DNA of 64,000 nucleotides, taken from positions 145,706-209,705 of the forward strand of contig NZ_AOJN01000049.1 of the NCBI RefSeq assembly GCF_000337335.1. The letters run 5' to 3'. Positions 1-64,000 of this stretch are shown one piece after another; the first letter of the stretch is position 1, and every line of letters begins with the position of its first letter. The notes beneath the pieces are model-generated. The model searched no databases. It had not been told where the DNA came from and worked only from the letters and a program-made list of their open reading frames with translations. Source of the DNA: Halorubrum distributum JCM 10118 (lineage in GTDB: Archaea; Halobacteriota; Halobacteria; Halobacteriales; Haloferacaceae). Made by a program: the position numbers and the translations under genes.

Positions 1-63
1 CAAGAACTCTACCACAAACCCGGACGAAAAGCGCTCAAACACGCCGTCAAAGCCACTCTCTGA
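1..63 (+). CDS. C-terminal tail of an ORF entering from the left, unidentified
   Basis: A reading frame open from base 1 encodes QELYHKPGRKALKHAVKATL and stops with TGA at 61-63. Only about 20 residues are visible, so the family cannot be named. The basic tail and the position, ending about 20-30 bp before the point where the neighbouring minus-strand pentapeptide gene loses its expected continuation, would fit the end of an insertion-sequence transposase. That is inference only. Confidence 0.4.
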   Translation, partial: QELYHKPGRKALKHAVKATL

Positions 64-65
64 AA

Positions 66-1205
66 TCAACAATGTGCTACACAAGAGCGATACAGACTAT
101 ATTGAAGTCCCATTTCAGTTGTCGAATACGCCCCTGCCGAAGATAATAATAAAACCAACATAAGTACAACTACTGGTAATAATTTGACACCATAACCAGT
201 AGTCCATAGAGATACTACTGAACCTGCCCACTCCATCGTTCCCCGTATTGTCTCATCGGCCTTTGCCTCTTGCCGACGAGCACGACGTTCTCGAACGCGA
301 GCATCCCGCGCTTGTTTGACAAGACCATTGTTACTATATGCGGATCTAAGTTCATGATTTGCCCGCGCAACAGCATCATGGAGGTCAACAGGAGAATTCA
401 ATGCCTCCTCATCCTCTACAGATTCGTCTTCGAGACGGTGCCTAGGAGGATCAACTATTGTGTTACGTGAGAGTAGCGCGTCAGAAAGTGACGTATCCCA
501 AAGCAGAACAGAACTCATGTCAGAACCGATTAATTTTGCCTTGGAGAGATCTGTTGCCCCCAAATCAGCTTTCGATAGGTTGGCATTGAACAGGTCAGCT
601 TTAGACAAATTTGCCCGGCGTAAGTTTGCCTCTGTAAGGTTGGTTTTGTGTAATTTAGCCCCTGAGAGATCGGCTTCCACTAGTGTAGTATTGGAAAAGT
701 TAGAACCCTGTAGATCGGAACCGCTGAGATTAGCAACTGTTAGGTCAGATTTTGACACGTTGGCATCTATTAACAAGGATTCAGAAAGATCGATACCACG
801 TAGGTTAGCCTCTGACAGGTTAGTGCCAGACAGCTCTGCCTCCGAAAGATCAGCAGCACGTAAAAATGATTCAGACAGATCAGCATCCCACATTTCAGCC
901 TCAGAGCACTTGGCACCGGTTAACTTGGCTTTTGAAAGATTAGCATCCCACAGCTTTGCCTTAGAAAGGTCGGCGTCACGTAGGGAAACCCCGATAAGCT
1001 GAGAATCACGCAAATCTGCTTGTAAAAGCTTAGCATTACGCAAATCAGCGCCTGAAAGATTAACGCCTCTGAGGTCGGCACCTGAAAGGTCAGCACCACG
1101 CAGAGCTGCCCCTGAAAGATTGGTATTGCTAAGATCCGCTTCTGGCTGTATATCAGTGGTAGATACCCCTGATTCGGCGGGAATATTATATTCAGCATCG
1201 CTCAT
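66..1205 (-). CDS. Pentapeptide-repeat membrane protein, probably truncated
   Basis: 379 aa. Residues about 25-240 are A(D/N)LSxA-type pentapeptide repeats, expected to form a right-handed quadrilateral beta-helix. A charged linker follows, then one hydrophobic segment near the C-terminus (LLPVVVLMLVLLLSS). In related haloarchaeal proteins as I know them, such a helix is followed by a pore helix and a second membrane segment of a small ion channel. Here the protein stops soon after GLQYSLYRS, where the pore would begin, so the last few codons may be read from foreign DNA. GC content is clearly lower than in the core region. Function is unknown; the gene sits beside an McrBC system, so a defence or membrane role is possible but unproven. 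Confidence 0.75.
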   Translation of the reverse strand: MSDAEYNIPAESGVSTTDIQPEADLSNTNLSGAALRGADLSGADLRGVNLSGADLRNAKLLQADLRDSQLIGVSLRDADLSKAKLWDANLSKAKLTGAKCSEAEMWDADLSESFLRAADLSEAELSGTNLSEANLRGIDLSESLLIDANVSKSDLTVANLSGSDLQGSNFSNTTLVEADLSGAKLHKTNLTEANLRRANLSKADLFNANLSKADLGATDLSKAKLIGSDMSSVLLWDTSLSDALLSRNTIVDPPRHRLEDESVEDEEALNSPVDLHDAVARANHELRSAYSNNGLVKQARDARVRERRARRQEAKADETIRGTMEWAGSVVSLWTTGYGVKLLPVVVLMLVLLLSSAGAYSTTEMGLQYSLYRSCVAHC

Positions 1206-1522
1206 GTTGTTGAATCTATGTATGAGACGGCATAATATCCCCGCCTCAAATTGAGTCTATAAATATTCCCGACTTCTCACACAACTCAAGAGGCAATTCT
1301 CACAAAATACAGTCATACCCAAGCTCACAGCATCGGTACTGTTGAGGCCGGTAGTGTCGCCGTTGGGAAGCCATCCCGTCGACGTGAACCGCGGGAGCGA
1401 CGCCGACGAGGTCGTGAGAGATCTGTTCCAAGAGCGCGTTCCGCGTGTGGTCTTGGCCGGTACTAGTTGTACTCCCAAATCCGGTACAGATATGCCCCTC
1501 GCATATCACGATTGTATATTCA
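1206..1522. other. Intergenic region between pentapeptide gene and mcrB
   Basis: No gene is recognised here. It separates divergent genes, so it should hold both promoters: AT-rich boxes (tataaatatt near 1258) lie on the pentapeptide side, and a TATA-like stretch (ttgtatattc, 1513-1522) lies directly before the mcrB start. A GC-rich block at about 1340-1470 stands out from the AT-rich surroundings and may be a remnant of other DNA. It also contains the left copy of a direct repeat that recurs downstream of mcrC. Confidence 0.5.
1269..1287 (+). repeat. Left copy of 19-nt direct repeat flanking mcrBC
   Basis: The sequence ccgacttctcacacaactc recurs at 5597-5615 with a single change (c to t at the tenth position). 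The two copies have the same orientation and lie about 4.3 kb apart, one on either side of mcrBC. Such a match is unlikely by chance, but which recombination event left it cannot be told from this window. Confidence 0.6.
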
Positions 1523-4186
1523 ATGAGTCGAGAGACCGACACGTGGATATTCAACATCGGACCGTCAAATTGGGAAGTTTGCGCTAACGGTCCGACTGAC
1601 AGCTCGATTCACCCAGAGGAATATCTCGGACAACCGTGTCATGGGATTCGGGTTGATGCAAATAAGAGCCCAGAGGGACTCGAAGAGGGAGATTTGGTGC
1701 TCGTCAGAGAGAGTCCTGGAGGGGTGCGTGGAATCTGGCGGTACTTAGACAAGCAAAATATCAAGGGTGTCTCTCAGGAGTTGTGGTCAGATAGCGACTA
1801 CGAGTGGATGTTGTACTGTGAGGCGTTGGAACGCGACCTTTCGGAGCCATACTCTGAAGATTGGGAAGCCTTGGGAGATGCCATAGGCGCGAAGCCTGAG
1901 GCGGCCCAATCGCAGATCCGCGGCGCCGTGTCGAATCTCTCGACCCCTCTTAAGAGAGAATATTTGACGCAACTCCTAACCGAAGTAGATCTCTCGAATA
2001 CAGCCGGCGATGCGATCATTGAGTCGCTCACGTCTCTAGATGATTGGCCTGAGATCCTCAACTCATCCGCGAACGCCGATGAAGCTCCATACTACTGGGT
2101 CAACCAGACGAGTAAAATCCACCACATTGAAGAGGAAATACTGGAGGCTCCTGTTCGAACGAAGGAACCGACACACGACATCTCAAGGCTCTCTCCGGGC
2201 GATACGGTGTTCCACTATTCGGGAGGGAAAATCATTGGCTATTCCTCGGTAAGCGGGACCCGGTCAATCCACTGGGATAGCACGGAGTCAGAGCAAAAAA
2301 AGAAACTCAGACAGCGAGTTCAAGTTGATCTCACCCAATTTGAACGACCGCTGTTATTTAGAGAGGTATTCGAGGTACTGGCAGCTGATGCCGACCAGAT
2401 TTCGAATTATCCGGTTCACGACTCTGGCCTTAATTCCGGATATTTGTTCAACCTGACTCGTGAAGCGGGCGAATATCTCAGAGCGGAGGGAACGGAGTGG
2501 GAACCACATCCACTCGTGAAATCGTTCCATGACTCGGGGGATGGTTCGGTCTATGTGTGTTCGTTCAACCCGAGTGATCACCTGACCATACACCGGCGTG
2601 GTGCGGTGCTACTGTGGAGGGGAAAAAAATCTGTCTGGGAACGAATTTCCAAGGGAGACGTTGTATTATTTCATGCGAAAAATGAAGAAGACCGAGCGAA
2701 CGGAACAGCAGAACACGTACCAGCAGGACTTATCGGCGGAGGGGTTGTCAACTCAAAATCAATTAAAAGGGAGCGATGGGGCCTCGACGAAGCTGATGAT
2801 CTTGGGAACCCATATCTCCTCAATCTCGAGAAGTTGTACACCACCGCAGACATCGATCGGCTTGCGTTAAATCGTCCAGTATTCACGCTGACCCAGTCAG
2901 AGTTCGAAGCTGAGTTTGATGCGTTGATGGACGGCTGTCTCCCGTGGACGACCGCAAATGAGATTGCGAACCGGATCAATGGAAAGGGCCTAGCAAGCAG
3001 GAGCTTCTCTAAGGTCGACGCTTCATTCAATACCCTCGTAGACCTTCTTGAGGCATTAACCGAAGAGATGCGTCCTCAGTTACAGCATCTGGAACCTCCT
3101 GAAGAACTCCCTGGAATGCTCCCTCACCCGTCTGATGGGTTCCAAGTACCTAATTCACTGAAGCGTCGGCTCGGCGACGTTGGTCAACTCATTTTCTACG
3201 GACCTCCAGGTACTGGAAAAACATTCACCGCCACAGAACTCGCCCGCCAGTGGGTCTATTCACGAACCGACACGCCAACAGACACTCAGGTACAAACGGT
3301 CACCTTCCATCCATCAGTCAGTTATGAGGACTTCGTTGAGGGACTCACTGCGACGAAATCCTCCGGAGAAGACGCAGTTACATACAAGTATGAAGCAGGC
3401 ACGTTTAAGGAAATATACGAAGAAGCTCGTGACGCATATGAGCGGACTGATGGGGATGAGCCACCGCGGTATGTCCTCATAATCGATGAAATCAATCGCG
3501 GAAACGTGCCGCAAATTCTGGGTGAACTGATCTCTCTACTCGAAAGCGATAAACGGCTAGATGAGCCTCAGCAGACCTCAGTACAAGCCGCTCACTCTGG
3601 AGAGAAACTAACACTGCCGCCGAATCTCTATATTATTGGAACGATGAACACCGCAGACCAGTCGATCGCGCTGATTGACGCTGCTATCCGAAGGCGATTC
3701 TCGTTCCACCCGTTCCCACCGGACACACAGGTTATTATCGAGAAATCGTCGCTGCTCAATCCAGATAAGGATGATATCGATACCCTCGCAGAAGAATCAT
3801 CTATCACACCGAAATCCCTCCTAGCACGCTCTATCAAAGCTATCGAGACACTTAACGAACGGATTGTCGATGGTGATCCAGGAAGAGGGCAGCGGCTCGG
3901 TCATACATATCTGATGGGCGTAAAGGACACTACTGATATATGTGATACGTGGCAGTTCGACATTCTTCCGCTATTAGAAGAGTACTACTTCGGTAATGTG
4001 GACCGTCTGCGGGCTGATCTACTGACCAACGATGACGATGATGAACCAGTCGCAGATGTGCTGTTTGACACAAACACTGGCGAAGTTCGTCCCGAAATAC
4101 AGCCCTCTGAAATATATTCGGCTTTAGGAGAGATAGTTGGTATTCAGTCTTCAGACGACTCGAGTGACGTAATCAACGAGGATTGA
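1523..4186 (+). CDS. mcrB: McrB-type GTP-dependent AAA+ restriction protein with three EVE/PUA-like N-terminal segments
   Basis: 887 aa from the ATG at 1523, chosen because the EVE-like sequence TWIFNIGPSNWEVC starts right there and a TATA-like box lies just upstream. Three EVE/PUA-like segments occur at about residues 5-100, 188-290 (YYWVNQTSKIHHIEEEILEAP) and 340-440 (VYVCSFNP...RRGAVLLW). The motor domain has Walker A GPPGTGKT (about 558-565), Walker B LIIDEINRGNV (about 651) and the McrB-type sensor GTMNTADQS (about 706). In this family the motor binds GTP, forms hexamers and activates McrC, while the N-terminal domain recognises modified or foreign DNA. The mcrC start overlaps its stop region almost directly, indicating one operon. 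Low GC suggests horizontal transfer. Confidence 0.92.
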   Translation: MSRETDTWIFNIGPSNWEVCANGPTDSSIHPEEYLGQPCHGIRVDANKSPEGLEEGDLVLVRESPGGVRGIWRYLDKQNIKGVSQELWSDSDYEWMLYCEALERDLSEPYSEDWEALGDAIGAKPEAAQSQIRGAVSNLSTPLKREYLTQLLTEVDLSNTAGDAIIESLTSLDDWPEILNSSANADEAPYYWVNQTSKIHHIEEEILEAPVRTKEPTHDISRLSPGDTVFHYSGGKIIGYSSVSGTRSIHWDSTESEQKKKLRQRVQVDLTQFERPLLFREVFEVLAADADQISNYPVHDSGLNSGYLFNLTREAGEYLRAEGTEWEPHPLVKSFHDSGDGSVYVCSFNPSDHLTIHRRGAVLLWRGKKSVWERISKGDVVLFHAKNEEDRANGTAEHVPAGLIGGGVVNSKSIKRERWGLDEADDLGNPYLLNLEKLYTTADIDRLALNRPVFTLTQSEFEAEFDALMDGCLPWTTANEIANRINGKGLASRSFSKVDASFNTLVDLLEALTEEMRPQLQHLEPPEELPGMLPHPSDGFQVPNSLKRRLGDVGQLIFYGPPGTGKTFTATELARQWVYSRTDTPTDTQVQTVTFHPSVSYEDFVEGLTATKSSGEDAVTYKYEAGTFKEIYEEARDAYERTDGDEPPRYVLIIDEINRGNVPQILGELISLLESDKRLDEPQQTSVQAAHSGEKLTLPPNLYIIGTMNTADQSIALIDAAIRRRFSFHPFPPDTQVIIEKSSLLNPDKDDIDTLAEESSITPKSLLARSIKAIETLNERIVDGDPGRGQRLGHTYLMGVKDTTDICDTWQFDILPLLEEYYFGNVDRLRADLLTNDDDDEPVADVLFDTNTGEVRPEIQPSEIYSALGEIVGIQSSDDSSDVINED

Positions 4187-4188
4187 GA

Positions 4189-5484
4189 ATGCGAACCGGT
4201 GGGAATATCTTGGACGATAACCGTGGTGAACGGAGCGTCCACAAGGTCGTAGAAAACGACTCGAAGCAGTTACAGCTATCTCGCGAGGATGTCACATACC
4301 TCCAGCAAGAGTGGGATGATGATGTTTCACTTATTGACAAGGGCGATACACAGACTATCTCAGTTACCAACACTGTCGGGGTAATTGGGCTTCCGAGCGG
4401 CAAAATACTCTCTATTACACCAAAAGTAGAGACCTCACTGCTGTACTTGCTAGCGTATGCTGGGCGTGTGAATGATAAAATCGTTCGAGACCGTCATCCT
4501 GGAGCGATCGAATTAGGTGACTCCCTGACTAACCTCCTTGGACAACTTTTCCTTACAGAAATTGAGCACCTTCACCGGCAGGGGCTCGACCAAGACTATC
4601 GGACTACGGAATCAACTGAACGACACGTCCGGGGACAAATTCAGGTGCAGAAACAACTCCAGCAACATGGTCCTGTTCCGACAGAATTCGAATGTCAGTA
4701 CCAAGACCGCACACCTAACATCCCGATAAACCAAGTGTTGGTAAAGACGGTCAATGTGGTACTTCCCCTGATTACTGACGCCGATCTACGCGCTCGACTA
4801 CAACAAGCACAAGCGCGTTTCAAGCCTGTTGTTGCTCCTAGTGTACACCCTCTAGAAGCTTTAGAACAAATTTCACTCAGTCGCCTCAATGATCACTATC
4901 GCGCTGCGCTACTGCTTTCTCAGGCGATTCTCGAGCAGGAATACCTCCATGATACTACAGAATCTACGAGACCGTTTCCGTCGATGGTTTTCCCAATGCC
5001 GACTGTTTTCGAAGAAGTGGTCCAGCAGGTCGTGGAAACGACACTGGACGGTACTCCATATAGAATGTCAAAAAAAGATCTGGGAACCATCGCCAAACGA
5101 GCCGATGATGAGAGAGGGACTCGAGACCTAGAGCCTGACTTTGTCATCCGCCGGGAAGTAGAATCTAAAGAAACTGACCCGGTAATCGCAGTCGGCGACG
5201 CAAAGTGGAAAACCGACAAGAAACCCTCCAGTGAGGACTTCTACCAACTTGCAACGTACCAAGCTTACGCAGATGTTCCTGGGATCCTCATTTATCCAAA
5301 AAAGCAGACGGAAGAACATGATCTCGTCTATGAGAACAGCAGTGATAGCAATCGGGGCCGCCTCTTGATTCGAACACTGAACACAGATCCCACGAATAGG
5401 TATGAGCCATTTGTTGATCAGTTATTTGAGAGCTTACGCGACCCACTATCTGAACTGCTCGATCACACAGATACTCCAATTTGA
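4189..5484 (+). CDS. mcrC: McrC endonuclease subunit of the McrBC system
   Basis: 431 aa. The ATG at 4189 lies two bases after the mcrB stop; a TTG two codons earlier overlaps that stop and is a less likely start. The N-terminal half is the McrB-contacting region. The C-terminal half carries the PD-(D/E)xK nuclease signature: EPDFVI (about residue 315), then VGDAKWK (about 334-340) and a QLATYQAYA helix. In McrBC systems McrC cuts DNA when driven by McrB. All expected catalytic residues are visible, so the system looks intact. Confidence 0.92.
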   Translation: MRTGGNILDDNRGERSVHKVVENDSKQLQLSREDVTYLQQEWDDDVSLIDKGDTQTISVTNTVGVIGLPSGKILSITPKVETSLLYLLAYAGRVNDKIVRDRHPGAIELGDSLTNLLGQLFLTEIEHLHRQGLDQDYRTTESTERHVRGQIQVQKQLQQHGPVPTEFECQYQDRTPNIPINQVLVKTVNVVLPLITDADLRARLQQAQARFKPVVAPSVHPLEALEQISLSRLNDHYRAALLLSQAILEQEYLHDTTESTRPFPSMVFPMPTVFEEVVQQVVETTLDGTPYRMSKKDLGTIAKRADDERGTRDLEPDFVIRREVESKETDPVIAVGDAKWKTDKKPSSEDFYQLATYQAYADVPGILIYPKKQTEEHDLVYENSSDSNRGRLLIRTLNTDPTNRYEPFVDQLFESLRDPLSELLDHTDTPI

Positions 5485-5524
5485 GTTCCTCTGTTATCCT
5501 CACCATCATAAGAGAGCGGTAATC

Positions 5525-5573
5525 AGCTGTGTGGTCCGGTAATCCATCCGGATAGGGTTCCGGCCACACAGCT
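5525..5573 (+). terminator. Hairpin downstream of mcrC
   Basis: The arm agctgtgtgg (5525-5534) followed by ccgg pairs with ccgg plus ccacacagct (5560-5573), with one bulged base and a loop of about 20 nt. It begins 40 bp after the mcrC stop, so a transcription-terminator or mRNA-end role is plausible. A recombination role cannot be excluded, since it lies next to the 5597-5615 repeat and the integrase gene. Confidence 0.5.
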
Positions 5574-5596
5574 AAGAGCTGGTAAATTCACTTTGG

Positions 5597-5615
5597 CCGA
5601 CTTCTTACACAACTC
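5597..5615 (+). repeat. Right copy of 19-nt direct repeat flanking mcrBC
   Basis: The sequence ccgacttcttacacaactc matches 1269-1287 at 18 of 19 positions in the same orientation. It lies 90 bp upstream of the integrase start. Confidence 0.6.
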
Positions 5616-5658
5616 GTCAACGACCGGCCGAAAACCGCCCCGATCACGCCGGTCACCG

Positions 5659-5703
5659 GCTGGGTTCTGCCGTATTATATGCAATCTTGTTTAGCAAGAT
5701 CGT
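5659..5703 (+). promoter_or_regulatory. Integrase promoter with shared 20-nt box and palindrome
   Basis: gctgggttctgccgtattat (5659-5678) recurs with one mismatch at 6840-6859 ahead of the second transcription unit, suggesting a common activator or repressor site. Its 3' part merges into a TATA box (attatat, 5674-5680) placed correctly for a leaderless transcript starting at or near the ATG at 5704. An inverted repeat, atcttg (5684-5689) and caagat (5695-5700), lies between TATA box and start, where a repressor would block initiation. Confidence 0.6.
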
Positions 5704-6309
5704 ATGCGCCTAGAGCAAACGCAAGCGGAGGATCAATTCAAATGCTGGCTCACTGACGACGACCTTGACGAGCTGCGGCGGGCGGCCGGGAGCATCCGGG
5801 ACGACCTCGTGATTCAACTCGGCGGATTCGTCGGGCTCCGCGCCTTCGAGATCCCGCAGGTGTGCCCGAAGCACGTCAAACGCACCCCGGACGGCGACCA
5901 CTTCCGGCTCCGCGTCCCGGAGGGGAAGGACACGACCAGCAGCGGCGGGAAGCCTCGCGACGCCTATCTCCCGCGAGAGGTCGAGGGCGACATCCACCGG
6001 TACGTCCGGTCGGAAGACGTGGGGCGTCACGAGCCGATCGTCGACCTCTCCGAGAGCGGTATCCGGGCGGTGGTCAAACGCACGGCCGACCGCGCGGCCG
6101 ACGCGACGGGCGATGAGGACTTTCGCTACGTATCGAGCCACGATCTCCGACGCCGGTTCGCGCAGCGGCTCCTCGTCGATAAACAGGTGAACCCGCGGGT
6201 CGTCATGCAGGTCGGCGGCTGGGACTCCTTCCAGGCGATCGAACCGTACCTGAACGCGCCGACGCCCGACGTCGTGAACGCGGCCTTCGAGGAGGCTGGG
6301 TTCGCATGA
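5704..6309 (+). CDS. int: Short tyrosine recombinase/integrase, SNJ2-type
   Basis: 201 aa, essentially just a catalytic domain with almost no arm-binding N-terminus, as in the small integrases of temperate haloarchaeal pleolipoviruses such as SNJ2. Catalytic residues are readable: R46 in GLRAFE, H146 and R149 in SHDLRRRF, W173 in GGW (the H/W position) and nucleophile Y182 in EPYLNAP. It should catalyse site-specific recombination between element and host attachment sites, here probably the tRNA-Trp 3' end. The ATG at 5704 lies directly after a palindrome and needs no leader. Its stop overlaps the start of a 13-codon ORF (6306-6347) that could couple it to the next gene. Confidence 0.88.
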   Translation: MRLEQTQAEDQFKCWLTDDDLDELRRAAGSIRDDLVIQLGGFVGLRAFEIPQVCPKHVKRTPDGDHFRLRVPEGKDTTSSGGKPRDAYLPREVEGDIHRYVRSEDVGRHEPIVDLSESGIRAVVKRTADRAADATGDEDFRYVSSHDLRRRFAQRLLVDKQVNPRVVMQVGGWDSFQAIEPYLNAPTPDVVNAAFEEAGFA

Positions 6310-6343
6310 GTTCCAACGAGAAAGAGGCTGTAGGTGTTCCACG

Positions 6344-6481
6344 ATGAACATCCACATCGACGCGAGTTGGTTCCTGCTCGCGGCGCTGGCGTTGATCTAC
6401 TTCCTCGGTTTCATCGGGTTCCGCGCCACGGTCGTACTGATGTTAGCCGCGGGTCTACCGTACGGAGGACCAGCACGATGA
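6344..6481 (+). CDS. Small single-span membrane protein
   Basis: 45 aa beginning MNIHIDASWFLLAALALIYF, with one long hydrophobic stretch covering residues about 8-40. Its ATG overlaps the stop of a 13-codon upstream ORF, and its TGA overlaps the next ATG at 6478 (ATGA), so it belongs to the integrase unit. No family is recognised. Such tiny membrane proteins are common in haloarchaeal virus genomes. Confidence 0.6.
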   Translation: MNIHIDASWFLLAALALIYFLGFIGFRATVVLMLAAGLPYGGPAR

Positions 6482-6690
6482 CCCGCGATCAACAGTCGGG
6501 CGGGCCTAATCAACGGGTACGACAACTGCTACTCGACCCGGGAACGTGGGCCGGCATGGCTCTCTTCGCCGCGGGGTATCTGATTCCAATGTTGGCGTTC
6601 CCGGATTCGGCACCAGCAGTCGCTACAACGGCGATGTCCATGACGATCGCCGTACTACTCGCGAACGAGGTGATCCCGGATGTCGAGTGA
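6478..6690 (+). CDS. Small two-span membrane protein
   Basis: 70 aa. A hydrophilic head (MTRDQQSGGPNQRVRQLL) is followed by two hydrophobic segments, GMALFAAGYLIPMLAF and VATTAMSMTIAVLLANEV. It starts on the ATGA overlap with the preceding gene and its 3' end overlaps the zinc-ribbon ORF at 6680. Unknown function; by context part of the integrase-led transcription unit. Confidence 0.65.
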   Translation: MTRDQQSGGPNQRVRQLLLDPGTWAGMALFAAGYLIPMLAFPDSAPAVATTAMSMTIAVLLANEVIPDVE

Positions 6691-6820
6691 GCAAGAGACG
6701 GATGGAACGTACCGCTGTACCGAGTGCGACTATGAGGGTGACGAGTATCGAATCCTCGACGACGGCTCAACGGGCGGGACCGCGGTGTGTCCCGAGTGCG
6801 AGGGCCAGCTGACGATCTAA
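6680..6820 (+). CDS. Zinc-ribbon mini-protein
   Basis: 46 aa with two CxxC knuckles, YRCTEC and AVCPEC, spaced as in rubredoxin-like or zinc-ribbon folds. It overlaps the preceding membrane-protein gene by 11 bp and ends 20 bp before the next promoter box. Probably a metal-bound adaptor or small regulator. It is the last gene of the integrase unit. Confidence 0.7.
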   Translation: MSSEQETDGTYRCTECDYEGDEYRILDDGSTGGTAVCPECEGQLTI

Positions 6821-6839
6821 GCGAGTCGGTCTCACACCC

Positions 6840-6915
6840 GCTGGGTTCTGCCGTTTTATCACCGACCTGCCGACTTGTCCTTTTTATCGACCCGGTGACC
6901 GGGTCGAAAACTGGT
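6840..6915 (+). promoter_or_regulatory. Promoter/operator of the structural operon
   Basis: It opens with the second copy of the 20-nt box also found before int (gctgggttctgccgtttta..., one mismatch). A TATA-like cctttttat (6879-6887) runs straight into a perfect palindrome at 6887-6907, tcgacccgg-tga-ccgggtcga, sitting where transcription would begin. The layout suggests a repressible promoter for the long downstream operon, with the 20-nt box as a site shared with the integrase promoter. Confidence 0.65.
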
Positions 6916-7005
6916 ATGACCGACGACGACAGGGGCTCGTCAAAAGAGCCCGACGACGGATCGAAACGGTGGGTCGACTGGCGGAACCGCGGAGGGTCGG
7001 CGTGA
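6916..7005 (+). CDS. 29-aa hydrophilic leader ORF
   Basis: Encodes MTDDDRGSSKEPDDGSKRWV followed by DWRNRGGSA, a highly charged peptide, starting 9 bp after the operator palindrome. Its stop overlaps a possible GTG ORF of 11 codons (7002-7037) that in turn touches the next gene. Whether the peptide itself functions is unclear; it is the first translatable frame of the operon. Confidence 0.45.
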   Translation: MTDDDRGSSKEPDDGSKRWVDWRNRGGSA

Positions 7006-7033
7006 CCCCCACCCGGATGCGGGGGGCCTTCGA

Positions 7034-7201
7034 GTGAGCCGCGTTCCCGACGGGATCGCGGTCTCGGAGGCGTTCGCGTCGTACCTCGAGGAGTTCCGCG
7101 AGCGGTACCCGCTCGATGTCGAACTGGCACGCAAACACGGCTGTTACCACACTCTCATGACACGAAGACGGACCAGCGGTAGCTACGGAGGAATCGCATG
7201 A
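7034..7201 (+). CDS. Small soluble protein ahead of the spike-like gene
   Basis: 55 aa from GTG 7034, helix-rich (SEAFASYLEEFRERYPLDVE), with no membrane segment. Its TGA overlaps the ATG of the spike-like gene at 7198, and its last codons contain the purine-rich ggagga that can act as the ribosome binding site for that gene. Translational coupling is therefore likely. No family is recognised. Confidence 0.55.
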   Translation: MSRVPDGIAVSEAFASYLEEFRERYPLDVELARKHGCYHTLMTRRRTSGSYGGIA

Positions 7202-8652
7202 ACATCGATCTCAAGAAGGCGGGGCTGGCGGCGCTGCTGGCGCTGACGGTACTCTCGTCGATGGTCGCGATGCCGGTAGCGGCGGCGGGCGGGATCGGCT
7301 GGGGCGGTGACGCGAAGACGCCGAACCCGGCGATCCACACGGACGTGACGGTCGAGGAGTGGTCGAACGCGGACTTCGACAGCGCGCTCGAGTACTACGA
7401 CGACAGCGGCGAGGCAACTGAACTGCCGGCCTCGGTGAACGAGTCGAACGACAACCCGGTCACGCTGACGGCGACCGCGATCGAGTTCGACCAGGGCGAC
7501 GCGTTCCCGCGGCTCGACGCGGAGGACGACGAGAACTCGGCGTCGGCGCTCGACGCGAGCGAGTGGACGACCTCGGGGGCGACGGTGAGCGACTCGACGA
7601 CCGCGGCGGGCGTCGACGCGCTGAACTACGCCGGGACGGCGACCTCGGACTCGGCGTCGTACACGAACGTCTCGGTCGCTGACGGCGAGAAGTCGTACGT
7701 CACGATCGCGGCGGACATCAACTCGGCGAGCGGGACGCCGACGCTGCGGGTGACCGACGGCGACGGCGACTACGTCGAGGTCACGCTGTACGACTCGTCG
7801 GCCAACGCGGACTCGGACACGGCCCTCGCGAACAGCACGGGCGATGGGAAGGTCCTGCAGCAGCAGGTCGGCAGCATGACGCTTCAGGGGTCGGGCGACG
7901 GCTCCTTCGGGTCGACCGAGGAGGTCTCGCTGCACGGTGACATCGACGCCGACGTCTCCGTCCTCGACGCGGAGCGCACGCGCGCACTCACCTTCGGTGA
8001 GAAGCTTGAGGACACGGACGACGACGACGAGCTAGAGACGGTGACGATTACGGAGCCGCGGGGCTCGTACTCGGTGACGGGCGTAGACACGTTCGACGAG
8101 GTCATGTCGGACGCGACGATCTACGGACTCACCGCGGACGCGGAGTTCGCGGCGAGCGACCTCGAGGACGACGAGGACGTGAACGCGGAGTTCGGCCCGT
8201 CGAGCGACTTCCCGCAGTGGGACCAGCTCGGTGAGCTGACGTTCCGGCTGGAGCTCCCGACGGCGTTCGACCTCTCGTACTCCTCGCCGGAGTTGGTCGA
8301 CGAGCCGACCCTCCCGAGTGAGCGCTACAAGGCGGTCGACTTCGCGGAGGACACCGGCGACACGGACTTCTCCGAGATCGACTACTCGTCGGTTGCGTCG
8401 AGCTACGACGGGAGCGACGAGGTCTCGCTCGACTCGACGGTCTCAACGGACACCGAGTACGTGATCTCGTACGACGTCACGCTGACGAACGACGAGGTCT
8501 CGGCGATTCAGAACGCGGCCTCGGGCGGCGGGGCGGCGATCATGTCGTCGAATAGCGGAGGTATCGTCGGGTTCATCACGTCGCTCCCCGGCATGATACT
8601 CTCGGCGCTGGCGGGTCTCGTCGGGATCCGCGCCTTTGGCGGAGGGTCCTGA
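7198..8652 (+). CDS. Secreted, membrane-anchored spike-like surface protein
   Basis: 484 aa. A Sec-type signal peptide (residues about 7-29, AALLALTVLSSMVAMPVAAA) is followed by a long, acidic, serine/threonine-rich ectodomain rich in predicted beta strands. A C-terminal hydrophobic anchor (IVGFITSLPGMILSALAGLVG) ends the protein. Size and one-signal-one-anchor topology match the VP4 spike of pleolipoviruses, and it heads the structural operon as spike genes do there. No sequence motif proves homology. The ATG overlaps the upstream stop and has a nearby ggagg. The next gene starts on the ATG overlapping its TGA. Confidence 0.72.
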   Translation: MNIDLKKAGLAALLALTVLSSMVAMPVAAAGGIGWGGDAKTPNPAIHTDVTVEEWSNADFDSALEYYDDSGEATELPASVNESNDNPVTLTATAIEFDQGDAFPRLDAEDDENSASALDASEWTTSGATVSDSTTAAGVDALNYAGTATSDSASYTNVSVADGEKSYVTIAADINSASGTPTLRVTDGDGDYVEVTLYDSSANADSDTALANSTGDGKVLQQQVGSMTLQGSGDGSFGSTEEVSLHGDIDADVSVLDAERTRALTFGEKLEDTDDDDELETVTITEPRGSYSVTGVDTFDEVMSDATIYGLTADAEFAASDLEDDEDVNAEFGPSSDFPQWDQLGELTFRLELPTAFDLSYSSPELVDEPTLPSERYKAVDFAEDTGDTDFSEIDYSSVASSYDGSDEVSLDSTVSTDTEYVISYDVTLTNDEVSAIQNAASGGGAAIMSSNSGGIVGFITSLPGMILSALAGLVGIRAFGGGS

Positions 8653-9140
8653 TGTCCGGAGCCGCCGACGAGCTACCGAGCGGGGACGACCCGTCTGCGA
8701 ACTCGGTACTCACGGGGACGATCTCGTTCCTGAATGGCGGAGGCTCTCTCGGGACGCTCCTACAGGGGGCGATCTTCGGCACGCTCGTCTCCTTCGCGAC
8801 CGGCGGCGTGAACTTGATCCAGAGCGCGTTCGGGCTGGTGATCGCGCCGCTCGACGCGCTGGCGTCGTCGGTGACGCAGTTTGTCGACTCGGCGTTCCTC
8901 GCGCCGCTGGGGATCATCGAGACGACGGCGGAGGCGTCGGCGACGGCGACAGCCTCGCAGTTCGGACCGTTCGCGATCCTCGTCGGCGTCGTGTTGGTGC
9001 TGGGTGCGTTCTGGATGATCACGCAGTTCCTCGAACAGTCGGAGACGAGCGACACGCTGCCGATCCCAGGACTCGGCGACGCGCCGGACATCCCGGGACT
9101 CCCGCTCGGCGTGACCGAGGAGAACGAGGACGAAGACTGA
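8652..9140 (+). CDS. Virion/vesicle-type small membrane protein, paralogue A
   Basis: 162 aa. An acidic N-terminus is followed by a hydrophobic segment (LGTLLQGAIFGTLVSFATGG), an amphipathic stretch, and a strong membrane segment FGPFAILVGVVLVLGAFWMI ending in TQFLEQ, then an acidic tail. The FGP(F/L)...VVLG.F...(I/L)EQ block recurs in the gene at 9189 and, more weakly, in the one at 9651, suggesting tandem duplication. Multi-span proteins of this size next to the spike recall pleolipovirus VP3. Directly coupled to the preceding gene. Confidence 0.65.
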   Translation: MSGAADELPSGDDPSANSVLTGTISFLNGGGSLGTLLQGAIFGTLVSFATGGVNLIQSAFGLVIAPLDALASSVTQFVDSAFLAPLGIIETTAEASATATASQFGPFAILVGVVLVLGAFWMITQFLEQSETSDTLPIPGLGDAPDIPGLPLGVTEENEDED

Positions 9141-9188
9141 TGCGGCACCCATCGCGATCCAACCGCGCGCTCGCGGGGGTGGTGAGCG

Positions 9189-9650
9189 GTGGCTGACGGC
9201 GACGACGCGACCGACGTGGACGTCGACGAGTCGTCGTTCCTGACCGGCGTCACTTCTATCGAGGGCGTCTCTTGGTCGGGTGCGTCGGGCGTCGACGTGG
9301 GACGGCTCGCGAGAGCGATCGTCGGGACGGCGGTGTTCACTGTCGCCGCCGGTGTGAACACGGTCGTCAGCGGCCTCACGGCCGCGGTCACGGGCCTGAT
9401 AGACGGCGTCAGCGAGTTCCTCGCGGGGGCGACGGAGTGGTTCCGGATCCCGGGCGTCGGCTGGCGGCCGACTCGAGAGGCGGGCCTGATCGAAGTGATC
9501 TTTGGGACCGGCATCGCCGCGATCCGCGGTGCATGGTCGTTCAACGTGGACACCTTCGGCCCGCTTTCGCTCCCGGTCGGCCTCGCGGTCGTTCTCGGGA
9601 CGTTCCTCGTGGTCGCCCGGGGCATCGAACAGATCCAGGAGGTGATCTGA
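9189..9650 (+). CDS. Virion/vesicle-type small membrane protein, paralogue B
   Basis: 153 aa from GTG 9189. Soluble N-terminus, then hydrophobic segments AIVGTAVFTVAAGVNTVVSG and FGPLSLPVGLAVVLGTFLVV followed by ARGIEQI. The second block aligns with that of the upstream gene. Between the genes an 18-codon ORF (9140-9196) starts on the upstream stop and overlaps this start, so coupling through it is possible. Function is unknown beyond being a likely envelope component. Confidence 0.65.
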   Translation: MADGDDATDVDVDESSFLTGVTSIEGVSWSGASGVDVGRLARAIVGTAVFTVAAGVNTVVSGLTAAVTGLIDGVSEFLAGATEWFRIPGVGWRPTREAGLIEVIFGTGIAAIRGAWSFNVDTFGPLSLPVGLAVVLGTFLVVARGIEQIQEVI

Positions 9651-10136
9651 GTGGCGGATGACGGTCCCTCTATCCCCGGTTGGATAGATGGTCTCAAGCC
9701 TCTGATCGACGATGTCAGTCTTCTCGAGGACTTCGCGAGCTCGCCTCGTCAGTTCGTCGTCGGCGCGGTGCTGACGACGTTCCTCGAGGTCGTGTTCGGC
9801 GTCGTCTCGCAGCTGGTCGACATCGTCCTCCTGCTGTTCGGCGGCTCGGAGCCGGGGCGGTTCAACGCGCCCGGCGAGACGCTCGGACTAGCGGACGTGC
9901 CGGTCGCGGTCGCTCAGGCACTCGGCGGTGCGGGAGCATCGTTCGGGACGACGATCCTGGATGCGATCCGCGGGCTCAACGCGGCCGTATTCGAGGCGGC
10001 TGGGGTGCTCGGACCGTTCACGCCGGTCGTCGTGGCGGCGGTCGTGATCACGGAGGTCGTCGTGGCGATCGTGGTGCTGCGTCGGATCGTGTACATCGTC
10101 GCCGACCTGCTGCAGCTCGGAGGGTTGACAGAGTGA
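9651..10136 (+). CDS. Virion/vesicle-type small membrane protein, paralogue C
   Basis: 161 aa from GTG 9651, immediately after the previous stop. Hydrophobic segments FVVGAVLTTFLEVVFGVVSQ with LVDIVLLLF, and a C-terminal GPFTPVVVAAVVITEVVVAI. Layout, length and the GP(F/L) start of the last segment parallel the two upstream proteins. The gene ends in a GTGA overlap with the next gene. Confidence 0.65.
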   Translation: MADDGPSIPGWIDGLKPLIDDVSLLEDFASSPRQFVVGAVLTTFLEVVFGVVSQLVDIVLLLFGGSEPGRFNAPGETLGLADVPVAVAQALGGAGASFGTTILDAIRGLNAAVFEAAGVLGPFTPVVVAAVVITEVVVAIVVLRRIVYIVADLLQLGGLTE

Positions 10137-10411
10137 CACTGAAAGACATCGCGAAGGATCCGCTGACGCAGGTGTCGGCGGGACTTGGCGCGATCGCCGC
10201 GGTGCTGAACCCGGAGGTCGTGTGGGCGCTGACGGATGCGCTCATCGCCTCGGGGCCGCAGTTATTCTCGGCGATCTCGGTGGGGGCGCTGACGCTCCCC
10301 CAGGTCCTGCCGCCGTCGTCAACGGGAGAGTGGGCGGTCGTCGCGGCCGCTCTCGTCTTCTTGGCGTATCTGGGTCAGCAGATCTGGAGCAACATCGATC
10401 GAGAAGTATGA
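10133..10411 (+). CDS. Small two-span membrane protein
   Basis: 92 aa, starting at GTG 10133 on the GTGA overlap. Begins VTLKDIAKDPLTQVSAGLGA and contains a moderately hydrophobic region plus a clear C-terminal span (WAVVAAALVFLAYLGQQIW). A 24-codon ORF (10408-10482) overlaps its stop and carries the ggaggtg ribosome binding site of the next gene. No family is recognised. Confidence 0.6.
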   Translation: MTLKDIAKDPLTQVSAGLGAIAAVLNPEVVWALTDALIASGPQLFSAISVGALTLPQVLPPSSTGEWAVVAAALVFLAYLGQQIWSNIDREV

Positions 10412-10469
10412 AACGCACACACAGCGGACGATCTGAGTGGAATCGGACACGAACGAACGGAGGTGAACA

Positions 10470-10841
10470 ATGTCGGCGGTGACGCTGGCGCTGGGCGTGC
10501 TCGCGGTGGGCGCGCTGGTCTACGTGGTCGGCGTCGAGCGAAGTCGTGACGCGGCTGCACGGGCCGGCTCGGCGGCCTCGTCGGGCGCCGGGGCGGCGTC
10601 GCGAGCGGTGTCGACGAGCGCGGCGGCTGGCGTCGCGGGGCTGGGTGTCGGCCTGCAGTTCGGAGACGACCTGATCACTGCGGTCCTTTCCGATCCGGGG
10701 TTCGCGTTGGCGGCGGTGACGGGGATCTTCGGCTCGCTCGGGACCGGGGGCTACCTCGGCGACCTGTCGGGGCTGCAGTTCCTGCTGATCGGCGTCGTCG
10801 TCTTCGCCGTCGGCTACGCGGCGTTCGGAGGTGAGGAGTAG
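10470..10841 (+). CDS. Small membrane protein with Ala/Gly-rich middle
   Basis: 123 aa. N-terminal span (VTLALGVLAVGALVYVVGV), an alanine/serine-rich region, and two more hydrophobic stretches (ALAAVTGIFGSLGTGGYLG and LQFLLIGVVVFAVGYAAFGG). A good ribosome binding site (ggaggtgaac) precedes the ATG. Unknown function; by context an envelope or assembly protein. Confidence 0.6.
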   Translation: MSAVTLALGVLAVGALVYVVGVERSRDAAARAGSAASSGAGAASRAVSTSAAAGVAGLGVGLQFGDDLITAVLSDPGFALAAVTGIFGSLGTGGYLGDLSGLQFLLIGVVVFAVGYAAFGGEE

Positions 10842-11071
10842 TGTCGTTCTACTTCCCTGATATCCCGGAAACAACCGGTGGATGGTCTCTCGCAGTTGCT
10901 GGTGGACTCATAGGGTTAGTCGTCTTCACGTTCCAGCACTGGTTCGATGCGCCATTCAACGGTCTTGCGATGGTCGTCGGTGCGGCGCTGACTGTGTTCG
11001 CGTTCACGGATGCCTACCTGATCGCGGACACTCTCGACGACCGAGAGCGGGCGACGGAGGCGAGTCGATGA
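10841..11071 (+). CDS. Small two-span membrane protein
   Basis: 76 aa from GTG 10841, overlapping the preceding TAG by one base. Two membrane segments (WSLAVAGGLIGLVVFTF and GLAMVVGAALTVFAFTDAYL) are followed by a charged tail. Its TGA overlaps the ATG of the large surface protein at 11068. Confidence 0.6.
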   Translation: MSFYFPDIPETTGGWSLAVAGGLIGLVVFTFQHWFDAPFNGLAMVVGAALTVFAFTDAYLIADTLDDRERATEASR

Positions 11072-12924
11072 GCCGCGGCGCCGCGGTCGTCGCGGTAAGC
11101 CTCGCGGTCCTCTGTGTGCTCTCCGCGCTCGGGGCGGCGATGCCCGCTATGGCGGCTGGGGTGCCGGCACAAGTCGAGGGCGGAAGCGGTGAGTTCGACG
11201 CGCCCGGACCGTTCGAGATCTCGGAGCTGCGGACGGGTGGGAACCAGCCGGCGGCAGCGCCGCCGTCGGTGCGGTACGTGGGCGACGGCTCGCAGCCCGG
11301 AGGAGCGATAGCGCTCCGGCACGTCCCGGCCGGGCCGCTGGAGAACCAGCCGATATTCTTGGAGCGAGGGAAGACACTGAACACCGACGAGGTCGAGCTT
11401 TACTCGACGGTGTTCGGCGGGTCGGCGACCGGCGAGTACGAGGCGGTGATCGTCTACTGGTCGGCGGAGTCCCGGACGGTGAACGGGACCACGGTCGAGT
11501 ACGCAGCCGATCAGGAGGTGCAGCGGGCGACGGTCGACGTCGAGCCGGGGTACGCGTCGGCGCCGATCGCGTTGAACTCGCACTACAACGAGTCGGTGCA
11601 AGCGACCATGTGGCTCGAGCGTGACGGTCAGGTCGTCGACGGGGCTCGCTGGCGGTTCACCCACGCGTCGGCGCCAGCGAGCCAGCAGGTACAGATCGAG
11701 ACGCAGGCTGATGCATGGTGGTACGTGTTCCGGACGGCGATCCTGCCGGGCGTGGCGTCGATCGTGGTCGGGCTGTCGGCGGCGAGAGCGACGCTGAAGC
11801 GAGCGGGCCGCGGACCGGGGTACTCACTCGGCACGTACGGGTTCCTGACCGGCGTCGGCGTGCTGCTGGCGATCGCCGGGCTCTACTACGAGCTCGCGGT
11901 CGTGGTACAGCACGTCGACATCCTGTTCGGCCTGTCGTTGCTCCCGATCGCGTACGGTGGCGGGCTCCGGATACGTGACCCGACGGAGAACATCGCCTTT
12001 GAGCGGAAGGAGCTGACCGAGGCGCTGAACCTGCGCCGCGGTCAGACGCACAAGGAGGCGGACCCGGATGCGGTGCCGGACGGGGGTGCGGAGTCGTCGG
12101 CGTCTACGAGCGACCGGATATCGCTCGACGAGGACGGCTACTACGACGAGCTCTTCGAGGACCTGTCGCTCCTCAAGACCATACGGGCGCCGGACGGGAA
12201 CGGCCGGCTGGTCCCGAGAAAGGGGTTCCGGCCGTTCTTTGCCCGGCTGTTCTCGAGCGCGGCGCGGCTCGATCTCACCGATCTTCGGACGCGGGTGAGT
12301 GTGAACGGGTCGGCGAGTCAGAAGGTGTACGTCGACCCGGAGAGCGACCACGCGGTCGACCTCAAGCCCGCGCACCTCCGGCGGCGGATGCCGGTGTGGC
12401 ATCGGCTCCCGGAGCCGGCTGACGGAGAGAGCCTGTCGCCGGTGACGAGAGGGCTCTACGGGTTGCTCACAGTCGGCGCGCTGGCGTTGCCTCTCATCGG
12501 GTGGCAGGCAGGGGCCGCTGTGGCGAACACGCCCGTCGTCGGCGCTGCGGTCGGCGTGGTACTCCTCGCGGTGGAGAGCTACGAGGCGGTCGACGGGTCG
12601 ATCGACTTCGACCCGGCGCCGCGCCACGACGTCACCGCGGACGCGTCTCTAACGGTCATGCAGTCGGAGCACTCGGACGCGAAGACGCTCGAGGAGTACG
12701 AGGAGATCGTCTGGCAGGAGCGGACGTCGACGGCGCTCGAAGCCCGCGAGGTCGACTCGCGGCGCGACGCGAGCATGATCCGGCGGCTCCTCGAGGACGA
12801 GGTGAACATGGACCTCGGCGCGACCGGCGTCGACGAGAACGCCGGCTCCGAGCTTGAGGACCGGCCCGTCGACGAGTCGGACCGTCGCGCCGGCCGGCGC
12901 GACACGGAGGAGGACGATGTCTAA
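11068..12924 (+). CDS. Large multi-span surface/assembly protein
   Basis: 618 aa. The signal peptide is cut near AMPAMAAG (about residue 27-30), then an ectodomain of about 190 residues. Two or three spans follow (FRTAILPGVASIVVGLSAAR; TYGFLTGVGVLLAIAGLYYE; VDILFGLSLLPIAYGGGLRI), then a cytoplasmic region of about 160 residues, two more hydrophobic stretches (LYGLLTVGALALPLIGWQAG and VVGAAVGVVLLAVESYEAV) and a highly charged C-terminus. The start was chosen on the ATGA overlap at 11068-11071 because the signal peptide begins there. The position upstream of the ATPase parallels the conserved membrane ORFs between spike and VP8 in pleolipoviruses. No motif identifies it. Confidence 0.62.
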   Translation: MSRGAAVVAVSLAVLCVLSALGAAMPAMAAGVPAQVEGGSGEFDAPGPFEISELRTGGNQPAAAPPSVRYVGDGSQPGGAIALRHVPAGPLENQPIFLERGKTLNTDEVELYSTVFGGSATGEYEAVIVYWSAESRTVNGTTVEYAADQEVQRATVDVEPGYASAPIALNSHYNESVQATMWLERDGQVVDGARWRFTHASAPASQQVQIETQADAWWYVFRTAILPGVASIVVGLSAARATLKRAGRGPGYSLGTYGFLTGVGVLLAIAGLYYELAVVVQHVDILFGLSLLPIAYGGGLRIRDPTENIAFERKELTEALNLRRGQTHKEADPDAVPDGGAESSASTSDRISLDEDGYYDELFEDLSLLKTIRAPDGNGRLVPRKGFRPFFARLFSSAARLDLTDLRTRVSVNGSASQKVYVDPESDHAVDLKPAHLRRRMPVWHRLPEPADGESLSPVTRGLYGLLTVGALALPLIGWQAGAAVANTPVVGAAVGVVLLAVESYEAVDGSIDFDPAPRHDVTADASLTVMQSEHSDAKTLEEYEEIVWQERTSTALEAREVDSRRDASMIRRLLEDEVNMDLGATGVDENAGSELEDRPVDESDRRAGRRDTEEDDV

Positions 12925-13687
12925 GAGCGACGACAGCGGTCAGACGCGAACGACCCGTCCCGCGCTCGACGTCCTCGACCGCGACCAGGACCGGCTCTTG
13001 TACGCGGGCGACACGCGTCGGAATCCGGCGGTCGAACCGCTCGCGGACGGCTTCTCGACGTACTGGTCGGCGCTAACATGGTACCAAGCGGCGGGGATCC
13101 GCACGCTCGGACACGTCGAGCGGGTGATCGAGCCGAAAGAGATCATGCCGCTGTCGACGATCCTCGAGTACCTGTTCGCGACCGACGACTCACCGGAGGG
13201 GCGCTACGTCCGGATGCGGACGGTCGAGGAACTAAACGATGCGTGCGACCTCGCGTACAAGCAGTTCCGAGAGCGCGCGAACGAGCGGGTCGAGAACGAG
13301 GAGGGCGACAGCTGGAAAGACGTCGACCCGGACTCGGAGCGGAACCCGTTGATGCGCCCGGCGTTCCGCCGGCTCGACCGGAGCCAGGCGGGGGCGCTCA
13401 TCGCGCTATGGGACGGCTTCGAGGACCGGCGGGCGGTCGGGCGCTGGGTCCGGTCGCTGGCGGCGCCGACGAACGGCGAGACGCCGGACGGGTTCCTGAA
13501 CGAGATCGTGTCGTCGCCGCCACTCCTCGAGGCGCTCCTGGATAGGGAGTCACGAGACGCGAAGATGACGCGGTACCGGTTCGCGGTCGGCGCGCTCCTG
13601 CCACCGTTCCTGTCGGCCGCGCGGACGCTGAACGGCGGCGAGCGGACGGATAGCAGCGGGAAGACACACGAAGCGTGGAACTCATGA
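12917..13687 (+). CDS. Soluble charged protein of the structural operon
   Basis: 256 aa, starting at ATG 12917 inside the last codons of the preceding gene. No membrane segment or signal; mixed helical and charged, with an aromatic region (FSTYWSALTWYQAAGIRTLG) near residue 50. The stop forms an ATGA overlap with the ATPase gene, so the two proteins are probably made in matched amounts and may work together. No family is recognised. Confidence 0.55.
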   Translation: MSKSDDSGQTRTTRPALDVLDRDQDRLLYAGDTRRNPAVEPLADGFSTYWSALTWYQAAGIRTLGHVERVIEPKEIMPLSTILEYLFATDDSPEGRYVRMRTVEELNDACDLAYKQFRERANERVENEEGDSWKDVDPDSERNPLMRPAFRRLDRSQAGALIALWDGFEDRRAVGRWVRSLAAPTNGETPDGFLNEIVSSPPLLEALLDRESRDAKMTRYRFAVGALLPPFLSAARTLNGGERTDSSGKTHEAWNS

Positions 13688-15054
13688 GCAAATCATTCAG
13701 CAGTCGACAGAAGGAACAGCGCGGCGAGGAGTCGGTGATCGAACGGCTCCACGAGGACTTCGCGCCGTGGGAGAAGTCGCGGCAGGCGCGGTATCACGCC
13801 GGCTCGAAGTCGTGGGGACGGCTCGCTCAGTACCACAACGACGGCGAGCGGATCTACAAGGACTTCGAGGACGCGGCGGGGAACAGCCTCAAGCCGTTTC
13901 ACAAGAAGCTCGAGAGCCTGTCGCGGACGGCACGCCTGAACGGGATGGAGAACGCGCACCCGGTGTACCGGTACCCGAGCTCGTACCTCGACGCGATCAT
14001 TCACGTCGACGACGCGGAGATGTGGGCGCTCGAGGAGGGGCGGCTCGACGACGACATCATCGCGGAGCAGCCGGCGCCGCGCCGGAAGGTGCTCGAGTGG
14101 CTCGCGAAGCCGGAGAACGAGCACGTCCTCGCGGCGATGGGCGACGGCGGGACCGACATCTGGGCGCACTCGAAGCCGGGCGGCGGGAAGACGTCGTTCG
14201 CGAACGTCGTCGGCGGGATCCGGATGCCGGAGATCAACAACGAGACGCTGCTGTGGATGCTGACGCTCGACGAGCTCGAGTGTCTCCCGCTCGCGCCGTA
14301 CATGACCGTCGCGGTGCCGGCGGGGATCGACTACGAGGTCCACGCGAAGCCGCGGAACCCGACGCTGCCGACGACGGAGATCTCGCTGACCGACGTGTTC
14401 CGCGACACGATCACGTACAAGAACCCGCGAGACCTCATGACGAAGATCGTCCCGGGCGGGCTCTACGCGGTGCTGCCGGACCCGCTGTTCCGAGGCTGCG
14501 AAAAGCAGACGATGGCGACGTACACGCCGGCCCGAGAGGCGGAGAAGCCGGCGGAGGTAACGCCGCTCCGTGACGTTAATTTCGCGTTCATGGACACGAG
14601 AGCGAAGGACGACGAGTTCCTCCACCCGACGACGATGGTCCTCGACGAGTTCTCGGACCTGGTCCCGCTGAACCCGGAGGCTGACGAGAACGACCAGAAC
14701 CGGAAGGTGAAGGGCTACCCGGTCAGCCAAGGGAAGGGACGGAAAAAGAACCTCTCGACGATCCCGCTGTCCCACAGCGTCGCCCGCGTCGACGAGGGGG
14801 TTCGGGAGAAGACACGGTGGTTCGTGACGATGCCGAAGCCCCCGCCGCCGTCACCGTCGCTGTCGGGGATCGGGAACGTACCGATCGACAAACACTACGT
14901 GAACCGGTTCGCGGACCGGACGGGTCGGGCGGTGATCTGGCGCGACCAGAACTACACGCCGGTCGAGTGGCCAAACCCATACCGGAACTACCGGTTCCGG
15001 GGCGAGATCTCGGTGCGATACCCGCGCCGGGAGGAGGCGCTGGATGCGTTGTAG
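13684..15054 (+). CDS. P-loop ATPase, VP8/packaging-like
   Basis: 456 aa. Walker A HSKPGGGKTSFAN (about residues 163-175) and Walker B TTMVLDEFSDLVP (about 316-328) are clear; a region after it (LSTIPLSHSVARVDEGVREK) could hold sensor or finger residues. The overall style is that of HerA/FtsK or TraG-like ATPases used for DNA translocation or packaging. Pleolipoviruses carry one ATPase of similar length (VP8) at the same relative place. The ATG at 13684 overlaps the preceding stop. It ends the tightly coupled part of the operon; a gap of about 170 bp follows. Confidence 0.72.
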   Translation: MSKSFSSRQKEQRGEESVIERLHEDFAPWEKSRQARYHAGSKSWGRLAQYHNDGERIYKDFEDAAGNSLKPFHKKLESLSRTARLNGMENAHPVYRYPSSYLDAIIHVDDAEMWALEEGRLDDDIIAEQPAPRRKVLEWLAKPENEHVLAAMGDGGTDIWAHSKPGGGKTSFANVVGGIRMPEINNETLLWMLTLDELECLPLAPYMTVAVPAGIDYEVHAKPRNPTLPTTEISLTDVFRDTITYKNPRDLMTKIVPGGLYAVLPDPLFRGCEKQTMATYTPAREAEKPAEVTPLRDVNFAFMDTRAKDDEFLHPTTMVLDEFSDLVPLNPEADENDQNRKVKGYPVSQGKGRKKNLSTIPLSHSVARVDEGVREKTRWFVTMPKPPPPSPSLSGIGNVPIDKHYVNRFADRTGRAVIWRDQNYTPVEWPNPYRNYRFRGEISVRYPRREEALDAL

Positions 15055-15096
15055 AGCTAGTCAGACCCCGGTATCTGGCTGTTTTGACGGCTACAA

Positions 15097-15113
15097 ACGC
15101 CGATATTCGGCGT
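15097..15113 (+). repeat. Inverted repeat upstream of the large surface-protein gene
   Basis: acgccga (15097-15103), tat, tcggcgt (15107-15113) is a perfect 7-bp inverted repeat. It is nested within a weaker pair, gttttgacg and cgtcgaaac. It lies in the 171-bp gap between the ATPase gene and the 1102-aa gene, so it may be a terminator/attenuator or an operator for a second promoter. Confidence 0.45.
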
Positions 15114-15225
15114 CGAAACAAACCGGTCCTGCCGAGATCGACCGGTACGCGACTGCTCGCGACCGCGCACAGAGAGGCCCACACGCGCGCGTATCTAAGA
15201 GGAGGGGAGGGGGAGGGGGTGAACC

Positions 15226-18200
15226 ATGACTGACGAGACACCAACCGACACCAACGACGAGGAGGAACAGAACCGAGAGCTGATCGCGTGGCTGAAGACG
15301 ACGCTGGTCGCGCTCGTGGCGCGAGTCCGGTCGGCGGTCGCACAGTCGGTCGAGGAAATCGAGCCGCAGCTCCGCGGGACGCTCGAGCGGCTACACATAC
15401 CGGCGGGCGCGGTGAAACCGCTCGCACTCGCGGCCGTGCTAGTCGTGGCCGCGGTCGCGATGCCCGCGGCGCCGTTCGCGGGCGATGCGACGAACAACTC
15501 CACGGAGGAGGCTGTCTCAGGGACTACTTACGACCCGGTCGACGGGAACGACCTGCGGGACGTGGTGTCGAATAGTCTAGGCGCTGCGACGAGTTCGGCA
15601 CCGCCAGCACCGAGTGACGTGCGAACGAGCGCGGGCTCACAAACGATGAGCGTGCAAACGGACGTCGTCGACGGTGATCCGGCGATCGTCCTCGAGGACG
15701 ACCGAACCCACGACGGACGCTGGGTCGCGATCGAGACGGCGTGGTTCCAGGAGCACGTGGGCGAGGTGCCGCAGGTGGCTCGCGTAAAACACGAGAGTAA
15801 CGGCACGTACTCGACGCCGATCGAGGCGCGCGGCGAACAGGCCGCGTTCTACGTTGAGGAGTTCTCGACGAACACGGTCACGTTCGACGGCGTGCTCTCG
15901 GTCTCGGGTGGTCCGGCTGTCGACGGCGACACGATCAGCTACGAGGCGCCGAACGGTGGTTCCGACCTATCGATCGATCTGACGGGCGTCGAGAACACGG
16001 CACCGGACTCGGCATCCATGAGTGCGTCGGGATCAGGCACTCTCCCGATCTCCGTCGACGGCAACACGGCTCCCCGCAACGAGAGCGTCACTATTACCGG
16101 AGTGAGAGAGACGACCGCAAAATCGACAAGTGACACGTTCACAAGTTCTGGGACGCTTGCCGTCGACACGGGTAACGTCCCCGCTGACAATATTCAACTG
16201 TCGGTTGCTGGTGGCGCTAACACCGCCTCAAAGTCTGTTGGTGAGTGGATCTATGACAACGAATACTCGGAGAGCGAGCGAACAAGCGAGACGACCGTTT
16301 CAACAGACAGTATAGATACAATTGAGCAAGTGTATATTAACACATATGTTAATCTCGCGGGTCTCGATGATTCTAACATGGAGGTGTATATCGACGGTGA
16401 GAAGCAAGGATCCTATACGGTCATAGATGGTGAAAAAGAGAGTATAACGATAGATATTGGCTCTGTTCCTGTAGATAATGATGTGACTGTCAAGTTTTAT
16501 AACCCGGATTATGGCACGATCAAAATCCAAAGCTACGAGCTGCGGGGGATGTCGCCGGGGACGGTCACGGCGTCGACAGATACGGGGGACTCAGAATCAC
16601 TCAGTATGGGGGAATCGACCTCGATCCCGCTCAAAAGTAACACCAACGGAGTGACAATTGACGGGATAAGCGGAGGGACTGTTGACGCGTCGCTATCTTA
16701 TGATAAGGTCATCCAGACACAGAACCCGTCCGTTAGTGTCGGTGGATCGACCGTCTCCGAGTCGGGTGTCATGTCTCCCGGAGATACAAAGACTGGACAG
16801 GTGGACCTCTCGACAGGCGCGCAGTCGGCTGACGTATCGGCGTCCGGTCCGGTCGACGTGTCGGCGTCGTGGACAGAGGTGAGCGAGACGCGCGATCCCG
16901 TCGTGGAATATAACGGTCAGACGGCGAGCTACTCCGGAACGCTATCGGACGGCGAGACCACCTCGCTTCCGGTGAACGACTCGTGGATCAACGAGGGGAC
17001 GAACGACCTCTCTGTGTCGCTGCCGTCGGTGTCGAGCGGACCGGTCCCACAGGTGGGCGTCGACGTGACCCACGATGTCTCCGAGAGCCGGACGATCGAC
17101 TACTCCGCCGAGGCGTTCTCGGAGCGGTACACGACCTCGAAGACGTGGAGCGAGAACACGTCGAACGCGACGCTAAGCGTCCCGTGGGCCTCGTCGAGCG
17201 TCGTCTCCGTCCGGGATATTTCGGTGACCTACGAGGACTCGACGGGAGCGACACCGAGTCCGCGGCCGAACCCTACGCACCGCCTCGAAAACGGGTCGGT
17301 CGTCGTAGAACTCGGAGACGTGAAAGCTGGATGGACTACCGAGATCTCGGCGGCCGGCTCGAAAGTGCAAGTCGACGGCGCCGACCTCGAGGTCATCAAC
17401 GCGACGGCAGCTGGCGAGGACCTCGACAGCCGGATCCGACTGAACAGCCCGTCGGACGACGTGTACCTCCGCGTCGGAGAGACCGAACAGGGACAGCAGC
17501 TCCACTACCTCGCGAACGCCTCGTGGAGCAACGAGGAAGCGTCGCAGATCAGCGCGGACGGGACGAACGAGATTCGCATCCCGAACGCGCCGGACAACGG
17601 CGAGGCACAACTCCGGACGCTTCCGCTCGCGTTCGACGTCGAGACGGGAGCGATCGACGTGGACATTCCGGACGGCCGGCTGAACGAGGGAGAGCCGGTC
17701 TACCGTGTCTCGTCGGCTGGCAGTACGGGAGACAGCTACCACGTGACGTTCACCGAGGCGAAGGACGGACAGCCGTACGTCCTCTGGTCGGAGACGCGCG
17801 AGATCGTCCTCGACGAGGGCATGGCGTCGAGCCCGCTCACGCTCTCGGCGGAGGACTCCGAGGAGACGCAGGTGATCCAGTTCCGCGAGGACGACGGCAC
17901 CGTGACGAGTTCCGACGGTGGCGTCGGCGGAGCGATCGCAGGGGCGGCGCCGATGGTGACGACGTCGTCGCCGTTTAGCGGGCTGGGTGGCTTCCTCCCG
18001 GGCCCGAGCGTGTTCATCATCGGTCTCGCCGGCCTCGTCGGACTAACGTTCGTGGCACGGCGGACGCAGCTCTTCGACGAGGGCACAGCCTCGGACGCGG
18101 TCGCGGACTCGGCAGCGAGTGTAGGCGAGCGCGCCGGTGGGCTTCTGGGCCGCGCGCTGTCAAACGAACTCGTGCTCGCGGGCCTGACGCTCGCGGGTGG

Positions 18201-18534
18201 CGTGTGGTTGCTCACGTCGGGCGCGTTCACCGAGACGGAGCGGCTGATCATTTCCCTCGGGAGCGTCCCGGTCGCGATGTTCTTGGTCCTACAGCAGTTC
18301 GACCAGTTCGACCTCCGGGTGTGGGCTGGCTCGACCGCGGTGGTCGCGGTGCTCGGGATCCAGGCACTCGCGCCGGAGGTGTTCACGACGATCGCCGAGG
18401 AGGCGGGGATCGTGATCGTGGCCGGTGCGCTGATCCTCGGGTGGCGAGCGCTGTCGGCGTGGCGCGCGGAGGCGTCGACGCCGGAGACGGTCAACCGGCT
18501 GCGGATCTCGACGGAGGACGACGATGACACCTGA
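15226..18534 (+). CDS. 1102-aa membrane-anchored surface protein, probable second spike or receptor-binding protein
   Basis: A charged cytoplasmic N-terminus is followed by a signal-anchor at about residues 63-84 (VKPLALAAVLVVAAVAMPAA). An ectodomain of about 800 residues, Ser/Thr/Gly-rich with repeated beta-sandwich-like patterns, comes next, then four or five C-terminal membrane segments (from VFIIGLAGLVGLTFVA, about residue 925, to IVIVAGALILGWRAL). Codons for about residues 290-440, strongest at 349-435, are markedly AT-rich compared with the rest, suggesting a swapped-in domain. A strong purine-rich ribosome binding site (ggagggggtg) precedes ATG 15226. The next gene overlaps its end by 11 bp. 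Function by analogy: host attachment or envelope stabilisation. Confidence 0.65.
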   Translation: MTDETPTDTNDEEEQNRELIAWLKTTLVALVARVRSAVAQSVEEIEPQLRGTLERLHIPAGAVKPLALAAVLVVAAVAMPAAPFAGDATNNSTEEAVSGTTYDPVDGNDLRDVVSNSLGAATSSAPPAPSDVRTSAGSQTMSVQTDVVDGDPAIVLEDDRTHDGRWVAIETAWFQEHVGEVPQVARVKHESNGTYSTPIEARGEQAAFYVEEFSTNTVTFDGVLSVSGGPAVDGDTISYEAPNGGSDLSIDLTGVENTAPDSASMSASGSGTLPISVDGNTAPRNESVTITGVRETTAKSTSDTFTSSGTLAVDTGNVPADNIQLSVAGGANTASKSVGEWIYDNEYSESERTSETTVSTDSIDTIEQVYINTYVNLAGLDDSNMEVYIDGEKQGSYTVIDGEKESITIDIGSVPVDNDVTVKFYNPDYGTIKIQSYELRGMSPGTVTASTDTGDSESLSMGESTSIPLKSNTNGVTIDGISGGTVDASLSYDKVIQTQNPSVSVGGSTVSESGVMSPGDTKTGQVDLSTGAQSADVSASGPVDVSASWTEVSETRDPVVEYNGQTASYSGTLSDGETTSLPVNDSWINEGTNDLSVSLPSVSSGPVPQVGVDVTHDVSESRTIDYSAEAFSERYTTSKTWSENTSNATLSVPWASSSVVSVRDISVTYEDSTGATPSPRPNPTHRLENGSVVVELGDVKAGWTTEISAAGSKVQVDGADLEVINATAAGEDLDSRIRLNSPSDDVYLRVGETEQGQQLHYLANASWSNEEASQISADGTNEIRIPNAPDNGEAQLRTLPLAFDVETGAIDVDIPDGRLNEGEPVYRVSSAGSTGDSYHVTFTEAKDGQPYVLWSETREIVLDEGMASSPLTLSAEDSEETQVIQFREDDGTVTSSDGGVGGAIAGAAPMVTTSSPFSGLGGFLPGPSVFIIGLAGLVGLTFVARRTQLFDEGTASDAVADSAASVGERAGGLLGRALSNELVLAGLTLAGGVWLLTSGAFTETERLIISLGSVPVAMFLVLQQFDQFDLRVWAGSTAVVAVLGIQALAPEVFTTIAEEAGIVIVAGALILGWRALSAWRAEASTPETVNRLRISTEDDDDT

Positions 18535-18856
18535 CGTGCCGCTGTTCATCGGGGAGTTCCTCTCGGAGTACTTCCGCGAGTCGGTGGTGCTCGCGATCCT
18601 CGCGGGTGTCGTGCTGCTGCGGTTCCGTCGATACCGCGCGGTGGCGGGAGCCGGCGCGGCGGCGGCGGGGTCAGCGGCGACGGTCGCGGTCGCGGTGGTC
18701 GTGACGCTCATCGCGATCGTGGCACTCGGCTACTGGGAGCCGCCGGTCGAAGAGATCATCGCGGACGGGAGCGCTGCGGCTCGCGGTGTCTACGAGTTCA
18801 TCCTACAGCCTATCGTCGACATCGGCGCGAAGGCTCTCCGTACAGGGACGTCGTAA
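18524..18856 (+). CDS. Small membrane protein ending the rightward operon
   Basis: 110 aa. It begins within the last codons of the large surface-protein gene (ATG 18524). Two hydrophobic segments (SVVLAILAGVVLLRF and AGSAATVAVAVVVTLIAIVAL) are separated by a basic loop RRYRAVAG. Unknown function; coupling suggests a partner of the 1102-aa protein. Confidence 0.62.
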   Translation: MTPDVPLFIGEFLSEYFRESVVLAILAGVVLLRFRRYRAVAGAGAAAAGSAATVAVAVVVTLIAIVALGYWEPPVEEIIADGSAAARGVYEFILQPIVDIGAKALRTGTS

Positions 18857-19317
18857 GGCCACCTGACAACCTTCTTTCTCGGGGTACCTCTCACGGCTAT
18901 ACCGCGCTCTCACGGCCGAGAGGGCGTCCTACGACTGTTCTGTAGGTTCCACGTGCTGTGTGGTGCGGTGCGGTAGGCCGGAGCCGTTCTGGCTCCGGCC
19001 GTTATTGTCTTCCCCCTTAGGGGCTACACCCGTAGGGTCCCCTGCTAACCTACCCACGCACCGCAGACGCTCTACTGGCTGTTCTCGCGACGCTCGACAC
19101 CACGAGAGACACGATCCGCGGATAGGAGTTAACAACCATTATGTTTTAAAATCCACTCTGTTCGCGGGCGTAACTGCGGAAGCGGAATGATCGACGCCGA
19201 TCGAGCCGCCTGGTCGTCGACGTCGAGGGACAAGAGGCGCGGATCGAGGCCTCAGAACGCGCGAAAGAACAGAGCCGAAGCTACCGACCGCGGCGAACCG
19301 AGGCGCGTCGAGCGCCG
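18857..19317. other. Non-coding region between convergent operons of the element
   Basis: About 460 bp without a convincing gene, between the end of the rightward structural operon and the end of the leftward operon. It contains the strong hairpin at 18976-19000, a palindrome ccccttagggg (19014-19024) followed by further short C/G-rich inverted motifs, and an AT-rich patch (ttatgttttaaaat, about 19139-19152). It may hold terminators for both operons. A replication origin or a non-coding RNA are alternatives. Confidence 0.45.
18976..19000 (+). terminator. Perfect 10-bp hairpin in convergent intergenic region
   Basis: ggccggagcc (18976-18985), loop gttct, ggctccggcc (18991-19000); all ten pairs match. 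It is followed by gttattgtcttc, moderately T-rich. It lies about 120 bp after the last rightward gene, so termination or RNA 3'-end protection is the simplest reading. Confidence 0.55.
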
Positions 19318-20985
19318 TTACTCGACCCAGTCTCGCCGATCGGTCCGAACGCGGACCTCGTCACCTTCCAGGTACTCCTTCTCGAGCGCTGTCGCCAGCT
19401 GGTGCGGCTCGAGCGTGAGGTCCTGGAAGTACGCCCACTCCGAACGACGTCCGCGATCTCCGTCGCCGGCGTCGTCCTGGTCGTCGCTGTCCTCCTGGTC
19501 GTCGTCACCGACCGCGGTCGGGTCCTCGCGCTCCTCGCGGCGCTCGCGTCGAGCCTCCGCGCGGTCCATCATGTCGTCGACCTGGTCGTCCGGGTAGATC
19601 CGCCGAAGGATCTCCTCGGCCTCGTCGAGGACGGCGAGGCTCGGGAACACGACCAGCACGGGGTTCCCGACCTTCTCCGCGATCCCGACGTCGACGAGCC
19701 GGGACACGTGGTACCGTATCGTCGAGCGGGCGAGCCCGGTCCGCTCCTCGAGCGTGTCGTAGGACGCGCCCGACTCGGTCGCGACCACGCGGAGGATGTC
19801 GTACACGGCCTGCGTGTTCGCTTTCAGCGCCTCGCGGTGGATCTCCGTCCCGACGGCCTCGTAGCGCTCCCGGAGCTGTTCACGACGGCCGCCCGGGTGC
19901 TTGTACCGGTACTCCGGGCTCGCCGGTCCCGCCTGATAGTCGTCGGCGATCAGCTCGTCGCGACCGACCCCGGCCCACTCTAGGTGCGCCGAGACGACCG
20001 ACCGCAGCACCGACATGACCTCGTCCCACTCGTCGACATGCGGGAGCGCTCCGTCGCCGTCGACGCCGGCGAACGACGCCTCGAGCTTCGGGTGGTGCGC
20101 CGGGTCCTCGCGCGGGAACTCCGCCCACCCCGCGGCCTGGTAGCACTTGAGTTCGATGTCGTAGGACGTCCGCTCGAACCCGAGGAGGTGCCAGCGGTCG
20201 GCGTCGAGGAGCGCCTCCAGGTAACCCTCGCGCTGTCGGCGCTGGTGCGCCTCGATCTCGGACTGACCGCCGTAGGCGATCAGCTCCCGAGTCTGATCCA
20301 GGACCTCGACGACCTGCCGCTTCCATCCGATGTCGAACCGGTGGTGTGCCTCGGCTTTAGTGAGCCGACGCGAGTCGGCGTTCCGGTCCGCGAGGAGGCG
20401 ACCGCGGTCGACGTCCAGGACGACCTCGAGGAGGTCGAGCATCCGCCCCTCGACCTCGGCGGCCGTGTCGGCCCACGTCGTCGAACACCGCACGAGCGAG
20501 CCCTCGTCGTACTGGAGCGTGAGCGGCTCGCCGTCCTTGTAGTTGAGATCCTCGAACTGCGGGATCACACGGAGCGAACACGCCTTCCCGGTCTTGTAGA
20601 GGTCCCCGTCCTCGTCGCGCTCGCGGAGCGTGAGGTCGTACTTGTAGTACGCCGAGTAGTCGTCGCCCGAGCCGGTACCGGCCTTCCAGCGCGACGAGGT
20701 GAGCTTCACGACCCACTCTCGCCCGGGCGTCGGCGCGTCGAGCCACGACAGCTCCCGGTGATCGACCTCGGCGGCGATCCCCGGCTCCTCGTCGCGATCT
20801 CCGACGAGGTCGTACCACAGCTGGTGAACGGCCGAGTAGAGCGCGAGGTCGCGACCCGCGTCGTTGAAGACGGCTTGAACGGCGGCTCCGTGCGCGGCCG
20901 GCTGCGGTGCGACGCGGTCCTCGATCCGCGGGTCCGGGAGCGTGCCGATCCCGGCCTCCGGAGTGGTCGGCGTGTCGATGCTCAC
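19318..20985 (-). CDS. Winged-helix protein, probable replication or master regulatory protein of the element
   Basis: 555 aa from GTG 20985, which overlaps the preceding zinc-ribbon stop (GTGA). The N-terminal 380 residues form a large unknown domain with conserved-looking aromatic and charged motifs (WVVKLTSSRWKAG, YYKYDLTLRERDEDG). Residues about 390-435 are a MarR/ArsR-like winged helix (YDTLEERTGLARSTIRYHVS), and the C-terminus is very acidic with a last basic patch. Related-looking proteins with a C-terminal winged helix occur in betapleolipovirus-like genomes in place of a rolling-circle Rep, as I recall. Replication initiation is my first guess, lysogeny control the second. It is the last gene of a five-gene leftward operon. 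Confidence 0.65.
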   Translation of the reverse strand: MSIDTPTTPEAGIGTLPDPRIEDRVAPQPAAHGAAVQAVFNDAGRDLALYSAVHQLWYDLVGDRDEEPGIAAEVDHRELSWLDAPTPGREWVVKLTSSRWKAGTGSGDDYSAYYKYDLTLRERDEDGDLYKTGKACSLRVIPQFEDLNYKDGEPLTLQYDEGSLVRCSTTWADTAAEVEGRMLDLLEVVLDVDRGRLLADRNADSRRLTKAEAHHRFDIGWKRQVVEVLDQTRELIAYGGQSEIEAHQRRQREGYLEALLDADRWHLLGFERTSYDIELKCYQAAGWAEFPREDPAHHPKLEASFAGVDGDGALPHVDEWDEVMSVLRSVVSAHLEWAGVGRDELIADDYQAGPASPEYRYKHPGGRREQLRERYEAVGTEIHREALKANTQAVYDILRVVATESGASYDTLEERTGLARSTIRYHVSRLVDVGIAEKVGNPVLVVFPSLAVLDEAEEILRRIYPDDQVDDMMDRAEARRERREEREDPTAVGDDDQEDSDDQDDAGDGDRGRRSEWAYFQDLTLEPHQLATALEKEYLEGDEVRVRTDRRDWVE

Positions 20986-21158
20986 GTCGACCCACCCCGG
21001 CACTTGTAGCAGACGACGTCTTCGCCGGATGTCTTCCCCCCGCACTCGGGACACTCGTAGTCGCCCTTGTCGAGGTCGACGCCGTCGAACTTTTGCTCGA
21101 CCGCGCACATCTGACAGACGCCGCTCCGGCGCTGCGTGGGGTGTGGGCACCCCGTCAT
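20982..21158 (-). CDS. Zinc-ribbon protein with two metal-binding knuckle pairs
   Basis: 58 aa, beginning MTGCPHPTQRRSGVCQMC. Cysteines occur as C..H, CQMC, CPEC and CYKC, enough for two zinc sites. Starts at ATG 21158 on an ATGA overlap with the upstream gene and ends in a GTGA overlap with the winged-helix gene. Probably a nucleic-acid or protein adaptor acting with its neighbours. Confidence 0.68.
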   Translation of the reverse strand: MTGCPHPTQRRSGVCQMCAVEQKFDGVDLDKGDYECPECGGKTSGEDVVCYKCRGGST

Positions 21159-21373
21159 CGGCCACCTCCCGCGTCGGCCTCGACGAGCTCGAGGACGTTC
21201 CACCAAGTGACTCTCTGGCAGGAGTGACACACGTGTTGGAACGAGCCGCTGGAGCGGTCACCGACGATCTCGGCGGTCCGCTTCTCCGAGGTCTTTCCGC
21301 ACCCCGTACAGCGCGCCGAGAGCAGCGGGCCGACGTGGCCCACGCCGGGCGCGGTGGCCCGTTCACTCGACAT
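21155..21373 (-). CDS. Zinc-ribbon protein
   Basis: 72 aa from ATG 21373 (MSSERATAPGVGHV). One clear four-cysteine ribbon, RCTGCGK and HVCHSCQ, about 25 residues apart, with a hydrophobic C-terminal helix (WWNVLELVEA). Overlaps both neighbours in the leftward operon. Confidence 0.66.
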   Translation of the reverse strand: MSSERATAPGVGHVGPLLSARCTGCGKTSEKRTAEIVGDRSSGSFQHVCHSCQRVTWWNVLELVEADAGGGR

Positions 21374-21500
21374 CTTCCGCCTCCTCAGTCTCGTCGTCCT
21401 CCCGGTCATCTGCCAGTTCGTCGGGGAGGTTCCCGTTCTCCTCCGCGAGCCGGAGTTGTTCCGCGAGCGAACTCGCGTGACCGGGGTCGTCGTCGCTCAC
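21363..21500 (-). CDS. Small acidic protein
   Basis: 45 aa from GTG 21500, starting VSDDDPGHASSLAEQLRLAE, with a strongly acidic tail (DDREDDETEEAEDVE). The start overlaps the preceding stop (GTGA), and the stop lies inside the next gene. Too short for a family assignment; it could mimic DNA or bind a basic partner. Confidence 0.55.
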   Translation of the reverse strand: MSDDDPGHASSLAEQLRLAEENGNLPDELADDREDDETEEAEDVE

Positions 21501-21712
21501 GCTGACGCACCCCCGTCTGAGCCCTCGTCGGGACGGTAACGCCGGCCTTCGGAGGTGCCGATCTTGAAATCGTCGGGACGATGCGGGCAGCCGACCAGGT
21601 GGCCGTACTCGAGGTCGCCGTTGATGCTGCGGGTACACCGCGCGCCGCAGGTGTCGCAGAAGAACTCGCGGTCCTTCTCGGCGGTGAAGCTCCCGGAGTA
21701 GCCGAGGCTCAC
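21497..21712 (-). CDS. Zinc-finger protein heading the leftward operon
   Basis: 71 aa from GTG 21712, preceded by ggaggtg. Cysteines FFCDTCGARC and, after an insert, GCPH could bind one zinc. First gene after the tRNA-proximal edge of the element, with an AT-rich promoter region of about 80 bp upstream. It may be an early or lysogeny-associated gene, but nothing in the sequence proves this. Confidence 0.6.
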   Translation of the reverse strand: MSLGYSGSFTAEKDREFFCDTCGARCTRSINGDLEYGHLVGCPHRPDDFKIGTSEGRRYRPDEGSDGGASA

Positions 21713-21793
21713 GCGCCGACACCTCCGGCTACGGACGTGTTTTTCCTCGAATACCTATTACTAAGAAGTGATACGTTAGAGTGAAGACCGCTA
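21713..21793 (-). promoter_or_regulatory. Promoter region of leftward operon, next to tRNA-Trp
   Basis: On the minus strand an AT-rich stretch (cttagtaataggtatt, about 21750-21767) lies about 40-55 bp before the GTG at 21712, followed by the ggaggtg ribosome binding site. It occupies the few bases between the element's first leftward gene and the tRNA 3' end, so it is probably just inside the attachment site. Confidence 0.45.
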
Positions 21794-21968
21794 TGGGGCC
21801 GGAGGGATTTGAACCCCCGATCGACTGATATCTCCGGTGCGCCTCGGAACTCCAGAGGGTCGTCAACACGACCGATGATCAGTCGGCCGCTCGGTATATC
21901 AGTCTGGAGTGTCGTCCCGGGCGCAAGCCTCTGGAGTCAGTCGCCATGCCTGGCTTGGCCACAGCCCC
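21794..21968 (-). tRNA. tRNA-Trp (CCA) with 101-nt intron; right attachment site
   Basis: Read on the minus strand, ggggctg pairs with cggcccc as acceptor stem. The D arm is gcca/tggc, the anticodon arm actga-ctccaga-tcagt, and the T arm ggggg-ttcaaat-ccctc, with discriminator A and no encoded CCA. The anticodon is CCA. Exon 1 is 21931-21968, the intron about 21830-21930 and exon 2 about 21794-21829, the splice point being just 3' of the anticodon as usual for haloarchaeal tRNA-Trp. In Haloferax this intron is known to carry a C/D-box guide RNA for its own tRNA; CTGA-like boxes are visible here too. The mobile element abuts the 3' end. Confidence 0.95.
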
Positions 21969-22106
21969 GCGTGATCTCGCATCAGACCGTTGCCGAAACG
22001 CGGATAAAGGGGTTTCGATCGAGGGCGTTCGGGGGACGGCGACGCGCTCCCGGTCCCGCGAATATCGGTCCGCGCCGGCGGCGTGCGGAACGGACGGAGA
22101 CCGGCG

Positions 22107-22331
22107 CTACTCCCGGTCGTCGGCGCTCCAGTCGCAGTCCTGGCACTTGTAGCCGGTGACGAACTCGGTCACGCTCGGCATGTACCCGACCGAGATGACG
22201 TCGCCGCCGCACTCCGGGCAGTCGCGGTCGGCGTCCGTGATCGACTCGGCCTCCAGCACCGACTCACCTTCGACCAGCTCTGCGAGCTTCTCGGGCGTCA
22301 CCATCCGCCCCTGAACGACGCGGTTCGACAT
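22107..22331 (-). CDS. Conserved haloarchaeal zinc-ribbon protein (DUF5795-like)
   Basis: 74 aa. The N-terminal half is helical (VTPEKLAELVEGESVLEAES). The C-terminal half is a zinc ribbon with CPECGG and CQDCDW. A protein of this kind next to a DUF5794-like membrane protein is, to my recollection, a conserved haloarchaeal pair; the family name was not checked. Function unknown. Confidence 0.72.
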   Translation of the reverse strand: MSNRVVQGRMVTPEKLAELVEGESVLEAESITDADRDCPECGGDVISVGYMPSVTEFVTGYKCQDCDWSADDRE

Positions 22332-22439
22332 ACCTGCCGTTCGGGGTCGAGTACCTAAACCCCGGCGACACGCGCGGGACGCGGACCGCCGACCGACGCG
22401 CGTCGAACGCGCCGGGGCCCGCGGTCGATTATCCCGGAA

Positions 22440-23456
22440 CTACAGCCACGGCGCGCGGGAGTCGTCGTCCGTGAACGGGTCCGGGTCGTCGTCGGTCTCG
22501 CGCCCCTCGCCGCCGTTCGCGAGGACTGCGACGTCGTCGTCGACGATGGGGGAGGGCCCCTCTGGCGGCGCGTCGAGCGGGGGATCGCTCGGCGACTCCG
22601 CGGGCTCTTCGCCGCCGTCGGTCGGGTCCGCGTCCGACGCGTCCGCCTCGTCGACCGACTCGCCGTCGTCCGGCGCGTCGTCACCGGGCGCGTCACCGTC
22701 GGCGGCGCCCGCCACGCCGTCCGAGTTCGGGTCGTACGCGAACAGGGTCGTCACGGCGAGCACCGCGAGCGCGATGGGCGCGTCCGTCTGCATCAAGTCG
22801 AACGGGCCGAGCAGGATCGGCAGCGCGAGCACGCCCAGCGCGACCGCGGAACCGAACCGGAACCGGTCGATGTCGACGCGACCGCGGAGGTGCGGCGACA
22901 GCAGCGCGATCGACAGCGCGAACCCGACGCCCACGGCGGCGGCCGCGGTCCCGTTGACCACGTACTCGGTCGAGGTCCGCAGCGCGAACCCCGACGGATC
23001 GAAGCTCGCGACGAGCCCGAGCCCGATGATCACGCCCGGGCTCGGCAGGTACTCGCCGACCTCCGAGCTGGCGGTCTTGGCGGCGACGGTCAGGATGACG
23101 AGCCCGGCGAACCGCTCGAAGACGGGGAGATCGAGGAGTCCTTGGAGCGTCGGCGCGAGTGCGGCCTCGACGGCGGCGATCGGGATGATCACCGCGCCGA
23201 TCAGCAGGATCGAGGCCGCCATCTCCCGGCGGGAGCCGTCCATCTCCGCGAGGATCACCGCGGCGGTCGCGGAGCCGCCGAAGATGAGGATGCCGGTCTC
23301 GACGACGCCCGTCGCGGAACCGAGGACGCCGGCGACAACGAGTGCGGGGAAGATGCCGTCGACGAGCGGCAGGGCCATGACGGTCGCGAGCAGCTTCGTC
23401 GCGCTCCCGACCTGCTGTTCGAGCCGCAGGGCGACCGGGTGACGTGACGTGCTCAT
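22440..23456 (-). CDS. Conserved haloarchaeal multi-span membrane protein (DUF5794-like)
   Basis: 338 aa. Seven or eight hydrophobic segments span residues about 15-245 (for example LLATVMALPLVDGIFPALVV and FAGLVILTVAAKTASSEVGE). A low-complexity acidic, Pro/Ser-rich cytoplasmic tail of about 90 residues follows. There is no obvious transporter motif. It is separated by about 110 bp from the zinc-ribbon gene downstream on the same strand. Confidence 0.72.
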   Translation of the reverse strand: MSTSRHPVALRLEQQVGSATKLLATVMALPLVDGIFPALVVAGVLGSATGVVETGILIFGGSATAAVILAEMDGSRREMAASILLIGAVIIPIAAVEAALAPTLQGLLDLPVFERFAGLVILTVAAKTASSEVGEYLPSPGVIIGLGLVASFDPSGFALRTSTEYVVNGTAAAAVGVGFALSIALLSPHLRGRVDIDRFRFGSAVALGVLALPILLGPFDLMQTDAPIALAVLAVTTLFAYDPNSDGVAGAADGDAPGDDAPDDGESVDEADASDADPTDGGEEPAESPSDPPLDAPPEGPSPIVDDDVAVLANGGEGRETDDDPDPFTDDDSRAPWL

Positions 23457-23979
23457 TTAGGGACGATAGCCCTGACCGGCGGGGTGGCGGTGGGACGCGT
23501 GCGACTCGCGATGGTCCGGGGACCGGCACGCGGAGTCCACGCCGCGGGGGGTCCGACGAGCCCATGTAAAGGGTTTGCGCGGATTGCCGGCTGTAAAGCG
23601 GACGCCGAGGTCGGCGTTCGGCTGGCCGGCGATGCGCGCGTTCACGGGACTGTCGGAGTCCATACCAGATATACGTGTTTCGGTCGCGTTAAAGGTTGTG
23701 TGAGACGTGTCCGCACGACACGAAGGATCGACGACGAACTCCGGACTTCGACGACGATACGTCGACGCTTTCCGATCTTCTCCGATCATCTCTCGGCTTT
23801 CGGGTTCTCTCCCTCGGCTACCGGGGTCGGATGGCGGGCTCCGACCGAGGGCGCTCGCGCGAGCGGGCTTGAGCAGATAAAAACCCACGATTGTGTATAC
23901 AATACGAGTTCGGATGTGATCAACCACCACGTCCGTGCCGTCTCGCAACGCTTTTCATCGGCCGTTCATGACGGATTAT
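23457..23979. other. Divergent intergenic region before guaB
   Basis: About 520 bp between divergent genes. Open frames exist but show no recognisable protein. Near guaB it holds a TATA-like cttttcat (23951-23958), correctly spaced for a leaderless start at 23980, and an upstream palindrome at 23890-23903. The remainder shows nothing I can name. Confidence 0.5.
23890..23903 (+). promoter_or_regulatory. Palindromic site upstream of guaB
   Basis: attgt-gtat-acaat is a perfect inverted repeat about 60 bp before the TATA-like box of guaB, directly after an AT-rich gcagataaaaa. It could be an operator controlling guaB or the minus-strand side; no regulator is identified. Confidence 0.45.
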
Positions 23980-25467
23980 ATGGCGACAGATTCTGGCCGA
24001 TTCTCAGCGAAGCTCGAGGTTCCGGAAGCGCTGACGTTCGACGACGTGCTGCTCCGCCCCAAGGAGAGTCGGGTCGAGCCCGACGACGCCGACCTGAGCA
24101 CGCGGGTGTCGAGGAACGTCGAGCTCACCGTCCCCGTGCTGTCGGCGGCGATGGACACCGTCACCGAGAGCGACCTCGCGATCGCGATGGCCCGCGAAGG
24201 CGGCCTCGGCGTCCTCCACCGCAACATGACCGTCGAGGAGACGGCCGCCGAGGTCGAGCGCGTCAAGCGCGCCCACGAGCTCGTCATCCGCCGCGAGAAC
24301 GTCGTCACCGTCTCGCCGGACGACACCGTCAGCGAGGCGGACGCCGTGATGGAGCGACAGGGCGTCTCCGGCGCCCCCGTCGTCGACGAGGGCGACGCCG
24401 TCCTCGGTATCATCTCCGGTACCGACATCCGCCCGTACCTCGAGGTCGGCGAGGACGACGCCGTCCGCGAGGCGATGACCGACGAGGTCATCACCGCCAC
24501 GGAGGACGTCGAGGCGCGCGCGGCGCTCGAACTGATGTACGACCACAAGATCGAGCGCGTCCCCATCGTGGACGGCGACGAGCGGCTCGTCGGACTGGTG
24601 ACGATGCAGGGGATCCTCCAGCGCCGCGAGCACGAGGAGGCCGCCCGCGACGACCGCGGCCGGCTGCTGGCCGGGGTCGCCGTCGGCCCCTTCGAGGAGG
24701 AGCGCGCCGTCGCCGCCGACGAGGCCGGCGTCGACGTCATCTTCATCGACTGCGCGCACGCCCACAACCTCAACGTGCTCGACTCCGCGGAGGCGATCAA
24801 AGCGACCGTTGACGCCGACGTCGTCGTCGGTAACGTGGGGACGCGCGAGGCCGCAGAGGCCGCCGTCGACTTCGCCGACGGGCTGAAGGTCGGCATCGGC
24901 CCGGGCTCGATCTGTACGACGCGGGTCGTCAGCGGCGCCGGGATGCCCCAGATGACCGCCGTCGCGGAGGTCGCCGACGTCGCCGCCGAGCACGGCGTGC
25001 CCGTGATCGCCGACGGCGGGATCCGGTACTCCGGCGACGCGATCAAGGCGCTCGCGGCCGGCGCGGACGCGGTGATGCTCGGCTCGTACTTCGCCGGCAC
25101 GGACGAGGCCCCCGGCCGCGTCATCACGATGCAGGGGAAGAAGTACAAGCAGTACCGCGGCATGGGCTCGGTCGGAGCCATGAAGTCCGGCGGCGGCGAC
25201 CGCTACCTCAAGGAGGAGCAGGAGGACGAGGAGTTCGTCCCCGAGGGCGTCGAGGCGGCGACCCCGTACAAGGGGAGCCTCGCGTCGGAGCTCCACCAGC
25301 TCACCGGCGGGATGCGCTCCGGGATGGGATACGTCGGCGCGGAGACCGTCCCCGACCTCCACGAGCGCGCGGAGTTCGTGCGCGTCTCCTCGGCGGGGCA
25401 GAGCGAGAGCCACCCGCACGACGTGATGATCACGGACGAGGCGCCGAACTACAGCCCGGACGAGTAG
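23980..25467 (+). CDS. guaB: IMP dehydrogenase
   Basis: 495 aa from ATG 23980 (an ATG four codons earlier at 23968 is the alternative). Catalyses NAD-dependent oxidation of IMP to XMP, the committed step of GMP synthesis, in the cytoplasm. The fold opens with [10 protein letters not shown], carries a tandem CBS domain pair at about residues 85-205 ([27 protein letters not shown]), and has the catalytic loop [15 protein letters not shown] with the active cysteine near residue 311. The IMP-binding region ([20 protein letters not shown]) and flap ([14 protein letters not shown]) follow. Full length for the family. Confidence 0.97.
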
Positions 25468-25647
25468 CACGGACGGATACCCCAGACGAGTAACCCGGAC
25501 GAGTAACTCGAACGGCCGGTTCGGGCGGCCGCGATCGGACCCGACCCCCACGGCGCGACCGATCCCGCTGCGCGTCGAAGAGGTATTTTAATATAGCCAG
25601 CGGCGAGACGAAACGTGTGAGCGAACACCCCCTCGCTCCCGTCATCC

Positions 25648-26235
25648 ATGAGTGAGCAACCGCCGCTGGTCCTCGTGGTCGAGGACGAACCCGACTTGGC
25701 CGACCTGTACGCCGCTTGGCTCGGCGACGAGTACCGCGTCCGAACCGCGTACGGCGGCCGCGAGGCGCTCGACCAGCTCGACGAGGCCGACGACGAGGTC
25801 GACGCGATACTCCTCGACCGTCGGATGCCCGGCCTCTCCGGCGACGAGGTCCTCACCGCCGTCCGCGACCGCGGTATCGACTGTCGGGTCGCGATGGTCA
25901 CCGCCGTCGAGCCCGACTTCGACATCCTGGAGATGGGGTTCGACGACTACCTCGTCAAGCCCGTCACGAGCGACACGCTTCGTGAGACGGTGGAAGGACT
26001 GTTGCGCCGCGGCGAGTACGATACGGAGGTCCAGGAGCTGTTCTCGCTGACCTCGAAGAAGGCGATGCTTGAGTCCGAGAAGAGCGCTAGCGACCTCGCG
26101 GACAACGAGGAGTACCAGCGGCTCACGGAGCGGATCGCCGAGCTCCGCGAGCGGGCCGACGAGTCGCGCGACGCGGTCGCGACCGACGACGAGGACTACG
26201 AGAAGCTCTTCCAAGACTTCGACACCGACGGGTAG
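25648..26235 (+). CDS. Response regulator with HalX domain
   Basis: 195 aa. Receiver domain at residues 1-120 with the acidic pair (VVEDEP), phosphoacceptor aspartate in LLDRRMPG (about residue 54), and conserved T and K (MVTA; LVKPV). The C-terminal 75 residues are helical and charged (FSLTSKKAMLESEKSASDLA), as in the haloarchaeal HalX output domain. It would receive a phosphoryl group from a histidine kinase; none is adjacent. A TATA-like tattttaatata lies about 60 bp upstream. Confidence 0.9.
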   Translation: MSEQPPLVLVVEDEPDLADLYAAWLGDEYRVRTAYGGREALDQLDEADDEVDAILLDRRMPGLSGDEVLTAVRDRGIDCRVAMVTAVEPDFDILEMGFDDYLVKPVTSDTLRETVEGLLRRGEYDTEVQELFSLTSKKAMLESEKSASDLADNEEYQRLTERIAELRERADESRDAVATDDEDYEKLFQDFDTDG

Positions 26236-26305
26236 CCCGCGACCGAACCGGGCGAGGGGAACGCCGCCGACTCTTTATCACCGATCGAGCCGAAGCCGTG
26301 TTTAC

Positions 26306-28306
26306 ATGCGCGTCCGGGACCTGCCGCTGTCTCAGCCCGTCGTCGACCACTTCGCCGAGCGCGGCGTGCGCGAGCTGTACCCGCCGCAGCGCGCGGCGGT
26401 CGAGGCGGGCGTCTGCGAGGGCGCCGACGTCGTCGCGGCCGTGCCGACCGCGTCGGGCAAGACGTTTATCGCCCAGATCGCGCTGCTGACGGCGGACGGC
26501 CCCGGGCTGTACGTCTGCCCGCTCCGCGCGCTCGCCCGCGAGAAGTACGAGACGTTCGCGGCGCTGCCCGGCGTCGACGTGGGCATCTCCACCGGCGACT
26601 TCGACGCCACGGGCGAGGCGCTCGCTGGCAACGACGTGGTGGTCGCCACGAGCGAGAAGGTCGACTCGGCGATCCGGAACGGCGCCTCGTGGGTCGACGA
26701 GCTCGCCTGCGTCGTCGTCGACGAGGTCCACCTGCTCGGCGCGAAGCGGCGCGGGCCGACGCTCGAAGTGACGCTGGCGACGCTCCGCCGCCGGAACCCA
26801 GAGCTTCAGACGGTGGCGCTGTCGGCGACCGTCGACAACCCCGACGCGATCGCGGACTGGCTCGACGCCGAACTCGTCGAGTCGGAGTGGCGACCGGTCG
26901 AACTCCGGACCGGCGTCGCGGTCGGCGGCGAAGTCGCGTTCGACGACGGAACGAGCCTCTCCGTCGACGTCGACTCCATCGCTGACGGAGCCGACGGCGA
27001 GGGAGACGAGGGAGGCGACGCAGGCGAGGTGGGCGACGCAGGCGACGCGAACGACCCCACCGAGGTCACGGCCGCGCTGGTCGCCGACGCGGTCGCCGAC
27101 GGCGGGCAGTGCCTCGCGTTCGTCCGGTCCCGGCGCGAGGCGGTCGACCTCGCGGAGCGGCTCGCTGACGACGGCCTCGCCGCGGAGCTCGGGGTCGAGG
27201 ACGCGGCCGCCGCGGCGGCCGAGGAGGCCACCGACGTGGACGGCACGCTCACCGGCCGACAGCTCGCGGACTGCCTGCGCGCGGGCGTCGCGTTCCACCA
27301 CGCGGGGCTCCGCTCGGGCCACCGCGGGGTCGTCGAGTCGGCGTTCCGCGAGCGCGACGTGGCCTGTATCTGCGCCACCCCCACGCTGGCGGCCGGCATC
27401 AACGTGCCCGCCCGGCGGGTCGTCGTCCGCGACCAGCGCCGGTACGGCGAGGGCGGCATGTCGTGGATCCCGACGCTGGAGGTCCACCAGATGTGCGGCC
27501 GCGCCGGGCGCCCGGGGCTCGACCCGCACGGCGAGGCGGTCCTCGTCGCCGACGCGGACACGCGCGACGAGGTTCACGAGCGGTACGTCGAGGGCGAGCC
27601 CGAGGCCGTCGAGTCGCAGCTCGCCGACCCGGCCGCGCTGCGGACGCACGTCCTCGCGGCGGTCGCGACGGGGTTCGCGGCGACCGAGTCGGAGATCCTC
27701 GACGTGTTCGAGGGGACGTTCTACGCGCGGGAGACGGGCGCCGGTGGCCTCGCGGATGCGGTCGCCGTCGCGGTCGACGACCTCGTCGCGGCCGGGATGG
27801 TCGCCCGGGAGACGGGCGGCGTTGAGGACTACCGGCTCGTCGCGACGGCCGTCGGCGAGACGACCTCGAAGCAGTACGTCCGCCCCGAGACCGGCGAGCG
27901 GATCGTCGCCGGCCTCCGGGCGGCGGCCGACGTATCGGACGCGACGACGCTCACGGCCTTCGAGGTGATCTGCGATACGCCGGATATGCAAGACACCTAC
28001 CTCGGGAACGCCGAGCGCGCCGACGTCTACCAGTTCGCCCGGACGAACGCCGCGCACCTCACCACGGACATGACGGAGCCGGACGACTTCGAGGGGTGGC
28101 TGGAGTCGGTGAAGACCGCGCGAATCCTCGACGAGTGGATCGGCGGCGCGACCGTCGAGGAGCTCGTCGAGCGGTATCGGATCGGTCCCGGTGACCTAGA
28201 CTCGCGCGTGGAGCGCGCCGAGTGGCTGCTGAGCGCAGCCGAGGCGCTCGGGGAGACGATCGGCGTACGCGTCCCGGCGGTGTCGCGGGCGCGGTCGCGG
28301 CTGTGA
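26306..28306 (+). CDS. Hel308-like superfamily 2 DNA helicase
   Basis: 666 aa from ATG 26306. N-terminal Q-like region (LYPPQRAAVEAGV), motif I PTASGKTF, motif II VVVDEVHLLG (DEVH), motif III ALSATVDNP, then an acidic low-complexity insert near residues 225-245. Motif V (CATPTLAAGINVPARRVV) and motif VI (MCGRAGRPG) follow, and a C-terminal helical domain including the Sec63-like ratchet. Hel308 enzymes unwind 3'-5' at stalled forks. This protein is shorter than typical archaeal Hel308 (about 700-800 aa) and may be a paralogue, so the specific name is left open. Confidence 0.88.
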   Translation: MRVRDLPLSQPVVDHFAERGVRELYPPQRAAVEAGVCEGADVVAAVPTASGKTFIAQIALLTADGPGLYVCPLRALAREKYETFAALPGVDVGISTGDFDATGEALAGNDVVVATSEKVDSAIRNGASWVDELACVVVDEVHLLGAKRRGPTLEVTLATLRRRNPELQTVALSATVDNPDAIADWLDAELVESEWRPVELRTGVAVGGEVAFDDGTSLSVDVDSIADGADGEGDEGGDAGEVGDAGDANDPTEVTAALVADAVADGGQCLAFVRSRREAVDLAERLADDGLAAELGVEDAAAAAAEEATDVDGTLTGRQLADCLRAGVAFHHAGLRSGHRGVVESAFRERDVACICATPTLAAGINVPARRVVVRDQRRYGEGGMSWIPTLEVHQMCGRAGRPGLDPHGEAVLVADADTRDEVHERYVEGEPEAVESQLADPAALRTHVLAAVATGFAATESEILDVFEGTFYARETGAGGLADAVAVAVDDLVAAGMVARETGGVEDYRLVATAVGETTSKQYVRPETGERIVAGLRAAADVSDATTLTAFEVICDTPDMQDTYLGNAERADVYQFARTNAAHLTTDMTEPDDFEGWLESVKTARILDEWIGGATVEELVERYRIGPGDLDSRVERAEWLLSAAEALGETIGVRVPAVSRARSRL

Positions 28307-28359
28307 GAAACGGGCGATGAGAAACGGGCGGTGCGGAACCGGCGACGACCGGCGGCGCT

Positions 28360-29421
28360 TCAGTCGGCCGATCCGACAGCGCGGTGGAACGGGGTCCGGG
28401 CGATGGTCTGCCGGAGCTCCGCGAGCGAGTCGCGCCCCACGTCGCTTGCGGCGGACATCACCGCGAACACCTCCTGTCTGGACACCTTCACGCCCGTCTC
28501 GGTGAGCGCGTCCTCCGGGCGGCTCCCGAGCTCGCGGAGGGTGCCGACCGCGAGCAGGTACGGGACGGTCCACGCCTCCATCGTGTTGCCGTTCGAGAGC
28601 GGCATCGTCTCGAGGTACGCCTGCGCGTCGTCGAGGAACGAGCGGGCGTAGTCGGCGGTGCGGTCGACGACGCGCGCGGACGACTCGCGGTTCTCGGGGT
28701 GGACGACGCGCTCCTGGTCGACCCCCTCGGCCTCCAGCCACTCGGCGGGGAGGTAGACGTTGTTCTCCTCGGTGTAGTCGTCGTAGACGTCCTTCGAGAC
28801 GTTCACGAGCTGGAGGAGGAGTCCGAACTCCTCGGCGGTCTCCCGCAGGCGCTCCGCGCGCTCCTCGCCGATGTCCTCGCGGGTGAGCAGGTTCGTGATG
28901 AGGTTGCCGACGGTGCCGGCCGCGTAGTAGCAGTACTGCTCTAACTCCTCGCGGTCGTCGATGCGGAGCCCGCCCTCGGTGGCGTGGCGGTCGACGAACA
29001 TCGCCATCCCGTCGACCATCTCCAGCACCGGCGGGACGATGGCCGCCTGGGCCTCCGGGTCGAGCTCCTCGAACGTCGCGGCGATGGTCGGCGCCTCGGC
29101 GACGACGGTCCAGTCGTCGTCGCGCTCGGCGGGCAGCCACTCGTCGACCGCCTCGCGGAACTGGCCGATGTCGGTCTCGTCGTCCGGGTCGATCGCCCGC
29201 CGGTAGGTCCGCAACACGTCGCTCTGGGCGTCCGGCGGGATGTGCCCGGCGTCCTCGACCGTGTCGGCGACGCGGCAGAGGAGGTAGCCGACGCAGATCT
29301 GCGAGGCCATCGGTTCCTCTAACACGTCGACCGTCAGCGCGAAGGTCCGCGAGACCCCCTGGACCGCCTCGTGACACCACGCGAGGTCGGCCTCGCCGGG
29401 GGCGTGTTCTCGTCCGCTCAT
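28360..29421 (-). CDS. Squalene/phytoene synthase family protein, probably squalene synthase
   Basis: 353 aa. Condenses two prenyl diphosphates head to head. Aspartate-rich motifs DTVED (about residue 53) and a second NVSKDVYDDY (about 208-217) bind magnesium-diphosphate. YCYYAAGTVGNL resembles the squalene-synthase version (YCHYVAG-like) more than the phytoene-synthase one. Haloarchaea make squalene and C50 carotenoids, so either product suits the host. Divergent from the acyl-CoA dehydrogenase gene. Confidence 0.85.
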   Translation of the reverse strand: MSGREHAPGEADLAWCHEAVQGVSRTFALTVDVLEEPMASQICVGYLLCRVADTVEDAGHIPPDAQSDVLRTYRRAIDPDDETDIGQFREAVDEWLPAERDDDWTVVAEAPTIAATFEELDPEAQAAIVPPVLEMVDGMAMFVDRHATEGGLRIDDREELEQYCYYAAGTVGNLITNLLTREDIGEERAERLRETAEEFGLLLQLVNVSKDVYDDYTEENNVYLPAEWLEAEGVDQERVVHPENRESSARVVDRTADYARSFLDDAQAYLETMPLSNGNTMEAWTVPYLLAVGTLRELGSRPEDALTETGVKVSRQEVFAVMSAASDVGRDSLAELRQTIARTPFHRAVGSAD

Positions 29422-29598
29422 TCAGTTGCCAGTGTTTACGGCACAACGCATAAAAAGCCTCGTGGAACGGCGGTCGGGCGTCGTTCCTCGGCCGAGCCGC
29501 CGAAATCGCACGACGAAGCGCCCGTCCCCTCCGACGAACCGTCGGCCCGTGTACAACCGTGTGAAAACGGCTAAGTCCGCCCGGCCGAACGCCACGGC

Positions 29599-30744
29599 AT
29601 GGAGTTCACGCTCACCGAAGAGCAGCGTCAGATCCGCGACACGGTCGCGGAGTTCGTCGACGAAGAGGTCGTCCCCCGCGCGGCCGAGATAGACGAGACC
29701 GACGAGTTCCCCGCGGACCTCGTCGAGGAGATGGCCGACCTCGGCCTCATGGGCATGCCGTTCCCGGTCGAGTACGAGGGCGCCGGGCTCGACTACCACA
29801 GCTACGCGATCGGGCTCGAGGAGATCTCCCGCGGCTCGGGCGGGCTCGGCACCGTCGTCGCGGCCCACACCTCCTTGGCCGGTAACATGCTGTACGAGTT
29901 CGGGGACGAGGCCCAGAAGGAGGAGTACCTCACCGCCCTGAACACCGCCGAGGACATCGGCGCGTTCGCGCTCTCGGAGGCCGAGGCGGGCTCCGACGTG
30001 CCCGCCATGTCGACCACGGCCGAGCGCGACGGCGACGGGTACCTCGTCAACGGCGGGAAGCTCTGGATCTCGAACGGCTCCGTCGCGGACACGGTCACGT
30101 TGTTCGCGAAGACCGACCCCGACGCCGGACGGAAGGGCATCTCGTCGTTCGTCGTGCGCCCGGAGGAGGACGACGGGTTCATCGTCGAGGGGACGGAGGA
30201 CAAGCTCGGCGACAAGGGGTGTCCGACCGCCGAGCTCCGGTTCGACGACATGTGGATCCCGGAGGAGCGCCGGCTCGGCGAGGAGGGCGAGGGGTTCGTC
30301 CACGCGCTGAAGACGCTCAACGGCGGCCGGATCACCATCGCGGCCCGGTCGGTCGGGATCGCGCGCGCCGCGCTCGACGAGGCGAAGGACTACGCCCAGC
30401 AGCGCGAGCAGTTCGACCGCCCGATCTCGGACTTCCAGGCCATCCAGCACAAGCTCGCGGACATGGACACGAAGGCGCGCGCCGCGGAGCTGCTGATGCA
30501 CGAGGCCGCCGACCTGAAGATGCGCGACGAGGACTACATCAAGGAGGCCGCGCAGGCGAAGCTGTACGCCTCCGAGATCGCCCGCGAGGTCGCCAACGAG
30601 GGGATCCAGATCCACGGCGGCTACGGCTACACCAAGGACTTCCCCGCCGAGCGCTTCTACCGCGACGCGAAGCTCTCGGAGATCTACGAAGGCACGAGCG
30701 AGGTCCTGCGCAACACGATCGCTCAGCAGCTGCTCGACGAGTAG
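29599..30744 (+). CDS. Acyl-CoA dehydrogenase
   Basis: 381 aa, full length. Starts MEFTLTEEQRQIRDTVAEFV. Contains the FAD-binding middle domain (FALSEAEAGSDVPAM; WISNGSVADTVTLFAKT) and the C-terminal signature region (QLLDE end; GGYGYTKDFPAERFYRDAK), with the catalytic base position in AKLSEIYEGTSEVLRNTIA (the E of YEGTSE). Oxidises acyl-CoA to enoyl-CoA, passing electrons to ETF. A second member lies at 53334-54482. Substrate not determined. Confidence 0.95.
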   Translation: MEFTLTEEQRQIRDTVAEFVDEEVVPRAAEIDETDEFPADLVEEMADLGLMGMPFPVEYEGAGLDYHSYAIGLEEISRGSGGLGTVVAAHTSLAGNMLYEFGDEAQKEEYLTALNTAEDIGAFALSEAEAGSDVPAMSTTAERDGDGYLVNGGKLWISNGSVADTVTLFAKTDPDAGRKGISSFVVRPEEDDGFIVEGTEDKLGDKGCPTAELRFDDMWIPEERRLGEEGEGFVHALKTLNGGRITIAARSVGIARAALDEAKDYAQQREQFDRPISDFQAIQHKLADMDTKARAAELLMHEAADLKMRDEDYIKEAAQAKLYASEIAREVANEGIQIHGGYGYTKDFPAERFYRDAKLSEIYEGTSEVLRNTIAQQLLDE

Positions 30745-30762
30745 CGCCGCCCGCCGCGACGG

Positions 30763-32787
30763 TCAGGGTCGCGAACTGGGGTCGCCGTTCTCGGGGCCAC
30801 CGCCGGCGTCGTCAGCGTCCGCCCGTTCGTCCTCGTTGCGGTCGCCGTTGGTTCCGTTTCCGTCGCCGTCGTCTTCTGTCTCGTCTGCGTCGCCTGCTTC
30901 GTCGGCCCGGGGTCCGTGCGCCACGTCGGCATCCGACGGGTTCTGGTCGACCGCGTACCCGCCCGTGTCGATCCGCTCCGCGGGCTCCGAGTAGTCGCGG
31001 TCGCTCGGCGAGAAGTCCGGACGGACGACGCCGTCGTCGGGTATCTCTGGCTCTTCGTCTGGGGGTTCCTCCGTCGTCGCGCCGTCGGCTTCCGCGTCGA
31101 CGACCGCGTCCTCGACGGGACCGTCGCTGCCGGTCTGGTCGCCTCCGGTCCGTTCGTCGCCTTCGACGCTCCCTTTCGCTCCGGTCCGTTCGTCGCCTTC
31201 GACGCTCCCTTTCGCTCCGGTCCGCTCATCGCGTTCGACGCCCTCGGCGGCTCCGACGCTCCCGTCTCCCTCCGCGTCGTCGTCGATCCACTCGAAGGAG
31301 TCTGTCCCTTCGCTCCGCCGCTCCGCGACGGCGGTCGCGAGGCGCTCCGTGAGCGTCTCCTTTAACGCCTCGGCCTCGCCGACCTCGAAGTCGACGGCCG
31401 CGGCGTCGCTGCCGGTCAGCGAACTGGTCCCCGCCGTGTCGGCGACGATCGTCGCGACGCCCCACCGGCGCTGGAACACGGTGCGGCTGTCGATCACGTT
31501 CTGGATCCGGTAGTACGGGACGACGGCGACCGTCCGGCTCCAGAACCCGTTCCGCGTGAGCAGGTGGTCCTCGCCGACCCAGTAGCCGCGGTGCTTCCAC
31601 TTCAGGTGCGCCGCGGGCGGCACGGCGAGGAGGAGCGCGGCGACGCCGTACCACGGGAGCGACGGCGAGACGTACCAGTCCACGCCGTACGCGACGGCCG
31701 TGAGCACACCGACGATCATCGCGTACCGGATGACGTACCGCCACCGGATCCGCTTGGGCGGCCGGTTGAAATCCGGCGACCCGAACGACTCGATCTCGTG
31801 TGCGAGCCGGTAGACGCGGTCGGTCGCGGCGATCGGCACGGCGGACTGGTTGCCGGACTCCGACCCCTGACCGGGGGCGTACCCCGCGGTCTCGATCGAG
31901 AGGCTCGCGTAGCCGAGCGCTCGCTTAGCGGGGTTGTCGGTGATCCGCAGCGCCTGGACCTTCTCGGTCGGGATCGACCCGCTGTACCGGCGGAACAGCC
32001 CGCGCTCGTAGCGCAGTTCGTCGCCGGCCCGCGAGAGCCGGAACCCGTAGTAGTTCGAGAAGGCGACGCCCGCGCCGATGAGCCACGACGCGATGAACAG
32101 CGCCGCGACGCCGACGAACGCCGTCGCGGTGAGCGCGGCGGCCGACGTCTCCGGCAGGAAGCTCGACAGCACCGGGAACGACCCGGAGCTCAGGAAGGCG
32201 AGGAGGCCGATCAGGCGCCCGTCGAACGACAGCGCCCCGACCAGCGCCAGCTCGCCGGGCGAGATGGCGAACAGCTCCTCCTCGTCGGGCGCGAACGCGT
32301 CGTCGCGGCCGCCCCCGACCGCGTCCGTCGCCGTCCCGTCGCCGGCGTCCTCGGCCCGCGCGCTCGCCGACTTCCGTCGCTGGACCTCGCGCTGGAGCCG
32401 CGTCGCCTCCGCGGGCGTGACGAAGCGGATCGACCCCTCCGTGCTGGAGCCGCCGGCGGTCTCCAGATCGACCGCGGCGACGCCGATCGCGCGCTGGAGC
32501 ACGCCGCGGCTCACGTCGACGTTCTGGATCCGCCGGTACGGGATCTCGCGCTCGCGCCGGGAGATGACGCCGGAGGAGATGTCGAGCGTGTCCTCCGTGA
32601 GGACGTACTCGAACCGGCGGTAGTACGCGACCTCGTAGGCGAGCATCACGAGGAGGATCGCGGCCCCGCCGCCGACCGCGAGCGGGAGGCCGAACCCGCC
32701 GCTGTTCACGATCACGAACAGCGCGACGGCGGTCCCGGCCGCCTTCTGGAGCGCGCGGTACGGGACCGACTGCGGCGCTAACTTCAC
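30763..32787 (-). CDS. Large PH-domain (bPH2/YdbT-like) membrane protein
   Basis: 674 aa from GTG 32787, on the stop of the upstream gene. Repeated modules of hydrophobic pairs plus a bacterial PH fold: first near residues 15-125 (EYVLTEDTLDISSGVISRRE...IPYRRIQNVDV), second near 185-340 (LIGLLAFLS...LRYERGLFRRYSGSIP), third near 370-500 (HLLTRNGFWSRTVAVVPYYR). A long acidic low-complexity C-terminal tail of about 160 residues contains a 12-residue tandem repeat. Paired with the single-PH gene upstream, as in bacterial YdbS/YdbT pairs. Function in membrane maintenance is a family-level guess. Confidence 0.82.
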   Translation of the reverse strand: MKLAPQSVPYRALQKAAGTAVALFVIVNSGGFGLPLAVGGGAAILLVMLAYEVAYYRRFEYVLTEDTLDISSGVISRREREIPYRRIQNVDVSRGVLQRAIGVAAVDLETAGGSSTEGSIRFVTPAEATRLQREVQRRKSASARAEDAGDGTATDAVGGGRDDAFAPDEEELFAISPGELALVGALSFDGRLIGLLAFLSSGSFPVLSSFLPETSAAALTATAFVGVAALFIASWLIGAGVAFSNYYGFRLSRAGDELRYERGLFRRYSGSIPTEKVQALRITDNPAKRALGYASLSIETAGYAPGQGSESGNQSAVPIAATDRVYRLAHEIESFGSPDFNRPPKRIRWRYVIRYAMIVGVLTAVAYGVDWYVSPSLPWYGVAALLLAVPPAAHLKWKHRGYWVGEDHLLTRNGFWSRTVAVVPYYRIQNVIDSRTVFQRRWGVATIVADTAGTSSLTGSDAAAVDFEVGEAEALKETLTERLATAVAERRSEGTDSFEWIDDDAEGDGSVGAAEGVERDERTGAKGSVEGDERTGAKGSVEGDERTGGDQTGSDGPVEDAVVDAEADGATTEEPPDEEPEIPDDGVVRPDFSPSDRDYSEPAERIDTGGYAVDQNPSDADVAHGPRADEAGDADETEDDGDGNGTNGDRNEDERADADDAGGGPENGDPSSRP
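31143..31221. repeat. 36-bp tandem repeat inside the PH-protein gene
   Basis: A 36-bp unit starting ctccggtccgttcgtcgcc begins at 31143 and again at 31179, and a partial third begins at 31215. The first two units are identical. On the coding strand each encodes a 12-residue unit read as GDERTGAKGSVE. The period is a multiple of three, so repeat-number changes would keep the frame. Confidence 0.85.
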
Positions 32788-33248
32788 ACCGCGTCCTCCC
32801 CGTCGGCGCGGATCGCCAACCGCTTCAGCTCCTCGCGGAGGTCGCTCGCGCCGTCCGGTGTCAGCCCGGGGATCCGCACGTCCGCGCCGCGCGACCCGGC
32901 GGTGTACACCACGCAGGAGGCGAGGCCGACGGTCCGCTCGATCGGGCCGCGGCGGGAGTCGACGTGCTGGATCCGCACCAGCGGTACCGTCGTCCGGACC
33001 TGCGTGATCACGCCGCGGTCGAGGTAGATCGCGTCCTCGCGGATCTCGTAGCTCCAGCGGCGGTAGCGGAGCAGCGCGTGCGCGACGGTGAGCGTCAGGA
33101 CGACGGCCCCGACGGCGACCGGCGCCCACCGCGGGAGGTATTCGAGGTACGCGCCGCCGACGAACGGCGCGGTGACGAGCGCCGAGAGCAGCACCGCGCG
33201 GAGGACCCACACGACCTGAACTCGGGGGTGAAGCGTCTGTGTCGTCAT
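32784..33248 (-). CDS. Single PH-domain (bPH2/YdbS-like) membrane protein
   Basis: 154 aa from ATG 33248 (MTTQTLHPRVQVVWVLRAVL). Two membrane segments are followed by one bPH2 domain (YEIREDAIYLDRGVITQVRT...VPLVRIQHVDSRRGPIERT). Its TGA overlaps the GTG start of the larger PH protein, so the two are one operon and probably one complex. Confidence 0.85.
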   Translation of the reverse strand: MTTQTLHPRVQVVWVLRAVLLSALVTAPFVGGAYLEYLPRWAPVAVGAVVLTLTVAHALLRYRRWSYEIREDAIYLDRGVITQVRTTVPLVRIQHVDSRRGPIERTVGLASCVVYTAGSRGADVRIPGLTPDGASDLREELKRLAIRADGEDAV

Positions 33249-33419
33249 CGGCGGTCCCCCGTCGCATGTCCGTGTGTCATGGCCGGCGATTGACGGCCCC
33301 GACGTATAAGTCCGGCCGGAAACGGCCGGAGAAAACGGCCGAAAGATCGTGTGAGATATTCTCTTCCGGAGGCGATACTTGCCGAAACCGATATGCCGCG
33401 CGGCGGAGTCGTTCCGGCC

Positions 33420-34709
33420 ATGGCCGACGATCCGTTCGAGAACATGCTCGCCCAGATGGACCGCGCCGAGGAGTACGCAGACGTGGACCACGGGGTGTTC
33501 GAGCGGCTCAAACACCCGGAGCGCACGCTGAAGGTGACGCTCCCGGTCAGGCTGGAGTCCGGCGAGGTCGAGGTGTTCGAGGGGTACCGCTGTCAGTTCG
33601 ACAGCGCCCGCGGCCCGTTCAAGGGCGGCGTCCGATTCCACCCCTCGGTCACCCAGCGCGAGGTCGAGGCGCTCGCCGGGTGGATGACCTGGAAGACGGC
33701 CCTGGTCGACCTCCCCTACGGCGGCGCGAAGGGCGGCGTGATCTGCGAGCCGAAGGAGCTCACCGACCAGGACCTCGAACGGCTCACGCGGCGGTACACC
33801 GAGGGGATCCGTCGGATGATCGGTCCCGAGACCGACGTGCCGGCGCCCGACATGAACACGAACCCGCAGACGATGGCGTGGATGATGGACACCTACTCGA
33901 TGTACGAGGGCCACTCCATCCCGCAGGTCGTCACGGGCAAACCGCTGGAGATCGGCGGGACGCCCGGCCGCGTGGAAGCCACGGGCCGCGGCGTCTCGCT
34001 CGTCACCGAGCGCCTCTTCGAGTACCTCGACCGCGACCTCTCCGACGCGTCCGTCGCGATCCAGGGGTTCGGGAACGTCGGCTCGAACGCGGCCCGGCTC
34101 CTCGACGAGTCCGGCGCCAGCGTGGTCGCCACCTCCGACGTGTCGGGCGCGGCGTACGACCCGGACGGCCTCGACGTGGCGGCGCTCGGCGCGCACGTCG
34201 ACGCCGGCGGGCTGATCGAGGAGTACGTCGCGGGCGAGTACCGGGGGAACGCGGACGGCTCCAGCTGGGACGACCCGGACGCGATCACCAACGCGGAGCT
34301 TCTGACCCTCGACGTCGACGTGCTCATCCCCGCCGCCGTCGAGGGCGTGATCACCGCCGACAACGTCGACGACCTCCGGGCGTCGGCCATCGTCGAGGCC
34401 GCGAACGGACCCACGACGGTCGCCGCCGACAAGGCGCTCACCGAGCGGGACATCCAGGTCGTGCCGGACATCCTCGCGAACGCGGGCGGCGTCATCGTCT
34501 CGTACCTCGAGTGGGTGCAGAACGCACAGGAGTTCTCGTGGCCGCTGGAGACGGTCAACGCCGAACTGGAGCGCCGCATCGGCACCGCGTTCGACGAGAC
34601 CATCGAGCAGTACGACACGAAGGGCCTTCCCGACCTCCGGACCGCCGCGTACACGCTCGCCTTAGAGCGCACGGCGACGGCCCACGAGTACCGCGGGCTC
34701 TTCCCGTAG
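33420..34709 (+). CDS. gdhA: Glutamate dehydrogenase
   Basis: 429 aa from ATG 33420 (MADDPFENMLAQMDRAEEYA); an in-frame ATG at 33393 is less likely because the usual N-terminus starts here. Interconverts glutamate and 2-oxoglutarate plus ammonia. Substrate and catalytic motifs are GPFKGGVRFHP, KTALVDLPYGGAKGG (with the active lysine) and the Rossmann signature VAIQGFGNVGSNAA. Length is normal for haloarchaeal hexameric GDH. Cofactor preference cannot be read safely. It is followed by a convergent intergenic region carrying a structured repeat. Confidence 0.96.
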   Translation: MADDPFENMLAQMDRAEEYADVDHGVFERLKHPERTLKVTLPVRLESGEVEVFEGYRCQFDSARGPFKGGVRFHPSVTQREVEALAGWMTWKTALVDLPYGGAKGGVICEPKELTDQDLERLTRRYTEGIRRMIGPETDVPAPDMNTNPQTMAWMMDTYSMYEGHSIPQVVTGKPLEIGGTPGRVEATGRGVSLVTERLFEYLDRDLSDASVAIQGFGNVGSNAARLLDESGASVVATSDVSGAAYDPDGLDVAALGAHVDAGGLIEEYVAGEYRGNADGSSWDDPDAITNAELLTLDVDVLIPAAVEGVITADNVDDLRASAIVEAANGPTTVAADKALTERDIQVVPDILANAGGVIVSYLEWVQNAQEFSWPLETVNAELERRIGTAFDETIEQYDTKGLPDLRTAAYTLALERTATAHEYRGLFP

Positions 34710-34740
34710 ACGGCGGGCGATAGCGGGACGGTTGCGCGGT

Positions 34741-35168
34741 TATTTATAAGTAGAACTTCGGTGTCGTTGCCAGATATTTATAAGTGACAGCTGAATCGGT
34801 GGCGAACACCGCCAAAGCCCCAGCCGCTCGGTTATAAATCGTTGATTCCGGATCGACGGCGAACACCGCCAAAGCCCCAGCCGCGAGGGCGGCGCACGCT
34901 CGCTGCGGTCCTCGTCGCTCACTTCGTTCGCTCCTGCGGTCCTTACGTCGCCTGCGCCGCCCTCGCGGCTGCCCCTTTGAGTCCCGCCTCCCATCGCACG
35001 GCACCGCAGCCTCACGCCTCCCCAGCCTCGTCAGTCGCCTCCGCTTCGCTCCGGCGACTGACTCCCTCGCACGGTCGGTTCGCGGCCCTCTGGGCCGCTC
35101 ACCGGGGCGCGCCGCCGCACCGCTTTTTATAAGCTATCGTCGCACTTGCTCGTGATTATTTAAATACC
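34741..35168 (+). repeat. Structured dispersed repeat, copy 1
   Basis: About 430 bp between convergent genes. It starts with TATA-like tatttataagt boxes (34741 and 34775), then ggcgaacaccgccaaagccc-type units at 34801-34827 and 34858-34884 (27 identical bases, 57 bp apart, each preceded by an ATAAA-like box). Helix 1: 34878-34896 pairs with 34953-34971 (19 of 19). Helix 2: tcagtcgcc 35031-35039 with ggcgactga 35053-35061. Helix 3: gcggccc 35082-35088 with gggccgc 35092-35098. Ends with AT-rich ctttttataagc and attatttaaata. Copy 2 is at about 61612-62017 and shares a 54-nt identical block (35017-35070). Could be a non-coding RNA gene, a MITE-like element or a bidirectional terminator. Confidence 0.8.
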
Positions 35169-35173
35169 GTTCG

Positions 35174-35884
35174 TCAGACCGAGCGAATCCGGTCCGCGCC
35201 GACCTCGATCGGCTCCGCGTAGCGGACGATCGGGTCGCCGTCGGGCCGGTCGAACCCGTTCGCCTCGAACAGGGTGTTCGCCCGGAGGTCGACGGTCGCC
35301 TCCCGGAGCCGCCACGGGTCGTGAGCGATCCCCCCGCAGTACAGCCGGTTCCCCGCGGCGTAGAACTGGTAGTTCTCGGCGAGAAACGCGTCGAGCGACC
35401 CCGGTTCGGCCGCGAACGCCTCACCCGTCGGCTCGTAGGTCGCGTCGAACCGCACGTGAGGAACGCCGGGGTGGGTCCGGCGGCTGGTGAACCGAACGGG
35501 GCCGCCCGCGCGCTCCGAGCGATCGGCGGTCTCGGGGCGGGACACGTCCATCGCCGCGCGGTAGTACGGGAGTGCGAACAGCCGCCGCGCGGCCGCGACG
35601 CCGATCCGATCGTCCGCGTCGAGGTTGTAGAAGTAGACGCCCGGACCGTCGGGGCCCTCGACGTAGGTCCGGAGGTTGAGCTCCGGGAACGAGAGCCCGA
35701 CTGGTGCCCCGCGCGGACGGATGTCGTCCATCACGAAGGCGACGACGCTCAGGTACGCGTCGTCTCGATGGGTGGCGACCGAGAGCCGGTCGGGGAGCGT
35801 CGCGGAGACGGCGGCGGGATCGACGGGCCAGTGACAGAACAGCGCGTCGCGCCACGTCATCGTCAGCCAGCGCCGCTTGAACAT
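35174..35884 (-). CDS. DUF2071/YqjF-like protein
   Basis: 236 aa (MFKRRWLTMTWRDALFCHWP). Motifs common to this family include WRDALFCHWPVDP near the start, LPDRLSVATHRDDAYLSVVA, FPELNLRTYVEGPDGPGVYF and LPYYRAAM. The family has a lipocalin-like acetoacetate decarboxylase fold, but the enzymatic role of DUF2071 members is not established. Converges with gdhA across the structured repeat. Confidence 0.85.
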   Translation of the reverse strand: MFKRRWLTMTWRDALFCHWPVDPAAVSATLPDRLSVATHRDDAYLSVVAFVMDDIRPRGAPVGLSFPELNLRTYVEGPDGPGVYFYNLDADDRIGVAAARRLFALPYYRAAMDVSRPETADRSERAGGPVRFTSRRTHPGVPHVRFDATYEPTGEAFAAEPGSLDAFLAENYQFYAAGNRLYCGGIAHDPWRLREATVDLRANTLFEANGFDRPDGDPIVRYAEPIEVGADRIRSV

Positions 35885-35973
35885 ACGATCGGTAGGAGCG
35901 CCAGCGAGTTAACCCGCACGCCGGGCGACTCTCCTCGTTCGGCTCCGTCTTCGCTCACGCTGGTTTCTCCGTT

Positions 35974-36894
35974 CTACCCGCTGCCCCCGTCTTCGGCGTC
36001 CTTCCACTCGCCGAGCCCGGACGGGTCGAGGTGGACGTGGACGTCGCCGACGTCCTCCAGCGCGCGCAGGTTCGTGACGAGGGCCGTCTCCACGTCGTGG
36101 GCCTCCCGGAGCGTCATCTCGCCGTCGACCTCGACGTGGACCTCGACCTCCAGGTCGGTCCCGTCGTAGAACACGGTGAGGTCGTGGACGCCCTCGACGG
36201 CGGGGTTCTCGCGGAGCGCGGCGACGACGCGCTCGCGGTCGCCCGGCGGCGGGGCGGCGCCCACGAGGTAGGTGACGTTCTCGCGGCCGATCTCGATCCC
36301 CTGATAGACGACGAGGACGCTGACGAGCGCGCCGGCGATCGGGTCGAGGATCGGGACGTCGAGGAACACGCCGAACACGCCGACGAGCGCCGCGATCGTG
36401 GTGTAGATGTCGTTGAGGCAGTCGACCGCGAGCGCGGTGAGCGCCGTCGAGCCGAGATCGGCGTTCACCAGCTCCGTGTACCAGTACAGCAGGTACATGT
36501 CCGCCATCGCGAACACCAGCGCGGCGACGAGGAGGAGGCTCTTCCGGGGCGGGCTGTGCGTCCCGAGCAGCCCGAGGACCGACTCGCGCAACAGGAGGAG
36601 CCCGAGGACGACGATGGTCGCGCCGACGAGCAGCGCCGTCAGCGGCTCGATCCGCTGGTGGCCGTGCGGGTGCGTCTCGTCGGCGCTCTCGTACCGCGAG
36701 CCCCCCCAGACGAACACGACCGCGCTCGCGACGAGGTCGGCGACGGAGTGGGCGGCGTCCGCCACCAGCGCGACGCTGCCGAACGCGAGTCCCACCGCCC
36801 CTTCGACGACGATCTTCACCGCGTTGCCGGCGACGTTCACCGCCGCCGCCCGCTGGAACCGAGCGCGGTCGCCGCTCCCGAAGGGGCTCGACAT
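35974..36894 (-). CDS. Cation diffusion facilitator (CDF) transporter
   Basis: 306 aa with six membrane segments. Metal-site aspartates are visible in DAAHSVADLVAS (about residue 45) and DCLNDIYTTIAA (about residue 160). There is a histidine-containing loop (DETHPHGHQRIEPL) and a cytoplasmic C-terminal domain (HDLTVFYDGTDLEVEVHVEV). Exports a divalent metal such as Zn or Fe/Mn in exchange for protons; the exact metal cannot be told. Monocistronic by spacing. Confidence 0.92.
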   Translation of the reverse strand: MSSPFGSGDRARFQRAAAVNVAGNAVKIVVEGAVGLAFGSVALVADAAHSVADLVASAVVFVWGGSRYESADETHPHGHQRIEPLTALLVGATIVVLGLLLLRESVLGLLGTHSPPRKSLLLVAALVFAMADMYLLYWYTELVNADLGSTALTALAVDCLNDIYTTIAALVGVFGVFLDVPILDPIAGALVSVLVVYQGIEIGRENVTYLVGAAPPPGDRERVVAALRENPAVEGVHDLTVFYDGTDLEVEVHVEVDGEMTLREAHDVETALVTNLRALEDVGDVHVHLDPSGLGEWKDAEDGGSG

Positions 36895-37074
36895 AGAAGC
36901 CGATGCGCCCGCGACCCTGTTAAGCGTCTCGCGTCGCGTCGGCGCGCTCCGATCGGCCGACGGCCGCTTCCCTCGCCGACTGCCCGCCGCCGGATCGGCG
37001 GGAGACTCCGTCGTAACGCCTAAGACCGAAACGCTCCTCGGCTACGGTAATGAATCACGATCTTTTCGCCCGAG

Positions 37075-37776
37075 GTGGTCCCGGTGGGCGTCGAAATTAA
37101 GGAAACGGAGGTGAGCGACGAGGATTTCGAGGAGATGAAGGGGTTCGTCCGCGACTACCTCGCGGCCAGCGTCGAGGGCGAGGACGACGGCGGACGGATG
37201 CGCTGGTACCCGTGGCACTCGGCGTCGTACCGGTTCAACCACATCCTCAACGTCGTCGACCTCGCGACCGAGATCGCCGAGGCCGAGGGCGCCGACGTGG
37301 ACGTCGTGCGGGTCGCGGCCGTCTTCCACGACGTCGCCAAGCTGGAGGCCGAACAGGACGTCCACGCGGAGGCCGGCGCGCGCGTCACCCGCGAGTACCT
37401 CCAGAGCCGCGGCAACTACCCCGAGTCGTTCATCGAGGAGGTGTGCGGTGCCGTGGTCGACCACTCGTACACGGGCGACCTCGACGACGTACCCCTGGAG
37501 AGCCGGTGTCTGATCGAGGCCGACGTGCTCGACAAGGTCGGCGCCAACGGCGCCGTCCTCATGCTGTTGCGGATGGGGTACGAGTCGCGCACGCACATGG
37601 ACGCCGCGAAGATGGTCGACCGCGTGCTCCAGCGCGCCCACGACCACACCGAGCGCGTCGTCTCCGACACGGCCGAGAGCATCGCGCACCAGCGCATCAA
37701 GCGCGTGAAGTGGCTCCGCGAGTGGCTCGAAGAGGAGGTCTCCCGGATGGACGCCGAAGGCGTCACCGACCGCTGA
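37075..37776 (+). CDS. HD-domain phosphohydrolase
   Basis: About 233 aa; GTG 37075 and GTG 37084 are both possible starts and the second begins at the conserved-looking VGVEIKE. HD-domain metal ligands: H in FNHILNVVDLA, HD in AAVFHDVAKLE, H in VVDHSY and D in IEADVLDKVG. Superfamily members hydrolyse nucleotides, cyclic dinucleotides or (p)ppGpp; the substrate here is unknown. Confidence 0.85.
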   Translation: MVPVGVEIKETEVSDEDFEEMKGFVRDYLAASVEGEDDGGRMRWYPWHSASYRFNHILNVVDLATEIAEAEGADVDVVRVAAVFHDVAKLEAEQDVHAEAGARVTREYLQSRGNYPESFIEEVCGAVVDHSYTGDLDDVPLESRCLIEADVLDKVGANGAVLMLLRMGYESRTHMDAAKMVDRVLQRAHDHTERVVSDTAESIAHQRIKRVKWLREWLEEEVSRMDAEGVTDR

Positions 37777-37810
37777 GATCGTCACCGAACGGGGACGGCA
37801 TCACCGCTCC

Positions 37811-38545
37811 TTACTCGTCCGGACCGGTCGTCTCGACGAGCGGTAGCATCGCCTCCAGGTAGCGGTCGATCCCTCTCCGAGAGTCCTCGACCCACGCCCC
37901 GTCGTTCGTCGTCGCCCAGCGGAACATCCCGCCGGTAGCGAACGTCTGGAGCGTCGCGGCCACCTCCGACGCGGCGACGGTCCGCTCGTCCCCCGACACG
38001 TCGTCCTCGCCGCCCGACACTTCGGTCGCCGCCTCGCGCACCAGCCGTTCGAGGTACTCGCCGAAGACGCGGTCGCTGCGGTCGAAGTGGTCGCGGTACG
38101 CCTCGTCGCTCGCGGCCTGGGAACGGAGCTCGGTCATCACGGTGACGAACCGCTCGTCGGGCGCGTACGCGTCGTCGAGCGACGCGGGGTCGACCGCGGC
38201 CGTGAGGTAGCCGTCGAGCTGCTCCCGCGCCGAGCGGTCGAAGGCCTCCTCGGGAGCCACCTCCGGCGCGTCCTCCCCCGCGGCAGCCGCATCCTCGCCC
38301 GGCGGCTCCGTGACGGGGCCGTCGGCGACGGACGCCTCGAACTCGTCGAGCAGAAAGCCGAGGAGGTCGATCAGCAGGTCGTCTTTCCCGTCGTAGTGGT
38401 GGTACACGAGCGACGGGCTCTTGTCGAACTCGTCGCCGATCCGCTGGATCGTGACGTTCGCGTACCCGTGTTCACAGAGCGCGCGGAACGCCGCGCCGAG
38501 GATCGCCTGTCGGGTGTCCGACGGCTCCGCGAACGGGTCGTTCAT
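37811..38545 (-). CDS. TetR/AcrR-family transcriptional regulator
   Basis: 244 aa. N-terminal helix-turn-helix (ANVTIQRIGDEFDKSPSLVY then HHYDGKDDLLIDLL) is typical of TetR. The C-terminal ligand-binding region has an acidic, alanine-rich insert near residues 80-110. It is divergent from the COG1361/MMPL export genes with a palindromic site between them, so it probably represses that cluster and perhaps itself. Confidence 0.92.
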   Translation of the reverse strand: MNDPFAEPSDTRQAILGAAFRALCEHGYANVTIQRIGDEFDKSPSLVYHHYDGKDDLLIDLLGFLLDEFEASVADGPVTEPPGEDAAAAGEDAPEVAPEEAFDRSAREQLDGYLTAAVDPASLDDAYAPDERFVTVMTELRSQAASDEAYRDHFDRSDRVFGEYLERLVREAATEVSGGEDDVSGDERTVAASEVAATLQTFATGGMFRWATTNDGAWVEDSRRGIDRYLEAMLPLVETTGPDE

Positions 38546-38582
38546 ACGCCGCGTAGACGGGTGCGGTATATATCGCTCCTGA

Positions 38583-38598
38583 TTGAACGTTCATTCAA
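38583..38598. promoter_or_regulatory. Probable TetR operator
   Basis: ttgaacgttcattcaa contains outer half-sites ttgaa/ttcaa and the fully palindromic core tgaacgttca (38584-38593). It lies 38 bp from the TetR-family start and about 115 bp upstream of the export-cluster gene, near the likely promoters of both. The link to this particular regulator is inference. Confidence 0.6.
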
Positions 38599-38711
38599 CA
38601 CGCTTATGCCGCGGGCCCCTGACAGCAACGTATGACTCGACCCGACGCGCCACGGTACGACCGGTCGCGCCGCGCGACCAGACCCTCCCACCGATACGGC
38701 GGAGGCGACCG

Positions 38712-40427
38712 ATGAGTCGGTCGACGCGGCTCGCGACCGCCGCGCTCGCCGTCGTCGCGGTTGGAGCGTTGCTCGTCGGCCTCTCGCTCGCCGGCGCCGC
38801 GGCCACGAGCGCGGGGACGGCGGACGGCGGCGCCGCGGCGCTCTCCGGAATCGGTGGCCCGGTCGCCGACGGCGCAGTCGCGCAGGCAGGTACCGAATCG
38901 GACCCGACTGACAGACAGGTCCGCGGGTCGCCGGTGCTGGAACTGTTCGCCACACAGCGGACGGTGCCGGCGGGCGCGGAGTCCACGGTCAGGATCGACA
39001 TCGTCAACACCGGCGAGATGGAGATCGGCAACCAGCTGAACTCGCGGGTCACCACCGCGCGCGGGCTCACCCTCGAGATCGACGACGGTGACGTGCCGAT
39101 CGACGTCGAGGACGGCGAGATCCCGGTCGGCGACGTTTCGACCGCCGCGAGCCCGGTCCCCGTCGAGCTGGACGTGACCGTGCCCGACGACGTGCCCGAC
39201 GGCAGGTACGAGGTGGAGGCGACCGCCCGCTACCGCTACACCTTCGAGATCATCCCCGAGTTCAACGACCACAAGGACCGGCGCGGCATCGACGATTTCG
39301 ACCTGACCATCGTGGTCGACGACGGCGCGCGGTTCGCGGTGCTGGAGACCGACACCGACGCGCAGGTCGGTGGGAGCGGCGACGTGACCGTCACGATGGC
39401 GAACGTCGGCGACGAGACCGCGCGCGACGCGGTCGTCTCCGGAACGACGACCAGCCCGGGGGTCCGGCTCGGGGCCGGCGAGGGCGGCGGCCAGTCGTTC
39501 GTCGGCGACTGGGCGCCCGGCGAGAACCGGACGGTGACGTTCGACTCGTCGGTCGGCGAGGCGTTCGGCGGCGGGGCGTACGCGCTCTCCTCGACCGTCG
39601 ACTACCGTGACCCGAACGGGATCGACGAGACCGCGGCGCCCGCGCGCGCCGGCGTCGTCCCGATCCGCGAGCAGTCGTTCTCGCTGGAGGACGTCTCCGG
39701 CACGCTCGAGGTCGGGTACTCGGGGACGGTCTCCGGCACGATCACGAACGAGGGGCCGCTCGACGTCGAGGACGCGGTCCTTATCGCCGACTCCGGGAGC
39801 AACCGCGTGAGCCTCGGCGAGAGCCGGTACGCGCTCCCGACGATCCCGGCCGGCGAGTCGACGAACTTCACCTTTGACGCCGACGTGAGCGGGAGCGCCG
39901 ACCCCGGCCCGCGGCAGTTCCGGTTCACGACCGAGTACGAGAGCGGCGACGCGACGCTCGCGGCCGAGGAGACCCGCCGCGTCGAGGTGGCGCCCCGCCA
40001 GCCCGAGTTCGACCTCGCGGTCGACAACGCCACGATTCCGGCCGGCGAGACCCGGCGGATCAACGCCACGATCACGAACCGTCGCCCGGAGACCCTCTCG
40101 TCGATCAACGCCGGGCTCTACGCCGACAGCCCGCTGACGGCGGTCAACGACGAGGCGTTCGTCGACGAGCTCGAACCCGGCGAGTCCGCGAGGATCTGGT
40201 TCGAGGTGTCGGCCGCGGGGAGCGCGAGCGTCGAGGAGCACCCGATCGAGCTCGACTTCCGGTACGAGGACGAGCGGGGCAACGACCGCATCTCGGACGT
40301 CACGCAGGTCCCGGTCACCGTGACCGCCGCCGCCGACGACGGCGGGACGCCCGTGGGCCTGATCGCCGTCGGCGTCCTCCTCGTCGTCGCCGCGGTCGGC
40401 GGCGCGGTCTGGTACCGACGGCGGTGA
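38712..40427 (+). CDS. COG1361-type secreted surface protein partnered with an MMPL exporter
   Basis: 571 aa from ATG 38712, preceded by ggaggcg. Signal peptide (STRLATAALAVVAVGALLVG...AAA), then about five CARDB/NEW-like beta-sandwich repeats (for example SVTVTMANVGDETARDAVVS-type segments), and a C-terminal membrane anchor (PVGLIAVGVLLVVAAVGGAV) ending in basic residues. Such proteins are typically next to MMPL/RND transporters in haloarchaea and may act as an extracellular adaptor. Followed after 60 bp by the transporter gene. Confidence 0.85.
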   Translation: MSRSTRLATAALAVVAVGALLVGLSLAGAAATSAGTADGGAAALSGIGGPVADGAVAQAGTESDPTDRQVRGSPVLELFATQRTVPAGAESTVRIDIVNTGEMEIGNQLNSRVTTARGLTLEIDDGDVPIDVEDGEIPVGDVSTAASPVPVELDVTVPDDVPDGRYEVEATARYRYTFEIIPEFNDHKDRRGIDDFDLTIVVDDGARFAVLETDTDAQVGGSGDVTVTMANVGDETARDAVVSGTTTSPGVRLGAGEGGGQSFVGDWAPGENRTVTFDSSVGEAFGGGAYALSSTVDYRDPNGIDETAAPARAGVVPIREQSFSLEDVSGTLEVGYSGTVSGTITNEGPLDVEDAVLIADSGSNRVSLGESRYALPTIPAGESTNFTFDADVSGSADPGPRQFRFTTEYESGDATLAAEETRRVEVAPRQPEFDLAVDNATIPAGETRRINATITNRRPETLSSINAGLYADSPLTAVNDEAFVDELEPGESARIWFEVSAAGSASVEEHPIELDFRYEDERGNDRISDVTQVPVTVTAAADDGGTPVGLIAVGVLLVVAAVGGAVWYRRR

Positions 40428-40487
40428 TCGGATGAAGGGACACAGTACCGCCCCGGGTCGACCGACAGGGGCTCACCCGACGGGAGG

Positions 40488-43007
40488 GTGTCGGACAGCG
40501 GGGCGCCGGTGACCGCGGCCGACCGGCTGATCGAGGAGATCGACCGCGTCGTCACGGAGCGGCCGCTGGCGGTCGTCGCGGTGTTCCTCCTCGTCACCGC
40601 GGGCTTCGCCGGCGGACTGACCGGGATCGAGACGAGCGCCGGCGCGGACCAGTTCACGCAGGACATCCCCGCCCAGCGGGCGCTCGACGACATCGACGAG
40701 GAGTTCGAGACGTCGATCGGCGGCTCCGCCACCTCGGCACAGGTTATCGTCTCCGACGACAACGTCCTCTCCCGCGACGCCTTGGTCCGGACGCTGGAGA
40801 CCCAACACCGGTTGGAGTCCCGCTCCACGCTCCGGGTCGCGTCGACGTCGAGCCACGCCGACGCGATCGCGCGACAGCTGGACCCGGACGCGGCGAACGC
40901 GGCCGAGCGGCGCGACGCCGTGGCCGAGGCGACGCCCGCGGAGCTGCGGACGGCCATCGCCGACGCCGACGCGGCGGGGGCGATCGCGGCGCAGGTGTCC
41001 GTCGACTACAACCCCACCGCGCAGGCGGCCGACACCGCGATCGTGGGGATCACCTACGACCTGCCGGACGCGGCGACGACGGCGCGGGTGACGGAGCTGC
41101 AGACCCGCAGCGTCGAGGTCGTCGACTCCGTCCCGGGCAACGAGGCGGGCGAGAACGCGATCCTCTTCGGCGACGGCGTCCTCCAGTCGGAGATCACCGC
41201 CCTGCTCACCGACACCGCGATCATCGTCTTCCCGGCGGCGCTCATCCTGATCGTCGGGTTCCTGATCTTCGCGTACCGCGACCCGATCGACATGGCGATC
41301 GGGATCTCCGCGCTGCTGATCTCGCTGCTCTGGACCTTCGGGTTCATGGGGTACGCCGGGATCCCCTTCTCCGACTCGCTGGTAACCGTCTTCCCGCTGT
41401 TGCTCGCGGTCGGGATCGACTTCGGGATCCACATCGTCAACCGCTACCGCGAGGAGCGGGCGACCGGGACCGGGATCGAGGCGTCGATGCGGACCACGAC
41501 CGACCAGCTGCTCATCGCCTTCCTGCTCGTGACGATCACCACGGTGTTCGGGCTCGTCTCCAACGTGGTGAGCCCGTTCGACCCGAACCGCGACTTCGGG
41601 ATCGTCGCGGCCGCCGGGATCACGTTCACGCTGGTGATCTTCGGCGTCTTCCTCCCGGCCGCGAAGGTGCTCGCCGACCGCTGGCGCGAGCGGCTCCCGA
41701 TCCCGGAGTTCGGCACGACCGCGCTCGGATCGGGCGGGTCGCGGCTCGCCCGGGTGCTCCACGTCGGGGTGGACCTCTCCCGGATCGCCCCCGTGGCGGT
41801 CGTCGCCCTCCTCCTCGTCGGCGGCGCGGTCGGCGGCGCCTACGGCACCGGCGTGAACACGGAGTTCTCGGAGGAGGCGTTCTTCCCGGACCAGGACCGG
41901 CTGGAGACGTACGACGACCTCCCGGAGCCGTTCGCGCCGACTGAGTACACGTTCCTCGACGTGTTGACGCTCTTCGAGGAGGAGTTCGAACAGGACTTCG
42001 TGGGGTCGGTGACCCTGTACGTCGACCAGTCGGTCAGAGACGACGACGCCCTGGAGCTGATCGACCGGACGACGCGGAACCCGCCGGACACCTTCGCGAC
42101 GACCGACGACCGCCGCGCGCAGGCGACGAGTATCGTCACCGTCATCGAGGACCGGGCGGAGCGGGACCCCGAGTTCGCGGCGCTCGTCGAGCGCAACGAC
42201 CGCCTCGGCAACGGCGTGCCCGACCGGAACGTCGACGAGGTGTACGACGCGCTCCTCGACTCCTCCGCGGAGGGTCGCGCGCGCGGCTACGTGGCCGCCG
42301 ACCGCGGCAGCGCGCGGATCGACTACACGATCCGCCCGGGCGTCGACAACTCCGAGGCGGTCGCGGACGTGCGCGCGCTCGCAGAGCGTACCCCCCTCGA
42401 AGCGGTGCCGACCGGGTCCCTCGTCGTCAACGAGGCGGTGATCGACTTACTGACCGAGTCGGCGATCCGCAGCCTGTTCGCCGCCTTCGGACTCACGGCG
42501 CTGTTCCTGGCGCTGTCGTACGCGTACCTCGAAGGGAAGGCCGTCTACGGCCTCCTCAACCTCGTCCCCGTCCTCGTCACGGTCGGGCTGCTCGTCGGGT
42601 CGATGCGACTGTTCGAAATTCCGTTGACCCCGATCAACGCCCCGATCCTCTCCGTCTCGATCGGGCTCGGGGTCGACTACACCGTCCACTTCGTCCACCG
42701 GTTCGTCGACGAGTACCAGGCGGGGCTCCCGATCGACGAGGCGCTCGACGTCACCATCGCCGGGACGGGCGGCGCGCTCACCGGCAGCATGCTCACCACG
42801 GTCTCCGGCCTCGGCGTCCTGTGGCTCGCGGTGATCCCCCTGCTCCGCGACTTCGGCGTCCTGCTCGCGCTGGGCGTGTTCTACGCGTACCTCTGTTCGA
42901 TCCTGCTCGTCCCGTCGCTCGTCGTCGTGTGGGGCCGGTACGGCGGGATAGTCGGTCTCGGGCTCGACGACGGGCTCCGCGGGTCCGGCGCCGAGGGCGG
43001 GCGCTGA
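40488..43007 (+). CDS. RND/MMPL-family exporter
   Basis: 839 aa from GTG 40488 with gggagg upstream. Two repeats of an N-terminal span, a large extracytoplasmic loop and a five-span bundle. The first bundle includes FLIFAYRDPIDMAIGISALL and FPLLLAVGIDFGIHIVNRYR; the second includes LSVSIGLGVDYTVHFVHRFV. The GxDxxxH/Y motifs (GIDFGIHI and GVDYTVHF) are typical of proton-driven MMPL/SSD transporters. Cargo may be lipids or drugs. Likely controlled by the divergent TetR regulator. Confidence 0.92.
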   Translation: MSDSGAPVTAADRLIEEIDRVVTERPLAVVAVFLLVTAGFAGGLTGIETSAGADQFTQDIPAQRALDDIDEEFETSIGGSATSAQVIVSDDNVLSRDALVRTLETQHRLESRSTLRVASTSSHADAIARQLDPDAANAAERRDAVAEATPAELRTAIADADAAGAIAAQVSVDYNPTAQAADTAIVGITYDLPDAATTARVTELQTRSVEVVDSVPGNEAGENAILFGDGVLQSEITALLTDTAIIVFPAALILIVGFLIFAYRDPIDMAIGISALLISLLWTFGFMGYAGIPFSDSLVTVFPLLLAVGIDFGIHIVNRYREERATGTGIEASMRTTTDQLLIAFLLVTITTVFGLVSNVVSPFDPNRDFGIVAAAGITFTLVIFGVFLPAAKVLADRWRERLPIPEFGTTALGSGGSRLARVLHVGVDLSRIAPVAVVALLLVGGAVGGAYGTGVNTEFSEEAFFPDQDRLETYDDLPEPFAPTEYTFLDVLTLFEEEFEQDFVGSVTLYVDQSVRDDDALELIDRTTRNPPDTFATTDDRRAQATSIVTVIEDRAERDPEFAALVERNDRLGNGVPDRNVDEVYDALLDSSAEGRARGYVAADRGSARIDYTIRPGVDNSEAVADVRALAERTPLEAVPTGSLVVNEAVIDLLTESAIRSLFAAFGLTALFLALSYAYLEGKAVYGLLNLVPVLVTVGLLVGSMRLFEIPLTPINAPILSVSIGLGVDYTVHFVHRFVDEYQAGLPIDEALDVTIAGTGGALTGSMLTTVSGLGVLWLAVIPLLRDFGVLLALGVFYAYLCSILLVPSLVVVWGRYGGIVGLGLDDGLRGSGAEGGR

Positions 43008-43053
43008 CCCGAGAGCGACTTCGATCGGACTGCGGACGCGAAAACGAGGCGAG

Positions 43054-43509
43054 TCAGCCGACTACGCTGAAGACCAGCTGGACGGTGACGAGGACGAGGA
43101 ACGCGGCGCCGGTCGCGAGGGAGCCGGCGGCGACCCCGTGCGCGTTACCGAGTCCGCGGCTCCGCGTCGCGAAGTAGGCGCCGAGGAAGACGAAGCCGAC
43201 GAGGAGCAGCCCGACAATCAGGTACGCCACGTTCACCAGCGTCCCGGCGAGCCCCTCAGGGATCCCGAAGCTCCCGACTCCGAGGAGGATGCTCCCGCCG
43301 ACGAGGACGGTGATGCCGACGAACGAGACCGCCCACACGACCGGCGTCCGGGCGATGTCGCCGAGCGTCCCGACGATCGCTTCGTAGCGTCCGCCGGACT
43401 CGTCGCGGCCGGGAGCGACTCGCTTCGCTCCGATTTCGGCGACCGCGACGAACGTGGCGACGACGAGGAGGCCCATCAGCCCCGTACTCAAGAGGGTGAG
43501 TGATGTCAT
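43054..43509 (-). CDS. Four-span membrane protein, unknown
   Basis: 151 aa (MTSLTLLSTGLMGLLVVATF). Four hydrophobic segments with short charged loops; the C-terminal span is FLVLVTVQLVFSVVG. No motif recognised. Divergent from the terminal oxidase genes by about 220 bp. Confidence 0.7.
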   Translation of the reverse strand: MTSLTLLSTGLMGLLVVATFVAVAEIGAKRVAPGRDESGGRYEAIVGTLGDIARTPVVWAVSFVGITVLVGGSILLGVGSFGIPEGLAGTLVNVAYLIVGLLLVGFVFLGAYFATRSRGLGNAHGVAAGSLATGAAFLVLVTVQLVFSVVG

Positions 43510-43728
43510 GGATATCCGTTATTAGGGGCTCCGTTCGCGCGTACAAATACCCTTCGACGCGCGGGCTCCGTCCGGCTCGACGGTTCTGCGCTCGACGCGC
43601 CGACCGACCGGTCGGCGGGATCGCGTCCGCGGCGGGAGACCCGCGTTTCGGCCCTCCGATCGCCCGCCCCGCTACACAAGAGATAAGTGTGCCATCGCTA
43701 AGGGTGGTACAAGAGCAGACAGACGAAC

Positions 43729-44511
43729 ATGATAGATCCAGTTATCCTACAACAGGGGAGCGACTGGCGCGCACAGGCGGAGGTCTTCGACGAGATCTTC
43801 TTCGTCTTCCTCGCGCTCGGTACCCTCGTCGGCACCATCGTCGTGGCGTACACGCTGTGGAACGTGTACAAGTACCGCGACGACGGGAACCGGTCGGACG
43901 AGGAGTTCGACGCACCGGTCGTCGGCGAGCTCCCAACGGGACAGGGCGGTCCGAAAGCGAAGAAGCTCTTCCTCTCGTTCGGGTTGAGCGCGATCGTCGT
44001 CATCAGCCTCGTCGTGTACGCGTACGGACTCCTCCTCTACGTCGAGCAGGGACCGGACACCGGCGACGAGGGTGACATCGAGATCATGGTCGAGGGGTAC
44101 CAGTACGGCTGGGCCTACGAGTACCCGAACGGTCACACCGAACGGGAGGCGCTGATCGTGCCGGCCGACCAGCGGATCGACCTCAACATCACGTCGAGAG
44201 ACGTCTGGCACAACTTCGGCTCGTCGGACTTGCGGATAAAGTCCGACGCCATCCCCGGAGACTACAGCGAGGTGTGGTTCGCTGTGAGCTCCGAGGACGT
44301 CGAGGCACAAGGCGGGGAGGCGACCTACCGCGTCGAGTGCTTCGAGTTGTGCGGTGCGGGTCACTCTCAGATGAAGAGCCAGATCACGGTCCTGCCTGAA
44401 GATGAGTGGGAAGAGTGGTACGAGAGCACCGGCAACAGCTCCGAGAGCGCGGGCAACAGCTCTAACATCGGGGCGGCCGGCGTCGCCGCGCCCAGCGGGG
44501 TGAGCGCATGA
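43729..44511 (+). CDS. coxB: Cytochrome c/halocyanin oxidase subunit II
   Basis: 260 aa. Two N-terminal spans (residues about 22-45 and 75-98) followed by the cupredoxin domain. CuA ligands are visible: H in DVWHNFGS and the cluster CFELCGAGHSQM (two Cys, His, Met, with the intervening Glu). It takes electrons from a carrier, plausibly the halocyanin at 52027, and passes them to subunit I. The C-terminus is a Ser/Asn/Gly-rich tail. Overlaps subunit I by an ATGA junction. Confidence 0.95.
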   Translation: MIDPVILQQGSDWRAQAEVFDEIFFVFLALGTLVGTIVVAYTLWNVYKYRDDGNRSDEEFDAPVVGELPTGQGGPKAKKLFLSFGLSAIVVISLVVYAYGLLLYVEQGPDTGDEGDIEIMVEGYQYGWAYEYPNGHTEREALIVPADQRIDLNITSRDVWHNFGSSDLRIKSDAIPGDYSEVWFAVSSEDVEAQGGEATYRVECFELCGAGHSQMKSQITVLPEDEWEEWYESTGNSSESAGNSSNIGAAGVAAPSGVSA

Positions 44512-47006
44512 GCGGACTCCCGCCGACGACCTCGGTCAAGCGCTGGTTCGTGACGACCAACCACAAGGACATCGGGATCCTCTACACGATCACCGCGCTG
44601 TTCTTCCTGCTGTTCGGCGGCGTGATGGCGCTGCTCATCCGCCTCCAGCTGTGGGACCCGACGAGCCAGATCCTCTCCGGGCTGGCGTACAACGAGGCCG
44701 TCACCGCCCACGGGCTCATCATGGTGTTCTGGTTCCTCTCGCCGTTCGCGTTCGGCTTCGCGAACTACTTCGTGCCGCTTCAGATCGGCGCGGACGACCT
44801 GGCGTTCCCGCGGCTCAACGCCTTATCCTACTGGCTGTACCTGGGTTCGGGGCTCCTGCTCGCGGTGAGCTTCTTCCAGGGCGGCACGCTGTCGGCGGGG
44901 TGGACGATATACGCCCCGCTCAACGTGCCGATGTACACGCCGAGCATCGGGTCGACCGGTGCGGTGCTCGCGCTCGCGATGTTCGTCACCGGGACCACGG
45001 CGTCGACGGTGAACTTCCTCACGTCCATCCACCACTCCCGCGCGGAGGGGATGGGGATCATGGACATGCCGATGTTCACCTGGTCGATGCTCGCGACCGT
45101 GTGGATGATGCTGTTCGCGTTCGCCGCGCTGCTCGCGGTCGGCCTCATCCTCGCCGCCGACCGCGTCCTCGGGAGCGTCTACTTCTCGGCGACCGAAGGC
45201 GGCTCCCTCTTGTGGGGCCACCTGTTCTGGTTCTTCGGTCACCCGGAGGTGTACATCGTCTTCTTCCCGGCGCTCGGCGTGATGCTGGAGCTGTTCCAGA
45301 CGTTCTCCGGGCGTCGCCTCGTCGGCCGGAAGTGGGTGATCATCTCCATCTGCCTGATCTCCGTCCAGTCGTTCCTCGTGTGGATGCACCACATGTTCCT
45401 GACGACGATCAACCTGGAGATCAAGACGCTGATGATGGCGACGACCATCGGCATCTCGCTCCCGTTCGACCTGGTCGTCTTCGCGCTGATCTACACGCTG
45501 ATCAAGGGGCGGATCCAGTTCACGACGCCGTTCCTGTTCGCGTTCGGCGCGCTCCTGCTGTTCATCCTCGGCGGGATTACCGGGGTGTTCCTTGGCGCCA
45601 TCGTGCTCGACTACGAGTTCCGCGGCACCTACTGGGTGGTCGCGCACTTCCACTACGTGATGTTCGGCGGCGCGACGGCGCTGTTCGGCGGGGCCTACTA
45701 CTGGTTCCCGAAGATCACGGGGAAGATGTACGACGAGTTCCTCGGGAAGCTCCACTTCGTGATCTTCTTCATCGGGTTCAACGCCGTCTACTTCTCGATG
45801 TTCCTCGGCTGGGAGACCCCCCGTCGGGTGTTCGAGTACAACCCCGAGTTCCAGATCTACCACCAGTTCGGGACGATCGGAGCCTTCGTGCTCGGGTTCT
45901 CCTTCTTCATCATGTTCTACAACTTCGCGAAGTCCTACGTCTCCGGCGAGCCCGCCGGCGACAACCCGTGGGACTACTCGCGGACCGCGGAGTGGGCGGT
46001 CTCCTCGCCCCCGCCGCTTGAGAACTGGCCGAACCGGCCGTCGTACGCCTCCGGCAAGCTGGAGTTCGTGAAAGACTACGTGCCGGACGGCGGACCCGCG
46101 ATGAAGACGGACGACAACGGCGACGTCGCCACCGACGGCGGCGACAGCCACTCGGCGCACATCTCCGAGTACCCGTACTGGGACAAACATCCGAGCCACG
46201 CCAGCATCTGGCCGTTCGCGCTCTCCGTGGCGCTCGGCGTCACGCTGTTCGGCTTCTCCGGCTTCGCGGACGCGGTCACCGTCGAGCTGGGTGAGACGGC
46301 CATGCAGAGCAACGTCGTCATCTCCAACGCGATGTACCCGATCGCCATCGTGGCCGGTATGCTCGGGCTCCTCTACACCGGCGTGAAGTGGGGGCTGGAG
46401 GACTTCTACGCGCCCCCGTCCGAGTTCGCCGAGCGCTGGCCGTTCAACGGCGTCGAGAAGGTGAAGCTGGGGATGTGGTTCTTCCTGGCCTCGGACGTGA
46501 TCGTCTTCGGCGCGTTCCTCTCGGCGGCCATCTTCGTCCGCTACAACGCGGGCTGGATGACCTGGTCGCCGCTGACGGAGTCGCTGCCGGGGCTCATCAA
46601 CACCTTCGTCCTGATCACGTCCTCGTTCACCGTGATCCTCGCGCTGGTCGCGGCCCGCCGGAAGAGCCGGCAGGGCCTCTTGGCGACGCTCGGCGCGACC
46701 ATCCTGCTCGGGTTCACGTTCATGGCGATCAAGCTGTGGGAGTGGAACCACGAGATCTTCGACCGCGGCGTGACCATCTCCGCGAACGCTCACGGCGACC
46801 CGATCCAGGCGTCGATCTACTACGTCACGACCGGGCTCCACGGGATCCACGTGCTGCTCGGCTTAGTGATCGCCATCTTCCTGTTCGTCAGGGCGTACCA
46901 GGGTCACTACCTCGACGACGAGCGGCCGATCGAGTACTTCGGCCTCTACTGGCACTTCGTGGACATCGTCTGGGTGTTCATCTTCCCGCTGTTCTACCTC
47001 TTCTGA
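44508..47006 (+). CDS. Fused heme-copper oxidase subunit I+III
   Basis: 832 aa. Subunit I part (residues about 1-560) has heme and CuB ligands: H in VTAHGLIMVFW, HPEVY in WFFGHPEVYIVFF (with the cross-linked Tyr), the HH pair in MHHMFL, and H in VVAHFHYVMFGG. After a hydrophilic linker and two extra spans, the subunit III part begins near residue 645 (LGMWFFLASDVIVFGAFLSA) and ends with HFVDIVWVFIFPLFYLF. It reduces O2 to water while pumping protons. I+III fusions are common in haloarchaeal and some bacterial oxidases. Coupled to coxB. Confidence 0.95.
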   Translation: MSGLPPTTSVKRWFVTTNHKDIGILYTITALFFLLFGGVMALLIRLQLWDPTSQILSGLAYNEAVTAHGLIMVFWFLSPFAFGFANYFVPLQIGADDLAFPRLNALSYWLYLGSGLLLAVSFFQGGTLSAGWTIYAPLNVPMYTPSIGSTGAVLALAMFVTGTTASTVNFLTSIHHSRAEGMGIMDMPMFTWSMLATVWMMLFAFAALLAVGLILAADRVLGSVYFSATEGGSLLWGHLFWFFGHPEVYIVFFPALGVMLELFQTFSGRRLVGRKWVIISICLISVQSFLVWMHHMFLTTINLEIKTLMMATTIGISLPFDLVVFALIYTLIKGRIQFTTPFLFAFGALLLFILGGITGVFLGAIVLDYEFRGTYWVVAHFHYVMFGGATALFGGAYYWFPKITGKMYDEFLGKLHFVIFFIGFNAVYFSMFLGWETPRRVFEYNPEFQIYHQFGTIGAFVLGFSFFIMFYNFAKSYVSGEPAGDNPWDYSRTAEWAVSSPPPLENWPNRPSYASGKLEFVKDYVPDGGPAMKTDDNGDVATDGGDSHSAHISEYPYWDKHPSHASIWPFALSVALGVTLFGFSGFADAVTVELGETAMQSNVVISNAMYPIAIVAGMLGLLYTGVKWGLEDFYAPPSEFAERWPFNGVEKVKLGMWFFLASDVIVFGAFLSAAIFVRYNAGWMTWSPLTESLPGLINTFVLITSSFTVILALVAARRKSRQGLLATLGATILLGFTFMAIKLWEWNHEIFDRGVTISANAHGDPIQASIYYVTTGLHGIHVLLGLVIAIFLFVRAYQGHYLDDERPIEYFGLYWHFVDIVWVFIFPLFYLF

Positions 47007-47014
47007 GGCGGTCC

Positions 47015-47037
47015 GCGGTTCGGTTTTCTTTTCGTCC
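47015..47037 (+). terminator. T-rich stretch after the oxidase I+III gene
   Basis: ggttttcttttcg follows the stop codon of the oxidase gene within about 20 bp, before a convergent gene begins. Archaeal RNA polymerase terminates at T-runs without a needed hairpin, so this is a plausible terminator. Confidence 0.4.
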
Positions 47038-47547
47038 TCACGCGTCGCCCTCACCCACCGGTTCGGCGCACCACTGACAGAAGTCGTACGTCGGATCGGT
47101 CTCCTTGCCGCACTCCGGACAGCGCACGGTCCCGTCGGCGTCCGTCACCTCCGCCGACGGCGCGTTCGGTTCCTCTGCCGTCCCCGCGGACCGCGCGTCC
47201 GGTTCCGCTGCGGTCCCGTAGTCGACCGGCTCCCTGCGGTCGGTCGCGCGGGTCGTCTCTCGCTCCCGCTCGTACGCCCGGTTGTTCCGGCGGGCCACGA
47301 CGTACGCGTCGATCACGCTGGCGCCGACGACCGCGGCGGCGGGGGCGACCTCTCGGACCGCCGGCGGGTCTCCGGCGAACGCGCCAGAGATCGCCGACTC
47401 GGGAACGAACACGAACACCGCCGCGGTGACCGCCACGTACCAGCCGAGCGCCCGGGCCCATCTGCGGAGGTAGGCGTGACCGAGTCCGGAGACGACGAGC
47501 GCGAGCAGGGCGGCGAGCCAGGGCCGCCGGCGAGTGTACTCTGACAT
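47038..47547 (-). CDS. Membrane protein with C-terminal zinc ribbon
   Basis: 169 aa. Two or three hydrophobic segments (PWLAALLALVVSGLGHAYLR and AVREVAPAAAVVGASVIDAY), an acidic spacer, then a zinc ribbon VRCPECGKETDPTYDFCQWC. TM2-like N-terminus (GLGHAYLRRW). Unknown role; conserved style in haloarchaea. Confidence 0.75.
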   Translation of the reverse strand: MSEYTRRRPWLAALLALVVSGLGHAYLRRWARALGWYVAVTAAVFVFVPESAISGAFAGDPPAVREVAPAAAVVGASVIDAYVVARRNNRAYERERETTRATDRREPVDYGTAAEPDARSAGTAEEPNAPSAEVTDADGTVRCPECGKETDPTYDFCQWCAEPVGEGDA

Positions 47548-47624
47548 GCGCAGCCGTAGGAGCTCCCGCCCCGAGAAGCTACCTCTCTCGGAGCGTTTAT
47601 GTGCGGGACGCGCCGAACTCGGGT

Positions 47625-47765
47625 ATGTTCGGCGTTCCGCTCGGCGAGTTCCTCTCCGGGGTCGCGGTCGCGGTGTTCGGCGTCGGCACCTGGGGGATCG
47701 GTCTCGGCGTCGCCTACCTCCTCTATCGTCGGTGGCGCGGCGACGGCCCCCGCGACGACGACTGA
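47625..47765 (+). CDS. Small single-span membrane protein
   Basis: 46 aa (MFGVPLGEFLSGVAVAVFGV...) with one long hydrophobic stretch followed by RRWRGDGPRDDD. The TATA-like gtttat at 47595-47600 gives a leaderless-type spacing to ATG 47625. No family name. Confidence 0.6.
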   Translation: MFGVPLGEFLSGVAVAVFGVGTWGIGLGVAYLLYRRWRGDGPRDDD

Positions 47766-47824
47766 ATCGCCCCGTCGCGTTCCGGTTCGGCCACGCTTTT
47801 CACCTCGCTCGTCCGATCCCGCGT

Positions 47825-48817
47825 ATGACAGACACGGCGCTCGTCGTGGGCGGGACGCGATTCATCGGCCGACACACCGTCGAGGAACTGCTGGCACACG
47901 ACTACGAGGTCGCGATATTCAACCGGGGGAACCACGAGAACCCCTTCGCGGACGACGACCGAGTGACCCACGTCGAGGGGGACCGGAAAGACGAGACCGC
48001 GTTACGGGCCGCGAAGCTCTCGGTCGAACCGGACGTGGTGATCGACTGCGTCGCCTACCAGCCCGCCGACGTGGAGACCGCGACGGAGATCTTCGCCGAC
48101 GTCGACGGCTACGTGTACATCTCGTCGGGCTCCAGCTACGCCGCCGAGGAGATCCCCAAGCGGGAGGGCGAGACGCCGCTGGAGCCGTGTACCGACGAAC
48201 AGGCGGTCGACGACGACCACGAGACGTACGGCAACCGGAAGGCGGAGGGCGACCGCGCGGTGTTCGCGGCCGCGGAGGCGGGCGTCGCGGCGATGGCCGT
48301 CCGCCCGTGTATCGTCTACGGGCCGCACGATTACACGGAGCGGCTCGACTACTGGATCGACCGCGTGCTCACGCACGACCGCGTGGTCGTTCCGGGCGAC
48401 GGGCAGAACCTCTGGCACCGAGCGTACGTCGAGGACGTCGCGAGCGCGCTGCGGGTCGTCGCCGAGCGCGGCGAGCCGGGCACGGCGTACAACGTCGGCG
48501 ACCGGCGCGCGCTCACGCTGCGGGAGACGCTGGAGACGATCGCCGACGTCGCGGGGGTCGACTGCGAGTTCGTCACGGCGAGCGACGACGCGCTCGCGGC
48601 CGGCGGGCTCGAACCCGACGACTTCACCCTCTACCGCGAGTACCCGCACCTGCTCGACACCTGCGCGCTCGCCGACCTCGGCTGGGAGTCGACGCCGGTC
48701 GACGAGGCGATGGCGCGGACCGTCGAGGAACACCGCGAGTCGGACCGCGACGGGAGCGAGTGGGACCCCGGCCGCGAGGCCGAGGAGCGCGTCATCGGCG
48801 TGAAGGAGACCCTCTGA
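47825..48817 (+). CDS. NAD(P)-dependent epimerase/dehydratase family protein
   Basis: 330 aa from ATG 47825. Rossmann glycine motif VVGGTRFIGRHT at the N-terminus. Catalytic-type S and Y..K are in SSGSSYAAEE, although the lysine typical of YxxxK appears displaced; YGNRKAEGDRAVF offers an alternative YxxxK. A substrate domain follows (GDGQNLWHRAYVEDVASALR). Extended SDR superfamily. The substrate is probably a nucleotide sugar but is not determinable. Confidence 0.88.
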   Translation: MTDTALVVGGTRFIGRHTVEELLAHDYEVAIFNRGNHENPFADDDRVTHVEGDRKDETALRAAKLSVEPDVVIDCVAYQPADVETATEIFADVDGYVYISSGSSYAAEEIPKREGETPLEPCTDEQAVDDDHETYGNRKAEGDRAVFAAAEAGVAAMAVRPCIVYGPHDYTERLDYWIDRVLTHDRVVVPGDGQNLWHRAYVEDVASALRVVAERGEPGTAYNVGDRRALTLRETLETIADVAGVDCEFVTASDDALAAGGLEPDDFTLYREYPHLLDTCALADLGWESTPVDEAMARTVEEHRESDRDGSEWDPGREAEERVIGVKETL

Positions 48818-48879
48818 GAGCGGAGATCGGGTCGACGATCGCGAGGAGGAGAGCCGCGGCGACGACCGGATCGAGAGCG

Positions 48880-49629
48880 TCAGTACGCCGCGTCCCACCG
48901 CGCCGGCTTCCGGCGGTTCCCGCAGTCGCGACACTCCATTCGGTCCATCGTGTCGATCGCGATGTCCGTCCCTTCGCAGTTGCCACAGAGGTAGCCGTAC
49001 CGGCGCTCGTGGTCCGGGTCGGCGTACGCGACGTAGAACGGGGCCCGCGAGCCGCGGTCGCTCTCGTCGAACGCGACGTAGACCGTCTCGCCCTCCTCGG
49101 TCTGGTAGGTCGCCTCGGAGATGCCCCTGAGCCGGCCGACCTGCTTCCGGAACTCCCGCTCCGCGAACGTCTGGCCGCCGATGTCGACGTCGCGCTCGCC
49201 GGCGAGCTCGTACCCCTCGCGTTCGTAAAACTCCGTGCCCGCCTCGTTGTCGGCGAGGACGCGCGCCTCGATGCGGTCCACGTCGGCCGAGCGGAGCGCG
49301 GACTCGACCCGTTCGAGGAGGGCGGAGCCGATCCCCTCTCCCCTGCGGTCGGGGTGGACGTGGAGCCAGTCGATCTCACCGACGCGCTCGCGGCGCCCGA
49401 CGACGTAGCTCTCCGCGAACCCGACGACGACCCCGTCCACGACCGCGACGGGGAACACCGCGTCGTCGTCCTCGACGTCGTCGCCGAGGTCGCCGGCGTT
49501 GTACCACTCTTCGACGGCCTCGTCCAACAGCTCCTCGTCGACCGCGTGTCCGTACGACGCCACGAGCGACTTGCGGGCGACCGACCGGACCGCGTCGACG
49601 TCGGCGGCGGTTGCTTCACGTAGGTCCAT
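48880..49629 (-). CDS. GNAT acetyltransferase with C-terminal zinc ribbon
   Basis: 249 aa from ATG 49629. GNAT fold at residues 1-150 with the acetyl-CoA loop HPDRRGEGIGSALLERV and EFYEREGYELAGE. A middle domain (EEGETVYVAFDESDRGSRAP) and a four-cysteine ribbon (YLCGNC...MECRDCGN) end the protein. It transfers an acetyl group to an unknown amine. The zinc ribbon fusion is specific to haloarchaeal members as far as I know. Confidence 0.85.
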   Translation of the reverse strand: MDLREATAADVDAVRSVARKSLVASYGHAVDEELLDEAVEEWYNAGDLGDDVEDDDAVFPVAVVDGVVVGFAESYVVGRRERVGEIDWLHVHPDRRGEGIGSALLERVESALRSADVDRIEARVLADNEAGTEFYEREGYELAGERDVDIGGQTFAEREFRKQVGRLRGISEATYQTEEGETVYVAFDESDRGSRAPFYVAYADPDHERRYGYLCGNCEGTDIAIDTMDRMECRDCGNRRKPARWDAAY

Positions 49630-49799
49630 GCGGGTAGATACCACTCCGGCTACAAAAAACTCGGTCGGGATTTCCGTCGCGCGCGGTCGGTGTCGCCCCC
49701 TCGGCGCGGACCGGCGCCCCTCAGAGAACGAACGGGCCCTGCTGACGGATCTGTTCCCCGTGCGGCCGTCCCGAGACCGCCACCGCGCGGAGCGACTCG

Positions 49800-50086
49800 T
49801 CGGTGGCGACGTCGACGAGGCGGTCGAGATCGCCAACGACACCGAGTACGGGCTCTCGGGCGCGGTCCACTCCGGCGACCTCGGCACGGCGAAGGCGATC
49901 GCGGACCGCATGGAGACCGGTAACGTCCACATCAACGACCAGCCGATCAACGACGAGGCGCACGTCCCGTTCAGCGGGGTCGGCGCGTCCGGCGTCGGCC
50001 ACTACAACAGCGACGCGTTCCTCTCGGAGATCACCGAGACCAAGTGGATCTCGATCCAGCACGAGCCGCGCGAGTACCCGTTCTGA
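49800..50086 (+). pseudogene. C-terminal fragment of an aldehyde dehydrogenase gene
   Basis: About 95 codons read DVDEAVEIANDTEYGLSGAV... to the final TETKWISIQHEPREYPF, matching only the last fifth of a normal 500-residue aldehyde dehydrogenase. The catalytic cysteine region and NAD-binding domain are absent, and sequence upstream of 49800 shows no ALDH similarity. It ends like haloarchaeal aldehyde/P5C dehydrogenases, so it may be a relic of a paralogue of the gene at 62897. Confidence 0.8.
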
Positions 50087-50142
50087 GCGGGTCTCCCCCG
50101 CTGCGCGGCTGCTGACCGAGACGCCTCGGCCGGCTCGTCGCC

Positions 50143-50802
50143 TCAGACGCTCCACTCCTCCTCGGTGTAACACATCTCCCAGAACGCGTGTTCGAGGCGC
50201 GCGCTCCGCAGGAACGCCTCCCGCATCGCGTCCCGCTCGCCCGGGTACGCCTCGCCGTATCGGTCCACGAGCCCGCGCATCCATCCGACCGTCTCGCGGA
50301 ACTCGTCGCTCGTGTACTTCGCGATGAACGGGGTGTACCGATGCGCCTCGGTCGCGAGCGCCGCCATGTGGTCGGCGACGTCGAGGTACCCCTGTCCGCA
50401 CGGGTAGACGGCGGCGGCGACCTCCGCGATCGACCCCTCGTGGGCCGTCCGGACGAGGAAGTCGGTGTAGGCGGCACAGGTCGGCGCCTTCTCGACGGCC
50501 TCCAGGTCAGCCGGCGAGAGCCCGTAGTCGGCGGCGAACGAACGGTGGAGTTCCATCTCGTCTGCGAGCGTGGCGTGAGCGGTTCCGATGAGTCGCCGCG
50601 TCGTCTCCTCGTCGTCGGCCTTCGTCCCCGCGAGCGCGAAGACGCGCGCGTAGTCGAGCAGGTACCGGTAGTCCTGTTTCACCCAGTGGCGGAACGCCGC
50701 CTCGTCGAGGCTGCCGTCCGCGAGTTCGACGACGAACGGGTGCTCCTTCTGCGCGTCCCAGATGTCCGATCCCGCGTCGAGGAGTCGGTCGCTGAACGCC
50801 AT
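50143..50802 (-). CDS. tenA: TenA-family thiaminase II/thiamine salvage protein
   Basis: 219 aa from ATG 50802. All-helical TenA fold. Key residues fall at canonical positions: D44 in WVKQDYRYL and C135 in AVYPCGQGYLDVA, with an acidic E near the C-terminus (EHAFWEMCYTEEEW). Hydrolyses aminopyrimidine or thiamine breakdown products so the pyrimidine moiety can be reused for thiamine. An AT-rich upstream region (tgatattagttagttata on the minus strand) is a likely promoter; no convincing TPP riboswitch was seen. Confidence 0.93.
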   Translation of the reverse strand: MAFSDRLLDAGSDIWDAQKEHPFVVELADGSLDEAAFRHWVKQDYRYLLDYARVFALAGTKADDEETTRRLIGTAHATLADEMELHRSFAADYGLSPADLEAVEKAPTCAAYTDFLVRTAHEGSIAEVAAAVYPCGQGYLDVADHMAALATEAHRYTPFIAKYTSDEFRETVGWMRGLVDRYGEAYPGERDAMREAFLRSARLEHAFWEMCYTEEEWSV

Positions 50803-50991
50803 CTCGTTGGCCCCTCGTTCTTGCGACGTGTTATAACTAACTAATATCACTAAGTAATAGCCAGTGTAGTGATCGCTGTCGACGAGCGTATCGGCGGCGA
50901 ACGGAACGAGACGTGGTCTCCCGGAGTTCGGGAAGTGGAACGCTTCGAGGAAGGAAGTCGGCAGCGGGGTCGGCCGTAGGAACGAGCGTCG

Positions 50992-51267
50992 TTACGAGAT
51001 GGAGTACGTTGCGGCCGCCATCAGCAGCATGGTGAGCGCGAGCGCGAGTCCCATCAGGTAGGTGAGCGAGCGGTTCTCCCAGCGGAGGTGCTGGAAGTAC
51101 GCGACGATGAGCAGCGTCTTGACCGTCGCGATCACCAGCGTCCCGACGATCGCCTGTGTGTACGTGAACTCGATGAACGACGTCTCGAAGAGCGCGAAGT
51201 TCATCGTCGCCGCGACGAGGAGGGCGACGTATATCGCCGAATACAGTTTCACGGAGTCGTGCGCCAT
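50992..51267 (-). CDS. Oxidase subunit IV-like small membrane protein
   Basis: 91 aa from ATG 51267 (MAHDSVKLYSAIYVALLVAA). Three membrane segments. The stretch AIVGTLVIATVKTLLIVAYF with QHLRWENRSL is typical of the cytochrome c/quinol oxidase subunit IV (CyoD-like) family. It probably assembles with the oxidase encoded at 43.7-47.0 kb although about 4 kb away. Confidence 0.85.
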   Translation of the reverse strand: MAHDSVKLYSAIYVALLVAATMNFALFETSFIEFTYTQAIVGTLVIATVKTLLIVAYFQHLRWENRSLTYLMGLALALTMLLMAAATYSIS

Positions 51268-51447
51268 CTTACACTCCACTTCGTCCGTGCGCTTAAAGAA
51301 TTAACCATCCGGGGGTGCCCGGTGTCGACGCCGATCGGGCCCGATGCCGGCGTCGAGCGGGGTCACGCCGACGTGTCGGATCCCGAAACGCCTATCCGCG
51401 CGACGGCCGGACCCCCGGCCGGTCGCAGTCCGCGATCGGGACCCCAC

Positions 51448-51966
51448 GTGACTCCGCTCGAACCGACGGACGACCTGCTCGAATCGCTGTACGTCGTCAA
51501 CAAGGTGGCGAAGCAGTTCGCCGACGAGGCCACCGCGGCCTACGAGCGCGGCGATGTCACCGAGAGCAACGTCCGATCGGCGCGGAAGGACGCTCTCTAC
51601 CGTCTCAAGACCGCGGTCCTCTCCCGTATCGTCGCGTACGACGCCGACCGGGTCACTGGCGAGTACCACGCCATCAACGGCGACGTGTGGCTGTTCCTCA
51701 CCATCGGCGACTGGCACTTCCACCAGCCGCCGCACGCGATCGGCGGCGAGCTCACCGACGCGATCGCGATCGCGAACTCCCGGGCGAACCCGATCGACGC
51801 CCCCTACGAACGCGACTCCGCCGTGAAACGCTCGGACCGGACGCTCGAAGCGGCCCTGTCGCACCTCGCCGAGGTCGGCGCCAACGCCAACGACCACCTC
51901 GCTCGACCGACGGTCACCAGCGAGCACGACCGGATCGTCGACGTCCGCTGGTCGTTCCTCTCCTGA
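51448..51966 (+). CDS. Conserved hypothetical protein
   Basis: 172 aa from GTG 51448 (VTPLEPTDDLLESLYVVNKV). Soluble, helix-rich N-terminus (AKQFADEATAAYERGDVTES), then FLTIGDWHFHQPPHAIGGEL and a Pro/Asn-rich C-terminus. No motif I can name; it lies between oxidase subunit IV and halocyanin, which may be chance. Confidence 0.65.
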   Translation: MTPLEPTDDLLESLYVVNKVAKQFADEATAAYERGDVTESNVRSARKDALYRLKTAVLSRIVAYDADRVTGEYHAINGDVWLFLTIGDWHFHQPPHAIGGELTDAIAIANSRANPIDAPYERDSAVKRSDRTLEAALSHLAEVGANANDHLARPTVTSEHDRIVDVRWSFLS

Positions 51967-52026
51967 ACTCCGTCTCGTCGCCACAAAAAGCGATTTCGCG
52001 TCCGAACGGCCCGCCGAGAACCCCGC

Positions 52027-52551
52027 TTAGGCTTCGACGACTTCGATCGCGCCGAGCATCCCGTTCGCCTGGTGGGGCGTACACTGGTACAGCTGGATCC
52101 CGGTGTTGTCGAACGACTGCTCGAAGGTGTGGCCCTCCTCGGAGACGGAGTCACCGCTGTCGAAGTCGGACTCGGAGCCCTCGACGGAGGCCACGTTGTG
52201 CGCGCCGCCGTTCCCGGTCCACTCCCAGACGACGGTCGTGCTGGAGTCGATGCGGATCGCCGCGGGCGAGAAGGCGAACCCGACATCGCCGGCGCCGACC
52301 TCAACGGTCACCTCGTCCTGTCCGGTGAAATCCATGATCGTGCCCTCGTACATCCGGGCGTCCGAGAGGTACTCGTCGATCTCGTCCGGCACGTCCTCGG
52401 CTGCGTTGCCGCCGCCGGAGCCGTCGGAGCCGTCGGAGCCGTCGCCGCCGTCACCGCCGTCGCCGCCGCCGGAACAGCCGGCGAGCGTTCCGATGGTCAG
52501 CGCGGCGCCGGTTCCGGCGAGATACCGCCGTCTGGACAGGTTATCAGACAT
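52027..52551 (-). CDS. Halocyanin (blue copper lipoprotein)
   Basis: 174 aa from ATG 52551. Twin-arginine signal (LSRRRYLAGTGAALT) and lipobox LAGC with Cys26 as the lipidation site. A Gly/Asp-rich spacer leads to the plastocyanin domain. Copper ligands: H in GGAHNVAS, then C, H and M in LYQCTPHQANGM. It carries electrons on the outer membrane face, plausibly to the CuA oxidase in this window. Confidence 0.95.
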   Translation of the reverse strand: MSDNLSRRRYLAGTGAALTIGTLAGCSGGGDGGDGGDGSDGSDGSGGGNAAEDVPDEIDEYLSDARMYEGTIMDFTGQDEVTVEVGAGDVGFAFSPAAIRIDSSTTVVWEWTGNGGAHNVASVEGSESDFDSGDSVSEEGHTFEQSFDNTGIQLYQCTPHQANGMLGAIEVVEA

Positions 52552-52697
52552 CACTTTCCGTAGGGGTTCAAGCCTTACAAACCCCGCGGTGTCTCTTGAT
52601 TTGTGGGGACGTACGACGGTGTATCACGCCCCCAGACGCCCGACCGGACCGAGTCACGAAGCCCGGGTTTATCGCGCTCCGACGCTTCCCGAGAGAC

Positions 52698-53288
52698 ATG
52701 CGCGAAGACGCGCTGGCGACCCGGCTCGTCGAGCACTTCGAAGCGACGGTCGACGATCCGGCGATCCGGCTCGAAGAGCCGTACGACGCCGACGGCCGCG
52801 AGGGGGTCGTCGACCTGTTCGTCCGGACGCGGACGCCCGAGCCGGTCGACCGCGTGATCGAACTCAAGGCCGACGCCGCGGTCCGCCGCGCCACCGGCGC
52901 GAACGAGGTCCTCAGGCAGTACCGTCGGATGGAGCGGTACTTCCACGCCGACGAGCGCCACGCGCTCCGTCCCAAGCTGGGCCGGGACGAGCCGGGCGCC
53001 CGCTACCTGCTGTGTTTCGCGCCGACGCCGACCTGCGTCCACCACGTCGCGACGAACCGCACGCTGTACGGCTCCGTCGACCCGGAGGCGCATGCCGGCG
53101 ACGTCCCCGCCGTCCGCACCGTCGCGTTCCTCACGGGGCTCGACGGCGACCCCGCCGACCTCGGACTGGTCTCCGTCAACGGCGAGGTCCAGTTCGGATC
53201 CGAGCCGTTCAAGCGGGCCGTGCCCGACGACTCGCGGCTCGCCGAGAGCTTACGCGGCGTCGACGACGGCCTGATCGAGTTCCCCTGA
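52698..53288 (+). CDS. Putative PD-(D/E)xK-like nuclease-fold protein
   Basis: 196 aa from ATG 52698 (MREDALATRLVEHFEATVDD). REGVVDLFVRT followed by DRVIELKAD gives the D-(x)n-ExK spacing of restriction-endonuclease-like folds. No partner methylase is adjacent. Function unknown; could be housekeeping DNA repair or an RNA-processing relative. The nuclease call is from motif spacing only. Confidence 0.6.
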   Translation: MREDALATRLVEHFEATVDDPAIRLEEPYDADGREGVVDLFVRTRTPEPVDRVIELKADAAVRRATGANEVLRQYRRMERYFHADERHALRPKLGRDEPGARYLLCFAPTPTCVHHVATNRTLYGSVDPEAHAGDVPAVRTVAFLTGLDGDPADLGLVSVNGEVQFGSEPFKRAVPDDSRLAESLRGVDDGLIEFP

Positions 53289-53333
53289 GGCGGCTCGGGA
53301 ATGTCTGACCGTCCGATCGCGGGAGATGGCCCT

Positions 53334-54482
53334 TCAGAGGCCGATTTCGCGCCCGATGACGACGTGTTGGATCTCGCTGGTCCCCTCGCCGATCTCCATC
53401 AGCTTCGCGTCGCGGTAGAAGCGCTGCGGCGCGAAATCGGTGGTGTAGCCGTAGCCGCCGAGCGTCTGGACCGCCTCCTCGGCCACCTCGCGGGCGGCCT
53501 CGCTGGCGTCGAGCTTCGCAAGCGCGGACTCGCGGGTGACCGACTCGCCGGCGTCGTACTTCGACGCGGCCCGGTGGGTCAGCAGGCGGGCGCGCTCGAT
53601 CTGGCGGTGCATGTGGACCACCTTGTCGCGGACGGCGTCGAACTTCGATATCGGCTTTCCGAACTGCTCGCGCTCGCCCGAGTACTCCTTGGCGGCCTCG
53701 TAGGCGCCCTGCGCGAGGCCCACGGAGAGCGCGGCGATGGAGATCCGCCCGCCGTCGAGCGTCTTCATCGTCTGTGTCCACCCCTCGCCCTCCTCGCCGA
53801 GGAGCCGGTCCTCCGGGATCCGCACGTCGTCGAAGGTTATCTCGCAGGTGGGCGAGCTGTTGAGCCCCATCTTCTCCCAGACCGTCGTCACCTCGAACCC
53901 GTCGTCGTTCGCCGGGTCGACGATGAACGTCGAGATGCCGTCGTACCCCGCGTCCGGGTCGGTCACCGCCTTCACGAGGATCGAGTTGGCGACGTTCGCG
54001 TTCGTGATGAACTGCTTGGTGCCGTTCAGGACGTACTCGCCCGCGTCGGCGTCGAACTCGGCGGTCGTGTCCATGTCGGAGGCGTCCGAGCCGCTGCCCG
54101 GCTCCGTGAGCGCCCACGCGCCGATCCCCTCGCCCTCCGCGAGCGGGCGGAGCCACCGCTCCTTCTGTTCGTCGGTGCCGAACAGGTCGATCGGCTTCGC
54201 GCCCAGCGAGGTGTGCGCGGCGTACGAGAGCCCGATCCCGCCGGAGACGCGGCCGAGTTCCTCCGTGACCAGGGCGTACATCAGCTGGTCGCCGCCGAGG
54301 CCGCCGTACTCCTCGGCGACCGGGACGCCCATCATGTCGAGCTCCGCGAGGGAGTCGAACACCTCCTCGGGGAACCGGTGTTCGTCCTCGATCTCCTGGG
54401 CGATGGGTGCGATCTCCGCCTCGCAGAACTCCCGGACGGTGTCGCGTATCATCCGGTGTTCCGCGGGTACCTCGAAGTCCAT
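53334..54482 (-). CDS. Acyl-CoA dehydrogenase
   Basis: 382 aa, full length from ATG 54482 (MDFEVPAEHRMIRDTVREFC). Middle domain GAWALTEPGSGSDASDMDTT, FITNANVANSILVKAV. C-terminal region GGYGYTTDFAPQRFYRDAKL and EIGEGTSEIQHVVIGREIGL, with the usual catalytic-base neighbourhood (GEGTSE). Paralogue of the 29599 gene, divergent from a kinase-like gene. Confidence 0.95.
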   Translation of the reverse strand: MDFEVPAEHRMIRDTVREFCEAEIAPIAQEIEDEHRFPEEVFDSLAELDMMGVPVAEEYGGLGGDQLMYALVTEELGRVSGGIGLSYAAHTSLGAKPIDLFGTDEQKERWLRPLAEGEGIGAWALTEPGSGSDASDMDTTAEFDADAGEYVLNGTKQFITNANVANSILVKAVTDPDAGYDGISTFIVDPANDDGFEVTTVWEKMGLNSSPTCEITFDDVRIPEDRLLGEEGEGWTQTMKTLDGGRISIAALSVGLAQGAYEAAKEYSGEREQFGKPISKFDAVRDKVVHMHRQIERARLLTHRAASKYDAGESVTRESALAKLDASEAAREVAEEAVQTLGGYGYTTDFAPQRFYRDAKLMEIGEGTSEIQHVVIGREIGL

Positions 54483-54596
54483 GGGCAAGAATTGCGACCC
54501 GCGGGCATAAACGATGCGAACGACCGTGACAGACCGTCCCGGGGTGGGACCGTCCGCGAGCCGACGACTTATGAGGCGCCGCCGCGTTCCGCCGAT

Positions 54597-55394
54597 ATGG
54601 AGTTCCGGCAGCTCGTCCGCGGGCGCGTCGACTGGCCCGACATCGAGCGGGTCGCGCGCGAACTGGCGGACCGGTACGACCGCGACGAGATGCGCGTGCG
54701 GTTCCTCGACGCGGACAACTGGCTGTCGACGCCGATGGTCGTCGACGACGACCTCTTCGTGAAGGTGATCACCCGGCAGAACACGCTCGTTCACGCGCTG
54801 TTCACCACGGGGCGGAACCTCGGTGCGTTCTCCGCGGGCACCGAGGGGTTCTTCGAGCGCCACGAGACCCCCTACGAGATGGCGCGCCACGAGCTGGAGG
54901 CGACCCGGCGGGTCCGCGAGCTCGGGGTCAACGCGCCGGAGCCGGTCGAGGCGTTCGAGGTCGACGGCCTCGGCGTGCTCGTGTTGGAGTACCTCCCCGA
55001 GTTCCGCACGCTCGGCGAGCTCGACGAGGACGCGGTGGTCGAGCTCGCGCCCGACCTGTTCGAGACGCTCCGGACGGTCCACGACGCCGGGCTCGCGCAC
55101 GGCGACCTCCGCGCCGAGAACGTCCTCGTCGCGGACGGCGAGCTCTACGTCATCGACGCGACCCGCGTGAGCGACGACGGCCGCGACGCGGCCCGCGCCT
55201 ACGACCTCGCGAGCGCGCTCGCGGCGCTGGAGCCGCTGATCGGCGCCGCCGACGCGATCGAGGCCGCGCTGACGAGCTACTCGGCCGACGAGCTCCTCGC
55301 GGCGCGCCGGTTCCTCGACTTCGTCGCGATCCGCCCCGACCACGACTTCGACGCCGCGGAGCTGACGGGCGAGCTCGAGAAGCGCACGGCGTGA
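54597..55394 (+). CDS. RIO/Bud32-like protein kinase family member
   Basis: 265 aa from ATG 54597. Lysine in LFVKVIT as the nucleotide-binding candidate; catalytic loop LAHGDLRAENVLV (HGD...N) and metal loop LYVIDATRV (DAT in place of DFG). The compact layout fits archaeal RIO/Bud32-like kinases rather than canonical Ser/Thr kinases. Substrates unknown. Confidence 0.8.
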   Translation: MEFRQLVRGRVDWPDIERVARELADRYDRDEMRVRFLDADNWLSTPMVVDDDLFVKVITRQNTLVHALFTTGRNLGAFSAGTEGFFERHETPYEMARHELEATRRVRELGVNAPEPVEAFEVDGLGVLVLEYLPEFRTLGELDEDAVVELAPDLFETLRTVHDAGLAHGDLRAENVLVADGELYVIDATRVSDDGRDAARAYDLASALAALEPLIGAADAIEAALTSYSADELLAARRFLDFVAIRPDHDFDAAELTGELEKRTA

Positions 55395-55425
55395 GACGCC
55401 GCGAGAAGGCGGACCGACCGGAGAC

Positions 55426-56190
55426 TCAGCCGCCCAGGTACAGCTGCGAGACCTCTTCGTCGTTCAGCAGCTCCTCCGGCGTCCCCTCGAACCGGACGGT
55501 CCCCTGATCGAGGACGTAGCCCCGGTCGGAGATGCCGAGCCCCTTCGTCACGTTCTGCTCGACCATGAGGATCGCCGTGTCCATGTCGTTGACCTCTTTG
55601 ACGTCCTCGAACACGTCGTCGGCGGTGTTCGGTGCGAGCCCCGCCGACGGCTCGTCGATGAGCAGCACGTCGGGCTCCATCACCAGCGCGCGGGCGAACG
55701 CGAGCACCTGGCGCTGGCCGCCGGAGAGCGTCTTCGCCTTCGAGCCGCGCTTCTCGTCGATGATCGGGAACCGGTCGTACAGCGTCTCGATGACCTCCTC
55801 GAGGCTCCCGTCGCGGGCGACGCCGCCCATCCGGAGGTTCTCGTCGATCGTCAGCGAGCCGAACACGTTGTCGGTCTGCGGGACGTAGCCGATCCCCTCG
55901 CGGACGATCTCCTCGGGCGCCATCCCGCCGATGTCGCGGCCGTGGTACTCGACGGTCCCCGTCCACGGGGTCAACATCCCGAACGCGGTCTTGAGCACCG
56001 TCGACTTCCCGGCGCCGTTGGGGCCGACGAGACAGACGATCTCGCCCGGGTCGAGCCGGACCGAGCAGTCGTCGAGCACCTGCACCTCGCCGTACCCGCT
56101 GTCGACGCCCGACAGCGAGAGCACGGGGTCGGTTCCGCCGTGAGGCCCGTCCGCGGCCCCGGTCGTGTCGTCTGTCATACCGTCGCTCAT
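55426..56190 (-). CDS. livF: Branched-chain amino acid-type ABC transporter ATPase (LivF)
   Basis: 254 aa. Walker A VGPNGAGKST (about residue 57), Q-loop YVPQTDNVFGSL, signature LSGGQRQVLAFARAL, Walker B VLLIDEPSAGLAP, H-switch region MVEQNV. The ATG at 56190 overlaps the LivG stop; a second ATG four codons later is possible. Last gene of the five-gene transporter operon. Confidence 0.93.
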   Translation of the reverse strand: MSDGMTDDTTGAADGPHGGTDPVLSLSGVDSGYGEVQVLDDCSVRLDPGEIVCLVGPNGAGKSTVLKTAFGMLTPWTGTVEYHGRDIGGMAPEEIVREGIGYVPQTDNVFGSLTIDENLRMGGVARDGSLEEVIETLYDRFPIIDEKRGSKAKTLSGGQRQVLAFARALVMEPDVLLIDEPSAGLAPNTADDVFEDVKEVNDMDTAILMVEQNVTKGLGISDRGYVLDQGTVRFEGTPEELLNDEEVSQLYLGG

Positions 56191-56975
56191 GTTCCGCCTC
56201 CGAGGTACGCGTCGATGACGCGGTCGTCGTTCCGGACGCCCTCCGGCGTCCCCTCCGTCAGGACGTGTCCCTGATCCAGGACGACGATCGGGTCCGCCAG
56301 GTCCATCACGAACTCCATGTCGTGTTCGATGAGCAGGAACGTCGTCCCCTGCTCGTTGAGCCGCCGGATCTGGTCTTTGAGCTTCTTGGCCAGCGTCGGG
56401 TTCACCCCCGCCACCGGCTCGTCGAGCAGCAGCACCTCCGGCTCGGCGAGCATCGCCCGCGCGAGCTCGACGAGCTTCATCTGGCCGCCGGAGATGTCGG
56501 TGGCGGGCTGGGTCGCGAGGTGGTCGATCTCGAAGTCCTCCAGGATCCGCTCCGCCTCGGCGAGGTTCGCCGACTCGCTCTCCGCGACCGTCCCCGGCGA
56601 GGTGAAAAGCGTGAGGAACGACTCGCCGGGCTGTTTCCGCGGGCCGACCAGCATCGCCTCGCGGACCGTCATCCCCTCCAGCTTCCGGGGCGTCTGGAAC
56701 GTCCGGATGAGCCCGTGTTCCGCGACTTGGTACGGCTCCATCCCGGTCACGTCGGTCCCGTTCACCTCCACGGTCCCGCCGTCCGGCTCGTAGAAGCCGG
56801 AGATGAGGTTGAAAAGCGTCGACTTCCCGGCGCCGTTCGGGCCGATGAGCCCGGTGATGGTGCCGCGCTCGACCGCGAACGTCGCGTGGTCGGTCGCCGC
56901 GAGCCCGCCGAACGACTTCTGGAGGTCGTCGACGCGGAGGACCGCGTCCTCCTTCGGAAGCGCGCCCTCACTCAT
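56187..56975 (-). CDS. livG: Branched-chain amino acid-type ABC transporter ATPase (LivG)
   Basis: 262 aa from ATG 56975. Walker A IGPNGAGKST, Q-loop IRTFQTPRKLEGM, signature ISGGQMKLVELARAM, Walker B VLLLDEPVAGVNP, LIEHDMEFVMDLADPIVVLD. Pairs with LivF as a heterodimer driving the LivHM permease. Overlaps LivM by 8 bp and LivF by ATGA. Confidence 0.94.
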   Translation of the reverse strand: MSEGALPKEDAVLRVDDLQKSFGGLAATDHATFAVERGTITGLIGPNGAGKSTLFNLISGFYEPDGGTVEVNGTDVTGMEPYQVAEHGLIRTFQTPRKLEGMTVREAMLVGPRKQPGESFLTLFTSPGTVAESESANLAEAERILEDFEIDHLATQPATDISGGQMKLVELARAMLAEPEVLLLDEPVAGVNPTLAKKLKDQIRRLNEQGTTFLLIEHDMEFVMDLADPIVVLDQGHVLTEGTPEGVRNDDRVIDAYLGGGT

Positions 56976-58149
56976 CGTCACCACCTCCCTTCCGTTCGCG
57001 GACGCCGCTGTCCGGCGTCTCGGGCGTTCCGCCACCGCCGACCGCGCTCGGCCAGATCAGCTCCCGCTGCGGCGGGAGCACCCCCTGCGGCCGGTAGCGC
57101 ATGACGGCGACGATGACGACGCCGATCAACAGCAGTCGCAGCGGCGCGGGGTCGATCGGGAGCGCCACGTCGTTCAGGAAGCGCGTCCCCTCGCGGATCG
57201 TGACGATGACGATCCCGCCGAACAGCGCCCCGCGGTTGGAGCCGCTGCCGCCCAAGATCACCGCGACCCACGCGTAGAACGTCGTGATCGGGTCGAGGTC
57301 GCCCGGCCCGACGTAGAGGTTCAGGTGCGCGTAGAAGACGCCCGCAAGCGCCATTATCAGGCTGCCGAGGACGAACGACTGCATCTTGAACGAGTAGGTG
57401 TTCTTGCCCAGCGCCCGCGCGAGGTCCTCGTCGGAGCGGATCGTGCGCAGCACGCGCCCCCACGGCGACCGGTGCGCGCGCCGGAGGACGAAGTACGCCG
57501 CGCCCGCGAACGCGAGCACCAACAGGACGTTCAGCGACGCCTGCCAGAACGCCGTCTCTAAGATCACCGGCGACCCGGGGATCACCTCCAGCCGGAGCCC
57601 CGGCATCGCTTCCGGGAACGTCGAGAGCACCGGCCACCCGTCGAAGAAGCCCGGGATGCCGCGCAGCCCCGCGCTCCCGTTCGTCAGCCAGCGCTCGTTT
57701 AACACGATCAGCCGCACGACCTCCGCGAGCCCGAGCGACGCGATGGCGAGGTAGTCGGCCCGGAGCCGGAGCGTCGGGATGCCGATGAGCAGCGCGAGCG
57801 CGAGCGCGACGACGAGCGCGACGGCGAGCCCGACGAGCGGACTGAAGCCGCCGGCGATCGGCGAGCCGCTCGCGGTCATCAGCGCGGTGCCGTACGCGCC
57901 GATGCCGAAGAACGCGGCGACGCTGAAGTTGATCAGTCCCGTGAACCCCCACTGGGCGTTCAGCCCGAAGGACAACAGCGCGTACATCCCCGCCAGCCCG
58001 ACGAGGAACAGGAAGTACGTCGGACCGAGCGCGCCGGTGAGCATCGCGACGAAGAGGAACAGTACGAACGCGACGCTGACGCCGAGCACCCACCCCTCCG
58101 GGCGGGAGAGGTCGGCAAACGCCGCTTTCGGGTCGTCGAGGAGGCTCAC
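56968..58149 (-). CDS. livM: Branched-chain amino acid-type ABC permease (LivM)
   Basis: 393 aa from GTG 58149, overlapping the LivH stop. About ten membrane segments, for example TYFLFLVGLAGMYALLSFGL and LNAQWGFTGLINFSVAAFFG, and the coupling region RAHRSPWGRVLRTIRSDEDL with AR after it, typical of LivM/AzlC-type permeases. C-terminal tail charged. Confidence 0.93.
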   Translation of the reverse strand: MSLLDDPKAAFADLSRPEGWVLGVSVAFVLFLFVAMLTGALGPTYFLFLVGLAGMYALLSFGLNAQWGFTGLINFSVAAFFGIGAYGTALMTASGSPIAGGFSPLVGLAVALVVALALALLIGIPTLRLRADYLAIASLGLAEVVRLIVLNERWLTNGSAGLRGIPGFFDGWPVLSTFPEAMPGLRLEVIPGSPVILETAFWQASLNVLLVLAFAGAAYFVLRRAHRSPWGRVLRTIRSDEDLARALGKNTYSFKMQSFVLGSLIMALAGVFYAHLNLYVGPGDLDPITTFYAWVAVILGGSGSNRGALFGGIVIVTIREGTRFLNDVALPIDPAPLRLLLIGVVIVAVMRYRPQGVLPPQRELIWPSAVGGGGTPETPDSGVRERKGGGDDE

Positions 58150-59105
58150 GTCGCGCCCTCCCCGGCGATCCCGTTGGGCCGGACCAACAGCACGACGACC
58201 ATGATCACGAACGCGATCGCGTTCGCGTACTCGATGGTGATCATGTTCTCGATCACGGTCGCGAGCCAGTTCGGACGGATCGGTAGCGCCTCGACCACGT
58301 TGGAGAAGAACGGCGTTAGCTGGTTTATCATGCCGATGAGGAACCCGCCCGCCATCGCGCCGTAGACGGAGCCGATCCCGCCGAGGATCACCGCCGCGAA
58401 GATCACCAACAGGAGGTTAAACCCCATCCGGGGCGCGAGCTGGTTGAACAGTCCGAGGAACACGCCGCCCGCGCCGGCGAGCCCGGCGCCGATGACCCAC
58501 GTCCACAGCTTGACCCGCTTCGTCCGGATACCGCTGACCCGCGCGAGGTCGGGGTTGTCCGCCATCGCGCGCATCTTCCGACCGAGGTCGGTGTACTGGA
58601 GCAGAACGTGGAGCCCGACGACGAGCGCCACCGCCGACCCGAATATCGCGACGTCGTGGAGCGTTATCCGGACGCCGTACGGCACCAGCGCCTCGATCGG
58701 CCGCAGCGGCCGGACGTCGAACCGGGTGAAGTCGGAGCCGAACCGGATCTGGATCACCGCGCGGTAGATGAACGCGATCCCGATCGACGTGATCAGCAGG
58801 CCGATCGAGTCGACGTCGAGCGGCTCGTAGATGAGCTTCTCGGTGGCGACCGCCACGACCGCGGCGACGGCGATCCCGACGACCAAGGCCAGGAAGAAGC
58901 CGTACGGGAGCCCCAACACCGCGCCGCCGAGCCCGCCGACGGCGCCGAAGGTCACGAGCGCCGAGTACGCGCCGATCGTCATCGTGTCGCCGTGCGCGAA
59001 GTTCGCGAAGTCCGCGATGCTGTACACCAGCGACAGCCCGATGCTGCCGAGGACGATGATGCTGCTGAACACCAACCCGTTAGCCAGGTATCCGAGGACG
59101 GTCAT
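58146..59105 (-). CDS. livH: Branched-chain amino acid-type ABC permease (LivH)
   Basis: 319 aa (MTVLGYLANGLVFSSIIVLG). About eight spans; LivH-type sequences include LSLVYSIADFANFAHGDTMT and DLGRKMRAMADNPDLARVSG (coupling helix). Begins 9 bp after the substrate-binding protein stop. Confidence 0.94.
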   Translation of the reverse strand: MTVLGYLANGLVFSSIIVLGSIGLSLVYSIADFANFAHGDTMTIGAYSALVTFGAVGGLGGAVLGLPYGFFLALVVGIAVAAVVAVATEKLIYEPLDVDSIGLLITSIGIAFIYRAVIQIRFGSDFTRFDVRPLRPIEALVPYGVRITLHDVAIFGSAVALVVGLHVLLQYTDLGRKMRAMADNPDLARVSGIRTKRVKLWTWVIGAGLAGAGGVFLGLFNQLAPRMGFNLLLVIFAAVILGGIGSVYGAMAGGFLIGMINQLTPFFSNVVEALPIRPNWLATVIENMITIEYANAIAFVIMVVVLLVRPNGIAGEGAT

Positions 59106-59114
59106 CGGTCGGGA

Positions 59115-60440
59115 TTAGCCTTCGATGAAGTCGATGCCTTCGTACGCGTGGTCCTGGACCTCCAGGACCTGAAGGAAGCCGACCGGGTCACCGTTCTCGT
59201 CGAAGTCGATGGGGCCGCTGACCCCCTGGTAGTCGACGTCGTCCGGGCCGCCGCCGTCCGCGAGGATCTGGCTCGCGGCCTCGAACGAGGTCACCGTCTC
59301 GCCCTCCGGGCCGGAGACGCGCCGGACGGTGTCTTGGAGCGCCGCGCCGGTGAACTCGTCCGCGGCCTGGATCGCCAAGGCGGCGTTGATCACGCAGTCG
59401 TACGCGTACGCCGCCCACGACGTCGGCTGCCGGCCGTACTCGGACTCGAAGGCGTCCGCGAACGACTGGTAGTTCTCCTCCTCGACGGGCGCCGAGGGGA
59501 CGACGATCTTCATCCCCTCGATGCTCCCCTCGGGGGTGTTCTCGAGCACGTTGTCGCCGGAGACGGAGTCGGCGCCGTAGAACTGCGCCTCGTACCCCGA
59601 GGAGAACACCTCGTTGACCATCGTCGCGAACTCGGCCTGGTAGGTGATGAACAGCCACGCGTCGGCGCCGGAGCTGTTCATCTCCGAGATGACGCCGGAG
59701 TACGACTGCTGGTCCTGGTCGTGGGGCGTGTTGTAGACGACCTCGCCCTCGTACGCGTCGACGAACGCGTCCGTGAGGCTCTGGCCGTAGTCGTTGTTGA
59801 CGTAGGTGATCGCCACCTCGTCGTAGCCGTCGTCGGTGATGAGGTTCGAGAGCGCGAGCGACTGGCTCCGCCCCGACGGCGACATCCGGAGCAGCCCCGG
59901 GAACTCGGTGAGGTTGAGCCCGGTGGAGTTCTGGCTCAGCTGAACGACGTCCGTTCCTTCGATGACGCTCTCGTAGATGGCCAGCGAGACGCCGGAGCCG
60001 ACCGCGCCGATCAGGAACGGCACGCCGTCCTGATTGACGAGCTTCTGGGCGGCGGCGATCCCGCCCTGGTTCTCGCTCTCGGAGTCCTCGACGACGATAT
60101 CGAGGTCCCGCCCGTTAATGCCGACCTCGTTGACCATCGAGAGGGCGAGGTTGACGCCGCGCTGGTTCCGCTCGCCGAACGCCGACAGCGACCCGGTCTG
60201 GGAGTCGACCATCCCGATCTCGTAGGTCTCGGTCGAGTCTCCCCCGTCGTCTCCGTCACCGCCGTCGCTCCCGTCGCCGCCGTCGCTCCCGTCGCCGCCG
60301 TCGTCGCCGTCACCGCCGTCGCTCCCGTCGCCGCCGTCGTCGGTCGTGCTGAGACAGCCCGACAGTCCGACGAGTCCCGCACCGCCGGTCAGTTTCAGCA
60401 GCGTCCGCCGATCCGTCGTGCCCGTGGTATCCCGTGACAT
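59115..60440 (-). CDS. Periplasmic-type substrate-binding lipoprotein of LivK/amide family
   Basis: 441 aa from ATG 60440. Twin-arginine signal DRRTLLKLTGGAGLVGLSGC with lipobox Cys29, then a Gly/Asp/Ser-repeat spacer (GGDGSDGGDGDDGG-like). The type I periplasmic fold follows: EIGMVDSQTGSLSAFGERNQ, FLIGAVGSGVSLAIYESV, FITYQAEFATMVNEVFSS. It delivers branched-chain amino acids, amides or urea to LivHMGF; the ligand is not readable from sequence. Confidence 0.92.
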   Translation of the reverse strand: MSRDTTGTTDRRTLLKLTGGAGLVGLSGCLSTTDDGGDGSDGGDGDDGGDGSDGGDGSDGGDGDDGGDSTETYEIGMVDSQTGSLSAFGERNQRGVNLALSMVNEVGINGRDLDIVVEDSESENQGGIAAAQKLVNQDGVPFLIGAVGSGVSLAIYESVIEGTDVVQLSQNSTGLNLTEFPGLLRMSPSGRSQSLALSNLITDDGYDEVAITYVNNDYGQSLTDAFVDAYEGEVVYNTPHDQDQQSYSGVISEMNSSGADAWLFITYQAEFATMVNEVFSSGYEAQFYGADSVSGDNVLENTPEGSIEGMKIVVPSAPVEEENYQSFADAFESEYGRQPTSWAAYAYDCVINAALAIQAADEFTGAALQDTVRRVSGPEGETVTSFEAASQILADGGGPDDVDYQGVSGPIDFDENGDPVGFLQVLEVQDHAYEGIDFIEG

Positions 60441-60590
60441 ATGTTTCCGATAGTCCCGAGCACATTCGGCTACCTTAACCCCGGCCCGTCCATGGTCGGT
60501 GAGCGCGGGGCAGATCGATGAATCGGCCGGTAGTGGCACTGAACGTATTTTATACAAGCATATATTTTTGGAACGATTGGTCGGGTGCCA

Positions 60591-60621
60591 TTATATACCG
60601 CTCCGGATCCGCAGTGATCGC
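60591..60621 (+). promoter_or_regulatory. Promoter of proline dehydrogenase gene
   Basis: ttatata (60591-60597) is centred about 28 bp before ATG 60622, the distance expected for leaderless haloarchaeal mRNA. Further AT-rich boxes (ttttatac, 60548; atatattttt, 60560) lie upstream and could serve activator binding. Confidence 0.55.
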
Positions 60622-61503
60622 ATGATCCCGCCCATCGCGAGCAACTTTGTCGCCGGGGAGTCGCCGGAGGCGGCGCTCGCTCACGTCGAGGGGCTCAACG
60701 ACCGCGGCGTGGCCGGCATCCTGAACCTGCTCGGCGAACACTACGAGGAACGGCCCCCCGCCGACGCCGACGCCGACGCGTACGTCGACCTCGTCGAGGC
60801 GATCGCGGAGCGCGGCGTCGACGCCTGCGTCTCCGTCAAATCGAGCCAGATCGGCCTCGACATCGGGGACGACGTCTTCGAGGAGAACCTCGCGCGCATC
60901 GTCGAGGCGGCCAACGCGCCGGCGGCGACCGGATCGGCGGAGACCGGAGCGGACGGGACGGGCACCTTCGTCTGGATCGACATGGAGGACCACGAGACCA
61001 CCGACGTGACGCTCGACGCGTTCGAACGGCACGCGGTCGAGACGGACGGCAACGTCGGCGTCTGCGTGCAGGCGAACTTGAAGCGGACCCGCGATGATCT
61101 CGAACGGCTCGCCGACCTCCCGGGGAAGGTCCGACTCGTCAAGGGCGCGTACGATGAGCCGGCCGAGATATCGTATAAAAAGAAGGCGCGCGTCGACGAG
61201 TCGTACCGCGACTGCCTCGCGTACATGTTCGAGGCGTTCGACGACGGCGTCGCCGTCGGGAGCCACGACCCCGCGATGATCGAGTACGCGAAGGAGCTGT
61301 ACGCCGAACACGAGACCACCTACGAGGTCCAGATGCTGACCGGCGTCCGGGAGTCGGCGCAGTTCGAACTCGCCGCCGAAGACGACGTGAAAGTGTACCA
61401 GTACATTCCGTACGGGTCCAAGTGGTTCTCCTACTTCTACCGGCGGATCCGAGAGCGCAAGTCGAACGCGCTGTTCGCGCTGCGCGCAATCGTCGGGAAC
61501 TGA
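60622..61503 (+). CDS. Proline dehydrogenase
   Basis: 293 aa from ATG 60622 (MIPPIASNFVAGESPEAALA). TIM-barrel FAD enzyme oxidising proline to pyrroline-5-carboxylate. Family motifs: SVKSSQIGLDIGDDV, VWIDMEDHETTDVT, VCVQANLKRTRDDLERLADL, RLVKGAYDEP, VGSHDPAMIEYAKEL, QMLTGVRESAQFELA and the tail YIPYGSKWFSYFYRRIRERK. Monofunctional, short archaeal/Thermus-like type. Clusters with a regulator and an aldehyde/P5C dehydrogenase. Confidence 0.94.
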   Translation: MIPPIASNFVAGESPEAALAHVEGLNDRGVAGILNLLGEHYEERPPADADADAYVDLVEAIAERGVDACVSVKSSQIGLDIGDDVFEENLARIVEAANAPAATGSAETGADGTGTFVWIDMEDHETTDVTLDAFERHAVETDGNVGVCVQANLKRTRDDLERLADLPGKVRLVKGAYDEPAEISYKKKARVDESYRDCLAYMFEAFDDGVAVGSHDPAMIEYAKELYAEHETTYEVQMLTGVRESAQFELAAEDDVKVYQYIPYGSKWFSYFYRRIRERKSNALFALRAIVGN

Positions 61504-61611
61504 ACGACCTGGGTCAGGGACCGGTGAGCGGGCGGTGACCGGCGATCTGAGTAGTAACCCCCGATCGGGCGTCACGATTTCTTAATCAGTGTGTGGTCTT
61601 GCGGTCAGCTG

Positions 61612-62017
61612 TTTATAAGTGATTGACAGACCCACGACGGACACCTCCAGAGCCTCAGCCGCTCGCATATAAATAGCAGACTGGAGATCAGCAGCGACCA
61701 CCTCCAAAGCCCCAGCCGCGAGGACGCCGTACGCTCGCTGCGGTCCTCGGTTGGTCGCTCGCTTCGCTCGCTCCCGCCCTGCGGTCCTTGCGTCGCCTAC
61801 GGCGTCCTCGCGGCTGCCCCTTTGAGTCCCGCCCCGCCCAGGATAGCAACCGCGCCTCACCCCTCCCCAGCCTCGTCAGTCGCCTCCGCTTCGCTCCGGC
61901 GACTGACTCCCTCGCGCGTGCTGACTCGCGGCCGCCGATGGCGGCCGCTCGCAGGCACGCGCCACCGCGCGTTCATTTAATAAACAATCGCCGCTATCGC
62001 TCGCGGGTACTTAAATA
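61612..62017 (+). repeat. Structured dispersed repeat, copy 2
   Basis: Same orientation and layout as the copy at 34741-35168. TATA-like tttataagt (61612) and atataaat (61668) each precede an agcc(c/t)cagccgc unit. Helix 1: 61713-61731 pairs perfectly (19/19) with 61798-61816 although three positions per arm differ from copy 1, with compensating changes. Helix 2: 61876-61884 with 61898-61906. Helix 3: gcggccgcc 61928-61936 with ggcggccgc 61940-61948. The 54-nt block 61862-61915 is identical to 35017-35070. Ends in AT-rich tcatttaataaac and acttaaatat. Again lies between convergent genes. Confidence 0.8.
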
Positions 62018-62069
62018 TCGTACCACGACCGACGCGCTATAACACTCGCTCCGCCGTCGACACCGCCGA

Positions 62070-62807
62070 TCACGGGTCCAGCAGCTTGGACTCCGCCTTC
62101 CGAAGATGTTCGAGCAGCGTCGTCTTCGAGACGTCCATGTCGTCGGCGAGCTCGCGCGTCGACGCCTCTCGGGGCCACTCGTAGTAGCCCGCCTCGCGGG
62201 CGTGTTCGTACACCTTCCGCTGGGTCGTGGTCAGCGTGTCGAGCCGCTGCTCGCGGGGGGTCCGCCCCGCGTGGCCCGACGACGACATCGACTCCACCGT
62301 CACCTCCGCGCCGGCCGCCTCCTGAACCGCGTCGAGCGACTCCCGGATCTCCGTCCGCTCGCCGACGAAACACACCTGCCACTCCTCGCGTCCGCCCTCG
62401 ATCCGGACCGGCGCGCTGTGGACGAAGCCGTGTTCCAAGAGCGTCGGACACACCATGTCGCCCGGGTCGTACTCCAGGAAGAACTCGCGGACGACGTTGC
62501 CCGGAGCGTCCCGAGCGCGCCCGAACCGCTCCTGGAGTTCGAGCAGGTTCCCCGCGCGGTCGGACTCGCGGATCGCGTCGAGCAGCGCCTCGACCTCCTC
62601 GTTCGTGTCTCCGAACGCCGTGAACAAGCCGTTCACCGTGTTCGGCGCCTCGCTCTCGGCCCTCGGCGAGTTGTATATGGCGTGTGCTAACACGCCGCCG
62701 TCGGTTCTGCCCGTCGCCTCGATCGCCCAGCAGTTCGGATGCCACAGATCGAGCGTGAGCCTGGTTCCGGCCCACTCCACCGCCCCTTTCCCGTCGGTTG
62801 TCGACAT
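62070..62807 (-). CDS. HTH-10 (Bat-like) transcriptional regulator
   Basis: 245 aa (MSTTDGKGAVEWAGTRLTLD). An N-terminal bacterio-opsin-activator-like sensor region (LDLWHPNCWAIEATGRTDGG), a middle domain, and a C-terminal HTH (LTTTQRKVYEHAREAGYYEW...STRELADDMDVSKTTLLEHL). It lies between proline dehydrogenase and the aldehyde/P5C dehydrogenase and is divergent from the latter, suggesting a proline-responsive regulator. The ligand is inferred only. Confidence 0.88.
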   Translation of the reverse strand: MSTTDGKGAVEWAGTRLTLDLWHPNCWAIEATGRTDGGVLAHAIYNSPRAESEAPNTVNGLFTAFGDTNEEVEALLDAIRESDRAGNLLELQERFGRARDAPGNVVREFFLEYDPGDMVCPTLLEHGFVHSAPVRIEGGREEWQVCFVGERTEIRESLDAVQEAAGAEVTVESMSSSGHAGRTPREQRLDTLTTTQRKVYEHAREAGYYEWPREASTRELADDMDVSKTTLLEHLRKAESKLLDP

Positions 62808-62896
62808 TGTTCACACGTCGTAAGCAGCGCACCACCAAGACCCTGCCGACCATGGTAGGGTGGGTTATTTGGACGTGCCGACCGGACGTCTCGAAC

Positions 62897-64000
62897 ATGG
62901 CGCAACCCTACCAGCACTACATCGACGGCGAATGGGTCGACGGCGACGGGTCCGAGACCTTCGAGAGCGAGAACCCCGCGACCGGAGAGACGCTCGGGGA
63001 GTTCCGACAGGGAACCCCCGAGGACGTCGACCGCGCGGTCGACGCCGCGGACGCGGCGTTCGAGGAGTGGCGAGAACTGTCGCGTATCCAGCGCGCGGAG
63101 TACCTCTGGGACGTGTACCACGAGCTCCGCGACCGGACCGACGAGCTCGGGGAGATCGTCACCAAGGAGTGCGGGAAAGAGATCAGCGAGGGGAAGGCGG
63201 ACGTGGTCGAGGCCGCGCACATGGTCGAGTGGGCCGCGGGCGACGCCCGGCATCCGAAGGGAGACATCGTCCCCTCGGAGATCCCCTCGAAGGACGCGTA
63301 CATGCGACGGAAACCGCGCGGCGTCACCGGCTGTATCACGCCGTGGAACTTCCCGGTCGCGATCCCCTACTGGCACATGGCCATCGCGCTGGTCGAGGGG
63401 AACACGGTCGTGTTCAAGCCGGCCGAGCAGACGCCGTGGTGCGCGCAGATCATCGCGGAGATGTTCGACGACGCGGGCATCCCCGACGGCGTGTTCAACA
63501 TGGTACAGGGGTTCGGCGACGCGGGCAACGCGATCGTCGAGAACGACGACGTCGACACCGTCATCTTCACCGGTTCGGCCGAGGTCGGCCACCACATCCA
63601 AGAGAAGCTCGGCGGCGTCGCCGGCAAGCGCGCCGCCTGCGAGATGGGCGGCAAGAACGCGATCGTGGTCACCGAGGAGGCGGACCTCGACGTCGCGGTC
63701 CACTCCGCGGTGATGTCCTCGTTCAAGACGACCGGTCAGCGCTGCGTCTCCTCCGAGCGCCTGATCGTCCACACGGACGTGTACGACGAGTTCAAAGAGC
63801 GGTTCGTGGAGGTCGCGGAGTCGGTCGCGGTCGGCGACCCCCTCGACGAGGACACCTTCATGGGGCCGCTCATCGAGGAGGAACACCGCGAGAAGGTCAC
63901 CCGGAACAACGAGGCGGCCCGCGAGGAGGGCGTGAACGTGCTCGTCGACCGGACCGAGCTCGACGACGAGGAGATCCCGGACGGCCACGAGGACGGCTAC
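62897..64000 (+). CDS. Aldehyde dehydrogenase, likely pyrroline-5-carboxylate dehydrogenase (partial at window end)
   Basis: 368 codons from ATG 62897, still open at base 64000. ALDH motifs: YIDGEWVDGDGSETFES, TPWNFPVAIPYW, FTGSAEVGHHIQ, EMGGKNAIVVTEEADLD (catalytic Glu), GQRCVSSERLIVH (catalytic Cys). Near proline dehydrogenase, oxidation of P5C/glutamate semialdehyde to glutamate is the best guess; other aldehydes are possible. Upstream it is divergent from the HTH regulator across about 90 bp. Confidence 0.92.
   Translation, partial: MAQPYQHYIDGEWVDGDGSETFESENPATGETLGEFRQGTPEDVDRAVDAADAAFEEWRELSRIQRAEYLWDVYHELRDRTDELGEIVTKECGKEISEGKADVVEAAHMVEWAAGDARHPKGDIVPSEIPSKDAYMRRKPRGVTGCITPWNFPVAIPYWHMAIALVEGNTVVFKPAEQTPWCAQIIAEMFDDAGIPDGVFNMVQGFGDAGNAIVENDDVDTVIFTGSAEVGHHIQEKLGGVAGKRAACEMGGKNAIVVTEEADLDVAVHSAVMSSFKTTGQRCVSSERLIVHTDVYDEFKERFVEVAESVAVGDPLDEDTFMGPLIEEEHREKVTRNNEAAREEGVNVLVDRTELDDEEIPDGHEDGY

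Follow-up and report, generated by a model that had tools for sequence, protein, structure and literature searches.

The window analyzed here, a stretch of 64,000 nucleotides from Halorubrum distributum JCM 10118 (contig NZ_AOJN01000049.1, positions 145,706 to 209,705), carries on its forward strand an operon that includes the gene for a 1102-aa membrane-anchored surface protein. The genes of this operon and the parts of the surface protein gene referred to below are the following:

7198..8652, forward strand: 484-aa operon protein of no known family, which recurs in the operon of related loci
10882..12924, forward strand: predicted membrane protein of 680 aa, part of the operon and of no known family, found in 68 of the loci
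12854..13687, forward strand: 277-aa operon protein of no known family, which recurs in the operon of related loci
13675..15054, forward strand: P-loop NTPase gene directly 5' of the surface gene, with invariant G171 and K172 (Walker A), D324, and E325
15226..18534, forward strand: membrane-anchored surface protein gene (P0001, 1102 aa), open frame, with homologs in 55 of 392 order-level genomes
15226..15998, forward strand: conserved N flank, residues 1-258, with 78.8% nucleotide identity to the nearest relative (L051), stopping at 15998
15999..16883, forward strand: replaceable cassette, residues 258-553, with no alignment to the nearest relative
16090..16540, forward strand: AT-rich core of the cassette, residues ~289-439, GC 0.459, GC3 0.487
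16366..16518, forward strand: stretch weakly similar to the Ca-dependent carbohydrate-binding module CBM60 (PF16841), residues 381-431, below the cut-off
16714..16887, forward strand: one C-side repeat unit (TQNPSVSVGG...VSASWTEVSETRDPVVEYNG) bordering the tip (Alignment A1)
16884..18534, forward strand: conserved C flank, residues 553-1102, with 80.9% nucleotide identity to L051 from 16884

The surface protein has no match above the cut-off in Pfam and no match in PHROG or NCBIfam, and the scanned operon proteins gave no Pfam match above the cut-off and no PHROG family. The 55 genomes with relatives were identified by a profile search with the conserved C-terminal core (C core), and whole-genome searches placed relatives in the same genus and in the same order; the set used for comparison consists of the window's gene and 61 further haloarchaeal homologs (n = 62). 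Most of the near relatives with a species name belong to Halorubrum, and the family occurs on chromosomes as well as on plasmids, including pNYT2 of Haloarcula taiwanensis, pNG300 of Haloarcula marismortui, and a plasmid of Halosegnis marinus. Relatives were found neither by tblastn in 50,697 phage records nor by a pattern scan of IMG/VR, and a virus origin of the protein was set aside as unsupported by these searches, while relatives do occur on haloarchaeal plasmids. Where a locus has an NTPase homolog, the latter is encoded on the same strand as the surface gene (58 of 58 loci) and lies upstream of it in nearly all cases, mostly adjacent and within a few hundred bases. The true start of the 680-aa protein is probably downstream of 10882. 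On the opposite strand, at 19318-21366, a 682-aa DUF7845 / winged-helix protein matches phrog_15150 ('transcriptional regulator', 2.6e-171) and has homologs at 24 of the related loci.

Comparison of the homologs divides the surface protein into a common N part that stops near residue 258 (LSIDLTGVEN), a common C part that begins at about residues 547-553 (TRDPVVEYNG), and a middle of 173-743 residues, with short repeats on both of its sides whose copy number differs among homologs (Alignment A1). In a structure model obtained with 54 homologs as input, the N flank contains a membrane-like helix at about residues 60-77 followed by the base of a beta-rich stalk with LSIDLTGVEN at its end, and the C flank continues as a beta-rich stalk until about residue 890, after which comes a C-terminal group of helices (about residues 928-1084) that are probably membrane-spanning. 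The pLDDT of this model is mostly above 80 at residues 230-330 and 450-890 and is 46-67 at residues ~331-450, the tip. With a membrane anchor at both ends, the chain would go out to the tip and then back to the membrane. A Foldseek search with the whole-protein model returned no match with a useful TM-score, and profile and single-sequence searches of the PDB sequences found no solved relative of the protein and no chain of the archaeal fusexin Fsx1 (7P4L), which is also absent from the 50 best fold matches listed.

The original prediction described a sharp drop in base composition at 16090-16540, strongest at 16270-16530, inside a frame that stays open. The frame indeed runs uninterrupted from 15226 to 18534, its product contains the NMEVYIDGEKQGSYTVIDGE motif, and the drop was confirmed by a GC of 0.459 and a GC3 of 0.487, compared with a GC of 0.67 for the rest of the gene. 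At 16270-16530, GC and GC3 are 0.410 and 0.425, while the gene beyond the replaced segment has a GC3 of 0.85. The proposed sliding plot of GC and codon usage gave the same picture: the GC along the gene starts out at about 0.65, drops to 0.39-0.43 at 16250-16550, and is back up by about 16750, and the minimum 60-codon GC3 of the gene (0.35, centered at nt 16387) was reached in none of 500 permutations of codon order. In the middle of the gene, the synonymous-codon GC3 is 0.573 versus 0.839 predicted from its own flanks, which rules out amino-acid composition as the sole cause. Given the results of the codon permutation and the own-flank prediction, the dip is real, resides in synonymous positions, and goes beyond an amino-acid effect. 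The replaced cassette as a whole (15999-16883) has a GC3 of 0.59 versus 0.85 for the remainder of the gene. No other gene of the operon contains a deep GC3 dip; AT-rich DNA is also found at 1-5.4 kb of the window (GC ~0.5), and the dip is thus not unique in the window.

The locus of the nearest relative, Halorubrum salinum GX71 (L051), is collinear with the window, with identities of 78% over 7157-13650, 79% over 15226-15998, and 81% over 16884-18767, and has no alignment to it at 15999-16883 (residues 258-553). In 9 of 10 close pairs of homologs, the middle is likewise unalignable or just partly alignable, embedded in collinear DNA of ~72-96% identity. Five pairs have their N-side break between +638 and +815 of the gene, four others have it at +103, +424, +947, and +988, and the same breakpoints often recur among pairs (15998 and 16884 in the window). 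The L045/L064 pair shares 96.4% identity across 8.1 kb upstream and 93.3% across 2.1 kb downstream of a replaced middle, which in L045 is an FG-GAP repeat array matched above the Pfam cut-off (E 5.7e-24), whereas L064, 89% identical to L045 in the C core, lacks the array and has other content in this place. The FG-GAP array consists of seven near-identical GDIDGDGTAEIVYQDT repeats (9931-11145 of L045) that occupy the position of the usual tip. When tips were compared with tips, 5 of 6 tested pairs proved no more similar than shuffles (z from -0.7 to 0.7). The tips of the L085/L095 pair retain detectable similarity (z 11), and the L089/L090 pair forms an unbroken alignment with no replacement; because of these two pairs, diversification cannot be described as always complete replacement. 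By blastp, 21 of the 62 tips are singletons. An all-against-all search for cassettes common to distant flanks gave moderate cases only, such as L046/L061, with 52% identity over 412 aa versus 33% in the C core and short nucleotide matches.

The prediction of a hypervariable, beta-rich block at this place is therefore borne out by orthologues that carry an unrelated segment there between flanks of 79-93% DNA identity, and no orthologue with the same segment was found in 392 order-level and 52 genus-level genomes. The swapped domain that had been proposed stands as a replaced block, widened to residues 258-553; the accompanying idea that its AT-richness marks one recent import does not, as described below. 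For the window's own tip, the search of these order-level and genus-level genomes gave nothing beyond one weak match (39% over 71 aa) to an unrelated haloarchaeal secreted protein, which we judged to reflect a shared beta-sandwich type. The tip also had no match among the other homologs of the family, and no donor cassette was found in plasmids, phages, or viral contigs. Some genomes contain two copies of the gene (L033 and L034; L043 and L044) with near-identical C cores and different middles, an arrangement that would allow exchange within one cell. The NTPase gene of the window (13675-15054) cannot be aligned with its counterpart in L051 (8770-10008), although the surrounding genes are 78-81% identical, and we therefore regard it as a second operon segment replaced in this pair; a similar break ahead of the surface gene was observed in the L036/L042 pair.

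Low GC3 characterizes the cassettes as a class. Over the 62 homologs, the mean GC3 is 0.80 for the N part, 0.62 for the middle, and 0.82 for the C part; the homologs are related, so the counts that follow are not independent, although the middles themselves are largely unrelated. All 62 middles fall below their own C part, and 60 fall below their own N part. The GC3 minimum of the gene is located in the middle in 58 of 62 homologs, while the middle accounts for 32% of the gene on average. A prediction from the homologs' own flanks gave 0.806 for the middle versus 0.614 observed, with a lower observed value in every one of the 62. The 60-codon GC3 minimum averages 0.45 over the homologs and shows no correlation with the GC3 of the flanks (r = 0.00). 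Common descent from one AT-rich sequence is no explanation, the middles being for the most part unrelated. In 8 close pairs, old and new cassettes alike have a GC3 below that of the remaining gene, with a weak difference in L085/L095. The AT-richness, being common to the whole class (62 of 62 homologs and these 8 pairs), is therefore no mark of one recent event. Flanks that differ by only ~4-8% leave no time for GC3 to drop by 0.1-0.4 if the cassette changes at their rate, so the cassettes of those pairs must have been AT-rich on arrival, unless the cassette mutates far faster. Relaxed constraint in general was rejected as the cause of low GC3: in 3 of 4 neighboring operon genes the variable parts are not AT-rich, and the NTPase gene shows a milder link. 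A long-lived pool of cassettes that recombine via their flanks only, and thereby escape GC-biased conversion, would explain the AT bias; low-GC halophiles as the source of the cassettes are an alternative. GC-biased conversion has been proposed to be compatible with the high-GC genomes of haloarchaea, which is debated, and a direct test in Haloferax volcanii gave no clear GC effect (PMC8223754).

Based on these observations, we consider it probable that the surface protein is stalked and membrane-anchored and carries an exchangeable tip cassette, whose core is seen in the gene as the composition dip; the operon occurs on haloarchaeal chromosomes and plasmids. Replacement occurs at recurrent breakpoints, the exchanged contents are unrelated, and old and new cassettes alike are AT-rich. 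In the proposed mechanism, the conserved N and C flanks would make up a beta-rich stalk that has membrane helices at either end, and the cassette would be held between the two flanks, bordered by short repeats of varying number. Homologous recombination in the conserved flanks would most likely swap the whole cassette during DNA exchange of cells or elements, and the cassettes would circulate in a long-lived AT-biased pool. Placed at the far end of the stalk, the cassette may act as a binding domain that decides which cell surface is recognized.

The same data were weighed against four other readings. Accelerated mutation in situ under diversifying selection, with GC3 decaying to a mutational equilibrium because a variable sequence lacks a homologous partner with which GC-biased gene conversion could take place, would agree with a tip GC3 of ~0.45 that is independent of flank GC3 and with the similarity still retained by the L085/L095 tips, and it could draw on the proposal for high-GC haloarchaea cited above, with its unclear test in Haloferax volcanii. 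We regard this reading as unlikely, since in the L045/L064 and L032/L074 pairs, with flanks only ~4-8% different, the middles are dissimilar and of other length or kind; point mutation, at any excess that is plausible, would have left remnants that still align, and 3 of 4 neighboring operon genes combine variability with no lowering of GC3. A single recent import into H. distributum JCM 10118 from an AT-rich donor would fit a cassette that is unique among the genomes searched and absent from L051, but is highly improbable in view of the middle at the same place, which has a lower GC3 than the C flank in every one of the 62 homologs, and of the 8 pairs in which both alternatives are low; what is AT-rich is the class, though each cassette may be imported.

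Programmed diversification, by a diversity-generating retroelement or by invertible or shuffled silent cassettes beside the gene, typically produces a variable tip in a fixed frame, and the haloarchaeal virus phiCh1 is mentioned as phase-varying its adhesion proteins (cited in PMC8651126). Such a system is very hard to reconcile with the locus: length and domain type vary, beyond point changes. A diversity-generating retroelement was rejected because the whole genome contains no match to reverse transcriptase (RVT_1), and silent cassettes, inversion, or a shufflon because the cassette and its flanks are single-copy in the genome, with no long inverted repeats at the locus tightly around the cassette. 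The cassette could also be a mere spacer or length regulator under weak constraint that has no binding role, as might be suggested by the wide variation in flanking repeat number and total length and by the 21 singleton tips; this has a low probability in our estimate, comparable to that of mutation in situ, given that the sequence is strand-rich, the frame is always open, one homolog carries an FG-GAP domain, and the window's tip has weak carbohydrate-binding-like matches.

The latter matches come from two sources. CBM60 (PF16841) aligned to tip residues 381-431 with E values of 0.0065-0.016 and 16-17 bits (best 17.4), below the Pfam cut-off of 28.2. A model of the tip alone, computed from single-sequence input and with a mean pLDDT of 54, was used for a Foldseek search, in which this low-confidence model matched the jelly rolls of BcsB, CBM35, CBM22, CBM36, and CBM51 with probabilities of 0.93-1.0; a cycloisomaltooligosaccharide glucanotransferase was also near the top of the list, and phage tail fibre and viral capsid proteins were among the matches. 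Because the tip model is poor, these fold matches serve as a hint only. The CBM60 and fold hints are both weak, but different in kind; the tip of the window would probably be a jelly-roll, carbohydrate-binding-like module. It resembles the CBM60/CBM36-type modules in its weak sequence match and in the tentative jelly-roll-like strand order of the model, and differs from CBM60 proper in scoring under the family cut-off, with a model of low confidence. Taken together with the stalk, the membrane anchors, the occurrence on plasmids, and the replacement pattern, these hints point to glycan recognition on a cell surface as the most likely role of the tip. The receptor-binding function put forward in the original prediction is plausible on this basis, and an influence on host range might follow from it.

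Several known systems have features in common with the surface protein. The tail-fibre adhesins of the Hafunaviridae, which are haloarchaeal tailed viruses, possess hypervariable segments linked to host range (PMC8651126). The likeness lies in hypervariable segments of a surface-exposed binding protein (in the present case a candidate one) on a haloarchaeal mobile element; no sequence relation was found, the protein studied here has membrane helices at both ends and an internal cassette between conserved flanks, and the scanned operon proteins have no match to tailed-virus families. Bacterial fibrillar adhesins and Periscope Proteins carry a binding domain on a stalk of variable-number repeats (PMC8201768, PMC9210967), to which the repeats of variable number on the N side and C side in the surface protein homologs correspond. 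In those bacterial proteins the stalk length varies, whereas in the archaeal protein, which has no sequence relation to them, replacement affects the complete internal tip, and the chain would run back to the membrane. ORF6 of the pR1SE-like plasmids moved in vesicles (apHPVs) has a variable N-terminus and a conserved C-terminus (PMC10818511); compared by description only (reference KX687704), it is similar in being a large beta-rich protein with variable and conserved parts that is encoded on haloarchaeal plasmids with an NTPase in the cluster, and differs in that the surface protein is conserved at both ends. Neither a subtilisin-like protease (apHPV ORF7) nor any other peptidase was found among the operon proteins scanned. 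For the cell-wall island of Haloquadratum walsbyi, the sections of the source considered here report that homologous recombination diversifies surface-protein genes, one such event covering ~250 bp of an S-layer gene; the proteins are different, and those sections describe no fixed AT-rich cassette (PMC4535781). With the functional class of exchangeable-tip surface proteins, the surface protein shares a block replaced as a unit within conserved flanks (9 of 10 pairs) and incoming blocks that are unrelated (z ~0 in 5 of 6); binding of a receptor by the block, with an effect on host or partner choice, would be the further trait of this class.

Exchangeable recognition tips are known from viruses and bacteria. 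Here, the protein belongs to no described family, and the exchange pattern, clear over its 62 archaeal homologs, combines recurrent breakpoints with a composition signature that is independent of the host's own GC, so that composition alone can serve as a marker for finding such cassettes. The cassette also provides a natural test case for the question why GC is high in sequences that recombine and drops in those that do not. If a circulating pool exists, the AT bias would be a lasting signature of DNA that moves only as a cassette and rarely meets a homologous partner, and the link between recombination and GC would become directly testable inside single genes. The surface protein is a candidate for the factor that decides with which partners haloarchaea exchange genes. 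More tentatively, and with appreciable doubt, the NTPase, the 680-aa, 277-aa, and 484-aa proteins, and the surface protein might constitute a previously undescribed haloarchaeal membrane system, borne by chromosomes and plasmids, that retargets cell-cell or vesicle-cell recognition by drawing on an order-wide pool of AT-biased cassettes inserted at two near-fixed sites.

At the left end of the window, the AT-rich region mentioned above (1-5484, GC ~0.5) encodes a pentapeptide-repeat protein (66-1205, reverse strand) and a McrBC-like restriction pair (1445-5484). A short tyrosine recombinase of 201 aa, possibly truncated, is located where AT-rich DNA gives way to GC-rich DNA (5704-6309); an integrated element may end here.

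Follow-up and report, generated by a model that had tools for sequence, protein, structure and literature searches.

A probable Rep-Arvir-type replication module beside tRNA-Trp in an integrative virus-like element of Halorubrum distributum

In Halorubrum distributum JCM 10118 a row of five overlapping genes runs leftward from a tRNA gene and ends with a gene for a large winged-helix protein, which raises the question of whether these genes replicate a mobile element or control its lysogeny. The window analysed here comprises 64,000 nucleotides (RefSeq assembly GCF_000337335.1, contig NZ_AOJN01000049.1, positions 145,706 to 209,705); all coordinates refer to it, and negative values lie to its left on the same contig. 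The initial annotation had listed three small multi-cysteine proteins, an acidic 45-mer and a 555-aa winged-helix protein with an unknown N-terminal domain, and had proposed a replication or lysogeny-control complex instead of a simple repressor. ORF calling confirmed all five leftward ORFs (minus strand, 19318-21712), each overlapping its neighbour, as well as the described character of their products. The adjacent tRNA is an intron-bearing tRNA-Trp, detected by ARAGORN in intron mode and missed in the default mode:

21794..21968, minus strand: tRNA-Trp(CCA) with a 101-nt intron, the integration target, co-directional with the operon and 81 nt upstream of it
21497..21712, minus strand: zr1, zinc-ribbon protein of 71 aa, GTG start, the first operon gene in the provirus
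21363..21500, minus strand: acidic peptide of 45 aa (47 aa from a second, upstream in-frame GTG)
21155..21373, minus strand: zr2, zinc-ribbon protein of 72 aa with two CxxC motifs
20982..21158, minus strand: zr3, zinc-ribbon protein of 58 aa
19318..20985, minus strand: rep, 555 aa, GTG start, Rep-Arvir-type protein with DUF7845 and wHTH domains

We consider it very probable that this operon is the replication module of an integrative virus-like haloarchaeal element of ~30 kb, and that it becomes joined to the integrase gene on excision.

The N-terminal domain that had been regarded as unknown corresponds to DUF7845 of Pfam (PF25227; E 8.9e-20; score 71.8 bits, curated cut-off 27), and behind it lies a wHTH domain of the HTH_20 family (27.4 bits, cut-off 27), which spans residues 406-449 in a query of 566 residues. 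The DUF7845-wHTH protein of the Betapleolipovirus SNJ2 (RepSNJ2, ORF19) was shown in 2026 to initiate replication and to be a relative of bacterial Rep_trans, with DUF7845 as its catalytic domain, and the family was named Rep-Arvir (PMC13107129). Comparison of 30 Reps of the clade represented here with six betapleolipovirus and LSV Reps (SNJ2, HHPV3, HRPV3, HGPV1, Harhisp1 and LSV-48N) gave an hhalign probability of 98.2 and an E-value of 6e-14. The catalytic Tyr (Y283 of RepSNJ2, putatively Tyr282 in the K-C-Y motif here) is retained in all 36 Reps, and the wHTH Gly corresponding to G410 of RepSNJ2 in 35 of the 36. Domain make-up, the profile comparison and the retained Tyr thus support, at the level of sequence, the assignment of the 555-aa protein as a Rep-Arvir initiator, and together with the origin-like block described below they bear out the replication role that had been suggested for the operon.

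The acidic residues of the clade are altered. Glu at the position of RepSNJ2 E303 (Glu302 in the HPKLE motif here) is present in 30/30 clade Reps vs two of the six others; HRPV3 and HGPV1 have Gly instead, so an acid at this position is not a family-wide feature. All 30 clade Reps have Lys at the position of RepSNJ2 D207 and Gly at that of E25, the latter column being derived from an alignment at the divergent N-terminus, outside the hhalign match. Both E25 and E303 have been reported as essential in RepSNJ2 (PMC13107129). The Rep of the lemon-shaped Haloferax virus LSV-48N, unlike those of the clade, groups with the betapleolipovirus set, retains E25 and has Gly at the E303 position. Because E302, E212 and H214 are invariant in an 11-row alignment (A1), a shifted acidic site in the clade Reps is possible. 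Two AlphaFold models of Rep are of too low confidence (mean pLDDT 38.0 and 41.6) to bear on the TBP-like fold expected of the catalytic domain.

The wHTH domain, and the label "transcriptional regulator" carried by PHROG 15150 and 3288, would also be in keeping with a control cassette in which the 555-aa protein regulates transcription as a lysogeny switch and possesses a large sensor domain. We regard this as highly improbable, given that DUF7845 is the catalytic domain in RepSNJ2 (PMC13107129), that the Tyr and, within the clade, the E303 equivalent are conserved without exception, that an origin-like block lies at a fixed distance behind rep, and that the element encodes a separate wHTH regulator elsewhere (window about -5531 to -5225), which resembles SNJ2 orf4 and the regulators of LSV-48N and Harhisp1. 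The lysogeny-control part of the initial proposal is not supported as it was stated. A simple repressor, which had been doubted from the start, was rejected in view of the DUF7845 domain and the conservation of the Rep residues.

Behind rep we found a block that is near-invariant in six close relatives and consists of three parts:

19028..19038, minus strand: palindrome ACCCTACGGGT, putative Rep binding site; the same 11 bases occur in the SNJ2 origin
19012..19023, minus strand: first hairpin, CCCC-TAAG-GGGG (motif CCCCTAAGGGG at 19013-19023), putative nick site with the same TAAG loop as in SNJ2
18976..19000, minus strand: second hairpin, a 10-bp stem that covaries across the clade, with the loop AGAAC

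The succession of palindrome and TAAG-loop hairpin behind rep is shared with SNJ2, in which Rep and the downstream DNA are reported to be enough for (unstable) replication (PMC13107129); the palindrome starts ~280 nt behind rep here vs ~152 nt in SNJ2, and the second, covarying hairpin behind the first sets the element apart from that virus. If Rep works like RepSNJ2, the palindrome downstream of rep would be its binding site, and a nick made by Tyr282 in the TAAG-loop hairpin would start replication by the rolling-circle mode. Among 27 full-length clade loci, CCCCTAAGGGG is followed by a second hairpin (loop AGAAC, AGAGC or AAAC) in 18; the remaining nine comprise eight without such a pair, three of which (G148, G208 and G200) do show a hairpin of the second type in a separate scan, and one (G244) with a different pair. 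In helix 2, analysed on 17 of the 18 loci, nine of the ten pairs have changed on both sides, and 97.5% of the cells pair, vs at most 64.8% with slid partners, with the AGARC loop nearly constant. The DNA folding z-score of the block is -3.39; in its minimum-energy fold the CCCC pairs with an upstream GGGG, leaving the TAAG hairpin unclosed.

The block also occurs apart from the clade Rep. The pattern CCCCTAAGGGG-N20-40-AGARCG occurs in 42 copies in 32 of 293 genomes (six copies for the reversed control). Eighteen of these follow a clade Rep at a distance of 298-324 nt, and 24 have no clade Rep beside them; the block is therefore not exclusive to the clade. Inspection of 20 of the 24 revealed a betapleolipovirus-type Rep upstream in five and no Rep in the sequence retrieved around the other 15. 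Judged by eye, the palindrome or something similar stands directly ahead in 16 of 17 Rep-linked rows vs 1 of 20 others, and most Rep-less rows share sequence from TG/CCCC (within a few bases) to near +157, preceded by unrelated DNA. Some Rep-less blocks apparently occupy one and the same chromosomal site in more than one species. In view of the Rep-less copies, the second hairpin may also serve a function that does not involve the clade Rep. It may, for instance, terminate transcription or belong to a non-coding RNA and be no part of an origin, as would fit its position between the convergent genes o110 and rep, the 15 of 20 Rep-distant copies inspected that lack any Rep, and the blocks that seem to recur at one chromosomal place; we take this to be possible but the less probable reading, for the near-constant AGARC loop on a covarying stem is unlike a generic terminator, an Rfam search of six loci matched no family other than tRNA, and 18 copies keep their distance behind the clade Rep. 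Because most Rep-less copies begin at the hairpin base, follow unrelated DNA and lack the palindrome, one may also imagine that the clade Rep, besides nicking the TAAG hairpin, inserts DNA at new sites like a rolling-circle transposase. This we think quite improbable; if true, the block would be both a replication origin and a transposon-like terminus, and possibly, where it persists at one place in several species, an element kept by the host. For the second hairpin we retain the reading as an origin part.

The small genes ahead of rep recur in related elements. The order zr1-acidic gene-zr2 precedes rep in nine of the 15 regions compared, five of which also contain zr3; in the other six, tblastn found no zr1, acidic gene or zr2. 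In the acidic peptide, conservation centres on a core around AEQLRLAEEN, and the tail is acidic. We obtained dN/dS values of 0.22 for zr1 (n = 8, without G018), 0.32 for the acidic gene (n = 8, without G013a), 0.30 for zr2 (n = 9) and 0.13 for zr3 (n = 5). With synteny in nine of 15 regions and dN/dS of 0.13-0.32, the five-gene row is not a product of chance. An ORF with two CxxC motifs is present within 1.5 kb ahead of rep on the sense strand in 20 of 27 clade loci vs one of 27 on the antisense strand, a control that is rough because ORFs are favoured on coding strands and because some of the ORFs counted are host genes past the tRNA. CxxC proteins are encoded in the same place in SNJ2 and Harhisp1. 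Homology of zr1-zr3 with ORF25 of SNJ2 was considered and dropped, as it was not detectable by comparison of hhalign profiles (best probability 13.9). We take the three zinc-ribbon proteins, like the acidic peptide, to be accessory proteins under selection in the replication module, within which they probably have a nucleic-acid-binding or regulatory role.

The tRNA-Trp gene marks one border of the element. The features that define its extent and content, some of them outside the window, are:

21793..21807, minus strand: attR core TCCCTCCGGCCCCAT, at the 3' end of tRNA-Trp
-8408 to -7281, outside the window, beside attL: tyrosine integrase (PF00589), reading toward attL
5704..6309, plus strand: second tyrosine-recombinase-like gene, 201 aa, inside the element, a relative of the second integrase gene of LSV-48N
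7198..18856, plus strand: membrane/large-protein module from o484 to o110, part of the element

The sequence TCCCTCCGGCCCCAT comprises the last 14 bases of tRNA-Trp and one T. The repeat has no partner within the 64-kb window, and its exact 15-bp copy, attL, lies outside at -8485 (C49:137220), 30.3 kb to the left; a scan of 37.5 kb yielded no further copies with up to three mismatches. The end of the element had also been sought at the recombinase gene at 5704, which was rejected because it lies inside and the att pair extends further left; elements at tRNA-Trp as well as elements at tRNA-Ile contain relatives of this gene. The chromosome common to relatives ends near -11515 (in five genomes) and resumes at tRNA-Trp (in three of these five). 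The ~3 kb between this end and attL count against our preferred explanation. The element is ~30 kb long, extends beyond the window, and is integrative and virus-like. The tRNA-Trp gene is a hotspot, with att remnants or second copies in four other genomes, and a sister group of elements is found at tRNA-Ile sequences in three sequences (G003, G019 and G013b).

In the integrated state the operon lies behind tRNA-Trp, ~30 kb from the integrase gene. Excision would join attL and attR and thereby complete a short ORF across attP, termed here the bridge ORF, which would share bases with the stop of the integrase gene at one end and with the start of zr1 at the other; its two parts are at present separated:

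21709..21792, minus strand: right (3') part of the bridge ORF, its TGA overlapping the GTG of zr1
near C49:137220, beside attL, outside the window and ~30 kb away: left part of the bridge ORF

When the flanks of G000 or G013 are joined, the integrase stop falls 157 nt ahead of zr1 and a 54-codon ORF opens across attP, overlapping both. The halves of the G013 element sit on two contigs, with the att repeat at the tRNA 3' end and, at the other end, an integrase reading toward att. In the G018 chromosome, ~100 kb from its own tRNA-Trp, integrase, att, zr1, acidic gene, zr2, zr3 and rep are contiguous; this integrase is 46% identical, and a 44-codon bridge ORF begins 69 nt past its stop. With shuffled gaps, bridge ORFs arose at rates of 0.11 for G000 and G013, 0.025 for G018, 0.055 for LSV-48N, 0.018 for Harhisp1 and 0.007 for SNJ2, at tolerances under which the ORFs observed in SNJ2 and G018 are themselves not scored as hits, although both frames are open. 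In three tRNA-Ile elements, too, an open frame runs on from the att core, and substitutions in the Ile group look protein-like (16/17/31 differences by codon position, three sequences). Across four Trp-group sequences the right-hand portion of the bridge shows no such pattern (40 nonsynonymous and 12 synonymous codon differences).

An attP-spanning gene and an operon made by excision are already in print: in pleolipoproviruses the CDS that separates the genes for integrase and CxxC protein contains attP (PMC7911831), and in SNJ2 the formation of the replication operon on excision was established experimentally, with a start site mapped inside the integrase gene and a requirement for every operon gene according to nonsense mutations (PMC13107129). 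After excision, integrase, bridge ORF, zr1, acidic peptide, zr2, zr3 and rep would form one co-directional row, and replication would therefore be coupled to excision. Only in this state would the operon be active, and its link to lysogeny would be topological. It might instead be active already in the provirus through read-through from tRNA-Trp, which is on the same strand with the operon starting 81 nt downstream, and excision would then be no switch; the start site of the SNJ2 operon inside the integrase gene (PMC13107129) and the completion of the bridge ORF only across attP make this unlikely, and we keep to activation by excision. Overlapping genes are often translationally coupled, so that the requirement for all SNJ2 operon genes seen with nonsense mutants may partly reflect polarity.

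The profile of the clade Rep detects members in 42 of the 293 genomes of the order at E ≤ 1e-10. Among 59 relatives, 25 have a match at E ≤ 0.001, and 15 places in 13 genomes score below 1e-14; Halorubrum accounts for nine of ten named loci. No relatives of the clade Rep were found in the phage records, plasmid records and viral contigs searched. This counts against our preferred explanation, as do the changes at E25 and D207, the copies of the origin-like block away from a clade Rep, the nine clade loci that lack the two-hairpin form, the substitution pattern of the bridge in the Trp group and the undetected homology with ORF25 of SNJ2. Three known systems resemble the element in part. SNJ2 has integrase, attP-spanning ORF, small CxxC proteins and a DUF7845-wHTH Rep co-directional on the circle (PMC13107129), but its small proteins are not detectably homologous and its structural genes are unrelated by sequence. 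LSV-48N shares an integrase with 47% identity and the order integrase, bridge ORF, three genes and Rep, as well as a second small integrase-like gene and a wHTH regulator, but its structural proteins have no HMM match. Harhisp1 and related pleolipoproviruses likewise contain integrase, attP within a CDS, CxxC protein and Rep (PMC7911831), with a pentapeptide-repeat gene as a further shared feature, but their spike/NTPase module is unmatched in the element. Profiles of ten proteins of the structural region were compared with SNJ2, Harhisp1 and LSV-48N and with eight more pleolipovirus proteins; no match at E ≤ 1 emerged, nor any homologue of the Pleolipoviridae spike and NTPase, and a pleolipovirus or LSV-48N structural module was rejected for want of a match. 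Two large proteins of the module match three haloarchaeal plasmids at 23-36%.

The altered acidic residues of the clade, the second hairpin and the Rep-less copies were not found in the portions of the DUF7845 and Rep-Arvir literature consulted. The covarying second hairpin represents a concrete, testable part of the putative origin, and the protein-like selection on the zinc-ribbon proteins points to some job within the module. The weak selection on the bridge in the Trp group raises the question of whether it works as a protein or merely carries ribosomes across attP; the latter, if true, would change the reading of the published nonsense mutants. The excision-dependent replication operon, established by experiment in SNJ2, would extend to a separate clade of Reps and likewise to an element whose structural genes are unrelated.

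Besides the rep region, the integrated element and the sequence adjoining the left edge of the window contain the following genes:

Window about -1023 to -27 (L074:18977-19973), transposase-like zinc-ribbon gene, split into two pieces
Window 66-1205, minus strand, pentapeptide-repeat protein, 379 aa
Window 1445-5484, plus strand, McrB/McrC-type restriction system, cargo within the element
Window 15226-18534, plus strand, membrane protein, 1102 aa

The transposase-like gene is apparently either broken or interrupted by an assembly gap. A pentapeptide-repeat protein is present also in the pleolipoprovirus Harhisp1, and in genome G013 a 50% identical one is located past the second recombinase gene. 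Relatives of the large membrane protein occur in several Halorubrum elements (28-30% identity) and in three haloarchaeal plasmids, including NC_006391 (31-36%).

In genome G016, where the Rep is absent, 150 bp from the right end of the element persist as a remnant adjoining tRNA-Trp (G016:C1:199150-199196 and neighbours).

At locus L155 (genome G040), a single Rep is accompanied by two TAAG hairpins behind rep, at 290 and 558 nt, one of the type characteristic for this Rep clade (CCCC) and the other of the type found in the betapleolipovirus SNJ2 (GTGGC). Some origin-like blocks without Rep (L183 and L190; L186, L187, L192 and L193) appear to lie at equivalent chromosomal sites across several species. 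Their flanks have diverged, a hint that the block is under selection.
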